Positions 1 to 52,647 of a DNA stretch of 52,647 bases are shown here, piece by piece. The position numbers were made by a program, and so were the translations under genes. The notes under the pieces are model-generated. The model was not told where the DNA came from and ran no database searches. It saw only the letters and a program-made list of their open reading frames with translations. The stretch comes from a virus, in the IMG/VR virus record IMGVR_UViG_3300049846_001015, positions 1 to 52,647 of that record. The stretch is one strand, 5' to 3'. How positions within the stretch are numbered: position 1 is the first letter of the stretch; every line of letters begins with the position of its first letter.

Positions 1-2
1 GA

Positions 3-209
3 CTAACGGAGGGATGGGGGGATTTCCCAGCTAGGGTAGAAAAACGCCCATCTCCTGTCCCCAATGCTGGCTCTTTTCCGTATGAAAGCTTCCGTCTTAT
101 CCGGTTCTGAGAAGATAAGCTGAGTGTGCAGGCCAGGGCGGTCAACGTAATCCTGGAAGAAGGCGACGGCAAGATTTGGAGGCAATTTGTAGGCTGTCGG
201 GAGTCGCAT
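3..209 (-). CDS. Small hypothetical protein, 68 aa
   Basis: A complete small ORF with ATG at 209 and a TAG stop. I do not recognise the product. It has no membrane segment and is fairly basic and aromatic (FFYPSW near the C-terminus). The ribosome binding site is weak. It is the last of a run of very small co-directional genes and opens with MRLP, similar to the MKL/MNLP openings of the array genes at 3.7-3.9 kb. This might mean distant kinship, but the core Gly/Asp motif is absent. Confidence 0.45.
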   Translation of the reverse strand: MRLPTAYKLPPNLAVAFFQDYVDRPGLHTQLIFSEPDKTEAFIRKRASIGDRRWAFFYPSWEIPPSLR

Positions 210-273
210 AAACCCATTTCACTGTGAAAAAATTGAAACGAAAAACCTCAAAAACGTGGGGAAAACGCGATTT

Positions 274-426
274 CTAACCGGCGTCGGTTATTCCTATACC
301 TATCTCGGCTTGCATCCAAATTTCATCCGGCCAAACCGGGCAAGCCAAATGAGTTCTGGATATTGTCGATGAATACGTTGGGAATCTGACTTCCGTTTCC
401 GGCGTGACGTGATTGGGAACCTTCAT
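274..426 (-). CDS. Small hypothetical protein, 50 aa
   Basis: Start ATG at 426 overlaps the TGA stop of the upstream gene in an ATGA junction, the typical sign of translational coupling here. The product opens MKVP and contains FPTYSSTIS. I do not recognise it. The approximately 65 bases between it and the next gene hold nothing I can identify. Confidence 0.4.
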   Translation of the reverse strand: MKVPNHVTPETEVRFPTYSSTISRTHLACPVWPDEIWMQAEIGIGITDAG

Positions 427-608
427 CTCAAATCGTTCCTTGGGTTATGGAACCGGGGAAACCGGGATCTCCAAGGATAGTCTTTTCCCTGAGCCCGGTC
501 ATAAAGGACCAACCCTTGGCACCCCACTTGAACAACCATAGCCTCCACTCCGAAGAACCGCGTTTTGAGACAATTGGGGATTTCGAAGCTTTGAAGTCTT
601 AATTTCAT
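423..608 (-). CDS. Small hypothetical protein, 61 aa
   Basis: ATG at 608 overlaps the TAA of the preceding small gene (TAATG). The product contains a hydrophobic stretch RFFGVEAMVVQVG followed by a charged tail. It may be a remote relative of the tandem array proteins (RFF then a beta-like strand), but it lacks the invariant Asp. Function unknown. Confidence 0.45.
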   Translation of the reverse strand: MKLRLQSFEIPNCLKTRFFGVEAMVVQVGCQGLVLYDRAQGKDYPWRSRFPRFHNPRNDLR

Positions 609-739
609 TAGTAGATTCGGCTCCTACGTTGAAATAAGAAAACCTTGGGGAAGCGGTAATTCGCTGAGAACCGAGGAGAGACCCTGGCGGTCAGAATATC
701 AAACTCGTTTATGGGGAAAGAGCGGTCTTTAAGTCTCAT
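608..739 (-). CDS. Small protein with EFD motif, possible degenerate array member, 43 aa
   Basis: ATG at 739 lies inside the end of the upstream gene and the TAA stop overlaps the next ATG. The product contains INEFDILTARVSP, resembling the EFDxVIxxP part of the core shared by the 15 array proteins at 2.5-5.1 kb, but the conserved Gly is missing. I read it as a possible diverged member lying outside the main array. The ribosome binding site is only GGA. Confidence 0.4.
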   Translation of the reverse strand: MRLKDRSFPINEFDILTARVSPRFSANYRFPKVFLFQRRSRIY

Positions 740-893
740 TTCCGTACAACCAGTCTCTCGGGTGGAATTTTAGGGAGGGGGGTTCCGCCCTAAAGAAGTA
801 ACACAACTGAACGCATCGGATACAGATAAACTCTGGTTTGGAAATCCCCGCCCGCATTTTTGCTATTTTCGGTCGGAACCCCGGCATCCTCAT
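729..893 (-). CDS. Small hypothetical protein, 54 aa
   Basis: ATG at 893 overlaps the TGA of the ribbon-helix-helix-like gene upstream (CAATGAGG) and is preceded by a strong GGAGGAGAACA ribosome binding site. The product holds two Cys in FICIRCVQLCYFF. No family is recognised. Its end overlaps the following ATG by 11 bases. Confidence 0.5.
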   Translation of the reverse strand: MRMPGFRPKIAKMRAGISKPEFICIRCVQLCYFFRAEPPSLKFHPRDWLYGNET

Positions 894-1318
894 TGTTCTC
901 CTCCAGCAAGTTTCTCCTGGAGAAGCGAGATGTAGGTAGCGACGATTTCCTGGAATTCCTGCTTAACCTCGTTGGGACCATCGCAGATGAACTCAGCGAA
1001 ATTCTCGTTTAGCTGATAGGCGAAAACCAGAGAACTTCTCCAGAGAAACCGGACGAATGGGCGTTCTGGAACCGGCTTAGTCTGAACGATTCCCGTAGCC
1101 CCCCGAGACTTGAACATCTCGACAAGGGCTTCGACATAGAGCATCGGAACTTCCACGGAAACTCCCTCTTTGTGTAGGTAGTGGATGGCGGCGGTGGTGA
1201 TGAGATCACAGATTTTCGTCGGAGAAATCATCCCCCGAATTTCCGATTCCTTCCGATACTGCTCCCATAGCCAATCCGGCATCCAAACTGACCGTTTCCT
1301 CGCCCCCATTTGGCGCAT
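890..1318 (-). CDS. Ribbon-helix-helix-like small protein, 142 aa
   Basis: The N-terminal 50 residues (KRSVWMPDWLWEQYRKES, then ISPTKICDLITTAAIHYL) have the strand-helix-helix pattern of CopG/Arc-type DNA-binding proteins: a basic beta strand, an amphipathic helix, then a second helix beginning after a small-residue turn. The rest is unassigned. I chose ATG at 1318 because GAGG lies 9 bases upstream. This makes a 113-base overlap with the preceding gene, which is long for this genome; a start at 1228 (MISPTK) would nearly remove it but lose the strand. Likely a transcriptional regulator, by inference only. Confidence 0.6.
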   Translation of the reverse strand: MRQMGARKRSVWMPDWLWEQYRKESEIRGMISPTKICDLITTAAIHYLHKEGVSVEVPMLYVEALVEMFKSRGATGIVQTKPVPERPFVRFLWRSSLVFAYQLNENFAEFICDGPNEVKQEFQEIVATYISLLQEKLAGGEQ

Positions 1319-2021
1319 CGCTTGTATCCTCAATAACAGCCAATTTGACTCCAAACATACGCTCGATTCGGGAGATCCACTCCTTCAAGGAAATCACCCT
1401 GGAAGCTTCTTTCAGATCGTTCCCGCAAACGAAATCCGCGCAGATGTACTCCAACTGCAATCCCGGAATCTCCGAGCCCGTAGCCTCCTTGGCAATCGTC
1501 ATGGCTTGATCGCAGACTTCGGTTTGCAGGGGGGTCAGGGGAACGGAGAATTTCTTTTGCCGCTCTTTGGTCTCCGGTGTTCCCCGGAGTTCCTTCACCC
1601 ACTGGGTAATCTCTTTCTGAGTCATCCCACGGGCTTTCTCCAGGTAATCGGCGGCGTTCTCCCGGTTGATTACCGGAACCAAGGCCCGCAGATGGAACCA
1701 CGGAACGTCGGCTATATCCTCCGGTTGATAACCGAGGTTGACAACGTAGGTCTCGTAAACCCCGATCAGAGCGGCGCTGGTAGACTTGCCGTATCCGAAT
1801 TCCGAATGAATGTACTCGTCGAAGGACGCAAATCCAGATCCGTCGGCCTTGGAGAGTTCTCGCCAGTATTCCTCTTTTCGAATCTCAAACCACGCTGTAG
1901 CCAGCATGATTTTAGCCTTGTCGCCCATGCCCTTAATGGCTTTGGCGAAATCGAGCACGGCGCGGGGGCGGGCCTCGGCTGAAACTTGAGTCGGGTAGGC
2001 AATCGAAATTTCGTTAATCAT
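1206..2021 (-). CDS. Conserved-looking phage protein, 271 aa, function unknown
   Basis: Start ATG at 2021 has GGAG 9 bases upstream and overlaps the TGA of the small gene before it. The product is helical and charged. Residues 50-130 include FGYGKSTSAALIGVYETY and MTQKEITQWVKELRG, which suggests one or two helix-turn-helix-like segments as in ParB-like or replication-associated phage proteins. I cannot name a family. The acidic, Gly-rich C-terminus (SDDFSDENL-like) is typical of a disordered tail and lies in the zone overlapping the next gene. Confidence 0.7.
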   Translation of the reverse strand: MINEISIAYPTQVSAEARPRAVLDFAKAIKGMGDKAKIMLATAWFEIRKEEYWRELSKADGSGFASFDEYIHSEFGYGKSTSAALIGVYETYVVNLGYQPEDIADVPWFHLRALVPVINRENAADYLEKARGMTQKEITQWVKELRGTPETKERQKKFSVPLTPLQTEVCDQAMTIAKEATGSEIPGLQLEYICADFVCGNDLKEASRVISLKEWISRIERMFGVKLAVIEDTSDAPNGGEETVSLDAGLAMGAVSEGIGNSGDDFSDENL

Positions 2022-2194
2022 CGCTTGATTCTCCAAAAAAGACGGTGTGAATAGTGTGAGGGACAGGCTACAGTTCCTAGACCGCGAAATTGAATAGCGG
2101 TTAGATATTGAACTGCGTAGGCAGGAAGACAGACAGGAAGATCGAGGAACTTGAGCGGAATAGGATCAATCGGCTCGTTTTTATCGAGAACCAC
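2018..2194 (-). CDS. Small protein with GTG start, 58 aa
   Basis: GTG at 2194 is preceded by GGAG at 7 bases, and its TGA overlaps the ATG of the next gene, so it is well supported as a coupled gene although short. The product contains CLPAYAVQYLTAIQF. This is loosely reminiscent of the AGYxxxDxxIxxF core of the nearby array, but the Asp is absent. Function unknown. Confidence 0.5.
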   Translation of the reverse strand: MVLDKNEPIDPIPLKFLDLPVCLPAYAVQYLTAIQFRGLGTVACPSHYSHRLFWRIKR

Positions 2195-2546
2195 GCAATT
2201 TCTCCAGGATCTCTATTACGAAGTCGGGGCGGTCTTGAACGGTGAAAGCGGGAAAGTATAGCCCTCTCCAGCCTAAGAGTACGAGGGCATTGTGCTTTTG
2301 CCAATCTCGGATAGCGCCTTTCCCTGAATGCCCGTAACCGTGTCCTTGAACTTCTATGAAAATCTTGTCGGGGAAACTGAAATCAAGTCGCCAGTCCTTG
2401 TAGCCGGATTTGGCTAGTCGATCTCGCAATCCCGGACCAGAACCGACCATCTCTGCAAAAACACGGTGCTGCGGAGTGAATAATATATTACGCTCGTTAA
2501 GAGCGGAAGCAAGGGATTCTTCGGCGGTTTTTTTCGTTTTTTTCAT
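2181..2546 (-). CDS. PD-(D/E)XK-like endonuclease (Vsr/DUF559-like), 121 aa
   Basis: Residues 50-100 carry DFSFPDKIFIEVQGHGYGHS followed by a helix (RDWQKHNALVLLGW) and a strand ending YFP. An Asp-(x)n-E-x-Q active site, a conserved basic/aromatic helix and a final strand are the layout of Vsr-like and DUF559-like nucleases of the PD-(D/E)XK fold, which hydrolyse DNA phosphodiester bonds. ATG at 2546 overlaps the preceding stop (ATGA). It sits immediately downstream of the tandem small-gene array. Its target is unknown: it may process branched or mismatched phage DNA, or host DNA. Confidence 0.65.
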   Translation of the reverse strand: MKKTKKTAEESLASALNERNILFTPQHRVFAEMVGSGPGLRDRLAKSGYKDWRLDFSFPDKIFIEVQGHGYGHSGKGAIRDWQKHNALVLLGWRGLYFPAFTVQDRPDFVIEILEKLRGSR

Positions 2547-2728
2547 GCTGGAGGGAACAAGCCTTGGCTATACCAAACGTTGTCGAGGATAGGATTACCG
2601 ATGGCGCGGGATATTGCTCCGTAAGGTCCAATGCCGAACCACGCAAATATTACGGCATCAAATTCCGAGAGACCCGAGAACGAATTGAGATCCTGAACTT
2701 CGAAATCCAGATGCTTTACTCTAGACAT
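2543..2728 (-). CDS. Array paralog 15 (last copy), 61 aa
   Basis: Core SFSGLSEFDAVIFAWF at residues 17-32, retaining the invariant Gly and Asp. ATG at 2728 overlaps the end of copy 14 by 8 bases, and GAGG lies 7 bases upstream. The stop overlaps the start of the nuclease-like gene. The C-terminal half is unlike other copies. Confidence 0.7.
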   Translation of the reverse strand: MSRVKHLDFEVQDLNSFSGLSEFDAVIFAWFGIGPYGAISRAIGNPILDNVWYSQGLFPPA

Positions 2729-2879
2729 ACTTAGTCCTCAGTAAAAAGGACAGCAAAGGTGGGAGTCGGGCCGCCGCAGGGTATACCAGAAACGGAACGA
2801 TGAAATCGTCGCATTCGCAATATCCGGCAAAAAATCGGATAGGAGTAGAGATGGAGAATTCGGGAAGATCAAGACGCAT
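2721..2879 (-). CDS. Array paralog 14, 52 aa
   Basis: Core FFAGYCECDDFIVPF at residues 16-30. It starts at ATG 2879, overlapping the stop of copy 13. It is closest to copy 13 (RFAGYSQYDSFIVPF) and copy 7 (FFAGYAQCDSFIIPF), which suggests these form one subfamily. Confidence 0.7.
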   Translation of the reverse strand: MRLDLPEFSISTPIRFFAGYCECDDFIVPFLVYPAAARLPPLLSFLLRTKYV

Positions 2880-3024
2880 AGTATTTTGCCAAAATGCCCA
2901 CGAAAGAAACCCACTGAGCTCCGGGTGAAATCATAAATGGGACAATAAACGAGTCGTATTGGGAATATCCGGCGAAGCGGCGTTTTTCTATCCTAGCGTA
3001 TAAGCTAGGCGATTCAATTCTCAA
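2869..3024 (-). CDS. Array paralog 13 (TTG start), 51 aa
   Basis: Core RFAGYSQYDSFIVPF around residues 17-31. I place the start at TTG 3024 because GGAGGT lies 5 bases upstream and the codon sits just before the TGA of copy 12; no ATG is available before the core. The TGA overlaps the ATG of copy 14. Confidence 0.65.
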   Translation of the reverse strand: MRIESPSLYARIEKRRFAGYSQYDSFIVPFMISPGAQWVSFVGILAKYYAS

Positions 3025-3208
3025 AGGTTACCTCCGAAAACTTGCTTCTCAAAGCGTAGGGGCATCCGTCCGAATGGAAGAACGCCGCGAAAATCACCCC
3101 GTCCATCTGATCGTACCCTTTCAAAGAAGCCCGAAGAGAACCTAGCCAATTTTTAGCTAGTCCGTGACACTTAAACCAATATCTGGTGCTTGGGTTTCCT
3201 ATTACCAT
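3014..3208 (-). CDS. Array paralog 12, 64 aa
   Basis: Core SLKGYDQMDGVIFAAF in the middle of the protein. Lys replaces the usual Ala before the Gly, but Gly and Asp are kept. ATG at 3208 overlaps the end of copy 11. The C-terminal end encodes the ribosome binding site of the next copy. Confidence 0.65.
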   Translation of the reverse strand: MVIGNPSTRYWFKCHGLAKNWLGSLRASLKGYDQMDGVIFAAFFHSDGCPYALRSKFSEVTFEN

Positions 3209-3357
3209 ACGTCAAGATTGATAGCTCTGGGTAATCCGTTGAAGTCAAAGAACGCAACCGCGAGAACCCGGTCGAATGCGTGGTGCCCCGCGAATTTCGT
3301 CACGAATTCATCCGTGCCCCATAGCGGAATTAGGGGGAGCCGAGAGTTTATCACCAT
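3202..3357 (-). CDS. Array paralog 11, 51 aa
   Basis: Core KFAGHHAFDRVLAVAF at about residues 21-36, with His in place of the usual Tyr. ATG at 3357 lies 4 bases past the stop of copy 10. Short C-terminus ending VW. Confidence 0.65.
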   Translation of the reverse strand: MVINSRLPLIPLWGTDEFVTKFAGHHAFDRVLAVAFFDFNGLPRAINLDVW

Positions 3358-3360
3358 TTT

Positions 3361-3552
3361 TCACCGTTGATACATGAGATACCGCCCCACCGGACCAATA
3401 GTTGTGAACATGCAAGAAAAGATCCCGGAAGATAAGGGGGATTGGTTAAACGGAGCTATAACAGTATCGAATTCTCTATAACCTGCGAAATTTTGACCGA
3501 TCAAAGCCCACTCCCCCCAACCGGGGCCGATGTTAGTAGTTTGAAGTATCAT
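3361..3552 (-). CDS. Array paralog 10, 63 aa
   Basis: Core NFAGYREFDTVIAPF at residues 21-35, a close match to the consensus. It overlaps copy 9 by 20 bases. The nearest AGGAG is about 15 bases from the ATG, so translation may depend on coupling to copy 9. Confidence 0.7.
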   Translation of the reverse strand: MILQTTNIGPGWGEWALIGQNFAGYREFDTVIAPFNQSPLSSGIFSCMFTTIGPVGRYLMYQR

Positions 3553-3706
3553 AGATAAATCTGGTACTCCTGGCTTTTAGATCAAGTGGTTCGTAAGGGC
3601 TTGTGAGGACTGGATCAAACTCGTAGTCGCCCGCGAAAACACCATAAAAGCTGCGGGGGAAGAAGCGGTTTCGAATAATTTCCAAAGGTGAAACTGGGAG
3701 TTTCAT
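3533..3706 (-). CDS. Array paralog 9, 57 aa
   Basis: Core VFAGDYEFDPVLTSPY at about residues 23-38. ATG at 3706 is 14 bases after the stop of copy 8. It opens MKLP. The C-terminus RSTRFIYDTSNY resembles the RFIDYDLWD end of copy 2. Confidence 0.65.
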   Translation of the reverse strand: MKLPVSPLEIIRNRFFPRSFYGVFAGDYEFDPVLTSPYEPLDLKARSTRFIYDTSNY

Positions 3707-3720
3707 GTTCAACTCGCAAG

Positions 3721-3915
3721 TTAATCTCGGTCAAACCAAAAGCAGTTATCCGGGACGCCGGGAAACGCGGACAGTAGATTATTGGGGATGTGCATAACAT
3801 GAGGTTGCCGGAGGAAGTTCACGATAATTTCGTCTAGATCCGCGAAACCCGCAAACATTGCGCAGTTAATCACGCACTTTTCGATAACTCGAAATCTTTG
3901 CCTCGGAAGATTCAT
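3721..3915 (-). CDS. Array paralog 8, 64 aa
   Basis: Core MFAGFADLDEIIVNF at residues 20-34. ATG at 3915 overlaps the stop of copy 7 (ATGA). It has a longer, aromatic C-terminus (NCFWFDRD). Function unknown, as for all copies. Confidence 0.7.
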   Translation of the reverse strand: MNLPRQRFRVIEKCVINCAMFAGFADLDEIIVNFLRQPHVMHIPNNLLSAFPGVPDNCFWFDRD

Positions 3916-4073
3916 GCTTCCCCCATAATCGCTTTTTCTATCATAAACGAAGGCATAGCCGCAACTGGACGATGAAATCGAAATGGAATGATAAACGAAT
4001 CACACTGAGCGTACCCGGCAAAAAAGTCGAGAGCGAGGAAATCATCCTCAGCCAACGGACACGGGAGGATCAT
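3912..4073 (-). CDS. Array paralog 7, 53 aa
   Basis: Core FFAGYAQCDSFIIPF at residues 17-31, nearly identical to copies 13 and 14 despite the distance. This implies non-neighbour duplication or gene conversion. ATG 4073 overlaps the TGA of copy 6. Confidence 0.7.
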   Translation of the reverse strand: MILPCPLAEDDFLALDFFAGYAQCDSFIIPFRFHRPVAAMPSFMIEKAIMGEA

Positions 4074-4204
4074 GTTATCTCCTTAAAAATGCAACTACCG
4101 GCGCAGTCCGCCCAAATAACGCGGTCGAAATCGTAATACCCTACGAGAAGAAAAAACAAGTCCAGATTCAATTCCGTCGGTAAATCTTGGGATTCGACTT
4201 TCAC
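4070..4204 (-). CDS. Array paralog 6 (GTG start), 44 aa
   Basis: The shortest copy. Core LLVGYYDFDRVIWAD, keeping Gly and Asp. GTG at 4204 has GGAG about 8 bases upstream. The C-terminus KEIT encodes the AAGGAGATAAC ribosome binding site for copy 7. Confidence 0.6.
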   Translation of the reverse strand: MKVESQDLPTELNLDLFFLLVGYYDFDRVIWADCAGSCIFKEIT

Positions 4205-4209
4205 TCAGG

Positions 4210-4380
4210 CTACTCCGCATAATAATTTGGCTTGAGGCCGAACCACCAAGCGGCCTCGGCCCTTGCTCCTACGAAGGGGATCATAACCCAATCGAACTCA
4301 GCGAATCCGGCGAAGTTCTTGAAAGCGAGTACCGCAGCGTAGGCAGAGCAGGGGGTTTCCATCAACGGGAGAGCAGCCAT
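4210..4380 (-). CDS. Array paralog 5, 56 aa
   Basis: Core NFAGFAEFDWVMIPF at residues 22-36. ATG at 4380 lies inside the end of copy 4. The C-terminus is Ala- and Trp-rich (AEAAWWFGLKPNYY). Confidence 0.7.
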   Translation of the reverse strand: MAALPLMETPCSAYAAVLAFKNFAGFAEFDWVMIPFVGARAEAAWWFGLKPNYYAE

Positions 4381-4538
4381 ATTTTTCCTTCGAATAGGAA
4401 ACTAACACAGGTATCAATGTCGGTGGGAGAGATCCCGTTAGGAATGTACGCGGCAAAAATAACGGAATCGAATTCTTGCCGCCCCTTGAACTTGCCATAA
4501 TACGGCACAATAGCAAACTTGTCTCGTCTAAGAATCAC
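4362..4538 (-). CDS. Array paralog 4 (GTG start), 58 aa
   Basis: Core KFKGRQEFDSVIFAAY, with Lys and Arg replacing the usual Ala and Tyr. GTG at 4538 is preceded by GGAGG at 6 bases and overlaps the stop of copy 3. Confidence 0.65.
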   Translation of the reverse strand: MILRRDKFAIVPYYGKFKGRQEFDSVIFAAYIPNGISPTDIDTCVSFLFEGKIWLLSR

Positions 4539-4734
4539 TCCCGGCCTCCGGAAACTCAGGGGGAGAGAAGATCAAGTCCAAATTTCGCAGAGGGTCCGCG
4601 CCTACAATCATCCTTCCCCTCCCCAGTCCACAGAAAAATGACGCAAAAATCACCGAGTCACAATCAAGATACCCAGCGAACTTGGTGTATCCCGCGTAAG
4701 GGGGGCGGGCGGCGTTATAAGCTGGTAACAGCAT
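4528..4734 (-). CDS. Array paralog 3, 68 aa
   Basis: Core KFAGYLDCDSVIFASF after a preceding YAGYT. The start is ATG 4734 because AGGAGAG is 3 bases upstream; an in-frame start at 4767 has no such site. It is the longest copy, ending in a Pro-rich acidic tail. Confidence 0.7.
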   Translation of the reverse strand: MLLPAYNAARPPYAGYTKFAGYLDCDSVIFASFFCGLGRGRMIVGADPLRNLDLIFSPPEFPEAGSDS

Positions 4735-4757
4735 GATCTCTCCTAATTTCTGCGTTG

Positions 4758-4952
4758 TCAATCCCAAAGATCATAGTCGATGAATCGACTCGGAAGCGCT
4801 ATCGGGTCGCCGTGTCGATAAGGAGAGGCTATTGCGTAGTCGAACTCAAAATTCCCCGCGAACCTAAAGAAGTCCTTAAAAATCTCCCTCATTTGTAGAA
4901 CGCTCCCCGGAACCGTGGATCTCCGTTTCGAAAATTCAGGTTCTAGAAGCAT
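4758..4952 (-). CDS. Array paralog 2, 64 aa
   Basis: Core RFAGNFEFDYAIASPY at about residues 30-45, with Asn replacing Tyr. ATG at 4952 overlaps the end of copy 1 by 10 bases. The N-terminal half is basic. Confidence 0.7.
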   Translation of the reverse strand: MLLEPEFSKRRSTVPGSVLQMREIFKDFFRFAGNFEFDYAIASPYRHGDPIALPSRFIDYDLWD

Positions 4953-5128
4953 AATCTCCCACCGAAAGTAAAGTTTCGGGAGAACCCTGTCCTCGACACT
5001 CGGATTCGAGCCTCGGGGTCGTCATACAAAAACGGAATTATCGCCTCGTCGAACTCCGTGTACCCGACGAAATTCGCGATGGCGTTAATCTTGCCGCCGC
5101 CGTATTCAATGTTGCTAACGACTCTCAT
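4943..5128 (-). CDS. Array paralog 1 (first copy), 61 aa
   Basis: Core NFVGYTEFDEAIIPF at residues 19-33. ATG at 5128 is chosen over an in-frame GTG at 5146 because CGGAG lies 5 bases upstream and the GTG would fall at the terminator T-run. First gene after the intrinsic terminator at 5147-5181. Confidence 0.7.
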   Translation of the reverse strand: MRVVSNIEYGGGKINAIANFVGYTEFDEAIIPFLYDDPEARIRVSRTGFSRNFTFGGRLCF

Positions 5129-5146
5129 AAATACTCCGAGAGACAC

Positions 5147-5181
5147 AAAAAACCCCGGCCAAGTAGGGGTCTTGGCCGGGG
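5147..5181 (-). terminator. Intrinsic terminator upstream of the small-gene array
   Basis: On the minus strand a perfect 11-bp stem (CCCCGGCCAAG / CTTGGCCGGGG) with a 7-base loop is followed at once by six T. It ends transcripts from the 5221-6830 genes. Only 18 bases separate it from the ATG of the first array gene, so the array can be reached only by read-through, antitermination, or a start site inside this hairpin. Confidence 0.9.
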
Positions 5182-5220
5182 GAGAGACTGCCGAAGTCCT
5201 AAGGACTACCGGCTTCCGGG

Positions 5221-5691
5221 CTAGTCGCGAGCACGCCGTTCGGCCTGTTCCTCGGCGTCCCAGTTTCGTTGGATCACAACCGCGCAGGTCATCTCGCCCT
5301 TGTAGACGTGATTCCCGTGCTCCGGGTGGGTCAACTCGGCTTGGCCGTTGGCGGTTTGGAACACCGGCCCGATGTAAGTCGGGTTGATATTCGCGCCGTT
5401 GGCTTGCCGGATCAACTCGACCACGCTGTCCGGGTCGCAGTCGTAGATGTTCCCGGTGCTCAGGACGTGGCGGGAACCCTGAGTGTCCCCTTCCGCCACT
5501 TGCCGGTTGGCCCGGACTTTCGCCTTCGCAGGCAAGCGGGGGATACGAACGACGATCACGTCGCCTTGATCCACAGCTTCCCCGATGCCCAACTGAGCCT
5601 CGGTGAACTCCACCGGCGCGTCGTTGTGCATCTTTTCGTGGTCTCCCGTAACTCGCGGGATGATCCGTTCTTTCGTCACTTCTTGAAGCAT
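5221..5691 (-). CDS. Hypothetical phage protein, 156 aa
   Basis: ATG at 5691 has GGAGG 5 bases upstream; the longer frame start at 5721 does not. The product is mixed alpha/beta, soluble and acidic. A central segment VDQGDVIVVRIPRLPAKAKV suggests a beta-barrel-like fold. I recognise no family. It lies between the DUF6745 gene and the terminator, so the two genes probably share a transcript and this terminator is their 3' end. Confidence 0.7.
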   Translation of the reverse strand: MLQEVTKERIIPRVTGDHEKMHNDAPVEFTEAQLGIGEAVDQGDVIVVRIPRLPAKAKVRANRQVAEGDTQGSRHVLSTGNIYDCDPDSVVELIRQANGANINPTYIGPVFQTANGQAELTHPEHGNHVYKGEMTCAVVIQRNWDAEEQAERRARD

Positions 5692-5765
5692 TCTAGCCTC
5701 CAGTACAAAAATCGAGAGCAATTAGAACGGTTTACTCTCCCACACCGTATTCGAAAAAGCCTTCC

Positions 5766-6830
5766 CTAGCTACGATGGATGGTGAAACGGTCGAGACCGT
5801 GACTCATCCAATCTTGTGCCGCCTGACAACTGTTGATTGTCATGGGCACTCCTAACGCATAGCGACGACCAGTGGAGGGATCGCTACAACAAAAGCGGCG
5901 GGTATCGGAATTCCGCATCTTGTACAGCACTTCCTCTTGGGCGTCCCGGTCATTGGTGCGGGAGTCAACGACTTCCGCGCCAGATTCCCGAAGATATCGT
6001 TCCCAACCGAACCGCTCGATCCGAATCCGACGGCGTTCTTCGTCCCGCTCCCGTTCAATCTGCTCGATTGTCTGAGTCTCGGGACGCATCACAATCTGCT
6101 CGTCCACCTCAACGCCGTGGATGGAGTAGAACTTGTGACCGTCGGCGTATGCCATCGCGGGACCGTCCTCGCAATGCAAACGGTAGTTGTCCGAACCGGG
6201 GGTCTTTTCGATCTTCCGCGTGGTGGCCCGTTCGCAGAAAATCACGAATTCCGTGTCGTCGAACCGGGGACCGCCGTTCAAGCAGAGACGCTCGTAAGCG
6301 TCGTACTTCTCCGGCTCGTTCGGCTGAACTCCCTTGATATCCCGGAGGAAGCTCATGTAGCAGCAATGGAATCCCCACTCGCTGCCACCGTTGTACCAAT
6401 CCGGCCACCGCTGGCGGCACTTTTCCGCGTCGGAGTCGATCTTGTAGCCCGACTTCGGGAAAGTTTCCTTAATGAAATTGTTGGCCCATTCCAAGCCAGC
6501 TTTCCACGCCTTGTCCGGCGAGCAATCCCGGATATGCTCCAGCAAGCCGGGGGCGATGTTGGGGCATTCCCCGAATCGCCCGTCCTTGCCGAACTTCTCG
6601 TACATTGCCACGCTAATCGCGGTGACCACGATCCCGATCATCGCCGAAGGGGCGTAGAGGATCACTTCCGGACCGTCGTATCCGGCAGCTTTGTGGTAGT
6701 CGCGAATGGCTTTCGCGCACTCTTCCTTGTTGATCGGCTCGGTGGAAAGGATCACGTCGATCCACTTTTGGTTCCACCCCGGGAGAATGTCACGTTCTTC
6801 TTCCGGCGTAATTCGAATCTCGTCGCTCAT
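5766..6830 (-). CDS. DUF6745-like protein, 354 aa
   Basis: The C-terminal 170 residues match my memory of DUF6745. LHCEDGPAMAYADGHKFYS is followed by HGVEVDEQIVMRPE, then RRIRIERFGWERYLRESGA, and near the end RYALGVPMTINSCQAAQDW. Family members are cytosolic proteins of unknown role in diverse bacteria. The N-terminal 200 residues are helical with several Cys and Trp. ATG 6830 has AGGAGA 5 bases upstream, one of the best ribosome binding sites here. The gene follows a candidate promoter at 6881-6908, so it likely heads a two-gene unit ending at the terminator. Confidence 0.75.
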   Translation of the reverse strand: MSDEIRITPEEERDILPGWNQKWIDVILSTEPINKEECAKAIRDYHKAAGYDGPEVILYAPSAMIGIVVTAISVAMYEKFGKDGRFGECPNIAPGLLEHIRDCSPDKAWKAGLEWANNFIKETFPKSGYKIDSDAEKCRQRWPDWYNGGSEWGFHCCYMSFLRDIKGVQPNEPEKYDAYERLCLNGGPRFDDTEFVIFCERATTRKIEKTPGSDNYRLHCEDGPAMAYADGHKFYSIHGVEVDEQIVMRPETQTIEQIERERDEERRRIRIERFGWERYLRESGAEVVDSRTNDRDAQEEVLYKMRNSDTRRFCCSDPSTGRRYALGVPMTINSCQAAQDWMSHGLDRFTIHRS

Positions 6831-6880
6831 TGTCTCTCCTGATCTTAATAGGGACTCTTAATGTTTCCCGGTACACCACA

Positions 6881-6908
6881 AGGATAGTCAATCAAATCGT
6901 AAAGGCAA
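6881..6908 (-). promoter_or_regulatory. Candidate sigma70-like promoter for the DUF6745 unit
   Basis: Minus-strand TTGCCT, 16 bases, TATCCT in the AT-rich gap between the exonuclease gene and the DUF6745 gene. A transcript would start near 6874 and give a leader of about 44 bases. The leader contains ACATTAAGAGT (6863-6854 region), which is half of the palindrome at 14903-14922. Confidence 0.4.
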
Positions 6909-6938
6909 GGAAAAAACCAAAAAAATCTCAAAAATCGC

Positions 6939-7688
6939 TTATTCGCAGGGGAAAACAACGAATTTCCGTTCCGGCTGCGCTTCGATTTGCTTGGCAACCC
7001 AAGCCTCAAAATCGCCGTCGAAGCTACCGGGGAACGTGCGATTTCGGATATGTCCCCAGCAATCCCGAGCGATGGATTTAGCGGTTTCCCACAGAGATTC
7101 CTCTCCGTGGTAGAAAAGAGTCCGGAAAGAGAAATCATCCCTATTGACGAGAATGAAGCAGGTTTCTTCCTTCTCAAGCAATTTCTGATAGACTGTTGCT
7201 TGCATACGATAGTCCACTGGGAGGGAATCCGGATGTTGCCACTCTTTGTAGTAGAATGAGTTGCAGACCTTGATTTCACCGTGGACTATGCCGTCAATCC
7301 CGAACTCTTGACCATGCAACAAACCATCGACTTTGCCCGAAAACCCAAAGTTCTGACAGAAAACTCGGGGTTCCTCCAATTGGGTTAGAACCTTTGAGCC
7401 GAATAGATGTTCCTGGATAATTCGGTGGACTACATTCCCAGTCTCTCCGTAAAGCCGCGATCTCCAGTTCTCCTTACGATGGCCCGGACTCCAATAGTCG
7501 ATGATCCAGGTGGGGATATTGATTTTGCCGAGGCCGGAAACCCACAAGCTCTTGATCGGCCAGGGATCTCCCTCTCGGTCGAAAGAATCCAGCTTGCGCT
7601 CGAGCGCCGCCGCCGTAATCTTTGAGCGAACCCTCTTCGGTTTTTCCTGCGAAGGGAGACCGCTACTGAACAGTTTTTCGAAGTTCAT
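6939..7688 (-). CDS. RecB/Cas4-like PD-(D/E)XK exonuclease, 249 aa
   Basis: Motifs of the RecB-type nuclease family occur in order. GETGNVVHRI (residues 81-90, His in motif I) is followed by GKVDGLL (118-124, the metal-binding Asp), GEIK (137-140, catalytic E-x-K) and YRMQATVY (160-167, the Q-x3-Y motif). Such enzymes digest DNA ends, and in phages they often feed strand annealing or recombination. ATG at 7688 has AGGAG 6 bases upstream. It overlaps the resolvase-like gene, so two nucleases are co-translated. A likely partner is the phage RecA at 19.3 kb, but the link is inferred. Confidence 0.8.
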   Translation of the reverse strand: MNFEKLFSSGLPSQEKPKRVRSKITAAALERKLDSFDREGDPWPIKSLWVSGLGKINIPTWIIDYWSPGHRKENWRSRLYGETGNVVHRIIQEHLFGSKVLTQLEEPRVFCQNFGFSGKVDGLLHGQEFGIDGIVHGEIKVCNSFYYKEWQHPDSLPVDYRMQATVYQKLLEKEETCFILVNRDDFSFRTLFYHGEESLWETAKSIARDCWGHIRNRTFPGSFDGDFEAWVAKQIEAQPERKFVVFPCE

Positions 7689-8010
7689 CAAAAACTCCTA
7701 ATGGTATTAGCACCCAAGTTTTCGGAGTGCCGAACTTCATAGAATGGAAAGTCACCGAGAAAGCGGGGTCTTTGTTCGTTTCCCTAGCCTCTTTCGTAAT
7801 CTTCCTCAGATCTGACTGTGCGATTCGGTAAGTCAGATGCTCGGTTTCTTTGGACTCCAAAAGAAAATCAGGGAGAACTACGTCTCCCTTACGATTATCC
7901 AAAGCCCCGCTGTTGGGGGTAGGAATTCCCCCAAGATTTTTCGCCAGTTCCTTCTCCGTCTTTGCCGCGCGTTCCTTGGGAGTTTTCTTGCTGCCTAGTT
8001 GTCCTCGCAT
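7663..8010 (-). CDS. Holliday junction resolvase-like PD-(D/E)XK nuclease, 115 aa
   Basis: Residues 33-60 hold SGALDNRKGDVVLPDFLLESKETEH, in the S-G-x-n-K-G-D-V ... E-x-K layout of Hjc-like resolvases and related phage nucleases. Downstream lies SDLRKITKEAR and a final strand TWVLIPL. Such enzymes cleave branched DNA. The start is ATG 8010 (TAATG with the upstream gene). The 3' end overlaps the exonuclease start by 26 bases. Confidence 0.7.
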   Translation of the reverse strand: MRGQLGSKKTPKERAAKTEKELAKNLGGIPTPNSGALDNRKGDVVLPDFLLESKETEHLTYRIAQSDLRKITKEARETNKDPAFSVTFHSMKFGTPKTWVLIPLGVFDELRKTVQ

Positions 8011-8315
8011 TATAGTGGCCCTGTATCTTCTGTCGAACCTCTCTTTTTTCCCAAAAGCCGGTAGACCGTTTTTTCAAGCAAATCAATCAAGAAAATGAGA
8101 AGTAACGCGGGACCAAGAAATAGTCCTCCGAGCCGCAAAAAATGTCCCAAAGCATAGCCAAAGAGAAGATAGATGTCTAGCGGATTTCCCATACCCCGGA
8201 AGTCGAGCCCGACCCATCCGGAATAGAACCCGAGAAATATCCCAGAAAACCATCCGACTGCCGCCATACCGGAGATAGCCAGAAAGATTATGAGGACATC
8301 GAGAAGTCGCTTCAT
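8010..8315 (-). CDS. Small membrane protein, 101 aa
   Basis: Hydrophobic throughout: segments at about residues 5-30, 48-60 and 62-82 could be two or three transmembrane helices. The tail is basic then acidic. ATG at 8315 overlaps the previous stop. No family is recognised. A role in lysis cannot be ruled out, since no endolysin is seen nearby to test it. Confidence 0.6.
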   Translation of the reverse strand: MKRLLDVLIIFLAISGMAAVGWFSGIFLGFYSGWVGLDFRGMGNPLDIYLLFGYALGHFLRLGGLFLGPALLLIFLIDLLEKTVYRLLGKKRGSTEDTGPL

Positions 8316-8488
8316 TCGGAGTCCCTCGAACTGTCAAATTTGACGGCGCAAACATCCGGCTTCTCACTCAATCGAACGGCATACAGAGTCCCATAGCCGT
8401 ATTGAGTAGAAAATCGGTTATCGCGGATAAATTCTCGGCATTGTTCGAGAGTTCCGCGCATCAGAGTCTTATCTTCTTTCGTCATCAT
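8312..8488 (-). CDS. Small hypothetical protein, 58 aa
   Basis: The start ATG 8488 has GGAG 9 bases upstream; the longer frame is the shadow of the preceding gene. The pattern GTLEQCREFIRDNRFSTQYG followed by TLYAVRL resembles small phage proteins with a helix plus beta hairpin. Function unknown. Confidence 0.55.
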   Translation of the reverse strand: MMTKEDKTLMRGTLEQCREFIRDNRFSTQYGYGTLYAVRLSEKPDVCAVKFDSSRDSE

Positions 8489-8717
8489 CTTCTTTTTCTC
8501 CATGAATTTCCAAAAATCGCTCGATTTTCTCAATCTGCTTGATACATTCTCGGTGAAAATCGAGTTCGTCAATAACATCGAAAACTCGAAAAACAAGCAA
8601 GAACATAAGGCAAATTCCGATTGCCCATTTCTCTGGTCCTCCCCCGCAATAGTTCAAAATACCTGCGTAGAGGATCAACAAGGCGTCGGGAGCTATCTCA
8701 CTGAGAACAGCTTTCAC
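8469..8717 (-). CDS. Small membrane protein, 82 aa (GTG start)
   Basis: GTG 8717 sits in a GTGA overlap with the upstream stop and has GGAGG 7 bases upstream. Two hydrophobic segments (about residues 8-24 and 31-47) are followed by a charged, coiled-coil-like tail ending in EKEDDDERR. Probably an inner-membrane protein with a cytosolic tail. Confidence 0.6.
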   Translation of the reverse strand: MKAVLSEIAPDALLILYAGILNYCGGGPEKWAIGICLMFLLVFRVFDVIDELDFHRECIKQIEKIERFLEIHGEKEDDDERR

Positions 8718-9001
8718 AGAATGTCCTCCCGGATTCCCAGAATTTCTTTCTCTTCGGGGGAAAGCTTGGCGAGAGCGGAAGCCTTGAGCATCTTTTCTCG
8801 CCTCGCCTCTTCTCTCTCCCGCTCTCTTTGCAGGTCGTCGGCTTGGTGGACCTCCCACCACTCCCTAGCCCATTTGGGGATTTCCTCCCCCTTGGAAATC
8901 AGGTCTTTACAACGGTCACAAGCCAATCGGGACATCGCGGCGTTAAACCGCTTGTCCCGCTCTACTTGCTGCCAACTCGGTCCGCCATCCATACAAGGCA
9001 T
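8714..9001 (-). CDS. Small phage protein with CxxC pair, 95 aa
   Basis: It opens with PCMDGGP, contains LACDRCKDLISKG and then PKWAREWWEVHQADD. This layout recalls a common class of small phage proteins with a short Cys motif, a Trp-rich segment and a charged helix. ATG 9001 has GGAG 7 bases upstream; an upstream in-frame start would read through the tRNA. Confidence 0.65.
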   Translation of the reverse strand: MPCMDGGPSWQQVERDKRFNAAMSRLACDRCKDLISKGEEIPKWAREWWEVHQADDLQREREREEARREKMLKASALAKLSPEEKEILGIREDIL

Positions 9002-9019
9002 AGTTATTCTCCAGAAAGG

Positions 9020-9093
9020 TAAGCCGGGCGGGATTCGAACCCGCAACCGACGGATTAGAAATCCGTTGCTCGATCCAATTAAGCTACCGGCTC
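9020..9093 (-). tRNA. tRNA-Arg (anticodon UCU)
   Basis: Canonical cloverleaf: acceptor GAGCCGG/CCGGCTT (one G:U), D arm, anticodon stem ACGGA/TCCGT with loop TTTCTAA (anticodon TCT), T arm GCGGG-TTCGAAT-CCCGC. No encoded CCA. It reads AGA codons. Its 5' end overlaps the stop codon of the upstream membrane protein gene by two bases. Confidence 0.92.
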
Positions 9094-9340
9094 ATTCAAA
9101 ATTCCGACGGCGCTTCAATCGTTTCTTGCGGTATTCCACGGACATTCCCAAAAGTCCGGCCAACAAGAAACAGACTCCCGCTACGGATAAAACGACCAAG
9201 AAGAACGCGGGGCCAATCCACAAAGGGCAGAGAACCCAAATCCAAGGCCAGTCAATGTACCCGGTGAGTTTCAGGGTGATAAAGACAATCCCCAAAAGAC
9301 CCCAAAAGCCAATTCCCTCGTAAGACCGCGATTCACTCAT
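9092..9340 (-). CDS. Transmembrane Fragile-X-F-like protein, 82 aa
   Basis: GIGFWGLLGIVFITLKLTG and then IDWPWIWVLCPLWIG match what I recall of the small two- or three-helix 'transmembrane Fragile-X-F' family (Tmemb_185A-like) often found in phages. Role unknown. The C-terminus is strongly basic, consistent with an inside-positive tail. Confidence 0.7.
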   Translation of the reverse strand: MSESRSYEGIGFWGLLGIVFITLKLTGYIDWPWIWVLCPLWIGPAFFLVVLSVAGVCFLLAGLLGMSVEYRKKRLKRRRNFE

Positions 9341-9581
9341 TTTTCAGCCCCTCCCGAATGGACTTCTCGAAATCCTCACACTGAGCCAGCAAATCCCCGA
9401 GTTCTTGTCTGTCGTTTATCGACCACCCGGAGGGCGATTTCAAAACAATAAAAGGTTCCTCCCCCGGAAGTTGGTACTCAAACTCCACAAAGAGAGATTC
9501 CACGTCCTCTGTGGTCCCCAGTGTATTGCCCTCTTGAGTAAACTCAAAAGAGCACTTAGCTATGTTTATTTCTCGACTCAT
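9333..9581 (-). CDS. Small hypothetical protein, 82 aa
   Basis: A beta-rich first half (CSFEFTQEGNT, LFVEFEYQL) precedes a helical acidic end. ATG at 9581 overlaps the end of the upstream membrane protein gene by 26 bases. No family is recognised. Confidence 0.6.
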   Translation of the reverse strand: MSREINIAKCSFEFTQEGNTLGTTEDVESLFVEFEYQLPGEEPFIVLKSPSGWSINDRQELGDLLAQCEDFEKSIREGLKNE

Positions 9582-9798
9582 AGAGATCCAAAAGCTCCCG
9601 TTGTTTCTGAACGACCCGCGTAGCTAGATCAATAGTATTACAATTGAGCCAAGCGAACAAGGCTAAAAGCGAGATATTTACAAAACAAAATAGTTGAGTG
9701 ACCCAAGGAACGGGGGAAAGGGGGACCGCCCAACAGGTGAACAAACCTGCGCCGCCCACTAATAGAATAGCCACTTTCTGGAAATCCGTATCGCTCAT
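9556..9798 (-). CDS. Small membrane protein, 80 aa, paralog of 10322-10510
   Basis: FQKVAILLVGGAGLFTCWAV and a second hydrophobic segment (LFCFVNISLLALFAWL) indicate two transmembrane helices followed by a cytosolic helix. It shares the YQKVAILL / HIALLAVFA pattern with the 62-aa protein at 10322-10510, so the pair arose by duplication. Confidence 0.6.
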   Translation of the reverse strand: MSDTDFQKVAILLVGGAGLFTCWAVPLSPVPWVTQLFCFVNISLLALFAWLNCNTIDLATRVVQKQRELLDLYESRNKHS

Positions 9799-10223
9799 GC
9801 TTTTTCCCCTTTAAGGTTTTTCTCTACCCAATTCCGCATCCATCTCCAGCGCTTAAATCCGGCGTCCGGGTCGTCATGCCGCCAAACAGCCTCGTCGTTT
9901 TCGTACATGATTTCCCTAGCTAGGCATTCGGCGATTCCAGCGATATTCGCAACTACCTCGGACTCGTCAGGGTCGATTTTGGCTATCTGCTCAGGCGACA
10001 TACCTCTAGCAACCAGAACGGAACCAATCGCGCAAACTTCCCCCTCCTCTGTTCGGAGGGACTCAGGGGCCAAATACTTATCCGGCATCGCGTCCAAAAC
10101 TGCCGCCATTTCTTTCAAAAAAGCTTGGCCTCGTTTGCCGCGAATAGCGGATTTCACCATACCCCGCCAACGACCGGCAGCCAAATTATCGTCTAAATCG
10201 TCGCAATACCCGTGTCTGCTCAT
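9795..10223 (-). CDS. Conserved phage protein of unknown function, 142 aa
   Basis: I recognise the pattern, though not a function: SRHGYCDDLDDNLAAGRWRG, then KSAIRGKRGQAFLKEM, LDAMPDKYL, GEVCAIGSV, and a C-terminal ENDE...RWRWMRNWV. Similar proteins are widespread in phages of diverse hosts. ATG 10223 is preceded by GAGGACGAC. The 34 residues upstream in frame are not coding-like and span a hairpin. Confidence 0.75.
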   Translation of the reverse strand: MSRHGYCDDLDDNLAAGRWRGMVKSAIRGKRGQAFLKEMAAVLDAMPDKYLAPESLRTEEGEVCAIGSVLVARGMSPEQIAKIDPDESEVVANIAGIAECLAREIMYENDEAVWRHDDPDAGFKRWRWMRNWVEKNLKGEKA

Positions 10224-10289
10224 GTCGTCCTCTAGTAAACAAACCTTTCCCCCACCGCCCGCTGGTAAAGCTGGGTTGACTAGTCCATC

Positions 10290-10311
10290 TTCCCGAAACG
10301 TATTTCGGGAA
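10290..10311. promoter_or_regulatory. Perfect inverted repeat TTCCCGAAA-N4-TTTCGGGAA
   Basis: A 9-bp stem with a 4-base loop lies 11 bases after the stop of 10322-10510 and about 70 bases before the next ATG. No T-run follows, so it is not a standard terminator. It may be an operator, an RNA stability hairpin or a processing site. Confidence 0.5.
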
Positions 10312-10321
10312 CATCCGTACA

Positions 10322-10510
10322 CTACTTTCGCATCGCTTTGTCAAAGCTGTTTAGGCAATCCAACGCAAATACCGCGAGCAAAGCGATATGAGCAATGCAC
10401 GCGGTCTGGCATAACCACGGCTTTGGGGCGACATCGACCAACAGGCATTGGAAAATCGCCATCGCCGCAGCGAGCAAGATCGCAACTTTCTGATACGCAG
10501 TTCCTATCAC
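10322..10510 (-). CDS. Small membrane protein, 62 aa
   Basis: Two hydrophobic helices (YQKVAILLAAAMAIFQCLLV and CIAHIALLAVFALDCL). Shorter paralog of 9556-9798, lacking its C-terminal helix. ATG at 10510 overlaps the upstream stop. Confidence 0.6.
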   Translation of the reverse strand: MIGTAYQKVAILLAAAMAIFQCLLVDVAPKPWLCQTACIAHIALLAVFALDCLNSFDKAMRK

Positions 10511-11025
10511 CCCCCCACCTCCGCCGCAAGTTCGCAGCCGGGCTTACAGCCGTTATGTTTCAACGCCCCACAGAACCGGCAGCAATAAAAATCAGATGCT
10601 ATGACTTTTTTCCACTGGGCTTCTCGCAGCAACCTCAACCTCCTCTCGCTCTGTTCCATCACGCGGGCGAGTTCGGCCTCCGCCTTATCCGCTCGCTCGC
10701 ACTCGGCAGCGTAGGCGTCAATCTGCCCCTGCCCATAGCCGGTCTTGCGGAGCATTTCATTGAGTCGGGCGATTTCATCTTCGAGTGACTCAACATTCGC
10801 TGCAATACACTCGCAGTCTTTGCAGTACATTCCACACTCAGGGCACTTATGAACCTGTGCCCGCAGTTCGGCGAGTTCGGATTCGAGAGCGGCGATACGC
10901 GGATCAAACACAGACCACCCTTGCAGGTTAGAGCAAGTCCCGCACTTTTCACATTTCAGCCGGTCGTGTTTGCACTCCACAAAACTGCGGAGACCCTCGA
11001 CCAGTTCATTTTCAGCGTCCATCAT
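10507..11025 (-). CDS. Zinc-binding coiled-coil protein, 172 aa
   Basis: Three Cys clusters are visible: CEKCGTC near residue 26, CPECGMYCKDCEC near 60, and CCRFCG near 149, with CKPGC after it. A long heptad-like helix (about residues 75-135, ESLEDEIARLNEML and beyond) connects the last two. It looks like a metal-binding scaffold or adaptor. GGAGG precedes the ATGATG start. Confidence 0.65.
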   Translation of the reverse strand: MMDAENELVEGLRSFVECKHDRLKCEKCGTCSNLQGWSVFDPRIAALESELAELRAQVHKCPECGMYCKDCECIAANVESLEDEIARLNEMLRKTGYGQGQIDAYAAECERADKAEAELARVMEQSERRLRLLREAQWKKVIASDFYCCRFCGALKHNGCKPGCELAAEVGG

Positions 11026-11294
11026 TCCTCCAGCAGCTTGGCGAGTTGTCTAATGCACCCTAACAACGCTCGGCGTTTTTCGTCCGTAATGTCGGTTTGC
11101 CAATCCGACAAAGCACCCTTCCATTCCGCCACCAACTCCCTCACCGGCTCCAGGGCGGCTTTGCGTCCGGCATCAAATGCGTGCATCGACAACTCTTTGC
11201 GTTTGTAAAACCACGGCACGCTGCTTGAGTCGGGGTCGATATAACAACCGGTACTATCCCACCACTCCTCGAACCGCTCACGAAGTTTGCTCAT
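11022..11294 (-). CDS. Small hypothetical protein, 90 aa, paralog of 11644-11880
   Basis: It shares MSKLRERFEEW, AALEPVRELV and the end LAKLLEE with the 78-aa protein at 11644-11880. The two genes also share the same junction into the next ATG (GCTGCTGGAGGAATGATG). Function unknown; this segment has grown by duplication. Confidence 0.65.
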   Translation of the reverse strand: MSKLRERFEEWWDSTGCYIDPDSSSVPWFYKRKELSMHAFDAGRKAALEPVRELVAEWKGALSDWQTDITDEKRRALLGCIRQLAKLLEE

Positions 11295-11503
11295 TGGACG
11301 TTCCCCTTTATTACATTAACTGCGGCCTGCCAGCCGAGAATAAACGCGAGTTCTTCATCATCGGTCATCTTGACCCATCCGAGCCTCGCCCTGGCTTCTC
11401 GCCGCTGATCATCTGTCGGAATGCGGATAGCACTCAGTTCTGCCTTGAGCCTTCTAATCTGGTCTTTGCTGTTTTTGTTCGACGACTGATAAGCGTCCAT
11501 CAT
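11291..11503 (-). CDS. Small hypothetical protein, 70 aa
   Basis: A basic N-terminal helix, then WVKMTDDEELAFILGWQAAVNVI. The start MMDA follows the repeated GCTGCTGGAGGAATGATG block. No family is recognised. Confidence 0.6.
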   Translation of the reverse strand: MMDAYQSSNKNSKDQIRRLKAELSAIRIPTDDQRREARARLGWVKMTDDEELAFILGWQAAVNVIKGNVQ

Positions 11504-11518
11504 TCCTCCAGCAGCTTG

Positions 11519-11647
11519 TTAGCCACTTGTAAGTTGTTCAAGCACCGCCTCGGCGGGTGTTTGGTTTAGATCGTAGTTTTGCCTGTAAGCCTCGCAATCA
11601 ATTGATCGAAGGCTATCTTCGCTTCCGTCGGTTTTTCGCATCATCAT
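11519..11647 (-). CDS. Small hypothetical protein, 42 aa
   Basis: It starts in the triple ATG after the GGAGG of the upstream paralog's end. The TAA stop is followed by a copy of the GCTGCTGGAGGAATGATG junction that is non-coding here, a scar of duplication. Confidence 0.5.
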   Translation of the reverse strand: MMMRKTDGSEDSLRSIDCEAYRQNYDLNQTPAEAVLEQLTSG

Positions 11648-11880
11648 TCCTCCAGCAGCTTGGCGAGTTCGTCGGCACGCTCCCAATCCTGAGGGTTGCC
11701 GGACAAGTTCCACCGCCCTATCAACTCCCTCACCGGCTCCAGGGCGGCTTGGTAGGCTTCCCAATCACATTGCGTTTCTGGGTCGGCATAATATCTCTCA
11801 TTGGGAGCCCAGCGTCCCAAATTAGGATTCGCCCACTGGTCTTTCATCCACGCCTCGAACCGCTCACGAAGTTTGCTCAT
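11644..11880 (-). CDS. Small hypothetical protein, 78 aa, paralog of 11022-11294
   Basis: MSKLRERFEAW at the start and AALEPVRELIGRW then DELAKLLEE at the end match the other copy. The middle (NPNLGRWAPNERYYADPET) differs. Function unknown. Confidence 0.65.
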   Translation of the reverse strand: MSKLRERFEAWMKDQWANPNLGRWAPNERYYADPETQCDWEAYQAALEPVRELIGRWNLSGNPQDWERADELAKLLEE

Positions 11881-12070
11881 CTTCGCACTTCCGTGGTTGA
11901 ACCAATTGAATCAACTTACCGCCACATTCTCTGTCATGTGCCTCTCGCCATTCTGGCGTTGCTTGCGTCGGCGTCCCCCAGGCTAGCCCGTGGTGCAACG
12001 CAAATCCCTGCCAGTTGCATTTATATCTCAGCGAGCAGCACCACACGCCAGGATGGTAAAATTCACTCAC
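11864..12070 (-). CDS. Small Cys/His-containing protein, 68 aa
   Basis: Contains CCSLRYKCNWQGFALHHGLAWG, with Cys and His spaced like a small zinc site. ATG 12070 overlaps the upstream stop. No family is assigned. Confidence 0.55.
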   Translation of the reverse strand: MSEFYHPGVWCCSLRYKCNWQGFALHHGLAWGTPTQATPEWREAHDRECGGKLIQLVQPRKCEDEQTS

Positions 12071-12639
12071 TCCCCACCCCCTGCGAGCTTGCGGGCGAGT
12101 GCTTCCATAGCTTTAAGAGCCTTGCCGAACTGCTCGTCCGCGTTCTTGTCCGAAACAAGTTTACTGGCTAATTCCACGACAACTTTTCTCGCCTCGCCGT
12201 ACTCCCTCAGCACACGCTCCGCTTCGGATTCGGGGCGGGAGTTCCAGTGTCGTTCGGCTTCTTTTGCTCCATGCGAAGACGCGACGCGAACCCCGCACCC
12301 ACGGCATTCGACCAAATGCAAATCGTCGCCGTCGTCCCCTAATCGCCGCGGATCGTCTCCACAAAACGGGCACGGCTTCAACTCACTGATCTTCGCTTCG
12401 TCGGGTTGTGATTTGCGAACCATCAACCGCACCTCTGCTTTGCTGTATAGGCACAATGCACACACGTTCATGCCGTGGCGGCTCGCGGCTGAACTGCTGC
12501 CGCACGATTCGCACACCGCTTCGTCGGGCACTCGGGCATTGACCAACCGCCCGCAAATAACACACGGTTCATCAACCGAATGAATGTAATTGCAGCATTG
12601 CCACGTCGTCGGCCCGCCGTCGTCTTTACTTTCGGTCAT
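12067..12639 (-). CDS. Lar-like restriction alleviation protein with extra zinc motifs, 190 aa
   Basis: Residues 87-135 carry the Lar-type signature LKPCPFCGDDP, then VECRGCGV (Cys 90, 93, 112, 115), and EAERHWNSR. The Rac prophage Lar family modulates type I restriction. Ahead of it are CVICG and CESCG with CALC, likely two further zinc knuckles, and behind it a helical tail. The protein is about two to three times the usual Lar length. Anti-restriction activity is inferred from the domain only; many Lar-domain proteins are untested. Confidence 0.7.
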   Translation of the reverse strand: MTESKDDGGPTTWQCCNYIHSVDEPCVICGRLVNARVPDEAVCESCGSSSAASRHGMNVCALCLYSKAEVRLMVRKSQPDEAKISELKPCPFCGDDPRRLGDDGDDLHLVECRGCGVRVASSHGAKEAERHWNSRPESEAERVLREYGEARKVVVELASKLVSDKNADEQFGKALKAMEALARKLAGGGE

Positions 12640-13007
12640 TGGTCGTCAGTCCTCATAAACTGATTCGCGTATTCGACACGCAACCGCTCAAACATGCCGT
12701 CGTGGTCTTGCGGATCGTTTTTCCATCGTGGAATCCAATATTCATCCGCCCACAACGACGAACCATCATGCCAGCACGGCCCGCCGACAAGCCAGCAGTC
12801 TTTGTGCGTCGGGGCGTCGTGTGAATCGCCGTATGGCTTGCGTCGGTGAATCTCGAATCCGCCGTGCGGACGCCGCTGTGAATCCTCCTTAGGCTCAGTA
12901 ATATGCAGATGCAAGCCACCTGCCGCACCGACAACCGACCAAATATGGCACTTGTCGCCAAAGCGAATCGTCAATTCGTATTTCACTTGCAATTTAGGTT
13001 GGCTCAT
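12636..13007 (-). CDS. Hypothetical protein, 123 aa
   Basis: Contains GGFEIHRRKPYGDSHDAP and CWLVGGPCWHDGSSLWADE, a His/Cys/Trp-rich pattern I have seen in small phage proteins without a known function. ATG 13007 follows GGAGGGGGAAGA. The end overlaps the next gene's start. Confidence 0.65.
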   Translation of the reverse strand: MSQPKLQVKYELTIRFGDKCHIWSVVGAAGGLHLHITEPKEDSQRRPHGGFEIHRRKPYGDSHDAPTHKDCWLVGGPCWHDGSSLWADEYWIPRWKNDPQDHDGMFERLRVEYANQFMRTDDQ

Positions 13008-13447
13008 TCTTCCCCCTCCCAATCGACCAGCACTTGACCTTGAGCGTCCAGGCGGACGCGGCAGTAGTTATAAGATGTCGGATACGAGTTTGGCCTTACT
13101 ACTGCAAATGTAGAAGTCCAATCGCTTAAAGCGGCCAACAATGTAGCCGGAAGCCATTCATCACTTCTATTATCCCTCACCTCGCACCGTGGCCGCAGTC
13201 GTGCCATTTCGTCGTTCGGATTCTCGCACCACGTCCAGGTCGGGCGGCGGATGATTACGGGGTAGCAGCACTGTGTTTTTGATACGGTAACCCTTGACAG
13301 CCCCTGCCCAGTTTCGTTCACGATACACTCGCCGAAATTAGCTTGGCGAAAGGCGACACGTTCAATTTCACAAAACGCATCTCGAATCTCTTTCAAAAGT
13401 TCAGGCGTCCCCCACAGCGGGCCGATGAAAACCAATTTCTCGCTCAT
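13004..13447 (-). CDS. Hypothetical protein, 147 aa
   Basis: Soluble alpha/beta protein with a Cys pair (TQCCYPV) and WLPATLLAALSDW. No family is recognised. It is coupled to both neighbours by short overlaps. Confidence 0.6.
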   Translation of the reverse strand: MSEKLVFIGPLWGTPELLKEIRDAFCEIERVAFRQANFGECIVNETGQGLSRVTVSKTQCCYPVIIRRPTWTWCENPNDEMARLRPRCEVRDNRSDEWLPATLLAALSDWTSTFAVVRPNSYPTSYNYCRVRLDAQGQVLVDWEGEE

Positions 13448-13887
13448 TGCTCTCTCCTTTTTATCTCTTCTCTAATCAAATCCACCACGGTTCCAGTGAT
13501 TCCCTTTCTCTCGGAATACGCCAGAGCGTTACGGAGATGAGGGAGCGTCATGTCTTTGGGTCGAAGTTTTTCCCCCGACGCCGTAACCCAGTAACACTCA
13601 TTTTTCCGAACAAGGGATTGAGCTAGTCGCCTTCGGGAGATTTTTTCAAAGGCCAGTTCGCAAGCCAAAAGCTCCCGCTCAAGAGCAAAGTAATCAGAAA
13701 TCTCAAGCTCCGGAGCTTCCGGGGGAATTTCCCCGGTGGTTTCGTCGAGGATTCCGCGTTCCATTGCCTCATCCCAGGTTATTTGTCCTGAGACGAAGCT
13801 GTGCAAATCGTTTTCTTCTTGCAGAGCGCGGTCGATTGCGTCATCAGCGAATTCGCCCACTTGCCGCCTCCGATACGCGAGATTCAT
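13444..13887 (-). CDS. Hypothetical protein, 147 aa
   Basis: Helical and highly charged; IREEIKRREQ at the end. A segment CYWVTASGEKLRPKDMTLPHLRNAL could form a small beta hairpin plus helix as in ArdC-like or other DNA-associated proteins, but this is weak. It overlaps the previous gene by 44 bases. Confidence 0.6.
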   Translation of the reverse strand: MNLAYRRRQVGEFADDAIDRALQEENDLHSFVSGQITWDEAMERGILDETTGEIPPEAPELEISDYFALERELLACELAFEKISRRRLAQSLVRKNECYWVTASGEKLRPKDMTLPHLRNALAYSERKGITGTVVDLIREEIKRREQ

Positions 13888-14170
13888 GCTGCCACTGGTC
13901 GAAATCCACCTCGTTCATACCCTCGGTGCCGTCGAGTTTCAGAACTTTGGCTCGTACCGCCCACTCGAATCGCCCCTTCCAATCGAACCGTCCAAAGATC
14001 CTTGTGATTTTGCCCTTTTTTCCTCTAAAGGAATGGGAAGCGAGGGTCGCGATATCCCCCACCTTGAAGGGGCAGATAGCTTCTGCTTCCGCCTGTACCA
14101 ACAAATTCCGCTCCTCTTTCAAGCGGTCGATTTCGGCGTCGAGTTCTTTGATTCGCTCCAGATTGCTCAT
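13844..14170 (-). CDS. Coiled-coil plus beta-barrel-like protein, 108 aa
   Basis: An N-terminal heptad helix (LERIKELDAEIDRLKEERN) precedes a KOW/SH3-like stretch (FKVGDIATLASHSFRGKKGKI). It may bind nucleic acid or protein. ATG 14170 is 3 bases past the upstream stop. Confidence 0.6.
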   Translation of the reverse strand: MSNLERIKELDAEIDRLKEERNLLVQAEAEAICPFKVGDIATLASHSFRGKKGKITRIFGRFDWKGRFEWAVRAKVLKLDGTEGMNEVDFDQWQHESRVSEAASGRIR

Positions 14171-14172
14171 CC

Positions 14173-14553
14173 TTATTCTCCTTTGATTCCCGCTTCGTCA
14201 AGAACATCCAAAATCTTCGAAACCACGCTGGGAGGGAGATTTCGCAGTCGAAAGCTCTTCGACTGAAAGAGCCGGCTTTGCAACTCGAAGAAGTTATCCC
14301 CCTCCAGCATCTTTTGTCGATAGTTTTCCTCGGAGGGATAGATATCGAATCCCACTTGATTCATTCGAGCGTTAAGCCCTTCGGCGTGATGACTCTCCCC
14401 ATTGGTCAGGAGAAAAGCGTGATCCATCCAACCAAGCTTAAAGTAACCGTATTTCCTTCCGACAGCGGAGATCTCGACATACCGAGGATTTCCCCCAAAC
14501 CGGCGTTGGGGAGCCATGTAAACTTTGTCGCCGACTTTCAGATTTTTGAACAT
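14173..14553 (-). CDS. SH3-like phage protein, 126 aa
   Basis: It begins FKNLKVGDKVYM then RFGGNPRYVEISAVGRKYGYFKLG, a beta-barrel start common in small phage proteins. The tail is helical. ATG 14553 has GGGAG 3 bases upstream; the longer frame lacks a site. Confidence 0.65.
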   Translation of the reverse strand: MFKNLKVGDKVYMAPQRRFGGNPRYVEISAVGRKYGYFKLGWMDHAFLLTNGESHHAEGLNARMNQVGFDIYPSEENYRQKMLEGDNFFELQSRLFQSKSFRLRNLPPSVVSKILDVLDEAGIKGE

Positions 14554-14567
14554 AGCTCCCTTTCGGG

Positions 14568-14867
14568 TCAATTTGACCAGTCCACTTTTTTGTACGCGGA
14601 GTTCCGATGGTGATTCACACGCCCCTCATCTCGGTCAAAGGTTTTTACGAAGGTATGCTTCGCTTCTCCCCGTTTTTTGCGGGGCTGCCATTCCTCTAAG
14701 CACGTCCAGACGTTTCCAAGGCAGGCGTCGATAGCAACCCAGGCAACGTCTTTTATCTTGAACGATCTTTTCAGGTAGCGAGCGCACTTTTCAGCTTTCG
14801 AGTAGGAGTCCGTTTCGACATGGACCCAATAGTTGTGTTTTGTAACCAGTTGCACTCGAAATTCCAT
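14568..14867 (-). CDS. Hypothetical protein, 99 aa
   Basis: ATG 14867 is chosen because GGGAG lies 5 bases upstream. The product is a small alpha/beta protein with many Lys and Trp (SYSKAEKCARYLKRSFK). First gene after the promoter-operator at 14898-14925, so it probably heads a transcript. Confidence 0.6.
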   Translation of the reverse strand: MEFRVQLVTKHNYWVHVETDSYSKAEKCARYLKRSFKIKDVAWVAIDACLGNVWTCLEEWQPRKKRGEAKHTFVKTFDRDEGRVNHHRNSAYKKVDWSN

Positions 14868-14897
14868 CTCAACTCCCACAAAAACATTCAACGACGA

Positions 14898-14925
14898 ATG
14901 ATACTCTTAATGTATTAAGAGTCAA
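14898..14925 (-). promoter_or_regulatory. Promoter with embedded palindromic operator
   Basis: Minus-strand TTGACT, 16 bases, TATCAT is a near-consensus sigma70-like promoter. Its spacer and edges form the perfect palindrome ACTCTTAAT-GT-ATTAAGAGT (14903-14922). A repressor or activator bound there would block or reshape RNA polymerase binding. The start site should be near 14891, about 24 bases before the 14867 ATG. Confidence 0.65.
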
Positions 14926-14940
14926 GAGAGAATCCGAAAT

Positions 14941-15165
14941 TTACTCGCCATCTTCTCCGGTTCCGTCGCAATTAGGGCAAATTCCCTTACCGCTGCATTC
15001 CTGGCAATTTCCAGTTCCGTGACAAAAAACGCAATGGGGAACCTTCTCTAAGACGGGTTCCGCCAATTGTCTCAAAGTCAGAAGATTTTTACGTTCGGCG
15101 GAGCGGGGCTTGGACTTTTCCAACATCTTATCGAGAGTTTCGAAGAACAATTTTTTCGTGGTCAT
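14941..15165 (-). CDS. DnaJ-like zinc-finger small protein, 74 aa
   Basis: The C-terminal third reads CVFCHGTGNCQECSGKG and ends CPNCDGTG, that is CxxCxGxG repeats as in the DnaJ/HSP40 zinc domain. The N-terminus is a basic helix. No J domain is present. Possibly a metal-binding partner or a decoy for the host chaperone, by inference only. Confidence 0.7.
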   Translation of the reverse strand: MTTKKLFFETLDKMLEKSKPRSAERKNLLTLRQLAEPVLEKVPHCVFCHGTGNCQECSGKGICPNCDGTGEDGE

Positions 15166-15359
15166 TTTACGTCCTTTCTTTGTGGTTTTCGTCGAGACTG
15201 GTCATCGCGTGAAGATTCGATAGCTCGCCCTTGCCGGGCGGCGCGGGATCTGGCTCTTTCGCGACTCTCCGGATCTCCAGCATCATAAGTGTAACAAGTT
15301 CCCTCCGGACCCCAGCGGAAGCCCCGCCGTCCGCCCGAACTACAGGGTTGTACTGGCAT
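15162..15359 (-). CDS. Small basic phage protein, 65 aa
   Basis: PVQPCSSGGRRGFRWG, then CYTY and SRERARSRAARQGRAIE match a widespread small phage protein type of unknown function, often located near head or accessory genes. ATG 15359 has GGAG 7 bases upstream. Confidence 0.65.
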   Translation of the reverse strand: MPVQPCSSGGRRGFRWGPEGTCYTYDAGDPESRERARSRAARQGRAIESSRDDQSRRKPQRKDVK

Positions 15360-15723
15360 CTGCATTCTCCAGGATAGGTTCCAGGTAAGGAGGAGAGTAG
15401 GTCGGGGGTTTGATCCATTTTCCCCCCTCGTCCCGGTGCCCTCCGACTTTGCTCATGTTCGAACGATGGATTTCATCGAAAATCTGGTCGGTTGGCAAGC
15501 CGCAGCTTACCGCCGTCCCGAGAACGACGTACATCAAATCCCCGAGGGCGTCCGCCACTTCCACGATATCGTGGTTGTCGAAAGCTTCTTGAAGTTCTTC
15601 AAGCTCCTCCTTGATAAGCCGAACGCGGAGTTGCACCGTTTGAGAATCCGGAATTCCGGGTCGTTCCCGGACAACCAGCCCGAAAGTCTCATGGAATTCC
15701 TTAACCATTTCTTGTTCGCGCAT
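15340..15723 (-). CDS. MazG/PRA-PH-like nucleotide pyrophosphohydrolase, 127 aa
   Basis: Residues 25-100 show the all-alpha NTP-PPase pattern: LRVRLIKEELEELQEAF (E-x2-E), then ADALGDLMYVVLG (the E/D-x2-D motif), ending in EIHRSNMSKV. The enzymes hydrolyse (d)NTPs to monophosphates and pyrophosphate. Phage versions may adjust nucleotide pools or alarmone levels. AGGAG lies 6 bases before ATG 15723. Confidence 0.8.
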   Translation of the reverse strand: MREQEMVKEFHETFGLVVRERPGIPDSQTVQLRVRLIKEELEELQEAFDNHDIVEVADALGDLMYVVLGTAVSCGLPTDQIFDEIHRSNMSKVGGHRDEGGKWIKPPTYSPPYLEPILENADASTTL

Positions 15724-16255
15724 CGAATACTCCTAAAAACTTGCCTTTTGAGTGTTCTGGGATGAGAGTTTCCGGCTGGGGGAAGTTGAACGGCTCCTTA
15801 GTAAGATCCAAAGCCCTGTATCCGGCAGACGGCTTATCCATCCGTTTCGAGTTGTCCGCTCCCGGATAAGTGGTGGAAATGAACCAGTCGCACCGAGTTT
15901 TCCGCAAAACTTGCAGAATCATCTCGTTTGGAAGATGGATAAAGACATCTCTTGCAACGACGATCTCTGCGGTAAATTGACGCACATCCAGAATGTTAGA
16001 CTCGGTGCAATCATAAGCTTCCCATGAAGGATGGGATTTGATATCAAAACCTCGATATTGCGCACCGGATTGAAAGAGGGCATGGCGGGCAAAGTTCAGA
16101 TCTCCACAGCCCAATTCGATTATGACAGAGGGATTCTTCTCTTTGAGAATAGCGGGAAGTCGGGCAATAACTTCCTGCATATTGCAAACTTTCGACCCGG
16201 CCCCGCAGCGAGTTTCGTCCCCACCCCCGAACCAATCAGTCGGAAACTTTTCCAT
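15701..16255 (-). CDS. Class I SAM-dependent methyltransferase, 184 aa
   Basis: Motif I IIELGCGDLNFARH (residues 45-58), the acidic residue YRGFDIKSH after strand 2, and VVARDVFIHL (motif IV region) identify a Rossmann methyltransferase. The substrate is unknown. Its place next to two glycosyltransferases suggests sugar or cell-surface chemistry rather than DNA. Confidence 0.75.
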   Translation of the reverse strand: MEKFPTDWFGGGDETRCGAGSKVCNMQEVIARLPAILKEKNPSVIIELGCGDLNFARHALFQSGAQYRGFDIKSHPSWEAYDCTESNILDVRQFTAEIVVARDVFIHLPNEMILQVLRKTRCDWFISTTYPGADNSKRMDKPSAGYRALDLTKEPFNFPQPETLIPEHSKGKFLGVFDARTRNG

Positions 16256-16946
16256 GTTTTTCCTTCAACTTCTTGAAAATCACGCCTTTCGGATGCCGAT
16301 TAGACCCCCTAATCGGGGATCTCTTACGGTAGATGTAGATGGGATCTTGGATATTCGCGATTTCGCTCGACGATAGGACTTTCAAGAGCGGGAACATCAA
16401 AGCCACGTCGGTACACACTCTCAGCCACTTGTTGTCCAATACAAAGTGAGATTCCTTGAGATGCGGCAACAGAGAAGTATGGAAAGTTCGGAGAGGGGGA
16501 GCTTTGAAGTTCTTATCTTCCAGAAAGGAATTGTCGTCTATTTGCTCAGGAGTGTACCATCGAGGATGCCCGCCTCCGATTCCCTTATGACGCGCCCACC
16601 CTCCCAGTGTCATTTTGAATCCCTGTTCATAGTAAGGAGCTACGATGGAAAAGGCATCTCTCCTCAGATAATCGTCGAGATCCAGTTGAACGGCAACGCC
16701 GGGTCCGGAAATTTCTTGAATCAAATCCCAGCGAGACTTAGCCGCGCCTAGATTGGCTTTTGTCCGGGAAGCATGAATTCGGGGATCTTCTTTAGCCAAT
16801 CTCTCAAGTTTCCCAAACGTGGCGTCGGAAGATCCGTCATCCCGGACAAAGGCTTCCCATTCCTCTGTCTGGGAGTACAAAGAACTGTACCAGTCATCGA
16901 CGAATTTCTCACAGTTTAACCCGCAAGAAATTACGAAGAATTTCAT
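16236..16946 (-). CDS. Family 2-like glycosyltransferase, 236 aa
   Basis: GT-A fold start VISCGLNCEKFVDDWYSSL, the nucleotide-sugar motif VRDDGSSDAT near residue 35, and LDLDDYL in place of D-x-D near 92. It transfers a sugar from an NDP-sugar to an unknown acceptor. ATG 16946 has GAGGA upstream. Confidence 0.8.
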   Translation of the reverse strand: MKFFVISCGLNCEKFVDDWYSSLYSQTEEWEAFVRDDGSSDATFGKLERLAKEDPRIHASRTKANLGAAKSRWDLIQEISGPGVAVQLDLDDYLRRDAFSIVAPYYEQGFKMTLGGWARHKGIGGGHPRWYTPEQIDDNSFLEDKNFKAPPLRTFHTSLLPHLKESHFVLDNKWLRVCTDVALMFPLLKVLSSSEIANIQDPIYIYRKRSPIRGSNRHPKGVIFKKLKEKHGKVSD

Positions 16947-17605
16947 CGAAAGTCCTCTAGGTTAAGAGAGATTCGGTGACCCATCGGCTTCTTAGTGAAG
17001 ATGTTGGAGTCGTGGATTACCTGGAGACCGCCGATTTTTGGTATCCTAATCTGCTTAGAGAACAGCTTACAAATTGCGGCGTGAGAGGCTGAATAGCAAT
17101 GCCGCTGCCGAGTAGAATGAATCACCGAAACAAACTGGGAATTGTTCAGGGGCCGAAGGACTTTGCGGAATTCTCCAGTCTGGATATCTATCTGCGCGGT
17201 ATCCCAATCAACCAAAACTGGATGGGGCTTCTTAACGAAATCCGCTTTTCTCCGGAGACCTGTCCAAGTTTCGTAGAGAGTTTTCACGAAATCCCGACAA
17301 AGCATATCGTCACTGTCCATCCGGGTAGTGATCGAACCCTCAGGAAATTCGTAATCCTGGATGGGACTGAAAGAGACTTCGGCAAATTCTTTCAGATACC
17401 GAAGGATTTCCAGGGAGGTGTCTTTGTGGCAAGCAAAAACGGCGATAAAATCCTTGCGGGTTTGTTTCTCCAGAGAGGGTCTCATGTACTCTCGAACAAG
17501 GGAGAGTCGGCGGTTTACCCATTCCTCGTTCAACCAGAGCGCCTTAGCGGCCTGAACCCTATCCGTTGGGATAGAGTTGAAACGAGTTAGGATGTAATGC
17601 GACAC
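16943..17605 (-). CDS. Rhamnosyltransferase-like glycosyltransferase, 220 aa
   Basis: HYILTRFNSIP at the N-terminus, WVNRRLSLVREYMRPSLEKQ, and ITTRMDSDDMLCRDFV near residue 95 (D-x-D-D) fit the putative rhamnosyl transferase family (GT-A fold). It starts at GTG 17605, overlapping the upstream TAG. Confidence 0.75.
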   Translation of the reverse strand: MSHYILTRFNSIPTDRVQAAKALWLNEEWVNRRLSLVREYMRPSLEKQTRKDFIAVFACHKDTSLEILRYLKEFAEVSFSPIQDYEFPEGSITTRMDSDDMLCRDFVKTLYETWTGLRRKADFVKKPHPVLVDWDTAQIDIQTGEFRKVLRPLNNSQFVSVIHSTRQRHCYSASHAAICKLFSKQIRIPKIGGLQVIHDSNIFTKKPMGHRISLNLEDFR

Positions 17606-17880
17606 TAGATTTTCTCTAACTCGAAAACATGCCGAACGAAGTGAGAAATTTGGACCGTTCCGAGAAACTTTCGAATGTGGTAGTTTTGTTGAGGCACCGG
17701 ATTTCCCGTCCCCAAAACCTCGAAAACTCGGAGATCGCTGGGAACCGCCTCGGAATCAACCATAGCCCAAAGTACCAACTTCCCCCGCTGTTCTCCGACG
17801 CTGAGAATTTGAGCGCCGGGGGGAAAATGAATTGTCTGAACGTCGGTTACTTCTAGTTCGTACTTCCAAATCTTCGTCAT
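17605..17880 (-). CDS. DUF7352-like small protein, 91 aa
   Basis: TKIWKYELEVTDVQTI, ILSVGEQRGKLVLWAMVD and VFEVLGTGNPVP match a common small phage protein with an all-beta fold and unknown role (I recall it as DUF7352). Confidence 0.7.
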   Translation of the reverse strand: MTKIWKYELEVTDVQTIHFPPGAQILSVGEQRGKLVLWAMVDSEAVPSDLRVFEVLGTGNPVPQQNYHIRKFLGTVQISHFVRHVFELEKI

Positions 17881-17881
17881 C

Positions 17882-18292
17882 CTATCCCTTTCGATAGTAC
17901 CGTTTTTCCTCGACGGGTTGATTGGCCTCTTCGTTGATTCGCTTTTTCATGGAATGCCGGAGAGAGTTGAAAAAGACGATCATCTTAGAGCGGAACGCGA
18001 TTCCCTCAGCCGGGAGGTTATTGTCGTGGCCGATTCGGATTTCGTTCTCCAAATCCCAGAGAACTTTGTTGATAGCCAGGATGGAGAGGGTGTTTTTATC
18101 GAGCGGGAAATTGACCGCCTCCCCCTGTTCCAGTTCGATGTTTCGAATGACGTTGATTGAAAGCCGGTCCCAAAACTCGCCCTGAGTGACCTCCCGAGCG
18201 GCCCGGATCAACTTGGGCTCTTGTTGCGCAGCTTCTTCGGGAATCGGCGGAAGCTCGGCTTGATCGGACGTGACCGTTACTTTGTTAGACAT
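17882..18292 (-). CDS. Hypothetical protein, 136 aa
   Basis: ATG 18292 has AGGAG 6 bases upstream. Acidic disordered N-terminus, helical middle (LAINKVLWDLENEIRIG), basic C-terminus (EEKRYYRKG). Unknown function. Confidence 0.65.
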   Translation of the reverse strand: MSNKVTVTSDQAELPPIPEEAAQQEPKLIRAAREVTQGEFWDRLSINVIRNIELEQGEAVNFPLDKNTLSILAINKVLWDLENEIRIGHDNNLPAEGIAFRSKMIVFFNSLRHSMKKRINEEANQPVEEKRYYRKG

Positions 18293-18545
18293 GCACTTCT
18301 CCTGCGGCACAGATCCGCGTAATGGTATTGAGATTGATTGTCCGGTAGGCGGCTTTCTCCATATCGAAAACCGTGACCAAATCGTAGTCAGCCGGGTTGT
18401 AAGCCATGCCCACACCCTTCACCCCCTTCTTAACCTGTCGGCGGCAAAGCATTCGTCGCTCAGTTCCGTCCTTCTTTGTGAAGGTGACGCAGAAAACTCG
18501 CCCACCTTGGGCCGAGATCAACTTCTTGGCTTCTTCTTTATCCAT
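18285..18545 (-). CDS. SH3-like beta-barrel phage protein, 86 aa
   Basis: ISAQGGRVFCVTFTKKDGTE, RRMLCRRQVKKGVKG and YDLVTVFDMEKAAYRTINL follow a pattern I know from many phages, described there as SH3 beta-barrel fold-containing. Role unknown. ATG 18545 has GGAG 7 bases upstream. Confidence 0.75.
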   Translation of the reverse strand: MDKEEAKKLISAQGGRVFCVTFTKKDGTERRMLCRRQVKKGVKGVGMAYNPADYDLVTVFDMEKAAYRTINLNTITRICAAGEVHV

Positions 18546-18693
18546 CTTGAATCTCCAAATCTTCTCCTCGGCGGACTGCGGAAAGAACTCGAACAAGCGA
18601 TAGAGCTAGCTCCTGAGAGAGTGACTCCGCTTCCGAGGAGTTCACCAAAACTTCCAAGAGTTGCACCAAATTTTTCCTAGGGACTTTAGCCAT
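18538..18693 (-). CDS. Small helical protein, 51 aa
   Basis: ATG 18693; the TAA overlaps the start of the next gene, whose ribosome binding site lies in its 3' end. Leucine-rich amphipathic helices (VQLLEVLVNSSEAESLSQEL). No family is recognised. Confidence 0.5.
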   Translation of the reverse strand: MAKVPRKNLVQLLEVLVNSSEAESLSQELALSLVRVLSAVRRGEDLEIQDG

Positions 18694-18708
18694 AATCCTT
18701 CCGTCCTG

Positions 18709-18996
18709 TTACCGAGAAAATTTCGGAAGGGCGAAAGAAACCTTTAGTTTTTCCAGCTTCGCCAGACTCTTTTTGAGAGACCGGATCTTAGCCAGTCTCC
18801 GCTTCTCCACGTCGGCGAGTGCTTCGGATTCGGTCAAAAAGAAATCTTTGCCGATCCGATGGTACTGGTCGAAACAACCGGGGAGACGGATAACAACGAA
18901 AGTGCTATCTGACGGAGTGGGAGTGTACTCCAACGCCTCGATTAGCCCTTTAGTTAAAGAGTATCTTGTCCGATAACCGATTTTGGGTTCGCCCAT
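18709..18996 (-). CDS. Hypothetical protein, 95 aa
   Basis: A beta-rich first half (STFVVIRLPGCFDQYHRIG) and a long basic C-terminal helix. Unknown family. ATG 18996 has GGAGGA upstream. Confidence 0.6.
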   Translation of the reverse strand: MGEPKIGYRTRYSLTKGLIEALEYTPTPSDSTFVVIRLPGCFDQYHRIGKDFFLTESEALADVEKRRLAKIRSLKKSLAKLEKLKVSFALPKFSR

Positions 18997-19037
18997 AAAT
19001 CCTCCAGTGACTCATCTTATTCCCCACCCTCGGAGAA

Positions 19038-19319
19038 TCAAGTGGCTCCGTTGAACTTTCGCATCAATTTTTCAACGTCTTGCCATTCCGCACGATCATT
19101 GAAGATCCAAACCGGCCCCTCGAAATTGAAGAGGCTTTTGATTAAGAGCTTCATTCGAACAATCTCGAACCAGAAATGCTCGTAGTCGAAACTGCTCTTG
19201 CGCAGGGCCGAGTAAATGTCCCACCGAACCGCTTTTTCGGAACTCGGCGGGACAATTTTTCCGTCCTTGTCTCGGGCGGAAGCGCCGCGAGTCCACGTCT
19301 TTTCATTCAGTCTTAGCAT
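19038..19319 (-). CDS. DUF6197-like small protein, 93 aa
   Basis: The N-terminus WTRGASARDKDGKIVPPSSEKAVRWD, followed by a short helix, is the pattern I recall for DUF6197 in phages and actinobacteria. The second half differs. Function unknown. Confidence 0.55.
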   Translation of the reverse strand: MLRLNEKTWTRGASARDKDGKIVPPSSEKAVRWDIYSALRKSSFDYEHFWFEIVRMKLLIKSLFNFEGPVWIFNDRAEWQDVEKLMRKFNGAT

Positions 19320-20379
19320 TCTTCATCACCTCGGCTACTTTCTTCCAGACTCCGGCCAAATAGGCAGGGTCGTTGTAAAGTTTGTCCTTGAAATCACCTT
19401 GAACACGAAACGATTCGTCACCAAACTTCCATCCGGAATCGTCCTTAAAGAGAAGCCCGCTATCTCGGGCGTCCTTAAACACGGAACCGGCGTTATCGAC
19501 TTCTCCTTGACGGAGCTTGTCTGTATCAATGATCGCCATCTCAAACGTGAAATTACGCTTGGGCGGCGCAGTTTTGTTCTTCTGCGTGATGCCCTTGAAA
19601 GTCGCCATGCCGTAGGACTTTTCGGCGTCACTCTCCACCTTAGCCGGGCTCATCCGGAGAATGGTGGAAGAGTACATCAACTGCGCTTTTCCTCCGGGAA
19701 TTACGTTGGGATCTCCATACATTACCCCGATTTTCTCCCGCAGTTGGTTGATCGCAATGAGGGTGGGAATTTTCCAAGGAGTGTCCTTCAATTTCGACTC
19801 AATCGAAATCCGGGTGCTCGTCCATCGCCGGTAGCCGTCGTTGAGAATTCGAGCGCGGTCTCCCATGTAAGAGTCCGACGCTGATTGCTCCAAGACCTTC
19901 AAACTAGCGGTGCTCTCCAAGCTGTCGATAATGATTAACCCGAACTCGCCGGAGAGTAGGGCGTTATTAACGACATCCACCATAGCATGTCCGTCCGACA
20001 AGCCGACGATCTCATTCCCCGGCCTTTCTATGTCAAATCCATGCTTCTCTGCCCATACCGAATCCATAGAGAATTCTTGGTCACAGATCAAAACAGGCAT
20101 CGGATTGGAATACGATAAGTCCAATTCTCCGGTGTCCCAATTGATCTTGTTAGCTTCTGCGGCAGATTTCAAAACAATTGTACTTTTCCCAGTTGATTCA
20201 TACCCCACAATGAGATGGAATTTGCCGGTTGCCCACCCGCCCCCGGTAGCTCGGTCGAGCGCGTAAATACCCGTTGAAAGTCTCCCGGGAGTAGACGCCC
20301 CGAAGCTAACTTTGTCTCCGAAAGCTTTTTTGACAGATTCTCGCCAGTTCCCAACTTCGTCAGTTTGATCTTTTACCAT
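19303..20379 (-). CDS. RecA/UvsX-like recombinase, 358 aa
   Basis: Walker A GYESTGKST at residues 59-67, and Walker B LIIIDS at 148-153 after a conserved SDGHAMVDVV. An L1/L2-like region carries ILNDGYRRW and LIAINQLREKIGVMYG, then PGGKAQLMYSS (a RecA-type GG-K-A motif). The C-terminal domain is small. It would form ATP-dependent filaments on ssDNA and promote strand exchange in phage recombination and repair. ATG 20379 has AGGA 6 bases upstream. Confidence 0.88.
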   Translation of the reverse strand: MVKDQTDEVGNWRESVKKAFGDKVSFGASTPGRLSTGIYALDRATGGGWATGKFHLIVGYESTGKSTIVLKSAAEANKINWDTGELDLSYSNPMPVLICDQEFSMDSVWAEKHGFDIERPGNEIVGLSDGHAMVDVVNNALLSGEFGLIIIDSLESTASLKVLEQSASDSYMGDRARILNDGYRRWTSTRISIESKLKDTPWKIPTLIAINQLREKIGVMYGDPNVIPGGKAQLMYSSTILRMSPAKVESDAEKSYGMATFKGITQKNKTAPPKRNFTFEMAIIDTDKLRQGEVDNAGSVFKDARDSGLLFKDDSGWKFGDESFRVQGDFKDKLYNDPAYLAGVWKKVAEVMKNAKTE

Positions 20380-20836
20380 GATTATTCCTAATAGGAGTAG
20401 TTAGTGCTTTTTGAAAATCCCAGCCAGCTTTTATTCGACGCCAAAACGATTTATACGGAATCCCAGCTTCCAATGCCCACTGTTTTAGATTTTGACTTCT
20501 TCCTTCAAACTCGACTAGGACATTCGTAACCCTGTTGTTCTGTTGTTCTTTTTGAGTCGCCCAACGGCAATTTTCTGGGAAGTATCCAAGATTTCGGTCT
20601 ATCCGATCAATTGTATGCTTTTGCGTGGGTTTGACTCCCATGTCTGAAAAGAAATTCTCAAAAGAGTTAGACCATCGCTCGCATACGGTTATCCCTCTAC
20701 CTCCGTAAAGATGATATCGGTTGTTCTTGGGATTGTTACACCGCTCCCGCATTTTTACCCAAGATTTCCACTCCGAGGTATACCGCATTCCGTGTTTATA
20801 ATTCATTAAGGGAATCTCGCCATTCGGTAAGATCAC
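20360..20836 (-). CDS. HNH-family (homing-type) endonuclease, 158 aa
   Basis: Residues 20-110 contain WKSWVKMRERCNNPKNNRY, YGGRGITVCERW, HTIDRIDRNLGYFPENCRWAT and QQNNRVTN, the His-Asp ... Asn-Cys-Arg-Trp pattern of free-standing phage HNH homing endonucleases. A C-terminal helix-turn-helix-like region (LKQWALEAGIPYKSFWRRI) probably binds DNA. The gene lies between a methyltransferase and the recA gene, overlapping both slightly, so it looks like an insertion adapted to the operon. The start may be GTG 20836 or ATG 20806. Confidence 0.82.
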   Translation of the reverse strand: MILPNGEIPLMNYKHGMRYTSEWKSWVKMRERCNNPKNNRYHLYGGRGITVCERWSNSFENFFSDMGVKPTQKHTIDRIDRNLGYFPENCRWATQKEQQNNRVTNVLVEFEGRSQNLKQWALEAGIPYKSFWRRIKAGWDFQKALTTPIRNNHGKRSN

Positions 20837-21747
20837 GCTTTTCTGACATCGGCTTTCTCCAATCGTTTTTCAATCAACTTGACATAATCGGGGTTTAATT
20901 CAATCCCCACGGCATTTCTGTTGTTTTGTAAGGCTACTTGGATCGTAGTCCCGCTTCCGACAAAAGGATCGAGAACTGTCCCATTCTCGGGGCATCCGGC
21001 TAAAATGCAAGGCAGAATAAGCTCGGGAGGGAAAGTGGCAAAGTGTGCCCCCTTGAAGGGTTTAGACGTAACCGTCCAAACGGATCTCTTATTTCTCTTG
21101 CCGTCGCCGGGAATTCCTGCCCGCCCCCCATCGTTCCTATCCCCATTAGCCCCAGACTTCTCGGCTAAACTCCCGTTAAATTTTCCAGGCGTTCCTGCTG
21201 GCTCGGAAATCGCGTCCTTGTCAAAGTAGTACCTCGGACCCTTCGACAGCAAAAAAATGTACTCGTGCGCCTTCGTACACCTATCTCGCACACTTTCTGG
21301 CATCGGGCTCGGCTTGTTCCAGATAATGTCCTGGCGGAGATACCACCCATCGGATTGCAGGGCGAACGCAACTCGCCAGGGAATGCCGATTAAGTCTTTC
21401 GGTTTGAGGCCAGGGACATTAGCGCCAGATCGTGAAATTCCACGATGCCGAGCAAGATCGGCCTGCTTTCCACCGCCAGAGTGACCACCGTTTCTACCTG
21501 CGTTGTAACTATCCCCCAAATTCAGCCACAAAGTCCCGTCATCCCGCAATACCCGCCGAACACTCCTAAATACCTCCACCAACTTCCCAACATACTCGTC
21601 AGGAGTCTCCTCAAGACCGATCTGTCCCGTAACCCCATAGTCTCGCAATCCAAAGTACGGCGGACTCGTCACACAACAATGTACGGAGTTATCAGGCAGT
21701 TCTTTAATTTTCTCAAGAACATCGCCGACGAGAACTTGGTATCCCAC
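20833..21747 (-). CDS. DNA methyltransferase, class beta (N4-C or N6-A), 304 aa
   Basis: Catalytic motif IV TSPPYFGLRDYG near residues 27-38 precedes the SAM-binding motif I DPFVGSGTT near 260-268. This order defines the beta class. SPPY is most usual in N4-cytosine enzymes but occurs in N6-adenine ones. It would mark phage DNA against host restriction; no cognate restriction gene is nearby. GTG 21747 is preferred (GAGGG 4 bases upstream, overlapping the previous stop) over an in-frame ATG at 21789. Confidence 0.87.
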   Translation of the reverse strand: MGYQVLVGDVLEKIKELPDNSVHCCVTSPPYFGLRDYGVTGQIGLEETPDEYVGKLVEVFRSVRRVLRDDGTLWLNLGDSYNAGRNGGHSGGGKQADLARHRGISRSGANVPGLKPKDLIGIPWRVAFALQSDGWYLRQDIIWNKPSPMPESVRDRCTKAHEYIFLLSKGPRYYFDKDAISEPAGTPGKFNGSLAEKSGANGDRNDGGRAGIPGDGKRNKRSVWTVTSKPFKGAHFATFPPELILPCILAGCPENGTVLDPFVGSGTTIQVALQNNRNAVGIELNPDYVKLIEKRLEKADVRKA

Positions 21748-22316
21748 TAGTCCCTCAGTTTCATATCTTCGGTTTTTCGAACAGTCCAACAGCTTCCCCT
21801 TTTCTTCACTACGCCTTTGGGGAAACTCCCGTCAACAGCTTTTACTACATCCGGCCAGCCGGTCCCGTAGTCGTGACCGGCCATCCATCCCCCGGGTTTG
21901 ACCTTCGGGAACCACGCTCGGATATCCGCTCTAACGGCGTTGAGCGTGTGCTCCATGTCGATGAACATCACGTCAATGCTATTATCCGCAAAATCGGGGG
22001 CGGCTTCCAGAGAAGTTTTTCGAATTGGCGTGAATTTCCGCTCTCCCATGTTCTCAAGGAACATAGCGTAAACGTCATTCGTAACAGCCAGCTTGTGGAA
22101 AGTTTCAAGCTCGTTCACCGAACCCTTCCAGGTATCTACGATGAAAATTTGTGCGTTGGGCCGGATCTCCGCAGCTTTATCGCATAGATAAGAACTGCTT
22201 TTCCCTAACCAAGCGCCGCCCTCCACAAAAACACCGTTTTCCGGCATCTCTTGTAGAAGGAAATCAAACACTTGCGGGTAGTCAAACCAACCGCCGATTT
22301 GTGAAGTCGGTTTCAT
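21747..22316 (-). CDS. Class I SAM-dependent methyltransferase, 189 aa
   Basis: GVFVEGGAWLGKSSSYL (motif I-like), IFIVDTWKG (acidic residue after strand 2), DVMFIDMEHTLNAV and KPGGWMAGHDY fit the Methyltransf_24-type family, whose members modify small molecules or sugars. ATG 22316 overlaps the previous TGA. Substrate unknown. Confidence 0.75.
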   Translation of the reverse strand: MKPTSQIGGWFDYPQVFDFLLQEMPENGVFVEGGAWLGKSSSYLCDKAAEIRPNAQIFIVDTWKGSVNELETFHKLAVTNDVYAMFLENMGERKFTPIRKTSLEAAPDFADNSIDVMFIDMEHTLNAVRADIRAWFPKVKPGGWMAGHDYGTGWPDVVKAVDGSFPKGVVKKRGSCWTVRKTEDMKLRD

Positions 22317-22678
22317 TTCACACTCGCAAAAATCTGAGGATATTTCTCGGAGAGAAACTTGTAAAAACTCTCGCAGTCCTTCTCCATGCGGGCCTCGGCA
22401 GTAGCCGCGCAGAACTTCATTGCATTCTCCATCTCTTGTGGATCGAGATAGCAAGGTACGGAAACGAAACAGCCTATCTTCAAACTGTTGTAATTTCCTA
22501 AATTTTTCGTAACTGCGCGATCCGCCGAAACAGTAGCCGTGGGAACGCCCTCCATATTCGGCAGAGAGATCTTCTCCACTGTTTCTACGTCCTGAATAAT
22601 AGTCCCCGAGGACGAGAATACTCGGCTAACCGAGATAACAGACTGGCGACTTTCAACAGATTTACAGCACTTACTCAT
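22313..22678 (-). CDS. Hypothetical phage protein, 121 aa
   Basis: AVTKNLGNYNSLKIGCFVSVPC followed by a helical tail resembles a recurrent phage protein type found near recombination genes; role unknown. ATG 22678 has AAGGAG 8 bases upstream. Confidence 0.65.
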   Translation of the reverse strand: MSKCCKSVESRQSVISVSRVFSSSGTIIQDVETVEKISLPNMEGVPTATVSADRAVTKNLGNYNSLKIGCFVSVPCYLDPQEMENAMKFCAATAEARMEKDCESFYKFLSEKYPQIFASVK

Positions 22679-23175
22679 AGCGAAAACTCCTTCAATCGAG
22701 TGTCCATCAAATATTCCAGGTATTCGTAATCGTCGTCCTCCCCTCCATAGGAGCCATTGGTATACGCCCAATGGAGAATTACGTCCTGGATCAAACTTTT
22801 CCGCACTCCCTTTAACCAATCGTCCCGCTTAACTTCTTTGGGGACAACTCCCGCAATAACAAGCGTGTCGAGGGATGACATATAAAGAGAGTGCTCCGGT
22901 TGTCCTTCCTTGATTTTTTCGTCCGATTCCTCGTCAATTTCTTCCTCGTCCATGTCCAGGACAATTCCCGTAACGTGATCGCCGGGTACGATGATCGCGA
23001 GAAGATACTCGTTCTGCAATCCCAGAATCTTGATAGCATCGTCCAAAGTGGAAACCACAAGCCGGGGGATCTCAGGGTCTACCAGAGCCTCCGGAAGCTT
23101 GCTGCGGACGATTTTGATTGTGTAGTTCTTACGATGGATTACCATCTCAGATTCGCTGGAAACCGAGTCGGACAT
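22675..23175 (-). CDS. Hypothetical acidic protein, 166 aa
   Basis: IHRKNYTIKIVRSKLPEAL, then LLAIIVPGDHVTGIVL and a strongly acidic stretch (DMDEEEIDEESDE). Unknown. ATG 23175 has GGGAGA upstream. It overlaps the helicase end by 29 bases. Confidence 0.65.
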   Translation of the reverse strand: MSDSVSSESEMVIHRKNYTIKIVRSKLPEALVDPEIPRLVVSTLDDAIKILGLQNEYLLAIIVPGDHVTGIVLDMDEEEIDEESDEKIKEGQPEHSLYMSSLDTLVIAGVVPKEVKRDDWLKGVRKSLIQDVILHWAYTNGSYGGEDDDYEYLEYLMDTRLKEFSL

Positions 23176-24436
23176 AATGATTCTCCCGTTTGCGGTATAA
23201 CGCGGCGCAGTAAAAACTGCCCGCGATAATTGGATCAATCACAAGAGCGAAATCCTTGCCAGGATACGCTCGCCCCACTCTCCCGACGATTTGCTCGGGG
23301 TCCGTGCAGGGCGTGGCGAGAATCACGGTGTCGAGTCGGGGAATATCAGACCCTTCTCCGATTTTCCCCGCCGTGGCAAGAATAACTTTCGCTTCGGAAG
23401 CCCGTTCCAAATCTTGTTGGGATACCTTCTTTCCCTTCCACGTTCCTACATAAATTCCCGGAGTAACCCCCCTGAGTCGCAAAAGAGAGTCGAGTCTCTC
23501 AAGTTGTTCAAGCCGGTGGGAAACGACTAGAATATTCCGGGTGGCGATTCCCCCCAAAACGGTCTCTACGAGCCAATTGTTGTACCCCTCATTCCGAGCG
23601 ATGGCGGTCAAGCAACGAACGTGGTTGATCTCTCCCCGAAACATGAAATCTCGGTCGGTGAGGGTTGTTTGGAGAGAAATAGGTTGGTACTGGAATTGAA
23701 CGTCGTTCTTCTGCCCCTCGCAGATCTTATCTGAGATATGGAATTCCCACATCTTCTCCATGCCGTCTTTTCGACGCCAAGTGGCGGATACCGCAAGTCG
23801 GTATCGAGCGGGAAGTTTGGAAATCACCCGAACGAAAGTGTCGCAGGGCATTCGGTGCCCCTCATCGCATATTACAAATCCGAAGTACCGCCAGAAACTC
23901 TCGGGGAGCCGGTCCATTCTGGCGTTGAGCGTTTGCACCGTGGCTATGGTAACTTCATGCTCGTAATCCAGCCGATCTTCCTGAACATGCCCCGCCTCTA
24001 ATCCGAAGAAAGTTCTGGCTGTGGCTTTCCACTGGTCAATCAGATCTTCTTTGTTTACCAAGACCAGAGTAGAAGTCTGTAGCCTGGAAGCTACAGATAG
24101 CGAAACAACTGTCTTTCCAAAACCTGGAGGTGCCGCGATGAGACAGCCGCCGTTCGCAAGTACATTCCTACAAGAGCATTCCACAACTTCCTGTTGGTTG
24201 TATCTCCAGGTGAGTCGGGGAACCGGCCAATCCACTCTGGGACAGAGAGTGGAATCAAGTCCTGTAAAACCTCGTTGCTTAGCCCATGCTCTCGGAAGTC
24301 CAATCTTGCCATCTTTATTCACCCAAGCATCGCGTACAAGAAGTCCTGTGTGAACGACGGCGGATAGCCGTAATTCATTAAACACGGAATCGGGCAACTT
24401 CTGAGTTGTCCACAGCATTGAATCAATTTCGTTCAT
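23147..24436 (-). CDS. Superfamily 2 DNA helicase, 429 aa
   Basis: Helicase motifs in order: Q-like region near 80; motif I AAPPGFGKT (101-109); Ia TLVLVNKEDLIDQW (123-136); II DEGH (191-194); III AVSATWRRKDG (215-225); then a RecA2 domain with VVSHRLEQL, VILATAGKIGEGSDI and motif VI EQIVGRVGRA (381-390). It resembles RAD25/XPB- or UvsW-like branch-migration helicases used in phage recombination-dependent replication. ATG overlaps the RNase H stop (TAATG). Confidence 0.88.
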   Translation of the reverse strand: MNEIDSMLWTTQKLPDSVFNELRLSAVVHTGLLVRDAWVNKDGKIGLPRAWAKQRGFTGLDSTLCPRVDWPVPRLTWRYNQQEVVECSCRNVLANGGCLIAAPPGFGKTVVSLSVASRLQTSTLVLVNKEDLIDQWKATARTFFGLEAGHVQEDRLDYEHEVTIATVQTLNARMDRLPESFWRYFGFVICDEGHRMPCDTFVRVISKLPARYRLAVSATWRRKDGMEKMWEFHISDKICEGQKNDVQFQYQPISLQTTLTDRDFMFRGEINHVRCLTAIARNEGYNNWLVETVLGGIATRNILVVSHRLEQLERLDSLLRLRGVTPGIYVGTWKGKKVSQQDLERASEAKVILATAGKIGEGSDIPRLDTVILATPCTDPEQIVGRVGRAYPGKDFALVIDPIIAGSFYCAALYRKRENHYVRLGFQRI

Positions 24437-24876
24437 TAAGCCACTCGGCCTTTAGAAGCTAAGAAATCGGCGCGGTCGTTATAGGAGTTGCCGGAGTGTC
24501 CGCGAATCCAGGAAACCTTAAACCGCTCTACTTGTTCCAGGAGAGACTCAATGTGCTGCCAAAGATCCGAATTCGCAACGGGTTTCCCGCTGGAAGTTTT
24601 CCAGTCGTTCCTAGCCCACATCGCCGCCCACTCCACCATGCCTTGCTGGCAATACTGAGAGTCGGTCACGATTTCAAAGTAGGGAAGTTTTTCCCCTATT
24701 GAATATTCGATAGCTCTAATTATAGCTTGAAGTTCACAGCGATTGTTAGTAGTTCCGGTAAGTCTACCGTGTTTTTCGAAAATAACTTTGTCATTCTCGA
24801 CAACGACAAACGCCCAACCGCCACGGCGAGACTTGGGAGAAAAAGCCCCATCCGTGTAAATCTTGGTATGACTCAC
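24436..24876 (-). CDS. rnhA: Ribonuclease HI, 146 aa
   Basis: All catalytic residues are visible: D9 (YTDGA), E48 (CELQA), D72 (VTDSQY), H127 (RGHSGN) and D134 (YNDRAD). It hydrolyses the RNA strand of RNA:DNA hybrids, here likely lagging-strand primers. Length matches bacterial RNase HI. ATG 24876 overlaps the polymerase stop. Confidence 0.92.
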   Translation of the reverse strand: MSHTKIYTDGAFSPKSRRGGWAFVVVENDKVIFEKHGRLTGTTNNRCELQAIIRAIEYSIGEKLPYFEIVTDSQYCQQGMVEWAAMWARNDWKTSSGKPVANSDLWQHIESLLEQVERFKVSWIRGHSGNSYNDRADFLASKGRVA

Positions 24877-26759
24877 TTAGCCTCACCCCACTTGGAAACA
24901 ACTTTGATTTCAGCGCGAATCGGAATACCTAAGTCGATTGAATTTTCCATCGCTTCTCGTTTGATCTCAATCGTTTGGTCAATAAGGTCATTAGGGACTT
25001 CCGTAACAAGTTCGTCGTGAACCATGTTAATCAGCTTGACCCGGCCCCACAGCCCTGCCTCTCTGAGAAGCTTCCGGTATCTGACCATGCAAAGTTGCAC
25101 CAGATGCACCGTGGATGCTTGGACCGGGAAATTGATAAGTTGTTTCAGGGAATGAGTTTGGAATTGCTTAATTTCATTCTTCGGGATTCTTCGTCGGCGT
25201 CCGAACAAGTCTCGGATTTCGCCGGTAGTTAGGAGTGTCCGGCGCATCGAACGATGCCACGCGGCAAGGGTTTTACGCCCCCGCATAATACGGTTGATAA
25301 CCTCCTCGCACTCGTCCAGGCTCAAACGGGGGTGAAGTTCCTTCAAACGGATAGCCGACCCCGCGTATAGGACAAGAAAATTGATTTCCTTCCCATCTGC
25401 CCGAGTCATTCCAAGTTCTTTCGGGAGGTAGTCGAGAACTTGGGAGTGCAAATCGAGACCATGCCAAAACGCGGGATTCCCTTTCTTCCAAGCCCGCTCA
25501 TCCTCCTCTACCCCGCACTTAGGGCAAGAATGCTGGATAGCGGAGTTCTCTCCGGAGGCTCCACAGATGGTGCATTTCCAGCAAGTGTACGCTTTCAGTA
25601 AGTCCGGCTCTTGGGAAATCAAGCCGCCAATTCTCAACTCAATTTGAGAATAGTCGGCCACTATCAAACTATGACCCACGGGGGGAACAAAAGCGTCCCG
25701 AATTCGCAGTCCATCGAAGGATTCCCGAAGCTTCTTGTCGTGTACGATATTACCGCCGAGACTCGTCGGCATGTTCTGTAAGTTCGGACCGCTAGATCGG
25801 AGCCGACCCGTCTTGCTAGTAAGCCAGAAACTCGCATGGATTCTTCCGTCCTTGTTTTCTTTTGTCTGAGTAGTGCAGGGCTCTAGGTAGGTGGAAATCA
25901 TCTTGTCGCAAGTTCGGTATGCAACGATTTTCTCGCATACCGCGTATTTCTTGGCAAGATGAACCATCGCGGCGGCGTCCACCGACCACCGTTTACCGCT
26001 CTTTGTTTTGGCGATGCCCGACGTGGAATACCCAAGTTCTCCGAAAAGGCGGTTGGCTATCTGGTCCCCAGAGTTCAAATCCAAACGACCAATCTTCTCA
26101 TGGACCTCCCTCTCCAATTTTTCACGCAGAAGGACGAATTTGGCGTAAAGATCGCGGCATTCGTCCAAGCTCCAGCTTACCCCGAAACCTTCCAGATCCG
26201 TGAAACAGATTAGGGAGGGCATAAGGATCTTGGTATAGATATTCCAAAACCCTTCGGCTTGTAGCTGGGGTTTGAACATCGCGTAAAGCCGAAGTTCCGC
26301 TATAACGTCATTGAGAGCATATTGACGAAAGCGGGGAGAGTCCAATCCTTCGGAAGAGGCTTCCTTGAAGTCCTCCATCTCCATCCCCAGTAGTCTCGGC
26401 GCGAGTTTCTTCAAGCCAAGACCGCTCTCGTCAACATTCTCATCCAAGAGATTAGCCGCCACCATCGTACAGCGGATTTCCGGGTCCGGCCACTGAATTC
26501 CGGATTCCCTTAAACAGTGGAGATCGTACTGCGCGTGGTGGGCGACTATCTCTAGGTCGGGGATGAAAGTCGAGTTGACAATTTCCTTAATTCTGCCCAA
26601 ATCCGTGACATATTCGCTATGAATCCCCTCAGCCGTGAAGGTAGCGAATCCGCATCCGTGCAGGACAAATCCCTTTTTAGTCCAGTGGGTGCCGGGATCG
26701 TGTTCCACGTCGAAACACAGCACCTTGGACTTATGGGCCAACTCGACGATATCCCCCAT
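24873..26759 (-). CDS. Family A DNA polymerase with 3'-5' exonuclease, 628 aa
   Basis: Exonuclease motifs are intact: ExoI FDVEHD (D17, E19), ExoII AHHAQYDLH (D79), ExoIII YALND (Y147, D151). Polymerase motifs: A VADYSQIELRI (366-376), B R453...K457...Y465 (RADGKEINFLVLYAG), C MVHDELV (581-583). No 5'-nuclease domain. Between motifs A and B there is an unusual insertion with C393, C396, C399, C412 and C415, probably a zinc ribbon. This is the phage replicative polymerase. Confidence 0.93.
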   Translation of the reverse strand: MGDIVELAHKSKVLCFDVEHDPGTHWTKKGFVLHGCGFATFTAEGIHSEYVTDLGRIKEIVNSTFIPDLEIVAHHAQYDLHCLRESGIQWPDPEIRCTMVAANLLDENVDESGLGLKKLAPRLLGMEMEDFKEASSEGLDSPRFRQYALNDVIAELRLYAMFKPQLQAEGFWNIYTKILMPSLICFTDLEGFGVSWSLDECRDLYAKFVLLREKLEREVHEKIGRLDLNSGDQIANRLFGELGYSTSGIAKTKSGKRWSVDAAAMVHLAKKYAVCEKIVAYRTCDKMISTYLEPCTTQTKENKDGRIHASFWLTSKTGRLRSSGPNLQNMPTSLGGNIVHDKKLRESFDGLRIRDAFVPPVGHSLIVADYSQIELRIGGLISQEPDLLKAYTCWKCTICGASGENSAIQHSCPKCGVEEDERAWKKGNPAFWHGLDLHSQVLDYLPKELGMTRADGKEINFLVLYAGSAIRLKELHPRLSLDECEEVINRIMRGRKTLAAWHRSMRRTLLTTGEIRDLFGRRRRIPKNEIKQFQTHSLKQLINFPVQASTVHLVQLCMVRYRKLLREAGLWGRVKLINMVHDELVTEVPNDLIDQTIEIKREAMENSIDLGIPIRAEIKVVSKWGEAK

Positions 26760-26760
26760 A

Positions 26761-27453
26761 CTACTTCACCTTATCCCAGGCTACTTGAGTATTTTGCGCC
26801 GGGGCCGCTTCCAGATCCGCCGCGATCTGAGCAATTTCGGCCTCGTCCACAACCAACAAAGACAACAATTCGTCCGGGGTGAACGGTTTGTTGTGCTCCT
26901 TGTACTCGGCGGACTCAAGATCGACCCGCTTGAGGAAATCCATTGTATCGCCGGTCGATGGGGGCTTCATGCCCTTTGTTTCCTCCCCGCGACTTACGCG
27001 GAAAAGGCATCCTCGGAAATCCGTCTCGTACTCCTCGCGGAGAAGCGCCCGTTTAGGGAGAATGACTTTCTCCAAAACATAAGGAGAGGCGGGAAAGACC
27101 TTCCGAGTCATTGGAACCTCGGTGCCGTCCTGCCGCTTGTACGGTCGGAGATCGAGAATGGAGAAGTAGTAGTAGACTTCCGCCTTGAGCTTCTTGTTGC
27201 CGGTCCGCTTGTGGACTTCGCAAATGGGACAAGTCTTGCCTGCGGGCGCTGAGCAGGGCACGTTTACCGTATGCTCGCGGACGCCCCAGATCCGATGGAT
27301 TCGGATGTTCGTAACATCGCCGCCGTCATTGAGAAAGACGACTTTGGCGCTTTCGCCGTACTTGAGAGAGAAGTTGAAGATCTTGCTGGAATCAAAAGTG
27401 TTGCGGGGTTCCGGTTTGTAATTATCCAGAGAGCCGCTTTGGAACCAAGTCAT
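26761..27453 (-). CDS. Probable single-stranded DNA-binding protein, 230 aa
   Basis: Inferred from position between primase and polymerase and from layout. An OB-like beta-rich core includes VVFLNDGGDV, a CPICEVHKRTG motif near residue 75, and YYYFSILDLRPY. There is an acidic, flexible C-terminal region, as in T4 gp32-type proteins. Those coat ssDNA and recruit partners through the acidic tail. The final residues here are less acidic than usual. GAGGTAACT precedes ATG 27453. Confidence 0.65.
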   Translation of the reverse strand: MTWFQSGSLDNYKPEPRNTFDSSKIFNFSLKYGESAKVVFLNDGGDVTNIRIHRIWGVREHTVNVPCSAPAGKTCPICEVHKRTGNKKLKAEVYYYFSILDLRPYKRQDGTEVPMTRKVFPASPYVLEKVILPKRALLREEYETDFRGCLFRVSRGEETKGMKPPSTGDTMDFLKRVDLESAEYKEHNKPFTPDELLSLLVVDEAEIAQIAADLEAAPAQNTQVAWDKVK

Positions 27454-27455
27454 AG

Positions 27456-28331
27456 TTACCTCGAAAAGATAGAGTAGAAAGTATCCCTGTTCATTGCCCC
27501 GACATCGAGATTTTCGTCAGGCCAAACGGCGCGGGTAAGTCCGTAATCGGAATCCTCCAAAAGACGCTGAACTGTTTCAAATCCTTTTCTGCCTGCTGGA
27601 TCTTGGTCGAACCAGCAATGAATCCTTTTCCCGGTATCCGCAATCAAAATAGCTTGATCTCTTGTAAGGTTTGCAGTCCATGTGCAGCAAACGTCGAATC
27701 CAAGATCTCTAGCCCACTGATAGCAATTGAGGAGATCGGTAAATCCTTCAACGAGGGCAAGTTTGCCTCTAGTCGGCGAGAATTTCTGGATTCCCCCAAC
27801 GGTTCGGCCAGTAGGAAAGTTGAAGTAATTATGGTGCCGACGACCTTCAATGCCCCTGCCGACGCATCCAACGAGGTTTCCGGAAGGTTCGTAGACAGGA
27901 AAGACAATCGCCCTCCGGGAAGTGTCAAATCGTAATGAGAAGTGCTCAATACACCCCAAATCGAATCCACGACCTGCCAGATAAGCCTTTCCGCTGTCGG
28001 GTATATCAGAGAAAACCGAGAGCAGTCCGGGGTCCAGGGCTTGCAAAGGCTCATTTTCTTTTTCTCGCATGCTCAACGACAAGTTTAGTAACTCAGGATC
28101 TTCACGCTCACTGGGAGTCAAGCCAAGAAGACTGTGTAAGGACTCTTTCCGTCCGCATGAGTAACACTTGCCATAATTTATGTCCGGCCAAACTGCAAAA
28201 GAGGGGTTCCGATCCGTCCCCCCAGAATGACTCTGCTTGGCGTATGGGCATGAGATTAAGTATCCTTTTCCGGCTTTTTTCCACCGCCAGCCCAACCGTT
28301 CGAAGGCGGCTTCAACTTGCTCGGGGTTCAA
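27456..28331 (-). CDS. DNA primase (zinc finger plus Toprim), 291 aa
   Basis: An N-terminal zinc site is formed by C28, H35, C56 and C59 (ISCPYAKQSH ... KCYSCG). The Toprim domain shows ALVEGFTDLLN (E195) and CWFDQDPAG (D242, D244). It lacks a helicase domain. It would lay RNA primers for lagging-strand synthesis with the helicase encoded upstream. The start is TTG 28331 with GAGGT 8 bases ahead; no nearby ATG fits. Confidence 0.87.
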   Translation of the reverse strand: MNPEQVEAAFERLGWRWKKAGKGYLISCPYAKQSHSGGTDRNPSFAVWPDINYGKCYSCGRKESLHSLLGLTPSEREDPELLNLSLSMREKENEPLQALDPGLLSVFSDIPDSGKAYLAGRGFDLGCIEHFSLRFDTSRRAIVFPVYEPSGNLVGCVGRGIEGRRHHNYFNFPTGRTVGGIQKFSPTRGKLALVEGFTDLLNCYQWARDLGFDVCCTWTANLTRDQAILIADTGKRIHCWFDQDPAGRKGFETVQRLLEDSDYGLTRAVWPDENLDVGAMNRDTFYSIFSR

Positions 28332-28383
28332 TTTATCTTACCTCTTTTGGGGGGAGTCAATCAACAGAGAAAATTCGATTTTC

Positions 28384-29625
28384 TCAAAATTCGATCTCAA
28401 TTTCTCCCGCATCCTCGGGGATCTCGTCGAAGCTCATATACTCCCGGTCGGAGCGGATATAGAACTCGGTTTTCTTGTCCGCCGTATCTCCCGAGTCTCG
28501 CATCTTTAACACAATGATTTTTGTGCGGTTGAGCATCAAATCGTCCTCATCCTGCATTAACGCAATCGAAGTGGCGGGGTCAATAATCCACTCCTTACCG
28601 TATCGAGCGCTGTAACCGAGTTCCCGACTCCCCGTAGCGCGGGTGGGAGGATTTAGCTGAGAAGAGACCAGCCACGGAAGATTGGTGTGCGCCGCTGCGG
28701 AATGTAGAGAGTCGATGACTTTCTTCGTCTCCGCATGACCCCCCTCAGTAGAGGAATCGGAAAGCTTATACCCCCCGTCCACTACGACGAAACTGGGATT
28801 TTCCACCGCCACGACTTGAAGAATATCGGCCACGGAATCAATTTGCTGCCGACCATAGAGAAGAATGTCCCCGGGCTTGTCTTTCTCGGCTTGCATTTGC
28901 TCCCGCCACGTTCGCTCGGCTCGGAAATCCGCGCGTCCCGTTCTAATATCATTAAACGGAATCTTGTAAGCCAAAGCGTCGAGCCGCCGCTCGAAAGACT
29001 CTACAGAGTTCTCCATAGTCACCAGAATGACCTTCTCGCCCTTATTCATGGCGTGGTGAGCCAAAACGCAGCAAGCCCACGACTTTCCGGTATTAGTAGG
29101 AGCCAAGAGGGAGTTGAACGTGCCATTTTCCCATCGGAAGAACAGAGCTTCGAGAGAGGGCCAGGGAATACTAACCCCCTGAACCCCTACCGTCTTACGA
29201 TGCTCATATTCTTTGAATCGGCGGTCCCCGTCTTGCCGGAAAGATCGCCGGTCTTTGACCTGAATTTCGGGGAGATTCCGCAGTTCGGCCAACGCCCCAG
29301 TTGTGTTGCCGTTTTGAAGATGGGAAATCGCATCTTGCAATTTCTCTTTGATCCGCTTCCCGAGAATGGAATCGCGGATATTATCAAGAGCGAAGGCTTT
29401 CGTGCCAACGTCGGGAAGGGAAATTCCCGTCATCTCCGAAACAATAGCCGGAGTGGGGAAGTCCTTGTGCTTGGCTTCGTAGCTCTTGATCCAAAGATAG
29501 ACCACTTCGCTGTCGCCAAAAAAATCGACTCCTCGGATTCCGTTATCGGAGAGGAGTGACCAATCTTTTTCTAGCAACAGTAGGTGGAGGAATCTTAGGC
29601 CAGCCGAATCACGCTTTAAGCTCAC
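28384..29625 (-). CDS. DnaB-like replicative helicase, 413 aa
   Basis: The RecA-like motor begins with Walker A LLAPTNTGKSWA (residues 173-184), then VTMENSVESFERRLDA (H1a-like), Walker B SFVVVDGGYKL near 285, and VSSQLN (H3). The N-terminal 120 residues are the helical collar domain. It unwinds duplex DNA 5'-3' at the fork. It starts at GTG 29625 in a GTGA overlap with the loader gene. Confidence 0.88.
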   Translation of the reverse strand: MSLKRDSAGLRFLHLLLLEKDWSLLSDNGIRGVDFFGDSEVVYLWIKSYEAKHKDFPTPAIVSEMTGISLPDVGTKAFALDNIRDSILGKRIKEKLQDAISHLQNGNTTGALAELRNLPEIQVKDRRSFRQDGDRRFKEYEHRKTVGVQGVSIPWPSLEALFFRWENGTFNSLLAPTNTGKSWACCVLAHHAMNKGEKVILVTMENSVESFERRLDALAYKIPFNDIRTGRADFRAERTWREQMQAEKDKPGDILLYGRQQIDSVADILQVVAVENPSFVVVDGGYKLSDSSTEGGHAETKKVIDSLHSAAAHTNLPWLVSSQLNPPTRATGSRELGYSARYGKEWIIDPATSIALMQDEDDLMLNRTKIIVLKMRDSGDTADKKTEFYIRSDREYMSFDEIPEDAGEIEIEF

Positions 29626-30190
29626 TTCTAAAATCCCTGTGGTTTATCAATAATTTCGTAAATCCTTCGTTCAGCAAACTCGCTATCGCGGGGGAGTTAG
29701 CCCGCAGAGTCCCCGCATCTTCGTTGGTCGTGATTATCGTCGAGAGACGATTATCAATTCGGCGGCGAATTAAGAACTCTACTGTAGTTTCGATAAAATC
29801 CGACTTCCTGGCCCCGGCGCTGCGGATTATCAAATCGTCGAGAACCAAAAGAGGGACTTGCTGCGCTCGCTGCCACATCGACAAGTTCTCTGAGAACATA
29901 TAGTCGTCCTCTCGGATCTTGTAGTCTGTCAGCATCTCGCAGGAAACCCACAACCCTAAAATGGACTTCGAGAGGGCGGCTTTCATTACGATTGCGGCGC
30001 TACCCGACTTCCCGTAGCCAAATCGCCCAAACAGCAGGAGGTTTTTACCGTCCTCCACGTTCGCTTTGACGTTTACCGCCCACTCCCGCAAACCATCTTT
30101 GTATGGCGCGGCGTCAGGAATCTCAGAGAGTTTACACTCCCAATGATTTCTCGGCAAACGAATATGGTTTAGCAGACTTTCGAGGTTCAC
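29609..30190 (-). CDS. DnaC-like helicase loader ATPase, 193 aa
   Basis: AAA+ Walker A LLFGRFGYGKSGS (53-65) and Walker B PLLVLDDL (113-120), then a sensor-like IITTNED. The size and order fit a DnaC/DnaI-type loader for the DnaB-like helicase that follows. The gene overlaps that helicase by 17 bases. Confidence 0.83.
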   Translation of the reverse strand: MNLESLLNHIRLPRNHWECKLSEIPDAAPYKDGLREWAVNVKANVEDGKNLLLFGRFGYGKSGSAAIVMKAALSKSILGLWVSCEMLTDYKIREDDYMFSENLSMWQRAQQVPLLVLDDLIIRSAGARKSDFIETTVEFLIRRRIDNRLSTIITTNEDAGTLRANSPAIASLLNEGFTKLLINHRDFRSELKA

Positions 30191-30537
30191 TTAGTCCTCA
30201 AGCTGTCAAAAAAATCAGGTCTGAGATAGGCTTCGTACAATCGAGTTAGCCGGGTTATCATCTCGGGGGGCCAGCCAGTGGCGTCGAGAGCTTTCCGAAA
30301 TTTCTCTGGGGTGAAGCTGTCTTTCCGCAAGTAAAACAAGTTCCACCAGAGGGGAGTCAAACTGTCGGAAATGAATCCGCAATCTTCAATCAATCCCAAG
30401 TTATGGAGACTTTGGAGAATACCACAAATGTAGAAAAAGTCAGTGTATGCCGGGCTCTCGGCCATTTTAGCCAGAGCGGCCACCTGCGGATATTTGTGGT
30501 TCTCCGGTACAATAAACTCAAGGCGTCTCACTTCCAT
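30187..30537 (-). CDS. Hypothetical protein, 116 aa
   Basis: Helical with aromatic patches (YTDFFYICGILQSLHNLG; LTPLWWNLFYL). It opens the replication block just before the loader. Possibly a replication accessory protein, by position only. Confidence 0.6.
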   Translation of the reverse strand: MEVRRLEFIVPENHKYPQVAALAKMAESPAYTDFFYICGILQSLHNLGLIEDCGFISDSLTPLWWNLFYLRKDSFTPEKFRKALDATGWPPEMITRLTRLYEAYLRPDFFDSLRTK

Positions 30538-31088
30538 TCTTGGTACTCGCGGTCGCCTCGGTGGGACGCGGCGAGCTTCGCCTTTTGACTTTCATTGTAT
30601 TCATCGGCGAGTCGCTTGAAAACCTTTGCCGTAACGAACTGGCGTAAGTTCACGTTAGTTTTGTTGGCCTCGGCTAATTTCATTATGAAATCATCCGAGT
30701 AATGGGACTGGAGTTTCTGGAGGGGGAACTGGAGACTCGAATACTCCTCCCGATTGAGGGGATCGAAAATATCCGCTAGAGCGTAGATACTGAGTCCAAC
30801 AAATCGCCGCCCCGTTCCCTGTTGCAAAACCTTGGGAGTTTCCGGCTTTCTTCGATACAAAGGCCAGTTGTTCTCCTCAAAGACGATCTTCACTTCGTCG
30901 CTCACCCGTTCGTACTTGAGCAACTGCGATTCGGCGCATTCGGTCAAGTAGTTGAAATCCACTTCGGCGGCGCGAACGTAAAGATGAGGTTGATTCTTGC
31001 CTTCAAGTTCCCATCTGGAAAGGAGTTGAACGAAAGGCCAGATATCGTCGCCGTGGGTCCGAATCAAAAGAGCAAGATCTCGGTTCAT
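30528..31088 (-). CDS. Hypothetical protein, 186 aa
   Basis: Helical, charged; no motif recognised. It is coupled by ATGA to the tail gene upstream, so it is the junction between the structural and replication blocks. Its basic C-terminus (KAKLAASHRGDREYQEWK) could touch nucleic acid. Confidence 0.6.
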   Translation of the reverse strand: MNRDLALLIRTHGDDIWPFVQLLSRWELEGKNQPHLYVRAAEVDFNYLTECAESQLLKYERVSDEVKIVFEENNWPLYRRKPETPKVLQQGTGRRFVGLSIYALADIFDPLNREEYSSLQFPLQKLQSHYSDDFIMKLAEANKTNVNLRQFVTAKVFKRLADEYNESQKAKLAASHRGDREYQEWK

Positions 31089-33055
31089 GCAATCAAAGTC
31101 CTCGTCAATTTTATGTTCGAAATCCTGTACGAACTATTAACTCCGCCTGGGACGTTCCAGGTAAAAGAATCGTTGGCGAAAGCCGGATTGAATGCGTAAG
31201 AAGCCGATCCTGTCCCTGAAAGCGTATCGCTGCCAGTGGGGTAGGTAAATTCAAGCACATTCATTCCCTCTTCCATGTCGTAGTCGAAGCTGACAGTATA
31301 ACTTCCCCCGATAGCCATTCCCACTTTATTAAGTGTGAAGTAGGAATCAGTCCCGTCCTCAGTCGTGTATAGCCACCCGATATCATTCTCAAGACCAGCC
31401 CCACCTTCAAGACCCAAAGCGGAAACAAGAGCGGGAATCAGCGAAGAATTCCCGTCACCGGCGCAGTAGGTATCAAACAAATTACCGGAGGTGTAGGTAG
31501 TTCCGCCGAGACAGCCGACATCCCACACGACCAGCTTTTGAGTAGCTTTGGGACCGTCGGAATCGTAATCAATCGTCATGCTGGCGATGATTCCCTTTAC
31601 CTCTCGGATTCCGCATTCAACAGTCTCGGGAAGCTCGAAAACTACCATCTGATTGAGACGGAGGCAGGGAAGATATGCTACTTCGATATTCCAAGCGTGG
31701 CTTTCCATGCTGAGTTCTTGGAACCGCCGAATAGCCAGATTGAACAAGTGTTCCCTATGGACGATGTACTTGTTTTCATGGTCCTCCTGGGCAATTCCAC
31801 AGGAAGATACGGCGTTGATCTGGGCTACGGCGTCAATCTGCGTGGGAGACCCTTGATCTTCCTGAAAGTCGGTAGAAGTTTGATCTTGCGCCGGCCCCCC
31901 GAAGCTGGAGTAGGTGGGCGGAAATCCTTTGTTCACGAAAGACTGAAAGGTGCTAAAGACGACATTCGAAGTTTTCGTTCTTCGAGATTTGTCTTGGGGC
32001 TGGGACTTCGTACTGGCTTCGGATTCGTCCTCTTTGTGCTGACCGTAAAGTAGAATCTTACCAGTGGTGGTTTGGTCGTCAAACCACGTTCCGTCCTGCT
32101 TAACAACTTTCACAGCGACGTTGCCGTCTTGAATTCTCTCGACTTCCTGGACCTCGGTAACGTCAGATGACCAAATTCCATTCTTAATGTCGGACTCATT
32201 AGCCGCTAGGTTATCAAGATTGACCTTCATCGTGGGAGTCGGGATTCCACTCCGCTGACACATCGAGAAGAATCCGGGGCGACTAGCGTAGCCCCCGGAA
32301 TTAGCAGCGTTTCTAGCGTCGGTGAAAGGTTTTAACCCGCAGTCATATTTAGATAGTTCGGCCCCACGAAACCTAACGATTGAAGTACGGGTGGGAGTTC
32401 TTTCAGCTTTTTCCGCGCTGACAATCCAATCCCGAGAAATATAGACTTCGGGAGAGTTGGAGTCGTCCTTCCAAGGCTCAACTGTAAGAACCCCGCCGAC
32501 TTGAACGAACAAATGAGAGTACCCGGCTTGAGCGACTAGTCGCATTTCTTCGTATAGGGAACTTCCCTCAACCGGACCCATAACTACGTTAGGGGTTACC
32601 GGGGAGAAGCTTCTAATGGTATTGGGAATTCCCGCGTAGTAGTCCGCAATCGTCTCAAGTACGGTATTTACTTGAGTGAGGTTGAACCGCTGCGTACTGA
32701 TTGGCTTTTGCGCCAAATGCGTGAAGAAGGAAGAAACCGTCCCGGAAATTTCCGAGACGGGTTCAATCTTCTCCTGCGAAGCCGTCATAACCCCATTGAC
32801 CCACTTCGTAGTCGGCGCTACGGAAAAACAACTCTCATACCCCTCCGGAAGTTCTTCGCAGCAAGGATAGGCCACGGTTGCATCGAGAACAACCGAAACG
32901 GGTCGGCAAAGACCTTCGCAGGTCAATTCGTACTGACAGTTGTTATTAGCGAATTCAACAGTCGCATTAAACCCGCCGTTTAGGACGTAAGTAGCGCTGA
33001 AACGGAGGAGCGCTTGAGAGTCGCTCGGATTAGTGATTTGACAGGCTTCGGCCAT
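31085..33055 (-). CDS. Tail/baseplate hub-like structural protein, 656 aa
   Basis: The N-terminus is beta-rich with paired Cys. Residues 140-290 (NTVLETIADYYAGIPNTIRS; VEPWKDD; DWIVSAEKAERTPTRTSIVRF) resemble tail hub (gp27-like) proteins. Then comes a Gln/Ser/Thr-rich flexible stretch and a C-terminal beta domain (SYTVSFDYDMEEGMNVLEF) like a carbohydrate-binding jelly roll. It may tie tail tip to receptor binding. ATG 33055 is used because the longer frame overlaps the upstream gene. Exact role uncertain. Confidence 0.65.
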   Translation of the reverse strand: MAEACQITNPSDSQALLRFSATYVLNGGFNATVEFANNNCQYELTCEGLCRPVSVVLDATVAYPCCEELPEGYESCFSVAPTTKWVNGVMTASQEKIEPVSEISGTVSSFFTHLAQKPISTQRFNLTQVNTVLETIADYYAGIPNTIRSFSPVTPNVVMGPVEGSSLYEEMRLVAQAGYSHLFVQVGGVLTVEPWKDDSNSPEVYISRDWIVSAEKAERTPTRTSIVRFRGAELSKYDCGLKPFTDARNAANSGGYASRPGFFSMCQRSGIPTPTMKVNLDNLAANESDIKNGIWSSDVTEVQEVERIQDGNVAVKVVKQDGTWFDDQTTTGKILLYGQHKEDESEASTKSQPQDKSRRTKTSNVVFSTFQSFVNKGFPPTYSSFGGPAQDQTSTDFQEDQGSPTQIDAVAQINAVSSCGIAQEDHENKYIVHREHLFNLAIRRFQELSMESHAWNIEVAYLPCLRLNQMVVFELPETVECGIREVKGIIASMTIDYDSDGPKATQKLVVWDVGCLGGTTYTSGNLFDTYCAGDGNSSLIPALVSALGLEGGAGLENDIGWLYTTEDGTDSYFTLNKVGMAIGGSYTVSFDYDMEEGMNVLEFTYPTGSDTLSGTGSASYAFNPAFANDSFTWNVPGGVNSSYRISNIKLTRTLIA

Positions 33056-33086
33056 CGCTGTTACCCAAAAGGGGCGCGGAACGAAT

Positions 33087-34736
33087 CTACATCTTGAGAA
33101 GGGCTTCGGGAGTATCCTCACCGATAGTCCAAATTTCGTAATCGAAAAATGGCAGCTTATTCTTCACGATCAATTCGAGATCCGTTCTTCGCTTATGGCT
33201 TCGGGCGAAAACAGCCCTCATCTGTTCGGCTGGGAATCTATCCTGACCCCAGATAAACCGATCCTGCAACCTAGCGACAATCCACTTATAGTCGGAGAAT
33301 CGGTTAAAGATATGAGGCTCGGCGTGAGCAAATGAATCTTGCTCGTCAGTGAAAACCAACATATCCGCAGGAGGCCAGGGATCGAAAATATCTTTCACCT
33401 TAACGTAGGCGTCTTTCTTTTCAGAAGAAGTCGGCTTGTCACTTTGCCCGACGATTGAAACACCGAACTGTACCGCCCAATCAATTGTCTCTCCGTCGTA
33501 ACTGCCCAACTCGAACACAGAGGCTTGCGTAAGAGAAGCAATTCGGGCAACTGACTGCTTCGACCCCCGGAGAGTATGCTGCCTGCGATAACCATATCGG
33601 TGTTTCCCCCAAAAGTCGATTCCCAGATCTTGTTCAAATACCTCTTCCCAAGAGTCGATCAATTGGGATACGGAAAACCGCTCTAGCCGGGAGTCATCAT
33701 ACTTGACCGAGGCAATGGTAGCGGAAGCTTCAACAAATCTTTTGATATCCGGAACCTTCCAAGTCGTCCCCACAGAATATCTAGTGGTAGCTGGGGGAAT
33801 CAAACCCGGATAATCTTCCCCAACAATTTCTGACATAGTTGTGTGGTCGGTAAGTAATTGCGGTAGCCCCGCCGCCATACACTCGGCCACGGTCAGACCC
33901 CAGCCCTCACCGTGAGAGGTATCAATACGCCAATCTGACATATTGATAATCTCGTTCAAGTCCTCAACGGGGAGATGCTTGTTCCAGTCAAATCCCGAGA
34001 ATACTACGTTATCCTCGATCCCATATACTTTCGCCATTTTGCGGAGATTGAATCCGCCGCGAGTTTCTTCCACGTCGGCTTTCGTGTGCGCGAGAAACTG
34101 AATCTCCGGGATGGTCTCTTTCATCCTCGCAACGTAGTCGAACGCGAGATCCCATCCCTTGTGCCAGAAATTTCTGTTGATATTCAGAACCAACGGGGCG
34201 TCGGGAAAAATAGGAACTCGCCAAAGCTTCGACCACTTCTTCCGGAGGGAACTTTTCGAAACATCCAACTTCCTAAACGCGGGATTAACCGCATGATGGA
34301 TAACTCGGTCGCTTTCTGCCCGAGTCCACAACTTCTGAGAAAAGTAGGACAGGTGAATCACCGCGCCCGGAGCAACTCCCCACCAGAGATTCAGCATATC
34401 CTCTGGGACTGTTGATCCTTCGTAGGGAAACCAGTAGTAAATCGGAATATTCGCCGGGGCTACTTTCAGATCCATCCAGCCGTTGATTCTTTGGGCGGAA
34501 TCGAAGAAAATAGCTACGTTAGGCCGGATCTCGGAAAGTACACGGTCAATCCCCGCCGCGTCGTAGGCTTCCGTGCGAATTTCTTCCCAAGGGAAAGCGT
34601 TTTCAGCTACGCCATACGGCTCGCAGACGACAACAACTTCGTGCCCCCGGTCGTGAAATCCTTGAGCTAGGAGTTGAGTTTGCTGCCCGAACCCTGTACC
34701 CCGGTTGGGGGAATTGCTGATAATCGCGATCTTCAC
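33087..34736 (-). CDS. GT4-type glycosyltransferase fused to a methyltransferase-like domain, 549 aa
   Basis: Residues 1-380 are GT-B: NSPNRGTGFGQQTQLLAQGF at the start, and the C-terminal nucleotide-sugar motif TSHGEGWGLTVAECMAAGLP near 273-292. From about 410 there is a second domain beginning SVFELGSYDGETIDWAVQFG, similar to motif I of class I methyltransferases, with VFTDEQDSF later. It could glycosylate and then modify the sugar. GTG 34736 has AGGAG 6 bases upstream. Confidence 0.78.
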   Translation of the reverse strand: MKIAIISNSPNRGTGFGQQTQLLAQGFHDRGHEVVVVCEPYGVAENAFPWEEIRTEAYDAAGIDRVLSEIRPNVAIFFDSAQRINGWMDLKVAPANIPIYYWFPYEGSTVPEDMLNLWWGVAPGAVIHLSYFSQKLWTRAESDRVIHHAVNPAFRKLDVSKSSLRKKWSKLWRVPIFPDAPLVLNINRNFWHKGWDLAFDYVARMKETIPEIQFLAHTKADVEETRGGFNLRKMAKVYGIEDNVVFSGFDWNKHLPVEDLNEIINMSDWRIDTSHGEGWGLTVAECMAAGLPQLLTDHTTMSEIVGEDYPGLIPPATTRYSVGTTWKVPDIKRFVEASATIASVKYDDSRLERFSVSQLIDSWEEVFEQDLGIDFWGKHRYGYRRQHTLRGSKQSVARIASLTQASVFELGSYDGETIDWAVQFGVSIVGQSDKPTSSEKKDAYVKVKDIFDPWPPADMLVFTDEQDSFAHAEPHIFNRFSDYKWIVARLQDRFIWGQDRFPAEQMRAVFARSHKRRTDLELIVKNKLPFFDYEIWTIGEDTPEALLKM

Positions 34737-34981
34737 TTCTTTCTCCTATTCGCTATCCAATCCCCGACGGACTCAAAGTATTCTCCACGACCCTCTAAGG
34801 CAGCCAGTCGGCCAGCCATTTTCTGCTTATCGAATTCCGAGAAACAAGTATTGCAGAGACCGTGAAAATTCCACCCCTTGGGAACCCAAGTATCTCCGCA
34901 ACAGCGGCATACGGCGGGCTCGCGGGGTTTTTCCATGTCTCGGTAGAGATTGGAAAGAAATTCGGTTAGAGCATCACTCAT
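34733..34981 (-). CDS. Small zinc-ribbon-like protein, 82 aa
   Basis: CRCCGDTWVPKGWNFHGLCNTCFSEF holds two Cys pairs about 18 residues apart, a likely zinc ribbon. I prefer ATG 34981. An in-frame ATG at 35017, three bases past the tRNA, is possible but has no ribosome binding site. Confidence 0.6.
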   Translation of the reverse strand: MSDALTEFLSNLYRDMEKPREPAVCRCCGDTWVPKGWNFHGLCNTCFSEFDKQKMAGRLAALEGRGEYFESVGDWIANRRKK

Positions 34982-35019
34982 AGCTTTATGGGCTTTCCGA
35001 AAAACTTGTCGTATCATAA

Positions 35020-35086
35020 AGGCAAGTGCGGGAATCGAACCCGCCTTACGCATCTTGAAACTGCGATGTCTCCCAGAGCACCTGCC
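35020..35086 (-). tRNA. Short tRNA with anticodon UCA, tRNA-Cys-like acceptor
   Basis: Acceptor GGCAGGT/ACTTGCC (one G:U); anticodon arm CGCAG-TTTCAAG-ATGCG (four pairs and a G-A closing mismatch); variable loop TAAG; T arm GCGGG-TTCGATT-CCCGC. The loop gives anticodon UCA, which reads UGA. Only 14 bases separate acceptor and anticodon stems, so the D arm is strongly reduced; total 67 bases. G2:C71, C3:G70 and U73 are the acceptor identity elements of tRNA-Cys. It lacks the long variable arm of tRNA-Sec. Whether it is charged is unknown. Confidence 0.7.
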
Positions 35087-35092
35087 CGTAGC

Positions 35093-35416
35093 TTAGGACT
35101 GGATTCCAAGCCAAGCGTGAACGTCCTCGAAATCGGCCCGATAGAAACGGTTGATTTTGTTGAGAAGCGTTTTGCAGTCAGGGAGAACTTTCGCGGTCTT
35201 TTCGACTTCCTTGTAGGGAATACCGCGAATGAAAGCCAGAGCCAATTGAGCCATCCGAGATTCGTTCCTGAGACGGTAAATCCGGTGCCACTCAAGTTGG
35301 TTGCGATAATCCGGCGCGGCTTTCTTGGATTCTTTCCGGATTATCTTTGACTCCGCGCTGAGAGATTTGACATTGACGCGGAGACGGTGGATAGCGAAGG
35401 TTTTTTCGAGAAACAT
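35093..35416 (-). CDS. Conserved small phage protein, 107 aa
   Basis: MFLEKTFAIHRLRVNVKSLS then RNQLEWHRIYRLRNESRMAQ and LALAFIRGIPYKEVE match a frequent phage protein of helical build, function unknown. AAGGAG lies 9 bases before ATG 35416. The 80-base leader has a GC hairpin and the sequence AATACCATTAAGGAG, similar to the leader at about 7700. Confidence 0.72.
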   Translation of the reverse strand: MFLEKTFAIHRLRVNVKSLSAESKIIRKESKKAAPDYRNQLEWHRIYRLRNESRMAQLALAFIRGIPYKEVEKTAKVLPDCKTLLNKINRFYRADFEDVHAWLGIQS

Positions 35417-35496
35417 GGTAAATGACTCCTTAATGGTATTGAAATGGAAACGCCGCCCATCTCTCGGCGGACCCCGGCATTCAGTACCCTCTCAAT

Positions 35497-35718
35497 TTAC
35501 CATCGCCCATCGGGACACTCCTCGGATTTCAGTTGAATTTTCTCGGCGAGAAAACACCCGCAAAGGCCGCACACGCTTCCCGCGCGGAATTCACAAGTCG
35601 AGCAAATATTGTGGGCCTCTACTTGAGCCCCGTAATCCCTTGTGGATTTACCCCAGGCTCGGGCTTGCGCTCGGACGCATTTGAAAGCGCCGACAAACAA
35701 TCCAATGATGAAATTCAT
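35497..35718 (-). CDS. DUF6171-like Cys-rich small protein, 73 aa
   Basis: The C-terminal half CSTCEFRAGSVCGLCGCFLA, then KSEECPDGRW, matches the DUF6171-type pattern (C-x2-C ... C-x2-C-x-C ... C-P-x-G-x-W), a small metal-binding module. The N-terminus FIIGLFVGAFKCV may be a short membrane or amphipathic helix. ATG overlaps the previous stop (ATGA). Confidence 0.68.
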   Translation of the reverse strand: MNFIIGLFVGAFKCVRAQARAWGKSTRDYGAQVEAHNICSTCEFRAGSVCGLCGCFLAEKIQLKSEECPDGRW

Positions 35719-35969
35719 TTCTTCGGCTCGCATTTAGTACAAACTTGGCAACAGACCTCCGGACCCTTCGTTCGAGCCAGAGTGCATTTTCCGTGGACTT
35801 CGCAGTTGTAGATCGGAATCCCCGGACACTTCGAACAGGAACTTGTTCGTTTAGTGCCGCATTGCTTGCCGCGATGGGTGCAACTTCGGATCTGTTGTAG
35901 GGTAAACCCGTTGGCGTAAGTCCGAGCCGCCCCGGTTTTCATCAGATTATTGTTCTTGGCGTTTTTCAT
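35715..35969 (-). CDS. Cys-rich protein, intact paralog of the UGA-interrupted gene, 84 aa
   Basis: ANGFTLQQIRSCTHRGKQCG, SSCSKCPG, CEVHGKCTL and EVCCQVCTKC give about 11 Cys in 60 residues. This looks like a metal-binding or disulfide protein of a family I recall from planctomycetal phages (HRG ... C-x-C ... HG-x-C ... C-x2-C). It overlaps the preceding paralog. The Cys of SSC aligns without gaps with the UGA of that gene. Confidence 0.65.
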   Translation of the reverse strand: MKNAKNNNLMKTGAARTYANGFTLQQIRSCTHRGKQCGTKRTSSCSKCPGIPIYNCEVHGKCTLARTKGPEVCCQVCTKCEPKK

Positions 35970-36186
35970 AGTTAGTACAAGTGGCACAGGGCTGCTGTTT
36001 CTGGGTTGAAGTATACTTTTTTATCGCACACAGACCGTGTACGGCGCATTCAAATACGACTCCTTTACCCCGTCAGCCGCCCCCGACTTTATCTCCTGTG
36101 GGTTTACCGCGATGAACACACAACTCTAACTCGGCCTCTGTGAATCCGTTGGCGAGTTTTACGTTTTTGCCCTTCTTGCAACTCAT
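35947..36186 (-). pseudogene. Cys-rich gene with in-frame UGA at a conserved Cys position (pseudogene or recoded)
   Basis: ATG 36186 opens a frame (SCKKGKNVKLANGFTEAELE, then CVHRGKPTGDKVGGG). It meets TGA at 36075-36073 and continues in the same frame as RGKGVVFECAVHGLC ... QQPCATCTNYE to a TAA at 35947. Both halves match the neighbouring gene 35715-35969. From the shared HRGK, the tenth residue is Cys in that paralog and UGA here. If UGA is read as Cys, the product is 79 residues and complete. Otherwise it is a 37-residue fragment. Confidence 0.7.
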
Positions 36187-36204
36187 AGGACACCGAAAGG
36201 ACTG

Positions 36205-37500
36205 CTAACGAGGTTCGAACTTCTTGATCTTTCCGTCGTCCTCGAATTGATCCAGAGTTACTTGGTCGAATCGGTCTCGACGGAATTGCTCTGGACGCAT
36301 GTGGATTCCCCGCTCTCCCAAATAGAGACCCCGATTTACGGTAGGAGCAAGTCGGACGAATCCCGCATCGTCGAAACCGATCCAGGTAGCCCCATCTTGA
36401 CCAGACGGAATTGAGGCGTGTAATATCCGACGGTGTTCAATGGAATTGGCATCTGGAATAAATCCGCCCTGGAATGTCTTGAAGTTGGATTGGGCTTTCG
36501 GCTTAAACCACTCCATAATGGTTCGGTGAGGACGGCGAGAATACTCCACGTTGAGGAATAAGTTCTGGTACTCCAGAACGAATCCTCGGATGGAGTCCCA
36601 AGTTGATTTCGGCATCAGGTAGCCCCACCAATTTGTGTAGGTGGCGTAAACTTGCCGTTGTAGCGGGATCTTCTGGTCTTTCGGCAAAAGGCACTTAGAC
36701 CATCCCTGAACAGCGCCGATATTCGTGTAGTTCTTCTGACCCCACTTGAGAAGGTTTTCACAGAACTGGAGATAGTTGTCGGAGGGAACCATGTCATCTT
36801 CGAAGATGAAAACACGGTCGTACCCCATGTTCTGGAAAAGCTGTTCTCGGGCGTCGATTAGAGTTCGCCCGCAGCCCAAATTCATCCGGTGTTTTACGAC
36901 GTTGAATCCGTCGAGGTCCGAAGCAATTTCGTCTCGTATTCGTGATTCATGCGATGCCAGTGGACGATCCAGGAAAGCGAAACAATCATATTCTGACAGC
37001 GTTTTGTTTTTACGAAGGGCTCCGAGGGTACGAGAGAAGTAGTCCCTTCGATTACACCCGATAATGGCGATAGCCGCATCTTTTTTCTTCTCGAACATGG
37101 AGGAAATATTGTAGGCGTGGGCCTCGAAAGCCATCTTCCCGGTTACTCGCTCGCGCATTAGCAACTCGGGACGTTTCGCGGCGTCCGCTGGCTTTTTCTC
37201 CATGATCTTCGACCATTCGTGGGGGTTCTTCAAAGGGCGAATCGTGGTCACCCCCTTACGAACGTCACGCCCTTCCCATTTCTGGGAATGCCAGTAAAGC
37301 TTGCAGAGAACATTACCGGATTGGCTGAGAATCAATCGGGGAGTTCCCAATTCCGAGATCAACTCCCAAGTGGAGAATTCGGGGTCTTCAAACTTGCCAT
37401 CGGGTTTGAAACGAATCCGGCGATTGCTGGAGTTGGGACTCGTTACAGCAAACTCCTCTTGACTCACAAAGAGATCATAGATCTCATAGTTTTCAGCCAT
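36205..37500 (-). CDS. Glycosyltransferase (GT-A, GNT-I-like), 431 aa
   Basis: The domain starts near residue 140: AIAIIGCNRRDYFSRTLGAL, LDRP, NLGCGRTLIDAREQLF, and the metal-binding VFIFEDDMVPS (E-D-D) near 231. Then come GAVQGWSKC and WWGYLMPKSTW. The first 130 residues are extra and beta-rich. ATG 37500 has GGAGA upstream. Acceptor unknown; the cluster position suggests virion or surface sugars. Confidence 0.8.
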   Translation of the reverse strand: MAENYEIYDLFVSQEEFAVTSPNSSNRRIRFKPDGKFEDPEFSTWELISELGTPRLILSQSGNVLCKLYWHSQKWEGRDVRKGVTTIRPLKNPHEWSKIMEKKPADAAKRPELLMRERVTGKMAFEAHAYNISSMFEKKKDAAIAIIGCNRRDYFSRTLGALRKNKTLSEYDCFAFLDRPLASHESRIRDEIASDLDGFNVVKHRMNLGCGRTLIDAREQLFQNMGYDRVFIFEDDMVPSDNYLQFCENLLKWGQKNYTNIGAVQGWSKCLLPKDQKIPLQRQVYATYTNWWGYLMPKSTWDSIRGFVLEYQNLFLNVEYSRRPHRTIMEWFKPKAQSNFKTFQGGFIPDANSIEHRRILHASIPSGQDGATWIGFDDAGFVRLAPTVNRGLYLGERGIHMRPEQFRRDRFDQVTLDQFEDDGKIKKFEPR

Positions 37501-37858
37501 TCTCTTCTCCGTCTACGTCACTTGCTGCCTCGGCCAAAAGAGGACCACCGGGCTTGTAATTCTCGCCCACAAACTTAGCAAAGTGAGCACCGTTGATTTG
37601 GATCTGCCGTTGCAGCAACTTGGCGCGCTCCAAGCCGTTTTCGTGAATGTCATTGGGGAGCCGAAATCGGACTCGGATCAAGTCCGAGGGACCAAGGACT
37701 TCGCCTTTGTCCCCGGTTAGAGCGGAATGTTGAACCTCGTCGATATGGACGACCTCGTAAACCTCATCGTCATCTTTGAGTGAATCGGGGATGGCCGGGA
37801 TCTGAACCCCATCCATAGTAACCGTTCGGCGAATCAAGTCCATTTCGTATCTAGCCAT
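37493..37858 (-). CDS. Hypothetical protein, 121 aa
   Basis: A beta-rich start (MDLIRRTVTMDGVQIPAIPD) and a helical, acidic end. No family is recognised. AGGAG is 5 bases before ATG 37858. Confidence 0.6.
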   Translation of the reverse strand: MARYEMDLIRRTVTMDGVQIPAIPDSLKDDDEVYEVVHIDEVQHSALTGDKGEVLGPSDLIRVRFRLPNDIHENGLERAKLLQRQIQINGAHFAKFVGENYKPGGPLLAEAASDVDGEENG

Positions 37859-38114
37859 TCGTTCTCCTAACATCCTTCAATCGGGGAGTGAATTTTGCTT
37901 GCCGTTCGTCGGTAAACCGGCCAAATCCGAGACGGTCATGTTCATAGGGAACATACCCGTAGATTCCGCCTTTTGTGTCCTTCTTATCCAGAATATCGGC
38001 CTCCATTACGATTCCCACCGCTTTCGGCTTATCCGGTGGGTAGAAAGCGGAGTATTCCCCGGAAAGCATGTTAGGTACAAGGCGACAGCGGATATGGCGG
38101 AGTTCTTTTTTCAT
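37851..38114 (-). CDS. Hypothetical protein, possibly leaderless, 87 aa
   Basis: Contains GIVMEADILDKKDTKGGIYGYVPY, a short beta-rich protein. No ribosome binding site precedes ATG 38114. A promoter-like pair ends 5 bases upstream, so its own transcript would begin near the ATG. Confidence 0.6.
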   Translation of the reverse strand: MKKELRHIRCRLVPNMLSGEYSAFYPPDKPKAVGIVMEADILDKKDTKGGIYGYVPYEHDRLGFGRFTDERQAKFTPRLKDVRRTNG

Positions 38115-38119
38115 GGTTG

Positions 38120-38147
38120 ATTATTGTCAGATTCTAGATAGAGTCAA
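38120..38147 (-). promoter_or_regulatory. Candidate sigma70-like promoter
   Basis: Minus-strand TTGACT, 16 bases, AATAAT in a 37-base gap between two genes. The predicted start falls at about 38113, at the ATG of the next gene. That implies a leaderless message, or service to genes further downstream. Confidence 0.45.
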
Positions 38148-38151
38148 GCGA

Positions 38152-38856
38152 TTACGCGGCGTTTTTTGCGATTTCCAGGTAATTTTCCTTCCAGCCGGGA
38201 GAAATCTCGAATTCTCCTTTGGCTATTGGGGCTTCCCCCAAAATCCGGTAGTGCTCGTTCATGTCCGGATGGCCGGAAAGATGGGCCGAGCCGGTGTTCC
38301 ATCGGTAAATGTAGAAGATTTTGTCCCGAGGAAGGAGTTCTCCTCTCCGGGGAAATCCTAGTTTCCACAATTCCTTGTTGAAAGCCTGATCTTCCGCGCC
38401 GGAAACCACTACCGGATACCGAAAGAAGTTCAAAACTTCCTTACGCCAGATAGAAAAGACGTGCGTGTTACCCGGATACTGAGTCTCGGAAAACTCTGTT
38501 CGGGGATAATACCAGTGGTTCTCCGCTCGCCACTCATACGAATCTCTCATCTTCTCAACAGACATCGAAATCCGCCAAGGAAAAGAGATGTCGTCGTCAT
38601 CCCATCGGCAAAAAGCGTCGGCCTGAGAGTCTCCTATCATGTACCGAAGCTTCTCCCCGAGGGTGGGGAACCGGAATGGGAGATTAACTACGCGAACTTT
38701 CGGGTGGTCAAACTTCAAGATCTGCCCCGGAGTATCGTTGCAAATCAAGAGTTCTAGGTTCTCGTAATCCTGCCGGAGAAAGGATTCAACAGCTTCCCCG
38801 AGAATCCATAATATATTAGCCCGGTTGAACGTCGGACAGAGACAAACTACTTTCAT
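38152..38856 (-). CDS. Family 2 glycosyltransferase, 234 aa
   Basis: VVCLCPTFNRANILWILGEA at the N-terminus, LLICNDTPG (nucleotide binding), CRWDDDDISFPWRI near residue 87 (D-x-D motif) and SGAEDQAFNKELW later are diagnostic of GT-A family 2. Start ATG 38856 has GAAG upstream. Confidence 0.85.
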   Translation of the reverse strand: MKVVCLCPTFNRANILWILGEAVESFLRQDYENLELLICNDTPGQILKFDHPKVRVVNLPFRFPTLGEKLRYMIGDSQADAFCRWDDDDISFPWRISMSVEKMRDSYEWRAENHWYYPRTEFSETQYPGNTHVFSIWRKEVLNFFRYPVVVSGAEDQAFNKELWKLGFPRRGELLPRDKIFYIYRWNTGSAHLSGHPDMNEHYRILGEAPIAKGEFEISPGWKENYLEIAKNAA

Positions 38857-39001
38857 TCTTCAAATCCTTGCATGAATTGCAAGAACACGGCGAACCTTTT
38901 GAGGGCTCGCCGGTTCTCTCGCAGACTTTGAACAGATAGCACCCCAGCGAAATCAATGCTCGCCAGTGGGCGCTAGCTGACTTTCTCTTTCTCCCTCGCA
39001 C
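38816..39001 (-). CDS. Possible small Cys-rich protein, 61 aa
   Basis: The 117 bases between two glycosyltransferase genes are covered by an open frame (GTG 39001). Its product has CERTGEPSKGSPCSCNSCKD, a plausible metal site. It overlaps both neighbours (29 and 41 bases) and no clear ribosome binding site is present, so it may be chance. Confidence 0.3.
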   Translation of the reverse strand: MRGRKRKSASAHWRALISLGCYLFKVCERTGEPSKGSPCSCNSCKDLKNESSLSLSDVQPG

Positions 39002-40898
39002 GGCGGATAGCCTCTTTCACCAATCCTGGAATCGGGTCTGTCGGATTCAGCTTCCACGCCAAGCCGGTCTTAACCGAGAGTGCGGCGGCTTTGATCTTTT
39101 CGGACCAACTCCAACGGTCCTGTCCGGCTTTAATCTGCTTAACGATTCGCTCGAATTGTTGCTCGCAGCCGTCACAGCCGAGTTTATCCATTTCCTCAGC
39201 TTTGGCCTTGCAATCGCATCCGGGCTTTTCCGCTACCCCAATTTCCTTGAGCATGTTGGTCAACTCGGTGCCCGGTCCTTTCCCTGGAGGGAAAATATTG
39301 ACCGGAGATGCGGGGCGGTCCACTTCCTGCAAACCAATAACAGTAATCCCCCACTTATGCTCGGCGTGGTAGGCGACGAACGCTTTGGGATTTTGATTGA
39401 GATACCACTTGATTCCTTCGAAAAGACCGGGAGAATTTCCACCCTCTCCGACGTTGCCGTTTGAACCAGTTCCGCGAATAACGATAAACCGTCGGACTTG
39501 GCCTCCATGCAAACTGAGTTCTGCTTTAAGCCGCTCTCCGCTATGAACGGTATCCAAATACAGAAGATCCGTCTCGTCGATAATTGGGACCGAAAGGCTA
39601 TCTGTATCCGCGTAGATTTCGACCGACCCTTGGGGGAGGGCTTCAATCACTTTCCGGAGAACCAGATCCGGCTCTTTCGTATAGCTCACCAATTTTAGCG
39701 GCTTGCCCGCTGCGAAGGCAATAGTAGATTCTCGCTTCTTGGTGAATTCGGTGACTCGATTACATTTCGAAGCGAACTCGCGGAGAGTGTCGAAATGTTC
39801 GTCGAGATCCCGCTTACCTGCTTTGCCCCACTCAAACAAAGCTGCGATATCTGTAAGTTGAGGGGGCGGCTGGCTTCCCTGCAAATTACGCAGTTGAAGC
39901 GCCGATGCCGGTCGGAAATGCTTGATCGGATTATCCAACAAGTATTCCCACTGGTCTTTGGGGAGCTTGAACCCGCTGTGGATTTGGCGGAGTTTATCGG
40001 GAGACCGGCGAATCAACTCCAAACTAACCGAATGGACTTCAACCAAATGCTTTGGCAAGTCCTCATCCGAGATGTCTTGATTTACGAAGTGGTCGTAAAT
40101 ATCGTCTAGCGGTAATCCTAGTTCTTGGTGCCCGAGGACGTAATTCCGAACCTTATCGTACAGGAGTGCCGGATACTTATTCCCCCCGACTCGGCCAAAA
40201 CGATGAATCCATCGCAAAAAGGGAAGGCAGAGAGCCCGCCCCCCGGCCTGCCTGAACTTCTCATGGATGTAGAGTTCCTCCCCGCCAAATCCTCGGAAAT
40301 AAGGATTGAACCCTACCCATGATTTCTTGAGACACGCAAAAACTCCCAGACCTTGGCCGGGAATCTCGAAAGGAGGATTTTGCGCGTCGGCGGCTCGGTT
40401 GTCGCAGCCCCACGTTCCCCACATGGCCGAACGCCATACGGGATCGAATTGAGTTTCGAAACTGTTTGTGGGAAGCACTTTCCGTAGATCGGCGACAAGC
40501 GCTACGTCGTCATAGACCAAAGGACCGCTGACGATATCCTTCGAATCCGGGTAAACTTCGAAGTAAGCGCGGAGAAGGTCAATCACTCCGACGGGAAACA
40601 TGACGTGGCAATCCATTACCAAAACCAAGTCCCCGGTAGCTTCCCTAAAGATCCGCTCCCGAGGTTGGGTGGTCCCGGTACTTTCCGGCATCGGAATATA
40701 GCGGACGGTGACAGAATTTTGCGCCCGCATCCATTTCCCAAGGAAACTCCGGAGATGTTTGCTGTGTTCACTTCCGGGAGAGTTATCGACTACGATAATT
40801 TCGCAGTCTTTCAGATTTTGGTGGAGCGCCAAGCTCTCAAGGGTGAAGTATACCCCGTCAAAATCTTCGTAATGAGCCATTCCAATTGTAAGTTTCAT
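38973..40898 (-). CDS. Multidomain glycosyltransferase with planctomycetal-type C-terminal module, 641 aa
   Basis: Residues 1-240 are GT-A: TIGMAHYEDFDGVYFTLESL, IIVVDNSPGSEHS, LVLVMDCHVMFP (D-x-H motif), GFGGEELYIHEKF. Residues 380-530 look like a Rossmann methyltransferase-like region (DLLYLDTVHSGERLKAEL). The end carries CDCKAKAEEMDKLGCDGC and GLVKEAIRRA, a tail I recall from planctomycetal glycosyltransferases. It lies directly after the Thr-rich tail gene. AAGGAATTGAA precedes ATG 40898. Confidence 0.82.
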   Translation of the reverse strand: MKLTIGMAHYEDFDGVYFTLESLALHQNLKDCEIIVVDNSPGSEHSKHLRSFLGKWMRAQNSVTVRYIPMPESTGTTQPRERIFREATGDLVLVMDCHVMFPVGVIDLLRAYFEVYPDSKDIVSGPLVYDDVALVADLRKVLPTNSFETQFDPVWRSAMWGTWGCDNRAADAQNPPFEIPGQGLGVFACLKKSWVGFNPYFRGFGGEELYIHEKFRQAGGRALCLPFLRWIHRFGRVGGNKYPALLYDKVRNYVLGHQELGLPLDDIYDHFVNQDISDEDLPKHLVEVHSVSLELIRRSPDKLRQIHSGFKLPKDQWEYLLDNPIKHFRPASALQLRNLQGSQPPPQLTDIAALFEWGKAGKRDLDEHFDTLREFASKCNRVTEFTKKRESTIAFAAGKPLKLVSYTKEPDLVLRKVIEALPQGSVEIYADTDSLSVPIIDETDLLYLDTVHSGERLKAELSLHGGQVRRFIVIRGTGSNGNVGEGGNSPGLFEGIKWYLNQNPKAFVAYHAEHKWGITVIGLQEVDRPASPVNIFPPGKGPGTELTNMLKEIGVAEKPGCDCKAKAEEMDKLGCDGCEQQFERIVKQIKAGQDRWSWSEKIKAAALSVKTGLAWKLNPTDPIPGLVKEAIRRAREKEKVS

Positions 40899-40911
40899 TT
40901 CAATTCCTTAT

Positions 40912-43900
40912 CTAAACAGGCGTGCAGGGGAAAACCCCTTGAACAGTGGACGTGGTGGGACAATTGCATCCAGGTAAACAACTATAATCAATCCGGGTAT
41001 ACACTTCCCGAACCGAAATTTCTCCATCGAACGACGCCGGCTCAACACCATACTCGCAAGTCCCGCAAGCCGGGGTCGTAGTTGTGGTCGTCGTAGTTGT
41101 GGTGGTTGTGGTGGGGCAATTAACCGTCCCGCAGTTTTCTCCCTCATATCCAGGATAGGAGACGCAACCGTCAGCCTCGCATTGACACTTGCGGAGGAAA
41201 TAGCAATCTCCGTAAGAACCGAGACCGTCAATCCCGTCACAGCAGCAGAGAGTGATCTCACACTCGCTCGTATCCGTACAATCCTCCCCCTCAAACCAAC
41301 AGGCGGGGAGTGGGCATTCCGACTCTAGAGTAACCGCGCAAGATCCGTCGCCAAAACAACATCTTCCTGTAGGCGGGTAGCATTCAGCGCAATCGGTCAA
41401 ATCACAACGCCAAACACCCCCATTAAGTTCACAAGCAAACTCGGTAACATTCTCAGTACACCCATCTTGCGGATAATTACAGCAAACACAAGAAGGAGGT
41501 GGAGTAGTTGACGTAGTTGTGGTAGTGGTAGTTGGCGGTTGAGACCCGCAAGCTGTCCAAGTAGTCGGGTTAGTGCAGAAATCCAGTGTGGGGGCAGATC
41601 CCGGCTCTGCGCAAGGGCATTCAGGATCGCAGGGGTTAGTCTCGATATTCCAAAATCCGGTGCCGGAATTCCAAACCCACTTGCAAAGATCGTTACAGGG
41701 AGCCTTTGTGGTTGACGTACAGTAGTTCTCGCAAGGATCGTAGTCAGTTCCCGGCAAGCAGGGCATCGAAACGACGCGGCATACGTCAGGATCTTCCGTC
41801 CAAGTAGGTTCGAGACACTGACACGCCTCAGCTTGACCGTTGTATTCGCATCCTCCCAACGGGAACCAACAGTTCAAAATTCCATGCCAGCACCAAGAGC
41901 AGGACGACCGACACGGAGGATCTGGTTGTCCTGTGGTGGTGGTCGTTCCGGAGCAGGATGTAGTCTCTGTTACGCAAGTGCAGTTATCCTCCGGAGTGTA
42001 GTCCGGTTCGGGACATTGGCAGCAATCGGTATTGCATTGGCTCTCAAGATCTGGCCTAGCTTCTCCATCCAGATCCTCTGAGCCAAAACAGTCGCAACCA
42101 ACCCGCCATTGTCCGGCGCAGGAGAATGCTGAGTAGTCAAACTCGGGGTCGTATTTACGCCACATGCTCGCGGCCCAAACCCAATGGCAGGTTCCGGAGC
42201 AAGTAACTTCTTCGCAAGGATTTGTGCAGGGAGGACATTCTCGACCGCAGTAATCAACTTGGCGACTTTGTGGACCACACGCAGTCATCACGCATTCGCC
42301 GTCGTTTGTTCCGCATTCAAACGGCTTCATGCAGACACACGTTGACGGAGGGAGTGTCGTCGTGGTAGTAGGCGGGCAAGGTTCGGCCTTGACAATCTCC
42401 TGACACTCTCTCCCCTCAAGAGAAACTTGGAGTTCCGTCAGGTAATTAAACTCGGCTTGGAAGCGATTGCAAGTCCAAGACCCGCGATCCATAGTATTTA
42501 CTTGGTCGCTTGTAAAATTCTCGTAATAGAGAATGAACGTGTCGCCCTCGAACTGTCCCCAAATTTCTAAGAATACTTGGAGTTCCCCTTCAACAAGAAC
42601 GAAAGGATCAGTAGACCAAACGTGTCCCCCGTCAATTACGCGGTGGGTAAGTTCAATTGGGACGTTAAGAAATAGCTCATCCTCGTAAAAAAGCGTAGCC
42701 GTCCCTGTCATTTTTTTGGGGAGACAGTAACACTCTGGAACAACGTCATCCGGAAGATCGACGAGAACGCAACCCAACCCGCAAGCGCGAAAACAAGTCT
42801 CGGGCGTCGGTTCGATAGTTGTCGTAGTGGTCGTTGTCCTCCAATTTTCGGAACAAGCGTTGATCGTCTCGACCCAAACTGTTTCAAGCTCGTCCCAAAC
42901 AAAGAGGCAATACCCGTAGCATTCATTGAAATACGGGTCAAGCGGTTCTTCTGGATCGGAATTGCCATCCCTACTGAACCCGAGATTCAGCATGGCTTCG
43001 ATATCGAGAGACAGCCTTCCCATCTCGTCTTTGTGGAGACCGCACCCAAGAGGGATGTTTATCCGAGCTTCTAATGCGTAGACTTCCGTGTTAGCCCGAA
43101 GAATAGAATCTCGCTCGGCGCAGGCGCACTCGAAATCCGAACCGGGACAATCGTTGCCGACGCAGAAGTAAAAGAGAGTTTCCCCTACCGGATAGTCGGT
43201 GGAGTATGCTACCGGGCAAGCTTCGAAATATCCATCGAAGTTAATGCTCTCGCAGTTAGTGCAACCCGCAGCGGACAAACTTACGCGAATCGTAACGTCA
43301 TCCAACTCGATATCCGCGTATCCCTCAAAAGGGTTACACTGGAAAGCTAAAAGCGATACGCTTCCAGACGGCCCGAGTAGAACCGCGTAATCCAAACTGG
43401 CCGAGACAGGATCATACTCAAAAGTGATCTGAACGGGGCCGGATGGGATAATGAAATTAAAGGGATAGATCCAAGCCCCGGAGGAATAGTTGAATTCCGC
43501 GTCGAGGACCGCGAGGGTGTCCTCTGTTAGATTGTCTGTGATTGTGATTTCGGCAGCGATGTCACTCGGAGTGCATCCACAAGGTCCGAGCGTCGGGACG
43601 CAACCGCCGCAATTCTCGGACTCGGCGTGGAAATGCCAAGATTTGCCTAGGCACTCTAAAGAGGCTTGGGTTTCTCCGTAGCAACCGAAGATATAGCCCA
43701 TCGCTGCCCCGGTGAGCTTCCACTCGGTTTCGAGATCCTCGTCCTCTCGTAAAAACCCTCCGGTATTTCCGTAAGGGGAGGAAAGATAGAACCTTACCGG
43801 GGGAACTACGCATTCGCAGCAAGGGGTTTGAATTCCCGGGCAGCAATAGTCGTTCTCTACCGGGACTTTGAAAACCGGCCCACAGGCTACGACGAAGTTA

Positions 43901-44811
43901 GCGTAATAGACATTGGGATCTAACCGGCATCCGACTTCGTAAAGACCCCCGTAAGCCACGTCGTAGAAATCGTTGGGAACGGAGAGCATTTTGCAACCGC
44001 CCAACTGCGCCCACGGTTTGTCCGACATACGGACATCGCAATCCATGAACACCTGCTTGAAAGCGGTGCATTGGAATTCGTTGCCCTGGATTACATCGTA
44101 GAAAGTAACCGTGACCTTAACCTGGAAAACTTGCGAGTGATTACCGCAAGTTCGGACGGTCGCTTTCATCCCCTGGAGGAACGTGTCCTCAATCTTGGCC
44201 TCGTCGGGACCGCCGTTGGGATCGGTCATCACGTCCCAATCAATCTTTAGCATGTTGAGGATAGTTCTATCGAACTGGTCCTTACACGCAAACGACATCT
44301 CCAACCAGTAGGTGGACATATCGCAGCAGCCAATGAAGTCGTTCCCCTTAACATTCAATTGAATGTCAAAGGCATTACATTGATTTGTTTCTGAGGGTTG
44401 GCCGCAATCGTACTTGAATTGGCGAATTGCGGATTTCGCGGAGACGCCTCCCGTGGTCAGGTTGGCAGCCTGAACTCTCCAGTAGACGGACTCGCCCACC
44501 CGCATATCGTCGTCACGGATAATTTCGTAAACCGTGGTGGGAGCGGGTACGATAGCTTCTCGGAGAGTCGGACCCCGGAAATCTTGAGAGTTAGCCCACT
44601 GAACAAGATAGGTATCCGCCCCGTTTACTGGATACCACTGGAGAAAGATACTGGAGCCTACTCCAGTTTCGCCTTCCAAGCAAATTACTGCGCCGTCTCT
44701 AGGATAGAGGAGACGGGGAGGCTCTAAGAGAATGTCCGTTCGCCAAGTCGCCTCAGGGAAGGCCACCGACGGGGAAAGAGTTTGGTGCGGGTTGCAAAGA
44801 CCGTAGTACAT
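40912..44811 (-). CDS. Cys-rich tail protein with poly-Thr linkers, 1299 aa
   Basis: It follows the distal tail gene, so a tail-tip or receptor-facing role is likely. Residues 50-130 look fibronectin-III-like (IFLQWYPVNGADTYLVQWA). The middle has beta domains with many Cys. From about 650 on, Cys-rich modules (for example CHWVWAASMW, CKWVWNSGTGFW, RCCFGDGSC) are joined by Thr runs; the longest is 13 Thr at about 41077-41115. Other runs lie near 41510, 41940, 42360 and 42820. So many Cys imply disulfides or metal binding outside the cell. ATG 44811 overlaps the upstream TGA. Confidence 0.75.
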   Translation of the reverse strand: MYYGLCNPHQTLSPSVAFPEATWRTDILLEPPRLLYPRDGAVICLEGETGVGSSIFLQWYPVNGADTYLVQWANSQDFRGPTLREAIVPAPTTVYEIIRDDDMRVGESVYWRVQAANLTTGGVSAKSAIRQFKYDCGQPSETNQCNAFDIQLNVKGNDFIGCCDMSTYWLEMSFACKDQFDRTILNMLKIDWDVMTDPNGGPDEAKIEDTFLQGMKATVRTCGNHSQVFQVKVTVTFYDVIQGNEFQCTAFKQVFMDCDVRMSDKPWAQLGGCKMLSVPNDFYDVAYGGLYEVGCRLDPNVYYANFVVACGPVFKVPVENDYCCPGIQTPCCECVVPPVRFYLSSPYGNTGGFLREDEDLETEWKLTGAAMGYIFGCYGETQASLECLGKSWHFHAESENCGGCVPTLGPCGCTPSDIAAEITITDNLTEDTLAVLDAEFNYSSGAWIYPFNFIIPSGPVQITFEYDPVSASLDYAVLLGPSGSVSLLAFQCNPFEGYADIELDDVTIRVSLSAAGCTNCESINFDGYFEACPVAYSTDYPVGETLFYFCVGNDCPGSDFECACAERDSILRANTEVYALEARINIPLGCGLHKDEMGRLSLDIEAMLNLGFSRDGNSDPEEPLDPYFNECYGYCLFVWDELETVWVETINACSENWRTTTTTTTIEPTPETCFRACGLGCVLVDLPDDVVPECYCLPKKMTGTATLFYEDELFLNVPIELTHRVIDGGHVWSTDPFVLVEGELQVFLEIWGQFEGDTFILYYENFTSDQVNTMDRGSWTCNRFQAEFNYLTELQVSLEGRECQEIVKAEPCPPTTTTTLPPSTCVCMKPFECGTNDGECVMTACGPQSRQVDYCGRECPPCTNPCEEVTCSGTCHWVWAASMWRKYDPEFDYSAFSCAGQWRVGCDCFGSEDLDGEARPDLESQCNTDCCQCPEPDYTPEDNCTCVTETTSCSGTTTTTGQPDPPCRSSCSWCWHGILNCWFPLGGCEYNGQAEACQCLEPTWTEDPDVCRVVSMPCLPGTDYDPCENYCTSTTKAPCNDLCKWVWNSGTGFWNIETNPCDPECPCAEPGSAPTLDFCTNPTTWTACGSQPPTTTTTTTSTTPPPSCVCCNYPQDGCTENVTEFACELNGGVWRCDLTDCAECYPPTGRCCFGDGSCAVTLESECPLPACWFEGEDCTDTSECEITLCCCDGIDGLGSYGDCYFLRKCQCEADGCVSYPGYEGENCGTVNCPTTTTTTTTTTTTTPACGTCEYGVEPASFDGEISVREVYTRIDYSCLPGCNCPTTSTVQGVFPCTPV

Positions 44812-45185
44812 CAACAACTCACTTCGTAATCGTCATTCACGCAGACTACGCGGAAACTCCCTGCAAGAGAAAAAACGGTGCCTCGAATCGTTGGAGGTTC
44901 GAATGTCCAAAATTCTACGGTCAGGTTTTCTCCCCAGTATCCGGTAAAGACCATTGTACCAGATTGCTTGTATTTATTGTACAAAAACTGGAAGGTGTCT
45001 TTATCAGCAGCAGCGATAGTCCAACTAAACGTGTCCTCGCCGTGAATGAACTCGGGTTGAAGGGTCTGAGTAACAACTCCCCCAGTCGTTTTGAGAATTG
45101 CGGTTCTCTTGCGGGGGATATAGGGTTGGTAAGAAAAAGACAGGGGCAAATTCTCGGAGGCAAGAGTTGCGATAGGGAAACTCAT
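44811..45185 (-). CDS. Distal-tail/minor tail-like protein, 124 aa
   Basis: LPLSFSYQPYIPRKRTAILKTTGG, DTFSWTIAAADKDTFQFLYNKY, GYWGENLTVEFWTFEPP and SLAGSFRVV follow the layout of short minor tail proteins placed right after the tape measure. Probably joins tail tube to tip. ATG 45185 overlaps the tape measure stop. Confidence 0.68.
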   Translation of the reverse strand: MSFPIATLASENLPLSFSYQPYIPRKRTAILKTTGGVVTQTLQPEFIHGEDTFSWTIAAADKDTFQFLYNKYKQSGTMVFTGYWGENLTVEFWTFEPPTIRGTVFSLAGSFRVVCVNDDYEVSC

Positions 45186-48100
45186 ACAGAGAAACCTCCG
45201 GAATTCAGAGCGTCTCGGATCGTTCTGCGAAGCAAGTCTAAATCTGCGCCATTATTGTTCACATTGATTTGGACAGTTCGGTTATCCGCCAGAGGGGTGC
45301 CGTTGGGATTGGCCGAATTGGGGAGAGTGAAGGGATTCGGAATTCCCGGCAGATTGCCGTCAAGATTGAATCCGTTGGAGACAAAACCTTTCAGCCGAGC
45401 AATCTGCTTGATCCACTCAAGCAAGAAAGCGTCTACCCACATCGCAGGAGAAGCGGCGAAAAGGGTCTGAATATTATTAAGAGCCGTCTCGATCTCCGGG
45501 GTCATCGTGTTTTTGATCTTGTCCGGGATGGTATTGGGGTCGAACCCGGTCCCCCCAACGTCAATCCCAGCAGTTTTTTGCCGCCGCTGAAAGAACGCAT
45601 CCATCAAAAGAAATTCTTGCTTCTTCCGCCGAATGAGATTATCAATGCTCGCAGTATCTTCCCCCGCAGCAGCCAATTTACGGCGGCGTCTATCCAATGC
45701 CTCAAGCATTTCGGCGGCGCGGAAAGTCCTACGTTGGGAGTTGTAAACTGCGTCCTCCCGTTTTTGCTCGATGGCCGCGATCATCGACATGAAGTAGGCG
45801 AGTTCTCGGGCGTTCTGAGCTTGGCCCGCAAGCGACTTGAGAATATCCATCTCAATATCGTCGCGTTCTTTGGCCTGCTCTTTCTGAGTTTTCCACTTCT
45901 TTTCAAGCTCTTTGCGTTCCTTCTCCGCAGCTTTCTTGTCCTCGTCGGACCAAGTTTTCTTTTGAGCCTCAATTTCCAACTGGAGTTCTTCCTCTTTCAG
46001 CCGGATGAACTCTTTTTGACGAGCGAGAATTTGAGCGTCTTGCGCCGGGTCTCCGGTTAGTTGGAAAAGGTCGTTGGCCTCACTTTGGATGGCCGCTTGC
46101 CCAACCTTTTTCTTCATCTTCTCGTACTCAGCGACGTTGCGTTCTCGCTCCGCACGTTCCAACTGGAGACCGTCAATGGTCTCAGCTTGTTTCTCGTTGG
46201 CCTCGTCGATCAATTTGTTTTGATCTTCGGTGGCTTTTTGAGCGATTCGGGCGCGGAGAGCCCCAATAGCAGTAGCTTTTGTCATATCATTTTCAGCGAT
46301 TGCTACCGCCATAGCCGACTTGAGATACTCATCCTGGGCATCGGTAGCCTCTCGAATGGCGTCGATTTTCTCTCGGAGAGTTTCGGCATTTCTCTTGAGA
46401 CCCTTCTCGATATCTTCGAGGGTCATTCCATAGGATTCCTCGACTGCTTTCAATTTCTCAAGCTCGGTTCGGGCAGCTTCTTGCTGATTTAGGAAATCCT
46501 TAAAAGCGGCGGTAGCCGCCTCAATATTTCCTCCCGCCTCCGCCAAGAAATCGCGGTCTCCAACGGCCCCTTGCATTGGAGAGAGAAGTTTGAGTCTGGC
46601 TTCGAGAAGTTCTCGCTCTTTCAAAAGTAGCGAGATTCGATCTTGAATGTTTTGACGTTCCTCCGCAGGGGCGGAGATGAAGTCCTCATTGGCCTTCATT
46701 ATTTGGTCATTAACCGAGATGAGGGCTTCTTGGTCCTTTTTTACCTTCTCTGCAAGATTAGCGTTCCCGCCGAGGAGCGCGTCCCTAACCGTTTTGAAAC
46801 TCTGGGACGTTTTGCTCGCATCCTTCATGGACTCTACAAGCTTATTGTTAGCCTCTTGCAGTTTCTCGATTTCCTTGTTGAGATCATTGTATTCGGCTTT
46901 TTTCTCCGCCAAATCCTTAAACCCGAAGTCTCCGGCGAGTAAGCCGAAACTCAAATTGTATCCGATGCGTTTCCACGCGGGCATGGCGCTAGCGTCGATC
47001 TGCTCTCCGAGTTTCGCCGCCTTGTCATTCAACTCGAAAATCTTTTCCTGATTAGCTCTGAATTGCGCGCGAATTTCGTCAACCGCTGAGGTGCCCCCCG
47101 CGAGACCACTCTCAGATCCGGTAAGTCTCTTCAACTCTTCGAAGTCTTTAGCGGTAAGGTTGGTCCCCTTCTGCATCAACTCGATTGCTTGCCGAGAATT
47201 ATCAGTTTGTTGATTTTGGCGTTTAATCAGAAGTTCTGTGTTTCTGATAAGCGCCAAAATCTCGGCATTCAACTCACGATAGGCGTCGGACGCCTCGTAT
47301 GCGGCTCTTGCCGACTCCATAATCCAGTTACCGAGTTGCAATCCGATAAGAATTCCAACAGCGGCGGCAGTCCCCGCAATGGTCCCAATCATAGCGGTCT
47401 TGAAAAGGAGCGCCGCAATTCGAACGCGGGTCATCGCAGCCTGCAAAGCAATGGATTGGGCGGTGGCCGCCGCCATTGTTTGTTGCAGGATGGCGAATTG
47501 CGCCTGGGCGCTGGAAATCGCCACCCCCAGAGAGTAAAACCCCGCAGCGAACGCGACGATTTTCCCCATAACCAGCAAGACGGCCCCAGCGGGGACCACG
47601 ATGCTTATAAGAATCTCAGCCATCCTAGCCAGACTGGCGACTAACGCCGGGTTCTCTTTTACCCAAGCGCGAATAGAATCGACAATGCTGATAAGCCCTT
47701 GAACCATCTCTCTGATACGGGGCTTCAAAACTTCAAAAACTTCCACCAGCAAAGATTGGAAGTTTGACTTTAATTTTTCGGCGTCTCCCGCAAGAGTATC
47801 CAGTCGGATCTGCCGCACGGCGTCGGCAACGCCGGAAGCCTGTTGATTCAACTTTAGAATCCGATCAAAAGCTTCCGACCCGCCTTGGATCAAATTGATA
47901 AAAGACCTAGCGGCCCGCTCATCAAAAATCTCAGCGATATTCAGAAAATCTTCGTTAGAAATTTTCTGAATTCGCTCAAATTCTGCAACGATATCCGAAA
48001 GAGAATTCTTAGTTAGGTCGATACGGGAGTACGACGAGCCCACTTTTTCTAAAGCTTCGCCGAACTTATCTGCCTCCTCCCTAATCTGATTGAACGCTCT

Positions 48101-48901
48101 GGAAAGACCCGTTCCAGCTAGGGTTCCCCGGATACCCCGATCTCCTAGAATCCCCGCCGCGGCCGCCGCTTCTTCCAAAGTAACACCGAGGGCGCTCGCC
48201 GTTGGAGCGAGAATCTTCATCGTCTCGGCTAGAGACTCAAGCGTGGTATTCGAGTTGGTAAATGTCTGCGTGAGGATATCCCCGACGCGGGCGAAGTTGT
48301 CGGCTTCCAAGCCGAAAGACCGCGAGATGTTGGCTACGATCTCTGCGGTTCTTTGTAAATCGGTCCCGGAAGCAGAGGCCAGATTCACTACCGTAGGGAG
48401 AGCTTGCTTTAATTCATTAGCAGAAAACCCCGCCAACGCCAGAGCTTGTGCCGCCTGCGCCACCTGAGTAGCACTAAACTCCGAAATTTCGCCCAAATAG
48501 ATGAACTGCTCGGCGAGTTCCGCCACGATCATAGATGTCGTGACACTATCTTCTCGGAGCCCGCCAATCACGGAGCGGACATCTGCTACGGCTTGCTCAA
48601 ATTTCGCGCCCTCAATAATAATTGGAGCAAACCCAGCGGCGACCGCAGCACCGAATCCAAGAGCCTGTCTGCCCGCGTCCCGTAGGGCGAACGACAAGTG
48701 CCGCATGTTGCGGAGAGTAGTGCGGGAAGCTTCTGCGGCGATCTGGAGAGCGTCCCCGGCTTTCGTCATGTTGCCAGAAAAACCTTGCAGTCCGTTTCCG
48801 AAATTCTGCAAGGCATTCTTGAGATCGGCGAGATCCTTCATCCCATGTACGGTTGCGCGTACATGGACTACAGCTTCACCGAGATTTTTTTGAGTTGTCA
48901 T
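45182..48901 (-). CDS. Tail tape measure protein, 1239 aa
   Basis: The N-terminal 340 residues match TP901-type tape measures: GAKFEQAVADVRSVIGG, LGEISEFSATQVAQAAQALALAG, LTQTFTNSNTTLESLAETM and the GDRGIRGTLAGTGL region. Around 420-460 and 500-530 are hydrophobic segments typical of the channel-forming part. A long coiled coil (about 620-1100) sets tail length, so a long tail is expected. ATG 48901 follows the frameshifted chaperone. Confidence 0.92.
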   Translation of the reverse strand: MTTQKNLGEAVVHVRATVHGMKDLADLKNALQNFGNGLQGFSGNMTKAGDALQIAAEASRTTLRNMRHLSFALRDAGRQALGFGAAVAAGFAPIIIEGAKFEQAVADVRSVIGGLREDSVTTSMIVAELAEQFIYLGEISEFSATQVAQAAQALALAGFSANELKQALPTVVNLASASGTDLQRTAEIVANISRSFGLEADNFARVGDILTQTFTNSNTTLESLAETMKILAPTASALGVTLEEAAAAAGILGDRGIRGTLAGTGLSRAFNQIREEADKFGEALEKVGSSYSRIDLTKNSLSDIVAEFERIQKISNEDFLNIAEIFDERAARSFINLIQGGSEAFDRILKLNQQASGVADAVRQIRLDTLAGDAEKLKSNFQSLLVEVFEVLKPRIREMVQGLISIVDSIRAWVKENPALVASLARMAEILISIVVPAGAVLLVMGKIVAFAAGFYSLGVAISSAQAQFAILQQTMAAATAQSIALQAAMTRVRIAALLFKTAMIGTIAGTAAAVGILIGLQLGNWIMESARAAYEASDAYRELNAEILALIRNTELLIKRQNQQTDNSRQAIELMQKGTNLTAKDFEELKRLTGSESGLAGGTSAVDEIRAQFRANQEKIFELNDKAAKLGEQIDASAMPAWKRIGYNLSFGLLAGDFGFKDLAEKKAEYNDLNKEIEKLQEANNKLVESMKDASKTSQSFKTVRDALLGGNANLAEKVKKDQEALISVNDQIMKANEDFISAPAEERQNIQDRISLLLKERELLEARLKLLSPMQGAVGDRDFLAEAGGNIEAATAAFKDFLNQQEAARTELEKLKAVEESYGMTLEDIEKGLKRNAETLREKIDAIREATDAQDEYLKSAMAVAIAENDMTKATAIGALRARIAQKATEDQNKLIDEANEKQAETIDGLQLERAERERNVAEYEKMKKKVGQAAIQSEANDLFQLTGDPAQDAQILARQKEFIRLKEEELQLEIEAQKKTWSDEDKKAAEKERKELEKKWKTQKEQAKERDDIEMDILKSLAGQAQNARELAYFMSMIAAIEQKREDAVYNSQRRTFRAAEMLEALDRRRRKLAAAGEDTASIDNLIRRKKQEFLLMDAFFQRRQKTAGIDVGGTGFDPNTIPDKIKNTMTPEIETALNNIQTLFAASPAMWVDAFLLEWIKQIARLKGFVSNGFNLDGNLPGIPNPFTLPNSANPNGTPLADNRTVQINVNNNGADLDLLRRTIRDALNSGGFSV

Positions 48902-48914
48902 AGCCGCTTTCAGC

Positions 48915-49126
48915 CTATTTACCCAACCAGCTTCGGAAATCCTCAGCTTTTGCGTGATGCGCTACGCGAACTGACTGGGCCAAGTCGCGCACCCGCTCTC
49001 TTCTCAATTTGACAGCTTCTTGAAAGAGAACTCTCAATTGAGTTAGGGTATGAGATCCCGCCTCCGCGACGGACAATCCCGTTTGAATACAGAAGTTGCT
49101 TAGGAACGAGACGAAAGTTACCCTTT
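48915..49126 (-). CDS. -1 frame extension of the tail assembly chaperone (gpG-T-like)
   Basis: The region between the chaperone stop (49118) and the tape measure has a well-formed helical coding frame of 69 codons (FVSFLSNFCIQTG; LTQLRVLFQEAVKLRRERV; ending DFRSWLGK). It is in the -1 frame of the upstream gene and has no start codon with a ribosome binding site. The shared end CCGAAAGGGTAA is the likely slip zone. This is the classic chaperone arrangement just before the tape measure. The exact slip codon is unclear. Confidence 0.65.
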
Positions 49127-49555
49127 CGGGTTCTTCGCCTCCGTGAAAGCGGGCAGAATCTTCTGTAGACCCATCTCTCGAAAAACCGAGAAGATCTCCG
49201 CGAAGTCATTAACTTTGTTAATGGCGGAAATCAATTTGAATCCGTCTGTCGCGGGGAGATTCAGGAAATAATCCGGATCTTTCCCCGTGGACGCCGCAAA
49301 GACTTCGTGAAGAACACCGTGGGTTTTTTCGTCCCCGGTCAAAGCCGTTAGAAAGTGCGCGTCCGGCTCGCTGCCCATACCCGCCAAAGCATTAGACGCT
49401 TTGGCTAAAACAGCGACCAAGGAATTGAAGGATAGTTCTCGAACGGAGACAGTCTCTCCGTTTTTGAACACCACGTCAACTCCAAGATTCAAGAACTTCT
49501 CAGTAGAGACTTCTTTCTCTTTCTTAGGAGCGTCAGCCCCTTTCGATTTCGACAT
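49118..49555 (-). CDS. Tail assembly chaperone (gpG-like), 145 aa
   Basis: Position (before the tape measure, after the tube genes), a Lys-rich N-terminus and a compact helical domain (LSFNSLVAVLAKASNALAG; FKLISAINKVNDFAEIFSVF) fit a tail chaperone that coats the tape measure. It ends AKNPKG with a stop in the frameshift zone. ATG 49555 is preferred to the upstream in-frame start at 49618. Confidence 0.7.
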   Translation of the reverse strand: MSKSKGADAPKKEKEVSTEKFLNLGVDVVFKNGETVSVRELSFNSLVAVLAKASNALAGMGSEPDAHFLTALTGDEKTHGVLHEVFAASTGKDPDYFLNLPATDGFKLISAINKVNDFAEIFSVFREMGLQKILPAFTEAKNPKG

Positions 49556-49566
49556 TTGCTTTCCTC

Positions 49567-49830
49567 TTATCGGATGGTTTTTGCTTTTCGAAGGTGGTCG
49601 CGGAGATTGTTCAAACACTGGTCGTAGTGACGAGGTTCGACAACAGCCTCTTGGTTGTTGTACTTGAACATGACGCTGTTAAACGTCTGCTCGTCAGTTT
49701 CCAAGTCGAGAACAAACTCGAACACCCCACTCCGGTCAGAGTGAGGTTGCAACTTATCGAGGCGGGCCGGGAAATACTTCTGAGCCCACAAAAAACCGGC
49801 TTCTTGTAAATCCCTTGTCGGGTATCGCAT
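49567..49830 (-). CDS. DUF5659-like small protein, 87 aa
   Basis: DLQEAGFLWAQKYFPARLDKL, FEFVLDLE and EAVVEPRHYDQCLNNLRDHLR follow a small phage domain I recall as DUF5659-like. Located among tail genes. AAGGA precedes ATG 49830 at 8 bases. Confidence 0.55.
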   Translation of the reverse strand: MRYPTRDLQEAGFLWAQKYFPARLDKLQPHSDRSGVFEFVLDLETDEQTFNSVMFKYNNQEAVVEPRHYDQCLNNLRDHLRKAKTIR

Positions 49831-49858
49831 AGTATCTATCCTTGTCACGGGGTTTGGG

Positions 49859-50209
49859 TTACAGCGGGAGCGTGACCGTAATCACAACATCGTCGCTGTC
49901 GGCGGTCGTAGTCGCCGCATGGGTGATGTCGAACGACATGCTGAGCGTGTCAAAGACATACTCAATCTCTTGATAACCGCAGGCGCAATCGCAACCCGTG
50001 GTATTGGCGGTCAAGTCGTTGGCGACTTCCGAGTTCGTTGCATTCGCGAGAAACTGGGCCAGCGCGTTCAACAGAACTTGCTTAATCAGTCGGCACGAAG
50101 TCAACGCATTGCAGTCGTCATCGACCGTGAAAGTCAAGGTGTCAACGGTCCGATTGACCACGACATCGAAACTCTCAATGAAGCACTCTTTACGAGAGCA
50201 GCTAGGCAT
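49859..50209 (-). CDS. Tail-region structural protein, 116 aa
   Basis: A beta-rich, Cys-containing protein (SCSRKECFIESFDVVVN; CDCACGYQEIEYVFDTLSMSF; ending VVITVTLPL). It has the amphipathic strand pattern of virion proteins, but no family is assigned. Sits directly after the putative tube protein. Confidence 0.6.
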   Translation of the reverse strand: MPSCSRKECFIESFDVVVNRTVDTLTFTVDDDCNALTSCRLIKQVLLNALAQFLANATNSEVANDLTANTTGCDCACGYQEIEYVFDTLSMSFDITHAATTTADSDDVVITVTLPL

Positions 50210-50233
50210 TGTAAAAACTCCAAAAAGAAAGGG

Positions 50234-50755
50234 TTAGGCGCACGCAACGGAACTCTGATAAGAGCATCCGTCGTAAATACAACCAAAGAACCCGGTGTCG
50301 GGATCTTTGAAGATTTCGAACTCAATCGGCAGTTGCACCGCTTGATCTCGAAACATTTGGTATTCCACGGTCGTTTGCACGTTGACGGCACGATCAAAAA
50401 CAAAGGTTCGACAACCGCAACCCGGACCCGGCCCCTTCACGGCAAGCTCATGCTCGTTAATAAAGCAAGAACTATTATACCCGAGGCACAGGGTAGTTGC
50501 GTTAGATTTATTAGCGTTCGGATACCCGAAAGCCAACAAGAGGTTGTCGAGCGTCACTTCCATGAGAGTCGCGGCCACGAAGAACTTTTCGAGACTGCGA
50601 AACTTGGAAACGATCCCAATGAACTGATCCGCGATGTTTTCAACATACTCGGATTCCTGACGGATGGTGACCCCGCCAGTCGTGAAACCCAAATCGCTAC
50701 CGTCAACGCAAAGCGTAGCCGCGCCGACGATAATGTTTTCAGGATTTCCAGCCAT
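50234..50755 (-). CDS. Putative major tail tube protein, 173 aa
   Basis: The start NIIVGAATLCVDGSDLGFTTGGVTI and then SEYVENIADQFIGIVSKF resemble tail tube proteins of long-tailed phages, where a beta-sandwich ring is stacked into the tube. Size and place between the completion protein and the chaperone agree. Cys are numerous (GPGCGCRTF; CIYDGCSYQSS). Confidence 0.68.
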   Translation of the reverse strand: MAGNPENIIVGAATLCVDGSDLGFTTGGVTIRQESEYVENIADQFIGIVSKFRSLEKFFVAATLMEVTLDNLLLAFGYPNANKSNATTLCLGYNSSCFINEHELAVKGPGPGCGCRTFVFDRAVNVQTTVEYQMFRDQAVQLPIEFEIFKDPDTGFFGCIYDGCSYQSSVACA

Positions 50756-50757
50756 TT

Positions 50758-51330
50758 TTAGACCTCATTAGGGTAACAGAAGAATCCATAATAGTCATCG
50801 ACTAAGTACGGACATTCCGCATCGACTTCGAATTCAGCTTCCTCACCACAAACTTTATCCGACCAGACAAAGGCAGCTTGGACTAGAATTCGAAAAGAAT
50901 CTGTGTCCTGTTCCAACATCGGGGCAATAATAGTCCTGAATCTGTACTCGGTTGAGACGTTTCTAATGAAATTATCAGAAACGTCGTAGAACCATCGCGT
51001 CTCCTCTCCAGGAGGGATAATCGTGAGCAAGTCGATTATCCGGTCAGCGATCATGGAGGTTTTCAACTGGTCACAAGAAATGCAATGGAACCCGACAAGG
51101 CTATCGCGCATTCTCGTAACGCCGTTGTTCTCCCCCAAGGGACCGCTGGCGATGATCTGTATGCCAACGAACGGGTAACGTCCGTGGCTTTTTGGATACC
51201 ATTCCGCAATCCGCGTTTCGGCTTCCTGCCTCTCGGTATCCGAACCCTCTTTCAGCAAGTCAACCAAGACCGAATCGGTCAAAAGGGCTGATCTAATTGC
51301 GTCGAGAAGATTTGTGTCGCCGTATGCCAT
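50758..51330 (-). CDS. Tail completion/terminator-like protein, 190 aa
   Basis: LLDAIRSALLTDSVLVDLL, PFVGIQIIASGP, then a mixed beta region GFHCISCDQLKTSMIADRIIDLL is the layout of tail terminator (gpU-like) proteins that cap the tube at the neck. The last 30 residues are acidic with Tyr (YLVDDYYGFFCYP). Confidence 0.62.
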   Translation of the reverse strand: MAYGDTNLLDAIRSALLTDSVLVDLLKEGSDTERQEAETRIAEWYPKSHGRYPFVGIQIIASGPLGENNGVTRMRDSLVGFHCISCDQLKTSMIADRIIDLLTIIPPGEETRWFYDVSDNFIRNVSTEYRFRTIIAPMLEQDTDSFRILVQAAFVWSDKVCGEEAEFEVDAECPYLVDDYYGFFCYPNEV

Positions 51331-51331
51331 G

Positions 51332-51874
51332 TTATTTCAAGAACACCTGACCGAATCGGGCCATGACGCTATTGGCGTAACGACGAATATTTCCAAAAAA
51401 CTTAGGGACGAGGATCGGGTAGTCCTTTTGACCATAATCCCGCAATCCCTGAATGATCCCCTGAGAGATTCTCAGCAAAGTTCCGGTATCCCACCCGACA
51501 ACGGGACCGTACTTTTTCCAAACCCACTGGCGAATCGTTCTCGCGTCCGGCTCAAAAGGGGGGTGACCTTCTTCCAGGTTGACCCCGTAAGGAACATAAT
51601 ACCCCATCTGCACCGTAAGTTGGTCCCCCTTATCCTCAATGATCCCGGCTTTTATGCTCCGATAGAGATAACCTTTGTAAACGTGGTCTCCATTCGGGCG
51701 GGGATGGGCTAGTGGATCTGTGGCTTTGGACAGTTCCTTCTTGATTTTCTGGATAGTTCCGTCCAAGGGCTCGACGAAAATGTAGTTTTTCTTCTTTTCA
51801 AACCGCTCAATTCGGGTACGAATTGCGTTTGCGACCTTCTTAAACCCGGCAAAGTGGTAAGTTCCGCGAATCAC
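51332..51874 (-). CDS. HK97 gp10-like neck protein, 180 aa
   Basis: An N-terminal helix (VANAIRTRIERFEKK), LYRSIKAGI, YYVPYGVNLEEGHPPFEPDARTI and a C-terminal helix match the gp10-like head-tail connector family. The Y-x-x-x-x-E-x-G motif is its hallmark. ATG overlaps the upstream stop. Confidence 0.72.
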   Translation of the reverse strand: MIRGTYHFAGFKKVANAIRTRIERFEKKKNYIFVEPLDGTIQKIKKELSKATDPLAHPRPNGDHVYKGYLYRSIKAGIIEDKGDQLTVQMGYYVPYGVNLEEGHPPFEPDARTIRQWVWKKYGPVVGWDTGTLLRISQGIIQGLRDYGQKDYPILVPKFFGNIRRYANSVMARFGQVFLK

Positions 51875-52536
51875 AGCTTGGGTGTCCCGTCTGACTCGTC
51901 AAGTTCGGCTTGAACAGTCGTGTAAGAGTAGCGGGAATAGTCGTCCAACTGGTTCTTAATCATCAAAATGCGGTAATCTACGGGCGGACCCGTGAACCGC
52001 AAGAAACTAAACCCAACCGGCCAATCTGCACACGGAATTTTTCCGGCAACTTCTTCGTCAGCGCCGTCGTAAAACAAAGTAAAACTCCCGTCCAAGGGAG
52101 TTACCGACGTTTCCAAGTTGTCGCTAACGTAAGCGGCGGACTGGGTACTCCATTTCAGGAGCAACGGCCCCTCGGGAGTATTGATCCAGATATGAGGACC
52201 AAATCCCATTGGGACATCCGGGGGAGCGTAGACGTTCGGATCTACCCCCCAAGGAACTCGAACAAAATCATTCCGCAGAATCCGAGTCGGAATCGACTGA
52301 AATCCAAGAATGAATCTCCGCACCCTCGCCGCATCTATCCCCTGAATCTTCGGCGTCTCCCAATTCTCCGCAAAGAACCGAAGCTCCGAGGACCGACCCA
52401 TCACTTTCTCGTACAAGAGTGTGACTTCGCACTCTTTCCCGATCCGCCCCTTCTGTACCTTGTCCGTTTTGCGAATTATCTGGAATGGGTGGACTAGGTT
52501 GAGGGGCCGGATTCGGGAGTTGGGGACGATTGACAT
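51871..52536 (-). CDS. Head-tail region protein, 221 aa
   Basis: Starts HPFQIIRKTDKVQKGRIG after a short lead; a beta-rich body (HIWINTPEGPLLLKWS; FTLFYDGADEEV). Probably a connector or minor virion protein by position. GGAG lies 7 bases before ATG 52536. Confidence 0.62.
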   Translation of the reverse strand: MSIVPNSRIRPLNLVHPFQIIRKTDKVQKGRIGKECEVTLLYEKVMGRSSELRFFAENWETPKIQGIDAARVRRFILGFQSIPTRILRNDFVRVPWGVDPNVYAPPDVPMGFGPHIWINTPEGPLLLKWSTQSAAYVSDNLETSVTPLDGSFTLFYDGADEEVAGKIPCADWPVGFSFLRFTGPPVDYRILMIKNQLDDYSRYSYTTVQAELDESDGTPKL

Positions 52537-52647
52537 AGATTAGCTCCGTTCCGTCAGTGTAAAACTTCTCGACTTTGAACCCGTCTTTGGGATCAATAAT
52601 CTGAGGACCGAAGAACCGATAACCCCCAGCGGTGGATTGCAGTTCTT
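52537..52647 (-). CDS. 3' part of an upstream gene, truncated by the window
   Basis: The frame reading GGYRFFGPQIIDPKDGFKVE looks coding and continues open across the start of the next gene to a stop at 52268. Another frame stops at about 52543. I cannot tell which end is real. The gene begins beyond the window. Confidence 0.4.

Follow-up and report, generated by a model that had tools for sequence, protein, structure and literature searches.

What kind of gene family is encoded by a run of fifteen very small adjacent genes in an uncultured virus of bacteria, and what could such a family be kept for? The window analyzed here is the complete IMG/VR virus record of 52,647 bp, which is probably a fragment of a larger genome. 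On its minus strand, between positions 2543 and 5128, fifteen consecutive ORFs of 44-68 aa occupy 2.6 kb (stop-to-start spans were re-derived), in agreement with the sequence-only reading, which had placed 15 adjacent genes of 44-68 codons here. Overlaps of 4-20 nt are seen at ten of the 14 junctions and gaps of 3-23 nt at the other four; the plus strand contains no long ORF across the same interval. The pooled codon score of the array ORFs is positive in frame and negative in both shifted frames, and an SD-like site, defined by a simple rule, is found at 10/15 starts. These ORFs are real coding genes. Stop-codon recoding that would merge them was rejected: copy 10 alone (3361-3552, minus strand, 63 aa, core NFAGYREFDTVIAPF) would fuse in frame to the next copy, its stop, if read through, joining it to copy 11. 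Elsewhere in the record, a tRNA-like sequence with a UCA anticodon (35019-35087, minus strand; tRNA-SeC as called by ARAGORN, with a sub-threshold match to Rfam RF01852) may be a TGA suppressor, even though more genes of this phage end in TGA (18/39) than in any other stop codon.

All fifteen proteins share a core of about 15 residues (F-A-G-Y-x-E-F-D-x-V-I-x-P/A-F), and the alignment bears out the earlier claim that its Gly and Asp are invariant (15/15). On the minus strand the array begins with copy 1 (4943-5128, 61 aa, core NFVGYTEFDEAIIPF) and includes copy 3 (4528-4734, 68 aa, core KFAGYLDCDSVIFAS), copy 4 (4362-4538, 58 aa, GTG start, core KFKGRQEFDSVIFAA), copy 5 (4210-4380, 56 aa, core NFAGFAEFDWVMIPF), copy 6 (4070-4204, 44 aa, GTG start, core LLVGYYDFDRVIWAD), copy 8 (3721-3915, 64 aa, core MFAGFADLDEIIVNF) and copy 12 (3014-3208, 64 aa, core SLKGYDQMDGVIFAA). 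As a guard against circularity, 15 leave-one-out profiles were used, each built from the other 14 copies, with 999 shuffles per copy. Every copy (15/15; 8.4-29.2 bits) scored above every non-array frame of the phage (maximum about 5.6), and 14/15 scored above all 999 of their own shuffles. The weakest, copy 11 (3202-3357, minus strand, 51 aa, core KFAGHHAFDRVLAVA), scored 8.4 bits where the best background frame had 4.8, and lay below its own best shuffle (13.8). A profile built from all copies recovered 15/15 array copies and no other place in the record. The paralogous expansion proposed in the sequence-only reading is upheld, with conservation of the core at the protein level.

The nature of this conservation is apparent from codon usage. 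Among same-residue pairs in the core, the codon was identical in 276/660, as compared with 277 expected from the codon usage of the phage (95% range 252-312). Codon identity at the random expectation means that silent sites are saturated while amino acids are held, and the combination of kept amino acids and randomized synonymous codons indicates purifying selection on the core as protein, without DNA-level constraint there. Hence, the core is under strong purifying selection as a protein. The sequence-only reading had named an empty homolog search, together with an absence of purifying selection, as grounds against its proposal; the search was indeed empty (see below), but the absence of purifying selection is contradicted for the core by the codon test.

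Outside the core, the copies have little in common. Flank protein alignments compared with shuffles gave a mean Z of 0.21 ± 0.10 before the core and 0.01 ± 0.11 after it, flank DNA alignments in any frame were no better than shuffles (0.07 and 0.22), and no frame-shifted or inverted flank homology was found between copies. The earlier statement that the flanks share almost nothing therefore stands for alignment of both protein and DNA, but not for the N-terminus, where M-x-[LIVM] occurs in 13/15 copies vs. 11/53 other phage genes (Fisher p = 5.5e-6). All 15 frames are intact despite this deep divergence. With silent sites saturated from copy to copy and no orthologs found, the flank dN/dS is beyond estimate, and the diversifying selection inferred in the sequence-only reading explains flanks that do not align no better than old divergence under weak constraint does. 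The array proteins are aromatic/Pro-rich and Lys/Glu/Gln/Thr-poor, with no stretch hydrophobic enough for a clear membrane segment, and two single-chain AlphaFold2 runs gave no usable model (pLDDT 58 and 50).

The relations among copies do not follow their order. As had been noticed from the sequence, copies 7 (3912-4073, 53 aa, core FFAGYAQCDSFIIPF), 13 (2869-3024, 51 aa, TTG start, core RFAGYSQYDSFIVPF) and 14 (2721-2879, 52 aa, core FFAGYCECDDFIVPF), all on the minus strand, form one non-neighboring subfamily, with pairwise Z of 10.4-13.5. A second dispersed pair is formed by copies 2 (4758-4952, minus strand, 64 aa, core RFAGNFEFDYAIASP) and 9 (3533-3706, minus strand, 57 aa, core VFAGDYEFDPVLTSP), with a Z of 9.8. 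Adjacent copies resemble each other no more than randomly paired ones do (p = 0.51). Block duplication was considered and rejected; an offset of seven genes gave the highest mean similarity, but with p = 0.066 before correction. The duplications appear to be old or reshuffled.

Our searches for relatives covered family libraries, structures, phages, plasmids and bacterial genomes. With all 15 copies, Pfam, PHROGs, NCBIfam and PADLOC returned chance-level matches only and no family at a meaningful E-value, and the same four libraries gave no profile match to known defense or anti-defense proteins (PADLOC consists of defense models, and anti-defense is thinly covered); a PDB profile search yielded one chance match. 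In tblastn with the 15 concatenated proteins, GenBank phages gave one irrelevant match and no array, and plasmids gave no match to the concatenated proteins. Five core-pattern scans of IMG/VR revealed no locus with a second convincing copy, the inspected matches being isolated, in larger unrelated proteins, in gene-overlapping frames or in low-complexity sequence, and a core-pattern scan of genome contigs showed no array among the matches listed. About 1,377 bacterial genomes in total were profile-searched: in a Planctomycetota sample, 3/392 had one weak match each at E <= 0.01, which is about chance, and genomes from the phyla to which three further loci belong (Reyranella sp., Lacunisphaera sp. 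and a Bacteroidia bacterium) gave 0/985 at E <= 0.001. Since the same profile recovers 15/15 copies in this phage, the genome search method is able to detect such arrays. Two direct searches found no relatives of the phage itself, and an alignment-guided search found helicase relatives only (21-36% identity), in records without the core. The phage is only distantly related to known ones, which its DNA polymerase, RecA-like and DnaB-like proteins match at about 22-31% identity. In the literature, no description of a 15-member paralogous micro-gene array of such form was found. Within the databases and genomes searched, the earlier statement that no phage family like this has been described is supported, and relative to these databases the array is an undescribed micro-protein family of unusual organization. 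We dismiss the possibility of an artefact; the array is a genuine and unusual gene family, orphan within the databases searched.

The closest resemblance that emerged lies in lambda gpI-like tail-tip assembly proteins (PHROG 32), in which one pattern scan found many copies of FVGHKEFDAVIN. Such proteins from a marine phage clade carry, near the N-terminus, a string that resembles the array core, ELADFVGHKEFDAVIN, and profile comparison with the array gave a probability of 81% over 19 residues, in a set preselected by motif. This match is discounted because the motif itself was the search pattern and is missing from the other gpI family members aligned (Gifsy-1, EK99P-1, Vibrio phage Cla). The gpI-like proteins are, moreover, approximately 200 aa long, whereas the array proteins have 44-68 aa. 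Kinship was rejected, given a match of 19 residues only, a motif unconserved in the family and an array outside the tail genes, and the resemblance is judged to be convergence.

The array lies near accessory DNA-metabolism genes, while the tail genes lie elsewhere, at 31-52 kb. Upstream are found genes for a Holliday junction resolvase, a Cas4-like exonuclease and a DUF6745 protein (5766-6830, minus strand; Pfam PF20530, E 3e-18), a 166-aa gene, and then an intrinsic-terminator-like hairpin (5153-5181, minus strand; 11 pairs, 9 GC, T run) approximately 24 nt upstream of the copy 1 start codon. The hairpin region folds 2.2 sd better than shuffles. Just upstream of the hairpin, within 5153-5225 (minus strand), a 13-bp palindrome, AGTCCTTAGGACT, is a possible operator. 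Promoter-like sites numbered 7 vs. a shuffle expectation of 6.6, with a motif that may not be that of the host. The strong upstream hairpin suggests that the operon is expressed via regulated read-through, or from an unrecognized promoter. Downstream, copy 15 (2543-2728, minus strand, 61 aa, core SFSGLSEFDAVIFAW) overlaps by 4 nt a 121-aa gene (2181-2546, minus strand), and owing to this overlap the two are probably translationally coupled. The product of this gene belongs to PHROG 503 (unknown function), has no Pfam or PDB match and, by eye only, looks nuclease-like. Further downstream follow a 276-aa PHROG 17202 protein and a 154-aa gene, then, at the record end, five tiny ORFs.

We tentatively favor, with a rough probability of 0.3, an explanation in which the array encodes host-directed micro-proteins with one docking core and divergent target-facing flanks. 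The fifteen paralogs would form one operon that arose by old tandem duplication within a tailed-phage lineage as yet undescribed; their core may serve as a docking or oligomerization element for a single partner shared by all of them (from the host, from the phage, or the other copies themselves), the freely diverging flanks would face the targets, and the phage would thereby deliver a variant set of one host-directed (takeover or anti-defense) micro-protein. Consistent with this are the kept amino acids and randomized codons of the core, the 15 intact frames, the N-terminal M-x-[LIVM], the lack of relation between flanks at both the protein and the DNA level, the tiny size and overlap of the genes, their ribosome sites, and a neighborhood of accessory DNA metabolism with a resolvase and a Cas4-like exonuclease upstream. 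The absence of a clear membrane segment also counts in its favor, as does a composition (aromatic/Pro-rich, Lys/Glu/Gln/Thr-poor) suited to hydrophobic binding. Against it stand the absence of similarity to known inhibitor or anti-defense proteins in the libraries and PDB searched, and the fact that no early promoter was assigned.

Small, early, clustered genes aimed at host processes are an established phage strategy (PMC6873191). In the Bacillus phage SPO1, the host takeover module packs mostly small genes into a single stretch of the genome, and many host processes are its presumed targets; its 26 genes are described as differing in effect and carry the promoters and ribosome sites that mark strongly expressed early genes (PMC6873191). 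The array likewise groups small genes closely (15 of them, of 44-68 aa each, within 2.6 kb), but, when the two are compared by description, it differs in that all 15 genes are paralogs with one core and stand behind a terminator-like hairpin. Phrased more broadly, the array might represent a phage system without counterpart, in which a docking core has been duplicated 15-fold with unrelated arms to yield a combinatorial host-target or enzyme-adaptor set; we regard this as doubtful.

The facts cited for the host-directed explanation fit a structural or oligomeric role as well. The core could be a self-assembly interface, with the 15 copies forming a mixed ring, filament or particle component; a hydrophobic core common to all copies, its G and D invariant, the similar lengths, and the co-expression that a single overlapping operon would give are all in keeping with such a hetero-oligomer. 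However, structure prediction, which was performed on single chains only, lent no support to assembly, the array lies near accessory DNA-metabolism genes and away from the tail genes at 31-52 kb, and fifteen unalignable flanks would be unusual in one assembly, which leaves this possibility, too, in doubt.

We consider it rather unlikely that the array is a selfish or near-neutral micro-gene expansion, generated by tandem duplication, with a minimal core kept against misfolding or toxicity and little adaptive role. The flanks show no measurable constraint, and five further tiny ORFs starting M-[KR]-[LVM] but without the core lie at the left end; yet continuous selection is needed to keep 15 frames intact and to preserve the core while silent sites have diverged to saturation. 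Alternatively, the array could be a set of adaptors, whose core binds one phage enzyme (e.g., the adjoining 121-aa protein) and whose flanks direct it to different substrates. A docking core shared by all copies, together with arms that vary, would suit adaptors, and the probable translational coupling of the 121-aa gene to copy 15 would agree with this; nevertheless, adjacency alone is weak and the 121-aa protein falls in a PHROG of unknown function, with no Pfam or PDB match, and we find this proposal unlikely.

Peptide precursors (RiPP-like or signaling), in which the core would be the recognition element for one processing enzyme, seem improbable. Many short genes with one conserved stretch and a variable remainder would be expected of them, but here the conserved stretch sits in the middle, flanked by variable sequence on either side, and no maturation enzyme was recognized among the genes tested (most phage genes are unannotated), the single weak match to a class V lanthionine synthetase model (E 0.024) being at chance level. 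Finally, a DNA-level repeat (a recombination, packaging or replication site) lying by chance in ORFs is refuted by the core codon test: imperfect direct repeats do coincide with the core, but codon choice at its synonymous positions matches the random expectation (276 identical vs. 277 expected), so that conservation of the protein is the sole cause of the repeat.

Given how compact phage genomes are, the retention of 15 diverged copies, each with its core intact, implies a real benefit. Should the copies act, as we tentatively favor, on host or defense proteins, the array would constitute a ready-made panel of variants on one scaffold, and the core would point to their common partner. More generally, a large tandem micro-protein family can reside in one phage lineage and escape family libraries, since its copies are short and alike in only about 15 residues.

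Several other features of the record were also observed. The five left-end tiny ORFs (minus strand; 3-209, 274-426, 423-608, 608-739 and 729-893) mostly overlap and all begin M-[KR]-[LVM], without the array core; ORF 608-739 contains EFDILTA, and its weak best match is copy 9. Glycosyltransferases are encoded at 16236-17605, 33087-34736 and 38973-40898 (minus strand; Pfam PF00535, PF11316 and PF00534). Between a glycosyltransferase gene and the tail genes lies a 1301-aa Cys-rich protein with long Thr runs (40912-44817, minus strand), which has no Pfam match and whose Cys motifs presumably resemble those of planctomycete proteins. The gene at 20833-21789 (minus strand) encodes a DNA N6/N4 methyltransferase with close similarity to type II restriction methylases.

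What the first reader, a model, noticed from the sequence alone, without database searches (positions are those of the whole stretch)
35020..35086. Unusual tRNA(UCA) with Cys-type identity elements and a reduced D arm
The anticodon loop TTTCAAG reads UGA. The acceptor has G2:C71, C3:G70 and U73, the known discriminators for cysteinyl-tRNA synthetase in bacteria. The D region is only 14 bases. Opal-reading tRNA-Cys variants are known in some bacteria. Here it lies about 1 kb from a gene with UGA in place of Cys, which makes a matched pair. Most genes in the window still use TGA as a stop, so decoding would be partial or limited in time.
Basis: partly seen in the sequence, partly recalled or inferred. 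Interest (0 to 1): 0.78.

Follow-up and report, generated by a model that had tools for sequence, protein, structure and literature searches.

The report
Phage stop-codon tRNA with dedicated partner
A small, odd transfer RNA in this phage, which reads a stop codon instead of an amino-acid codon, turns out to be half of a previously unnoticed two-part unit (tRNA plus a small protein) shared by many otherwise dissimilar phages.

Summary
In detail: 35020-35086 (-) folds as a 67-nt tRNA with anticodon UCA, a 14-nt D region and Cys-like G2:C71, C3:G70, U73. The "tRNA-Cys matched to a UGA gene" reading is mostly wrong. The conserved companion is the 107-aa gene 6 nt upstream (35093-35416), not the Cys-rich gene with the UGA. 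Homologues of that gene occur in 35 IMG/VR contigs, named phages (Delepquintavirus, OLIVR1, DSS3_MAL1, NCTB) and one MAG contig. A tRNA-like RNA with a stop anticodon lies on the same strand within about 1.4 kb (2.6 kb in NCTB); the one miss is a contig ending 117 nt past the gene. In 38 elements the anticodon is UCA 24, CUA 13, UUA 1, mostly in an 8-nt loop, often with a shortened D arm. Acceptor and T stems covary strongly. Discriminators vary (U16, A12, G8, C2), so Cys identity is not conserved. Anticodon type changes at least 10 times on the partner tree, yet stays stop-reading. The protein is basic, predicted as a helical hairpin, and matches no Pfam, PHROG or PDB sequence family. Most likely a dedicated nonsense-decoding tRNA plus cofactor; target and charging are unknown.

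The parts
35020..35086 (-). tRNA-like RNA, 67 nt, anticodon UCA (35058-35056), reduced D region (35079-35066), T arm 35044-35028, discriminator U (35020), no encoded CCA
   Evidence: ARAGORN; cloverleaf; model R1 built without it: 32.8 bits, E 2.5e-7
35093..35416 (-). partner gene, 107 aa, basic (K+R 22, D+E 12), predicted long helical hairpin; its stop lies 6 nt before the tRNA
   Evidence: homologues in 35 IMG/VR loci and named phages; AF2 mean pLDDT 96.7; no Pfam/PHROG/PDB sequence family; charge
36073..36075 (-). in-frame TGA in a small Cys-rich frame (35947-36186); possible but unproven target
   Evidence: falls at the second Cys of CxxC in most family members, but the first Cys is Gly here
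35718..35969 (-). intact Cys-rich paralogue of the UGA-bearing frame
   Evidence: 34% identity, E 9e-8

Best explanation
The element is the RNA half of a phage module: a dedicated nonsense-decoding tRNA (UGA here, UAG in other phages) plus a small basic helical-hairpin protein. Shown: the RNA fold is under selection, a stop anticodon is kept, and the two parts stay together in otherwise dissimilar phages. Inferred: the tRNA is charged by whichever host synthetase fits its acceptor (in this phage plausibly CysRS), enters the A site at UGA and competes weakly or conditionally with release factor 2; the partner protein binds this tRNA (stabilising the D-arm-poor, enlarged-loop form) or the terminating ribosome and makes that decoding possible or restricts when it happens. 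The benefit is probably readthrough at a few stops or a general effect on termination during infection, not genome-wide recoding.
For: Partner homologue next to an annotated suppressor tRNA in Summit, with CTA tRNAs 6-8 nt downstream also in DLP_3 and DLP_5. ARAGORN, which has no bias towards stop anticodons, on fetched parts of 35 records: 18 have a stop-anticodon or odd-loop tRNA near the gene (within 0.8 kb) and only one such tRNA lies far from it. A scan without anticodon filter found the TTYYAA loop in 13 of the other 17 records; the strict scan adds G009 and G025 and finds NCTB's 2.6 kb off; G020's contig ends 117 nt past the gene. Covariation: 7 of 7 acceptor pairs and 4 of 5 T-stem pairs change on both sides, 95.3% of cells paired, score 0.733 vs 0.190 shuffled. 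Anticodons in 38 elements: TCA 24, CTA 13, TTA 1, CCA 0; Fisher p 2.6e-9 if rows were independent, which they are not; at least 10 switches on the partner tree, e.g. the sister pair G018 (TCA) and G023 (CTA), support 100/94. Between the window and the five nearest relatives the partner is the only well-conserved gene, 40-57% identity. Partner net charge positive in all 38 rows, median +10.
Against: No expression, charging or readthrough data. No readthrough target found: genes ending in the cognate stop have no clear excess of open extension and no convincing conserved gene interrupted by the cognate stop was seen. TGA is not avoided as a stop in UCA-type phages (354 of 840 ORFs), so efficient decoding is unlikely. 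Summit's authors also found no target (PMC9022506, passages). The predicted helical hairpin is generic; its SerRS arm match (Z 9.6) is below the level the tool calls informative.
Confidence: 0.5

Rival explanations
1. Translationally inert tRNA mimic: the RNA is not for decoding but a decoy, sensor or scaffold bound by the partner (for example against tRNA-cutting defences); a stop anticodon, an enlarged loop and loss of the D arm keep it out of normal translation.
For: Variable discriminator and acceptor, poor D arm, 8-nt loop; cognate stop not avoided; spread through otherwise dissimilar phages fits a counter-defence gene.
Against: An inert RNA has no reason to prefer UCA and CUA over UUA and CCA (24, 13, 1, 0), nor to swap one for the other repeatedly; several copies have full D arms and 7-nt loops like working tRNAs.
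Confidence: 0.25
2. +1 frameshift suppressor: the 8-nt loop reads a four-base stop codon (UGAA or UAGN) and shifts the frame at selected stops.
For: 8-nt anticodon loops (CTTTCAAT, ATTTCAAC, ATTCTAAC, CTTCTAAT and others) in 29 of the 37 elements other than the window's, by hand assignment; ARAGORN itself reports four-base anticodons.
Against: 8 of 37 have 7-nt loops with the same partner; the extra base sits 5' of a U33-like T, so the fourth pairing is not constrained; no conserved overlapping target known.
Confidence: 0.12
3. Opal tRNA-Cys made to translate the UGA in the nearby Cys-rich gene.
For: All three Cys acceptor features; 25 nt of the 3' half match tRNA-Cys of two Roseobacter phages at 96%; UGA lies in a Cys column.
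Against: Discriminators differ in the nearest relatives; no Cys-rich motif found in fetched parts of the other partner-carrying records; the Cys-rich frame also lost the other Cys of CxxC, as a decaying paralogue might.
Confidence: 0.06
4. The window copy itself is a decayed, non-functional copy of a functional module.
For: G31.A39 mismatch; below the Rfam tRNA threshold; no encoded CCA.
Against: Acceptor and T stem fully paired; the partner gene is intact next to it; 12 other short elements (65-68 nt) in different phages have paired acceptor and T stems.
Confidence: 0.07

Closest known systems
Phage nonsense-suppressor tRNAs of recoded phages (crAss-like and others; search listings and general knowledge)
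   Same: Phage-encoded tRNA with a stop anticodon
   Different: These phages use stop codons normally; the tRNA travels with a dedicated protein and often has an 8-nt loop and a shrunken D arm
Predicted suppressor tRNA of Stenotrophomonas phage Summit (PMC9022506)
   Same: Member of the same module: the partner homologue lies 6 nt upstream
   Different: CUA anticodon in a 7-nt loop with a full D arm; its authors state the purpose is unknown and do not mention the neighbouring gene in the passages read
tRNA-Sec with SelB and tRNA-Pyl with PylRS (general knowledge)
   Same: Stop-codon tRNA working with its own protein
   Different: No 8-bp acceptor or long variable arm; partner of about 100 aa with no match to synthetases or elongation factors
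selC* tRNA-Cys(UCA) (PMC7609411, passages)
   Same: UCA anticodon with U73 Cys features in the window copy
   Different: No Sec-like long acceptor or variable arm; Cys features are not conserved in the family
RAGATH-21 (Rfam RF03097)
   Same: Weak overall resemblance, 20.9 bits
   Different: Far below its gathering score of 70.3; E 0.11 on 201 bases

Membership tests
canonical tRNA (RF00005) | Reaches the curated covariance-model score | tested here: not met
   No match at gathering threshold at 35020-35086, while tRNA-Arg at 9020-9093 scores 67.9 bits
canonical tRNA (RF00005) | 7-bp acceptor, 5-bp T stem with TTCRANN loop | tested here: met
   acceptor 7 of 7 with one G-U, T stem 5 of 5
phage stop-anticodon tRNA plus partner module (defined here) | Homologue of the 107-aa gene within about 1.5 kb on the same strand | tested here: met
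   Partner 35093-35416, 6 nt away; homologues, E down to 2e-24
phage stop-anticodon tRNA plus partner module (defined here) | Stop anticodon followed by A37 | tested here: met
   TTTCAAG loop
phage stop-anticodon tRNA plus partner module (defined here) | 8-nt anticodon loop (common, not universal) | tested here: not met
   Window loop is 7 nt with a G.A closing mismatch or 9 nt on 4 bp; other members have 8 (29 of 37) or 7 (8 of 37)
tRNA-Cys | U73, G2:C71, C3:G70 | tested here: met
   Window copy; but only 5 of 38 family members
tRNA-Cys | GCA anticodon | tested here: not met
   Anticodon is UCA
tRNA-Cys | Charging by CysRS | not testable with these tools
   needs acylation assay
tRNA-Sec | 8-bp (or longer) acceptor and long variable arm | tested here: not met
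   7-bp acceptor (an eighth pair would be G.U) and 4-nt variable loop
RAGATH-21 | Gathering score 70.3 bits | tested here: not met
   20.9 bits
recoded (code 4 type) phage | UGA absent or rare as terminator | tested here: not met
   TGA ends 29 of 62 ORFs of 80 aa or more in the window

The most novel reading that the evidence does not exclude
A phage-specific, mobile two-part system for stop-codon decoding: a minimal tRNA with a stop anticodon in an enlarged loop and a dedicated protein cofactor of about 100 aa, carried by many unrelated phages that otherwise keep the standard code. It would be a third protein-assisted way of reading stop codons beside selenocysteine and pyrrolysine, used to alter termination during infection.
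Probability: 0.4. Interest if true: 0.93.

Novelty: new variant of a known kind. Interest (0 to 1): 0.82.

Why it matters
Suppressor tRNAs turn up in phages that do not recode their genomes, and at least one published case (Summit) is on record as unexplained. Tying such tRNAs to one protein family gives a concrete, testable unit in named phages (Summit, DLP_3, DLP_5, OLIVR1, DSS3_MAL1). Several members are invisible or misnamed in standard annotation (tRNA-Glu, tRNA-Val and tRNA-Arg calls), so the module has probably been overlooked. If it decodes stops, it is a new way for phages to act on translation termination and a possible source of compact suppressor tRNAs; if it does not, it is a new kind of tRNA mimic with a protein partner.

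Tried and rejected
Near-DNA search of the window against phages gave no match. Close-relative scans with polymerase, the 431-aa protein and the Cys-rich proteins gave nothing; an exact tRNA-pattern scan gave nothing. A codon-composition test for readthrough genes had little power. The Cys-rich family was found by motif: of 15 matches 12 look real by eye, and 9 of these have CxxC where the window has UGA with Gly at the first Cys. A selenocysteine-type signal after the UGA was considered: a 7-bp hairpin with loop GGUCU exists, but the folding energy is unremarkable (-15.8 vs -13.3 +/- 3.0 for mononucleotide shuffles). Attachment-site origin: no integrase matched among the proteins searched (not exhaustive), and the 5' acceptor strand pairs too. 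The last viral scan with A4 returned no new records; the genome scan gave one MAG contig. Neither solved nor viral structures gave a functional clue; the best viral matches are uncharacterised phage proteins, probably the same family. One search listed 81 internal stops, mostly in antisense or neighbouring frames; none judged convincing.

Rows left out: A4 holds 29 of the 35 IMG/VR loci plus the window (L031, L042, L046, L060 near-duplicates; L054 no motif; L058 long). The tree has 38 rows; G006, G017, G020, G034 are left out as near-duplicates of rows in it, and repeat GenBank entries are not used. In the tree script NCTB was wrongly labelled 'down', so the count of side changes is not used. 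One search requires a stop anticodon. Loop-length and anticodon labels were assigned by hand.

Full report
Observation. ARAGORN calls a TCA tRNA at 35019-35087 (-). The 67-nt form has a 7-bp acceptor, a 14-nt D region, anticodon loop TTTCAAG over a G.A mismatch, a 4-nt variable loop, a perfect T arm and U73. Rfam's tRNA model does not accept it at its curated score, while it accepts the window's tRNA-Arg at 9020-9093. The window is a virus record of 52,647 bases whose polymerase has only distant relatives among sequenced phages. The TGA gene is real as sequence: TGA at 36073-36075 in a frame whose intact paralogue lies next to it.

The turn. A tblastn search with the 107-aa gene directly upstream of the tRNA (35093-35416, 6 nt away) hit Stenotrophomonas phages and phage NCTB. 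In Summit that homologue is followed 6 nt later by a tRNA annotated 'suppressor tRNA'; in DLP_3 and DLP_5 the tRNA in the same place also has a CTA anticodon, though DLP_3's is annotated tRNA-Glu. The Summit authors looked for target genes, found none, and wrote that the purpose remains unknown (PMC9022506, passages).

The family. An alignment of five homologues found 35 IMG/VR loci. In the closest relatives (L026-L031) a tRNA begins 6-8 nt after the stop codon, with an 8-nt loop CTTTCAAT. On fetched parts of 35 records, ARAGORN shows a stop-anticodon or odd-loop tRNA within 0.8 kb of the gene in 18, and just one such tRNA far from it. A hand-written scanner without anticodon filter, run on the other 17 records, showed TTYYAA loops in 13; ARAGORN had missed most of these or named them after another anticodon (G014 as Glu, G019 as Arg). 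A strict scan that requires a stop anticodon finds an element within 1.5 kb on the same strand in 28 of 35 records, including G009 and G025, finds NCTB's 2.6 kb away and one further far hit, and gives none in simulated sequence. Of the other six, five are covered (G008, G021, G022, G032, OLIVR1); the sixth, G020, ends 117 nt past the gene and is a near copy of G021, whose element lies 592 nt downstream. DSS3_MAL1 and OLIVR1 carry theirs about 100 nt upstream; OLIVR1's is annotated tRNA-Val but has loop GCCCTAAC. A Polynucleobacter MAG contig also has the pair, about 0.9 kb apart.

Structure. In 23 aligned elements (A5, window not included) 95.3% of pair cells are standard, all 7 acceptor pairs and 4 of 5 T-stem pairs change on both sides, and the covariation score is 0.733 against 0.190 for shuffles and at most 0.170 for slid controls. 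The model from these finds the window element at 32.8 bits and has a match in 40 of 41 records, though it also scores ordinary tRNAs and is not specific: the window's tRNA-Arg scores higher than the element itself, 44.2 bits.

What is conserved. Anticodons of 38 elements: UCA 24, CUA 13, UUA 1, never CCA (in 8-nt loops the anticodon is taken as the triplet before A37). Discriminators: U 16, A 12, G 8, C 2; only 5 of 38 have all three Cys acceptor features. On a partner tree (17 of 35 inner branches weakly supported) the anticodon changes at least 10 times; the sister pair G018/G023 (support 100/94) differs in it. So what is held is 'reads UGA or UAG', not an amino-acid identity and not one founder sequence. 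Between the window and its five nearest relatives the partner is the only well-conserved protein: the module moves between phages.

Partner. It matches no Pfam, PHROG or PDB sequence family (weak hits only). AlphaFold2 gives a confident long helical hairpin followed by short helices (mean pLDDT 96.7). Structural look-ups give generic hairpins; the seryl-tRNA synthetase tRNA-binding arm is second in the list (Z 9.6), which by the tool's own note may mean only a common arrangement. All 38 members are net positive, in keeping with RNA binding. One scan of genomes of 84,980 species found a single contig, so it looks phage-specific, within the limits of that pattern search.

Function. Genome-wide recoding is excluded by ordinary stop use: TGA ends 29 of 62 ORFs in the window and 354 of 840 over the UCA-type records; TAG ends 23 of 188 in CUA-type against 176 of 840 in UCA-type records, which is suggestive but not corrected for base composition. 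I found no readthrough target. The preference for UCA and CUA argues that the anticodon is used; the poor D arm, odd loop and lack of avoidance argue that use is weak, conditional or helped by the partner. I therefore favour a cofactor-assisted nonsense-decoding tRNA (0.5), with an inert tRNA mimic as main rival (0.25). The 'Cys at the nearby UGA' idea remains possible for this one phage but has little support.

Novelty. Searches of the held papers showed recoded phages and selC* tRNA-Cys but no report of this pairing in what I saw (search listings; passages of PMC7609411 and PMC9022506). Subscription papers are mostly not held. The tRNA half is a variant of a known kind (suppressor tRNAs); the obligate-looking protein partner is the new part.

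Noticed in passing
window 35947-36186 (-), TGA at 36073-36075: Cys-rich frame with an in-frame TGA beside an intact paralogue; family pattern C.HxG..C..C.G..F.C..HG.C found in IMG/VR phage contigs, in L008 and L017 in one frame with sequence that looks like glycosyltransferase (by eye).
   Followed up: partly
window 33087-40898 (-): Glycosyltransferase genes: 38973-40898 (Pfam GT2) and 33087-34736 (PHROG glycosyltransferase).
   Followed up: no
L062 2315-2391 (Agrobacterium phage OLIVR1): GenBank tRNA-Val has an 8-nt loop with CUA; likely misannotated.
   Followed up: yes
L023 1798-1871 (Stenotrophomonas phage DLP_3): GenBank tRNA-Glu reads CUA by ARAGORN; likely misannotated.
   Followed up: yes
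window 35020-35086 (-): Weak similarity to RAGATH-21 (20.9 bits, gathering 70.3), itself perhaps a D-arm-less tRNA-like RNA.
   Followed up: no
window 36006-36075 (-): Hairpin with GGUCU loop about 36 nt after the in-frame TGA resembles a bacterial SECIS in spacing (recalled rule); folding energy not unusual.
   Followed up: partly
window 1-5100: Left end has only short minus-strand ORFs, several with a similar FAG-type motif; not understood.
   Followed up: no
L110 (phage NCTB 11001-31000): No TGA among 29 ORF stops (TAA 25, TAG 4), with a UCA element 2.6 kb from the partner; the one record where UGA might be free for decoding.
   Followed up: no
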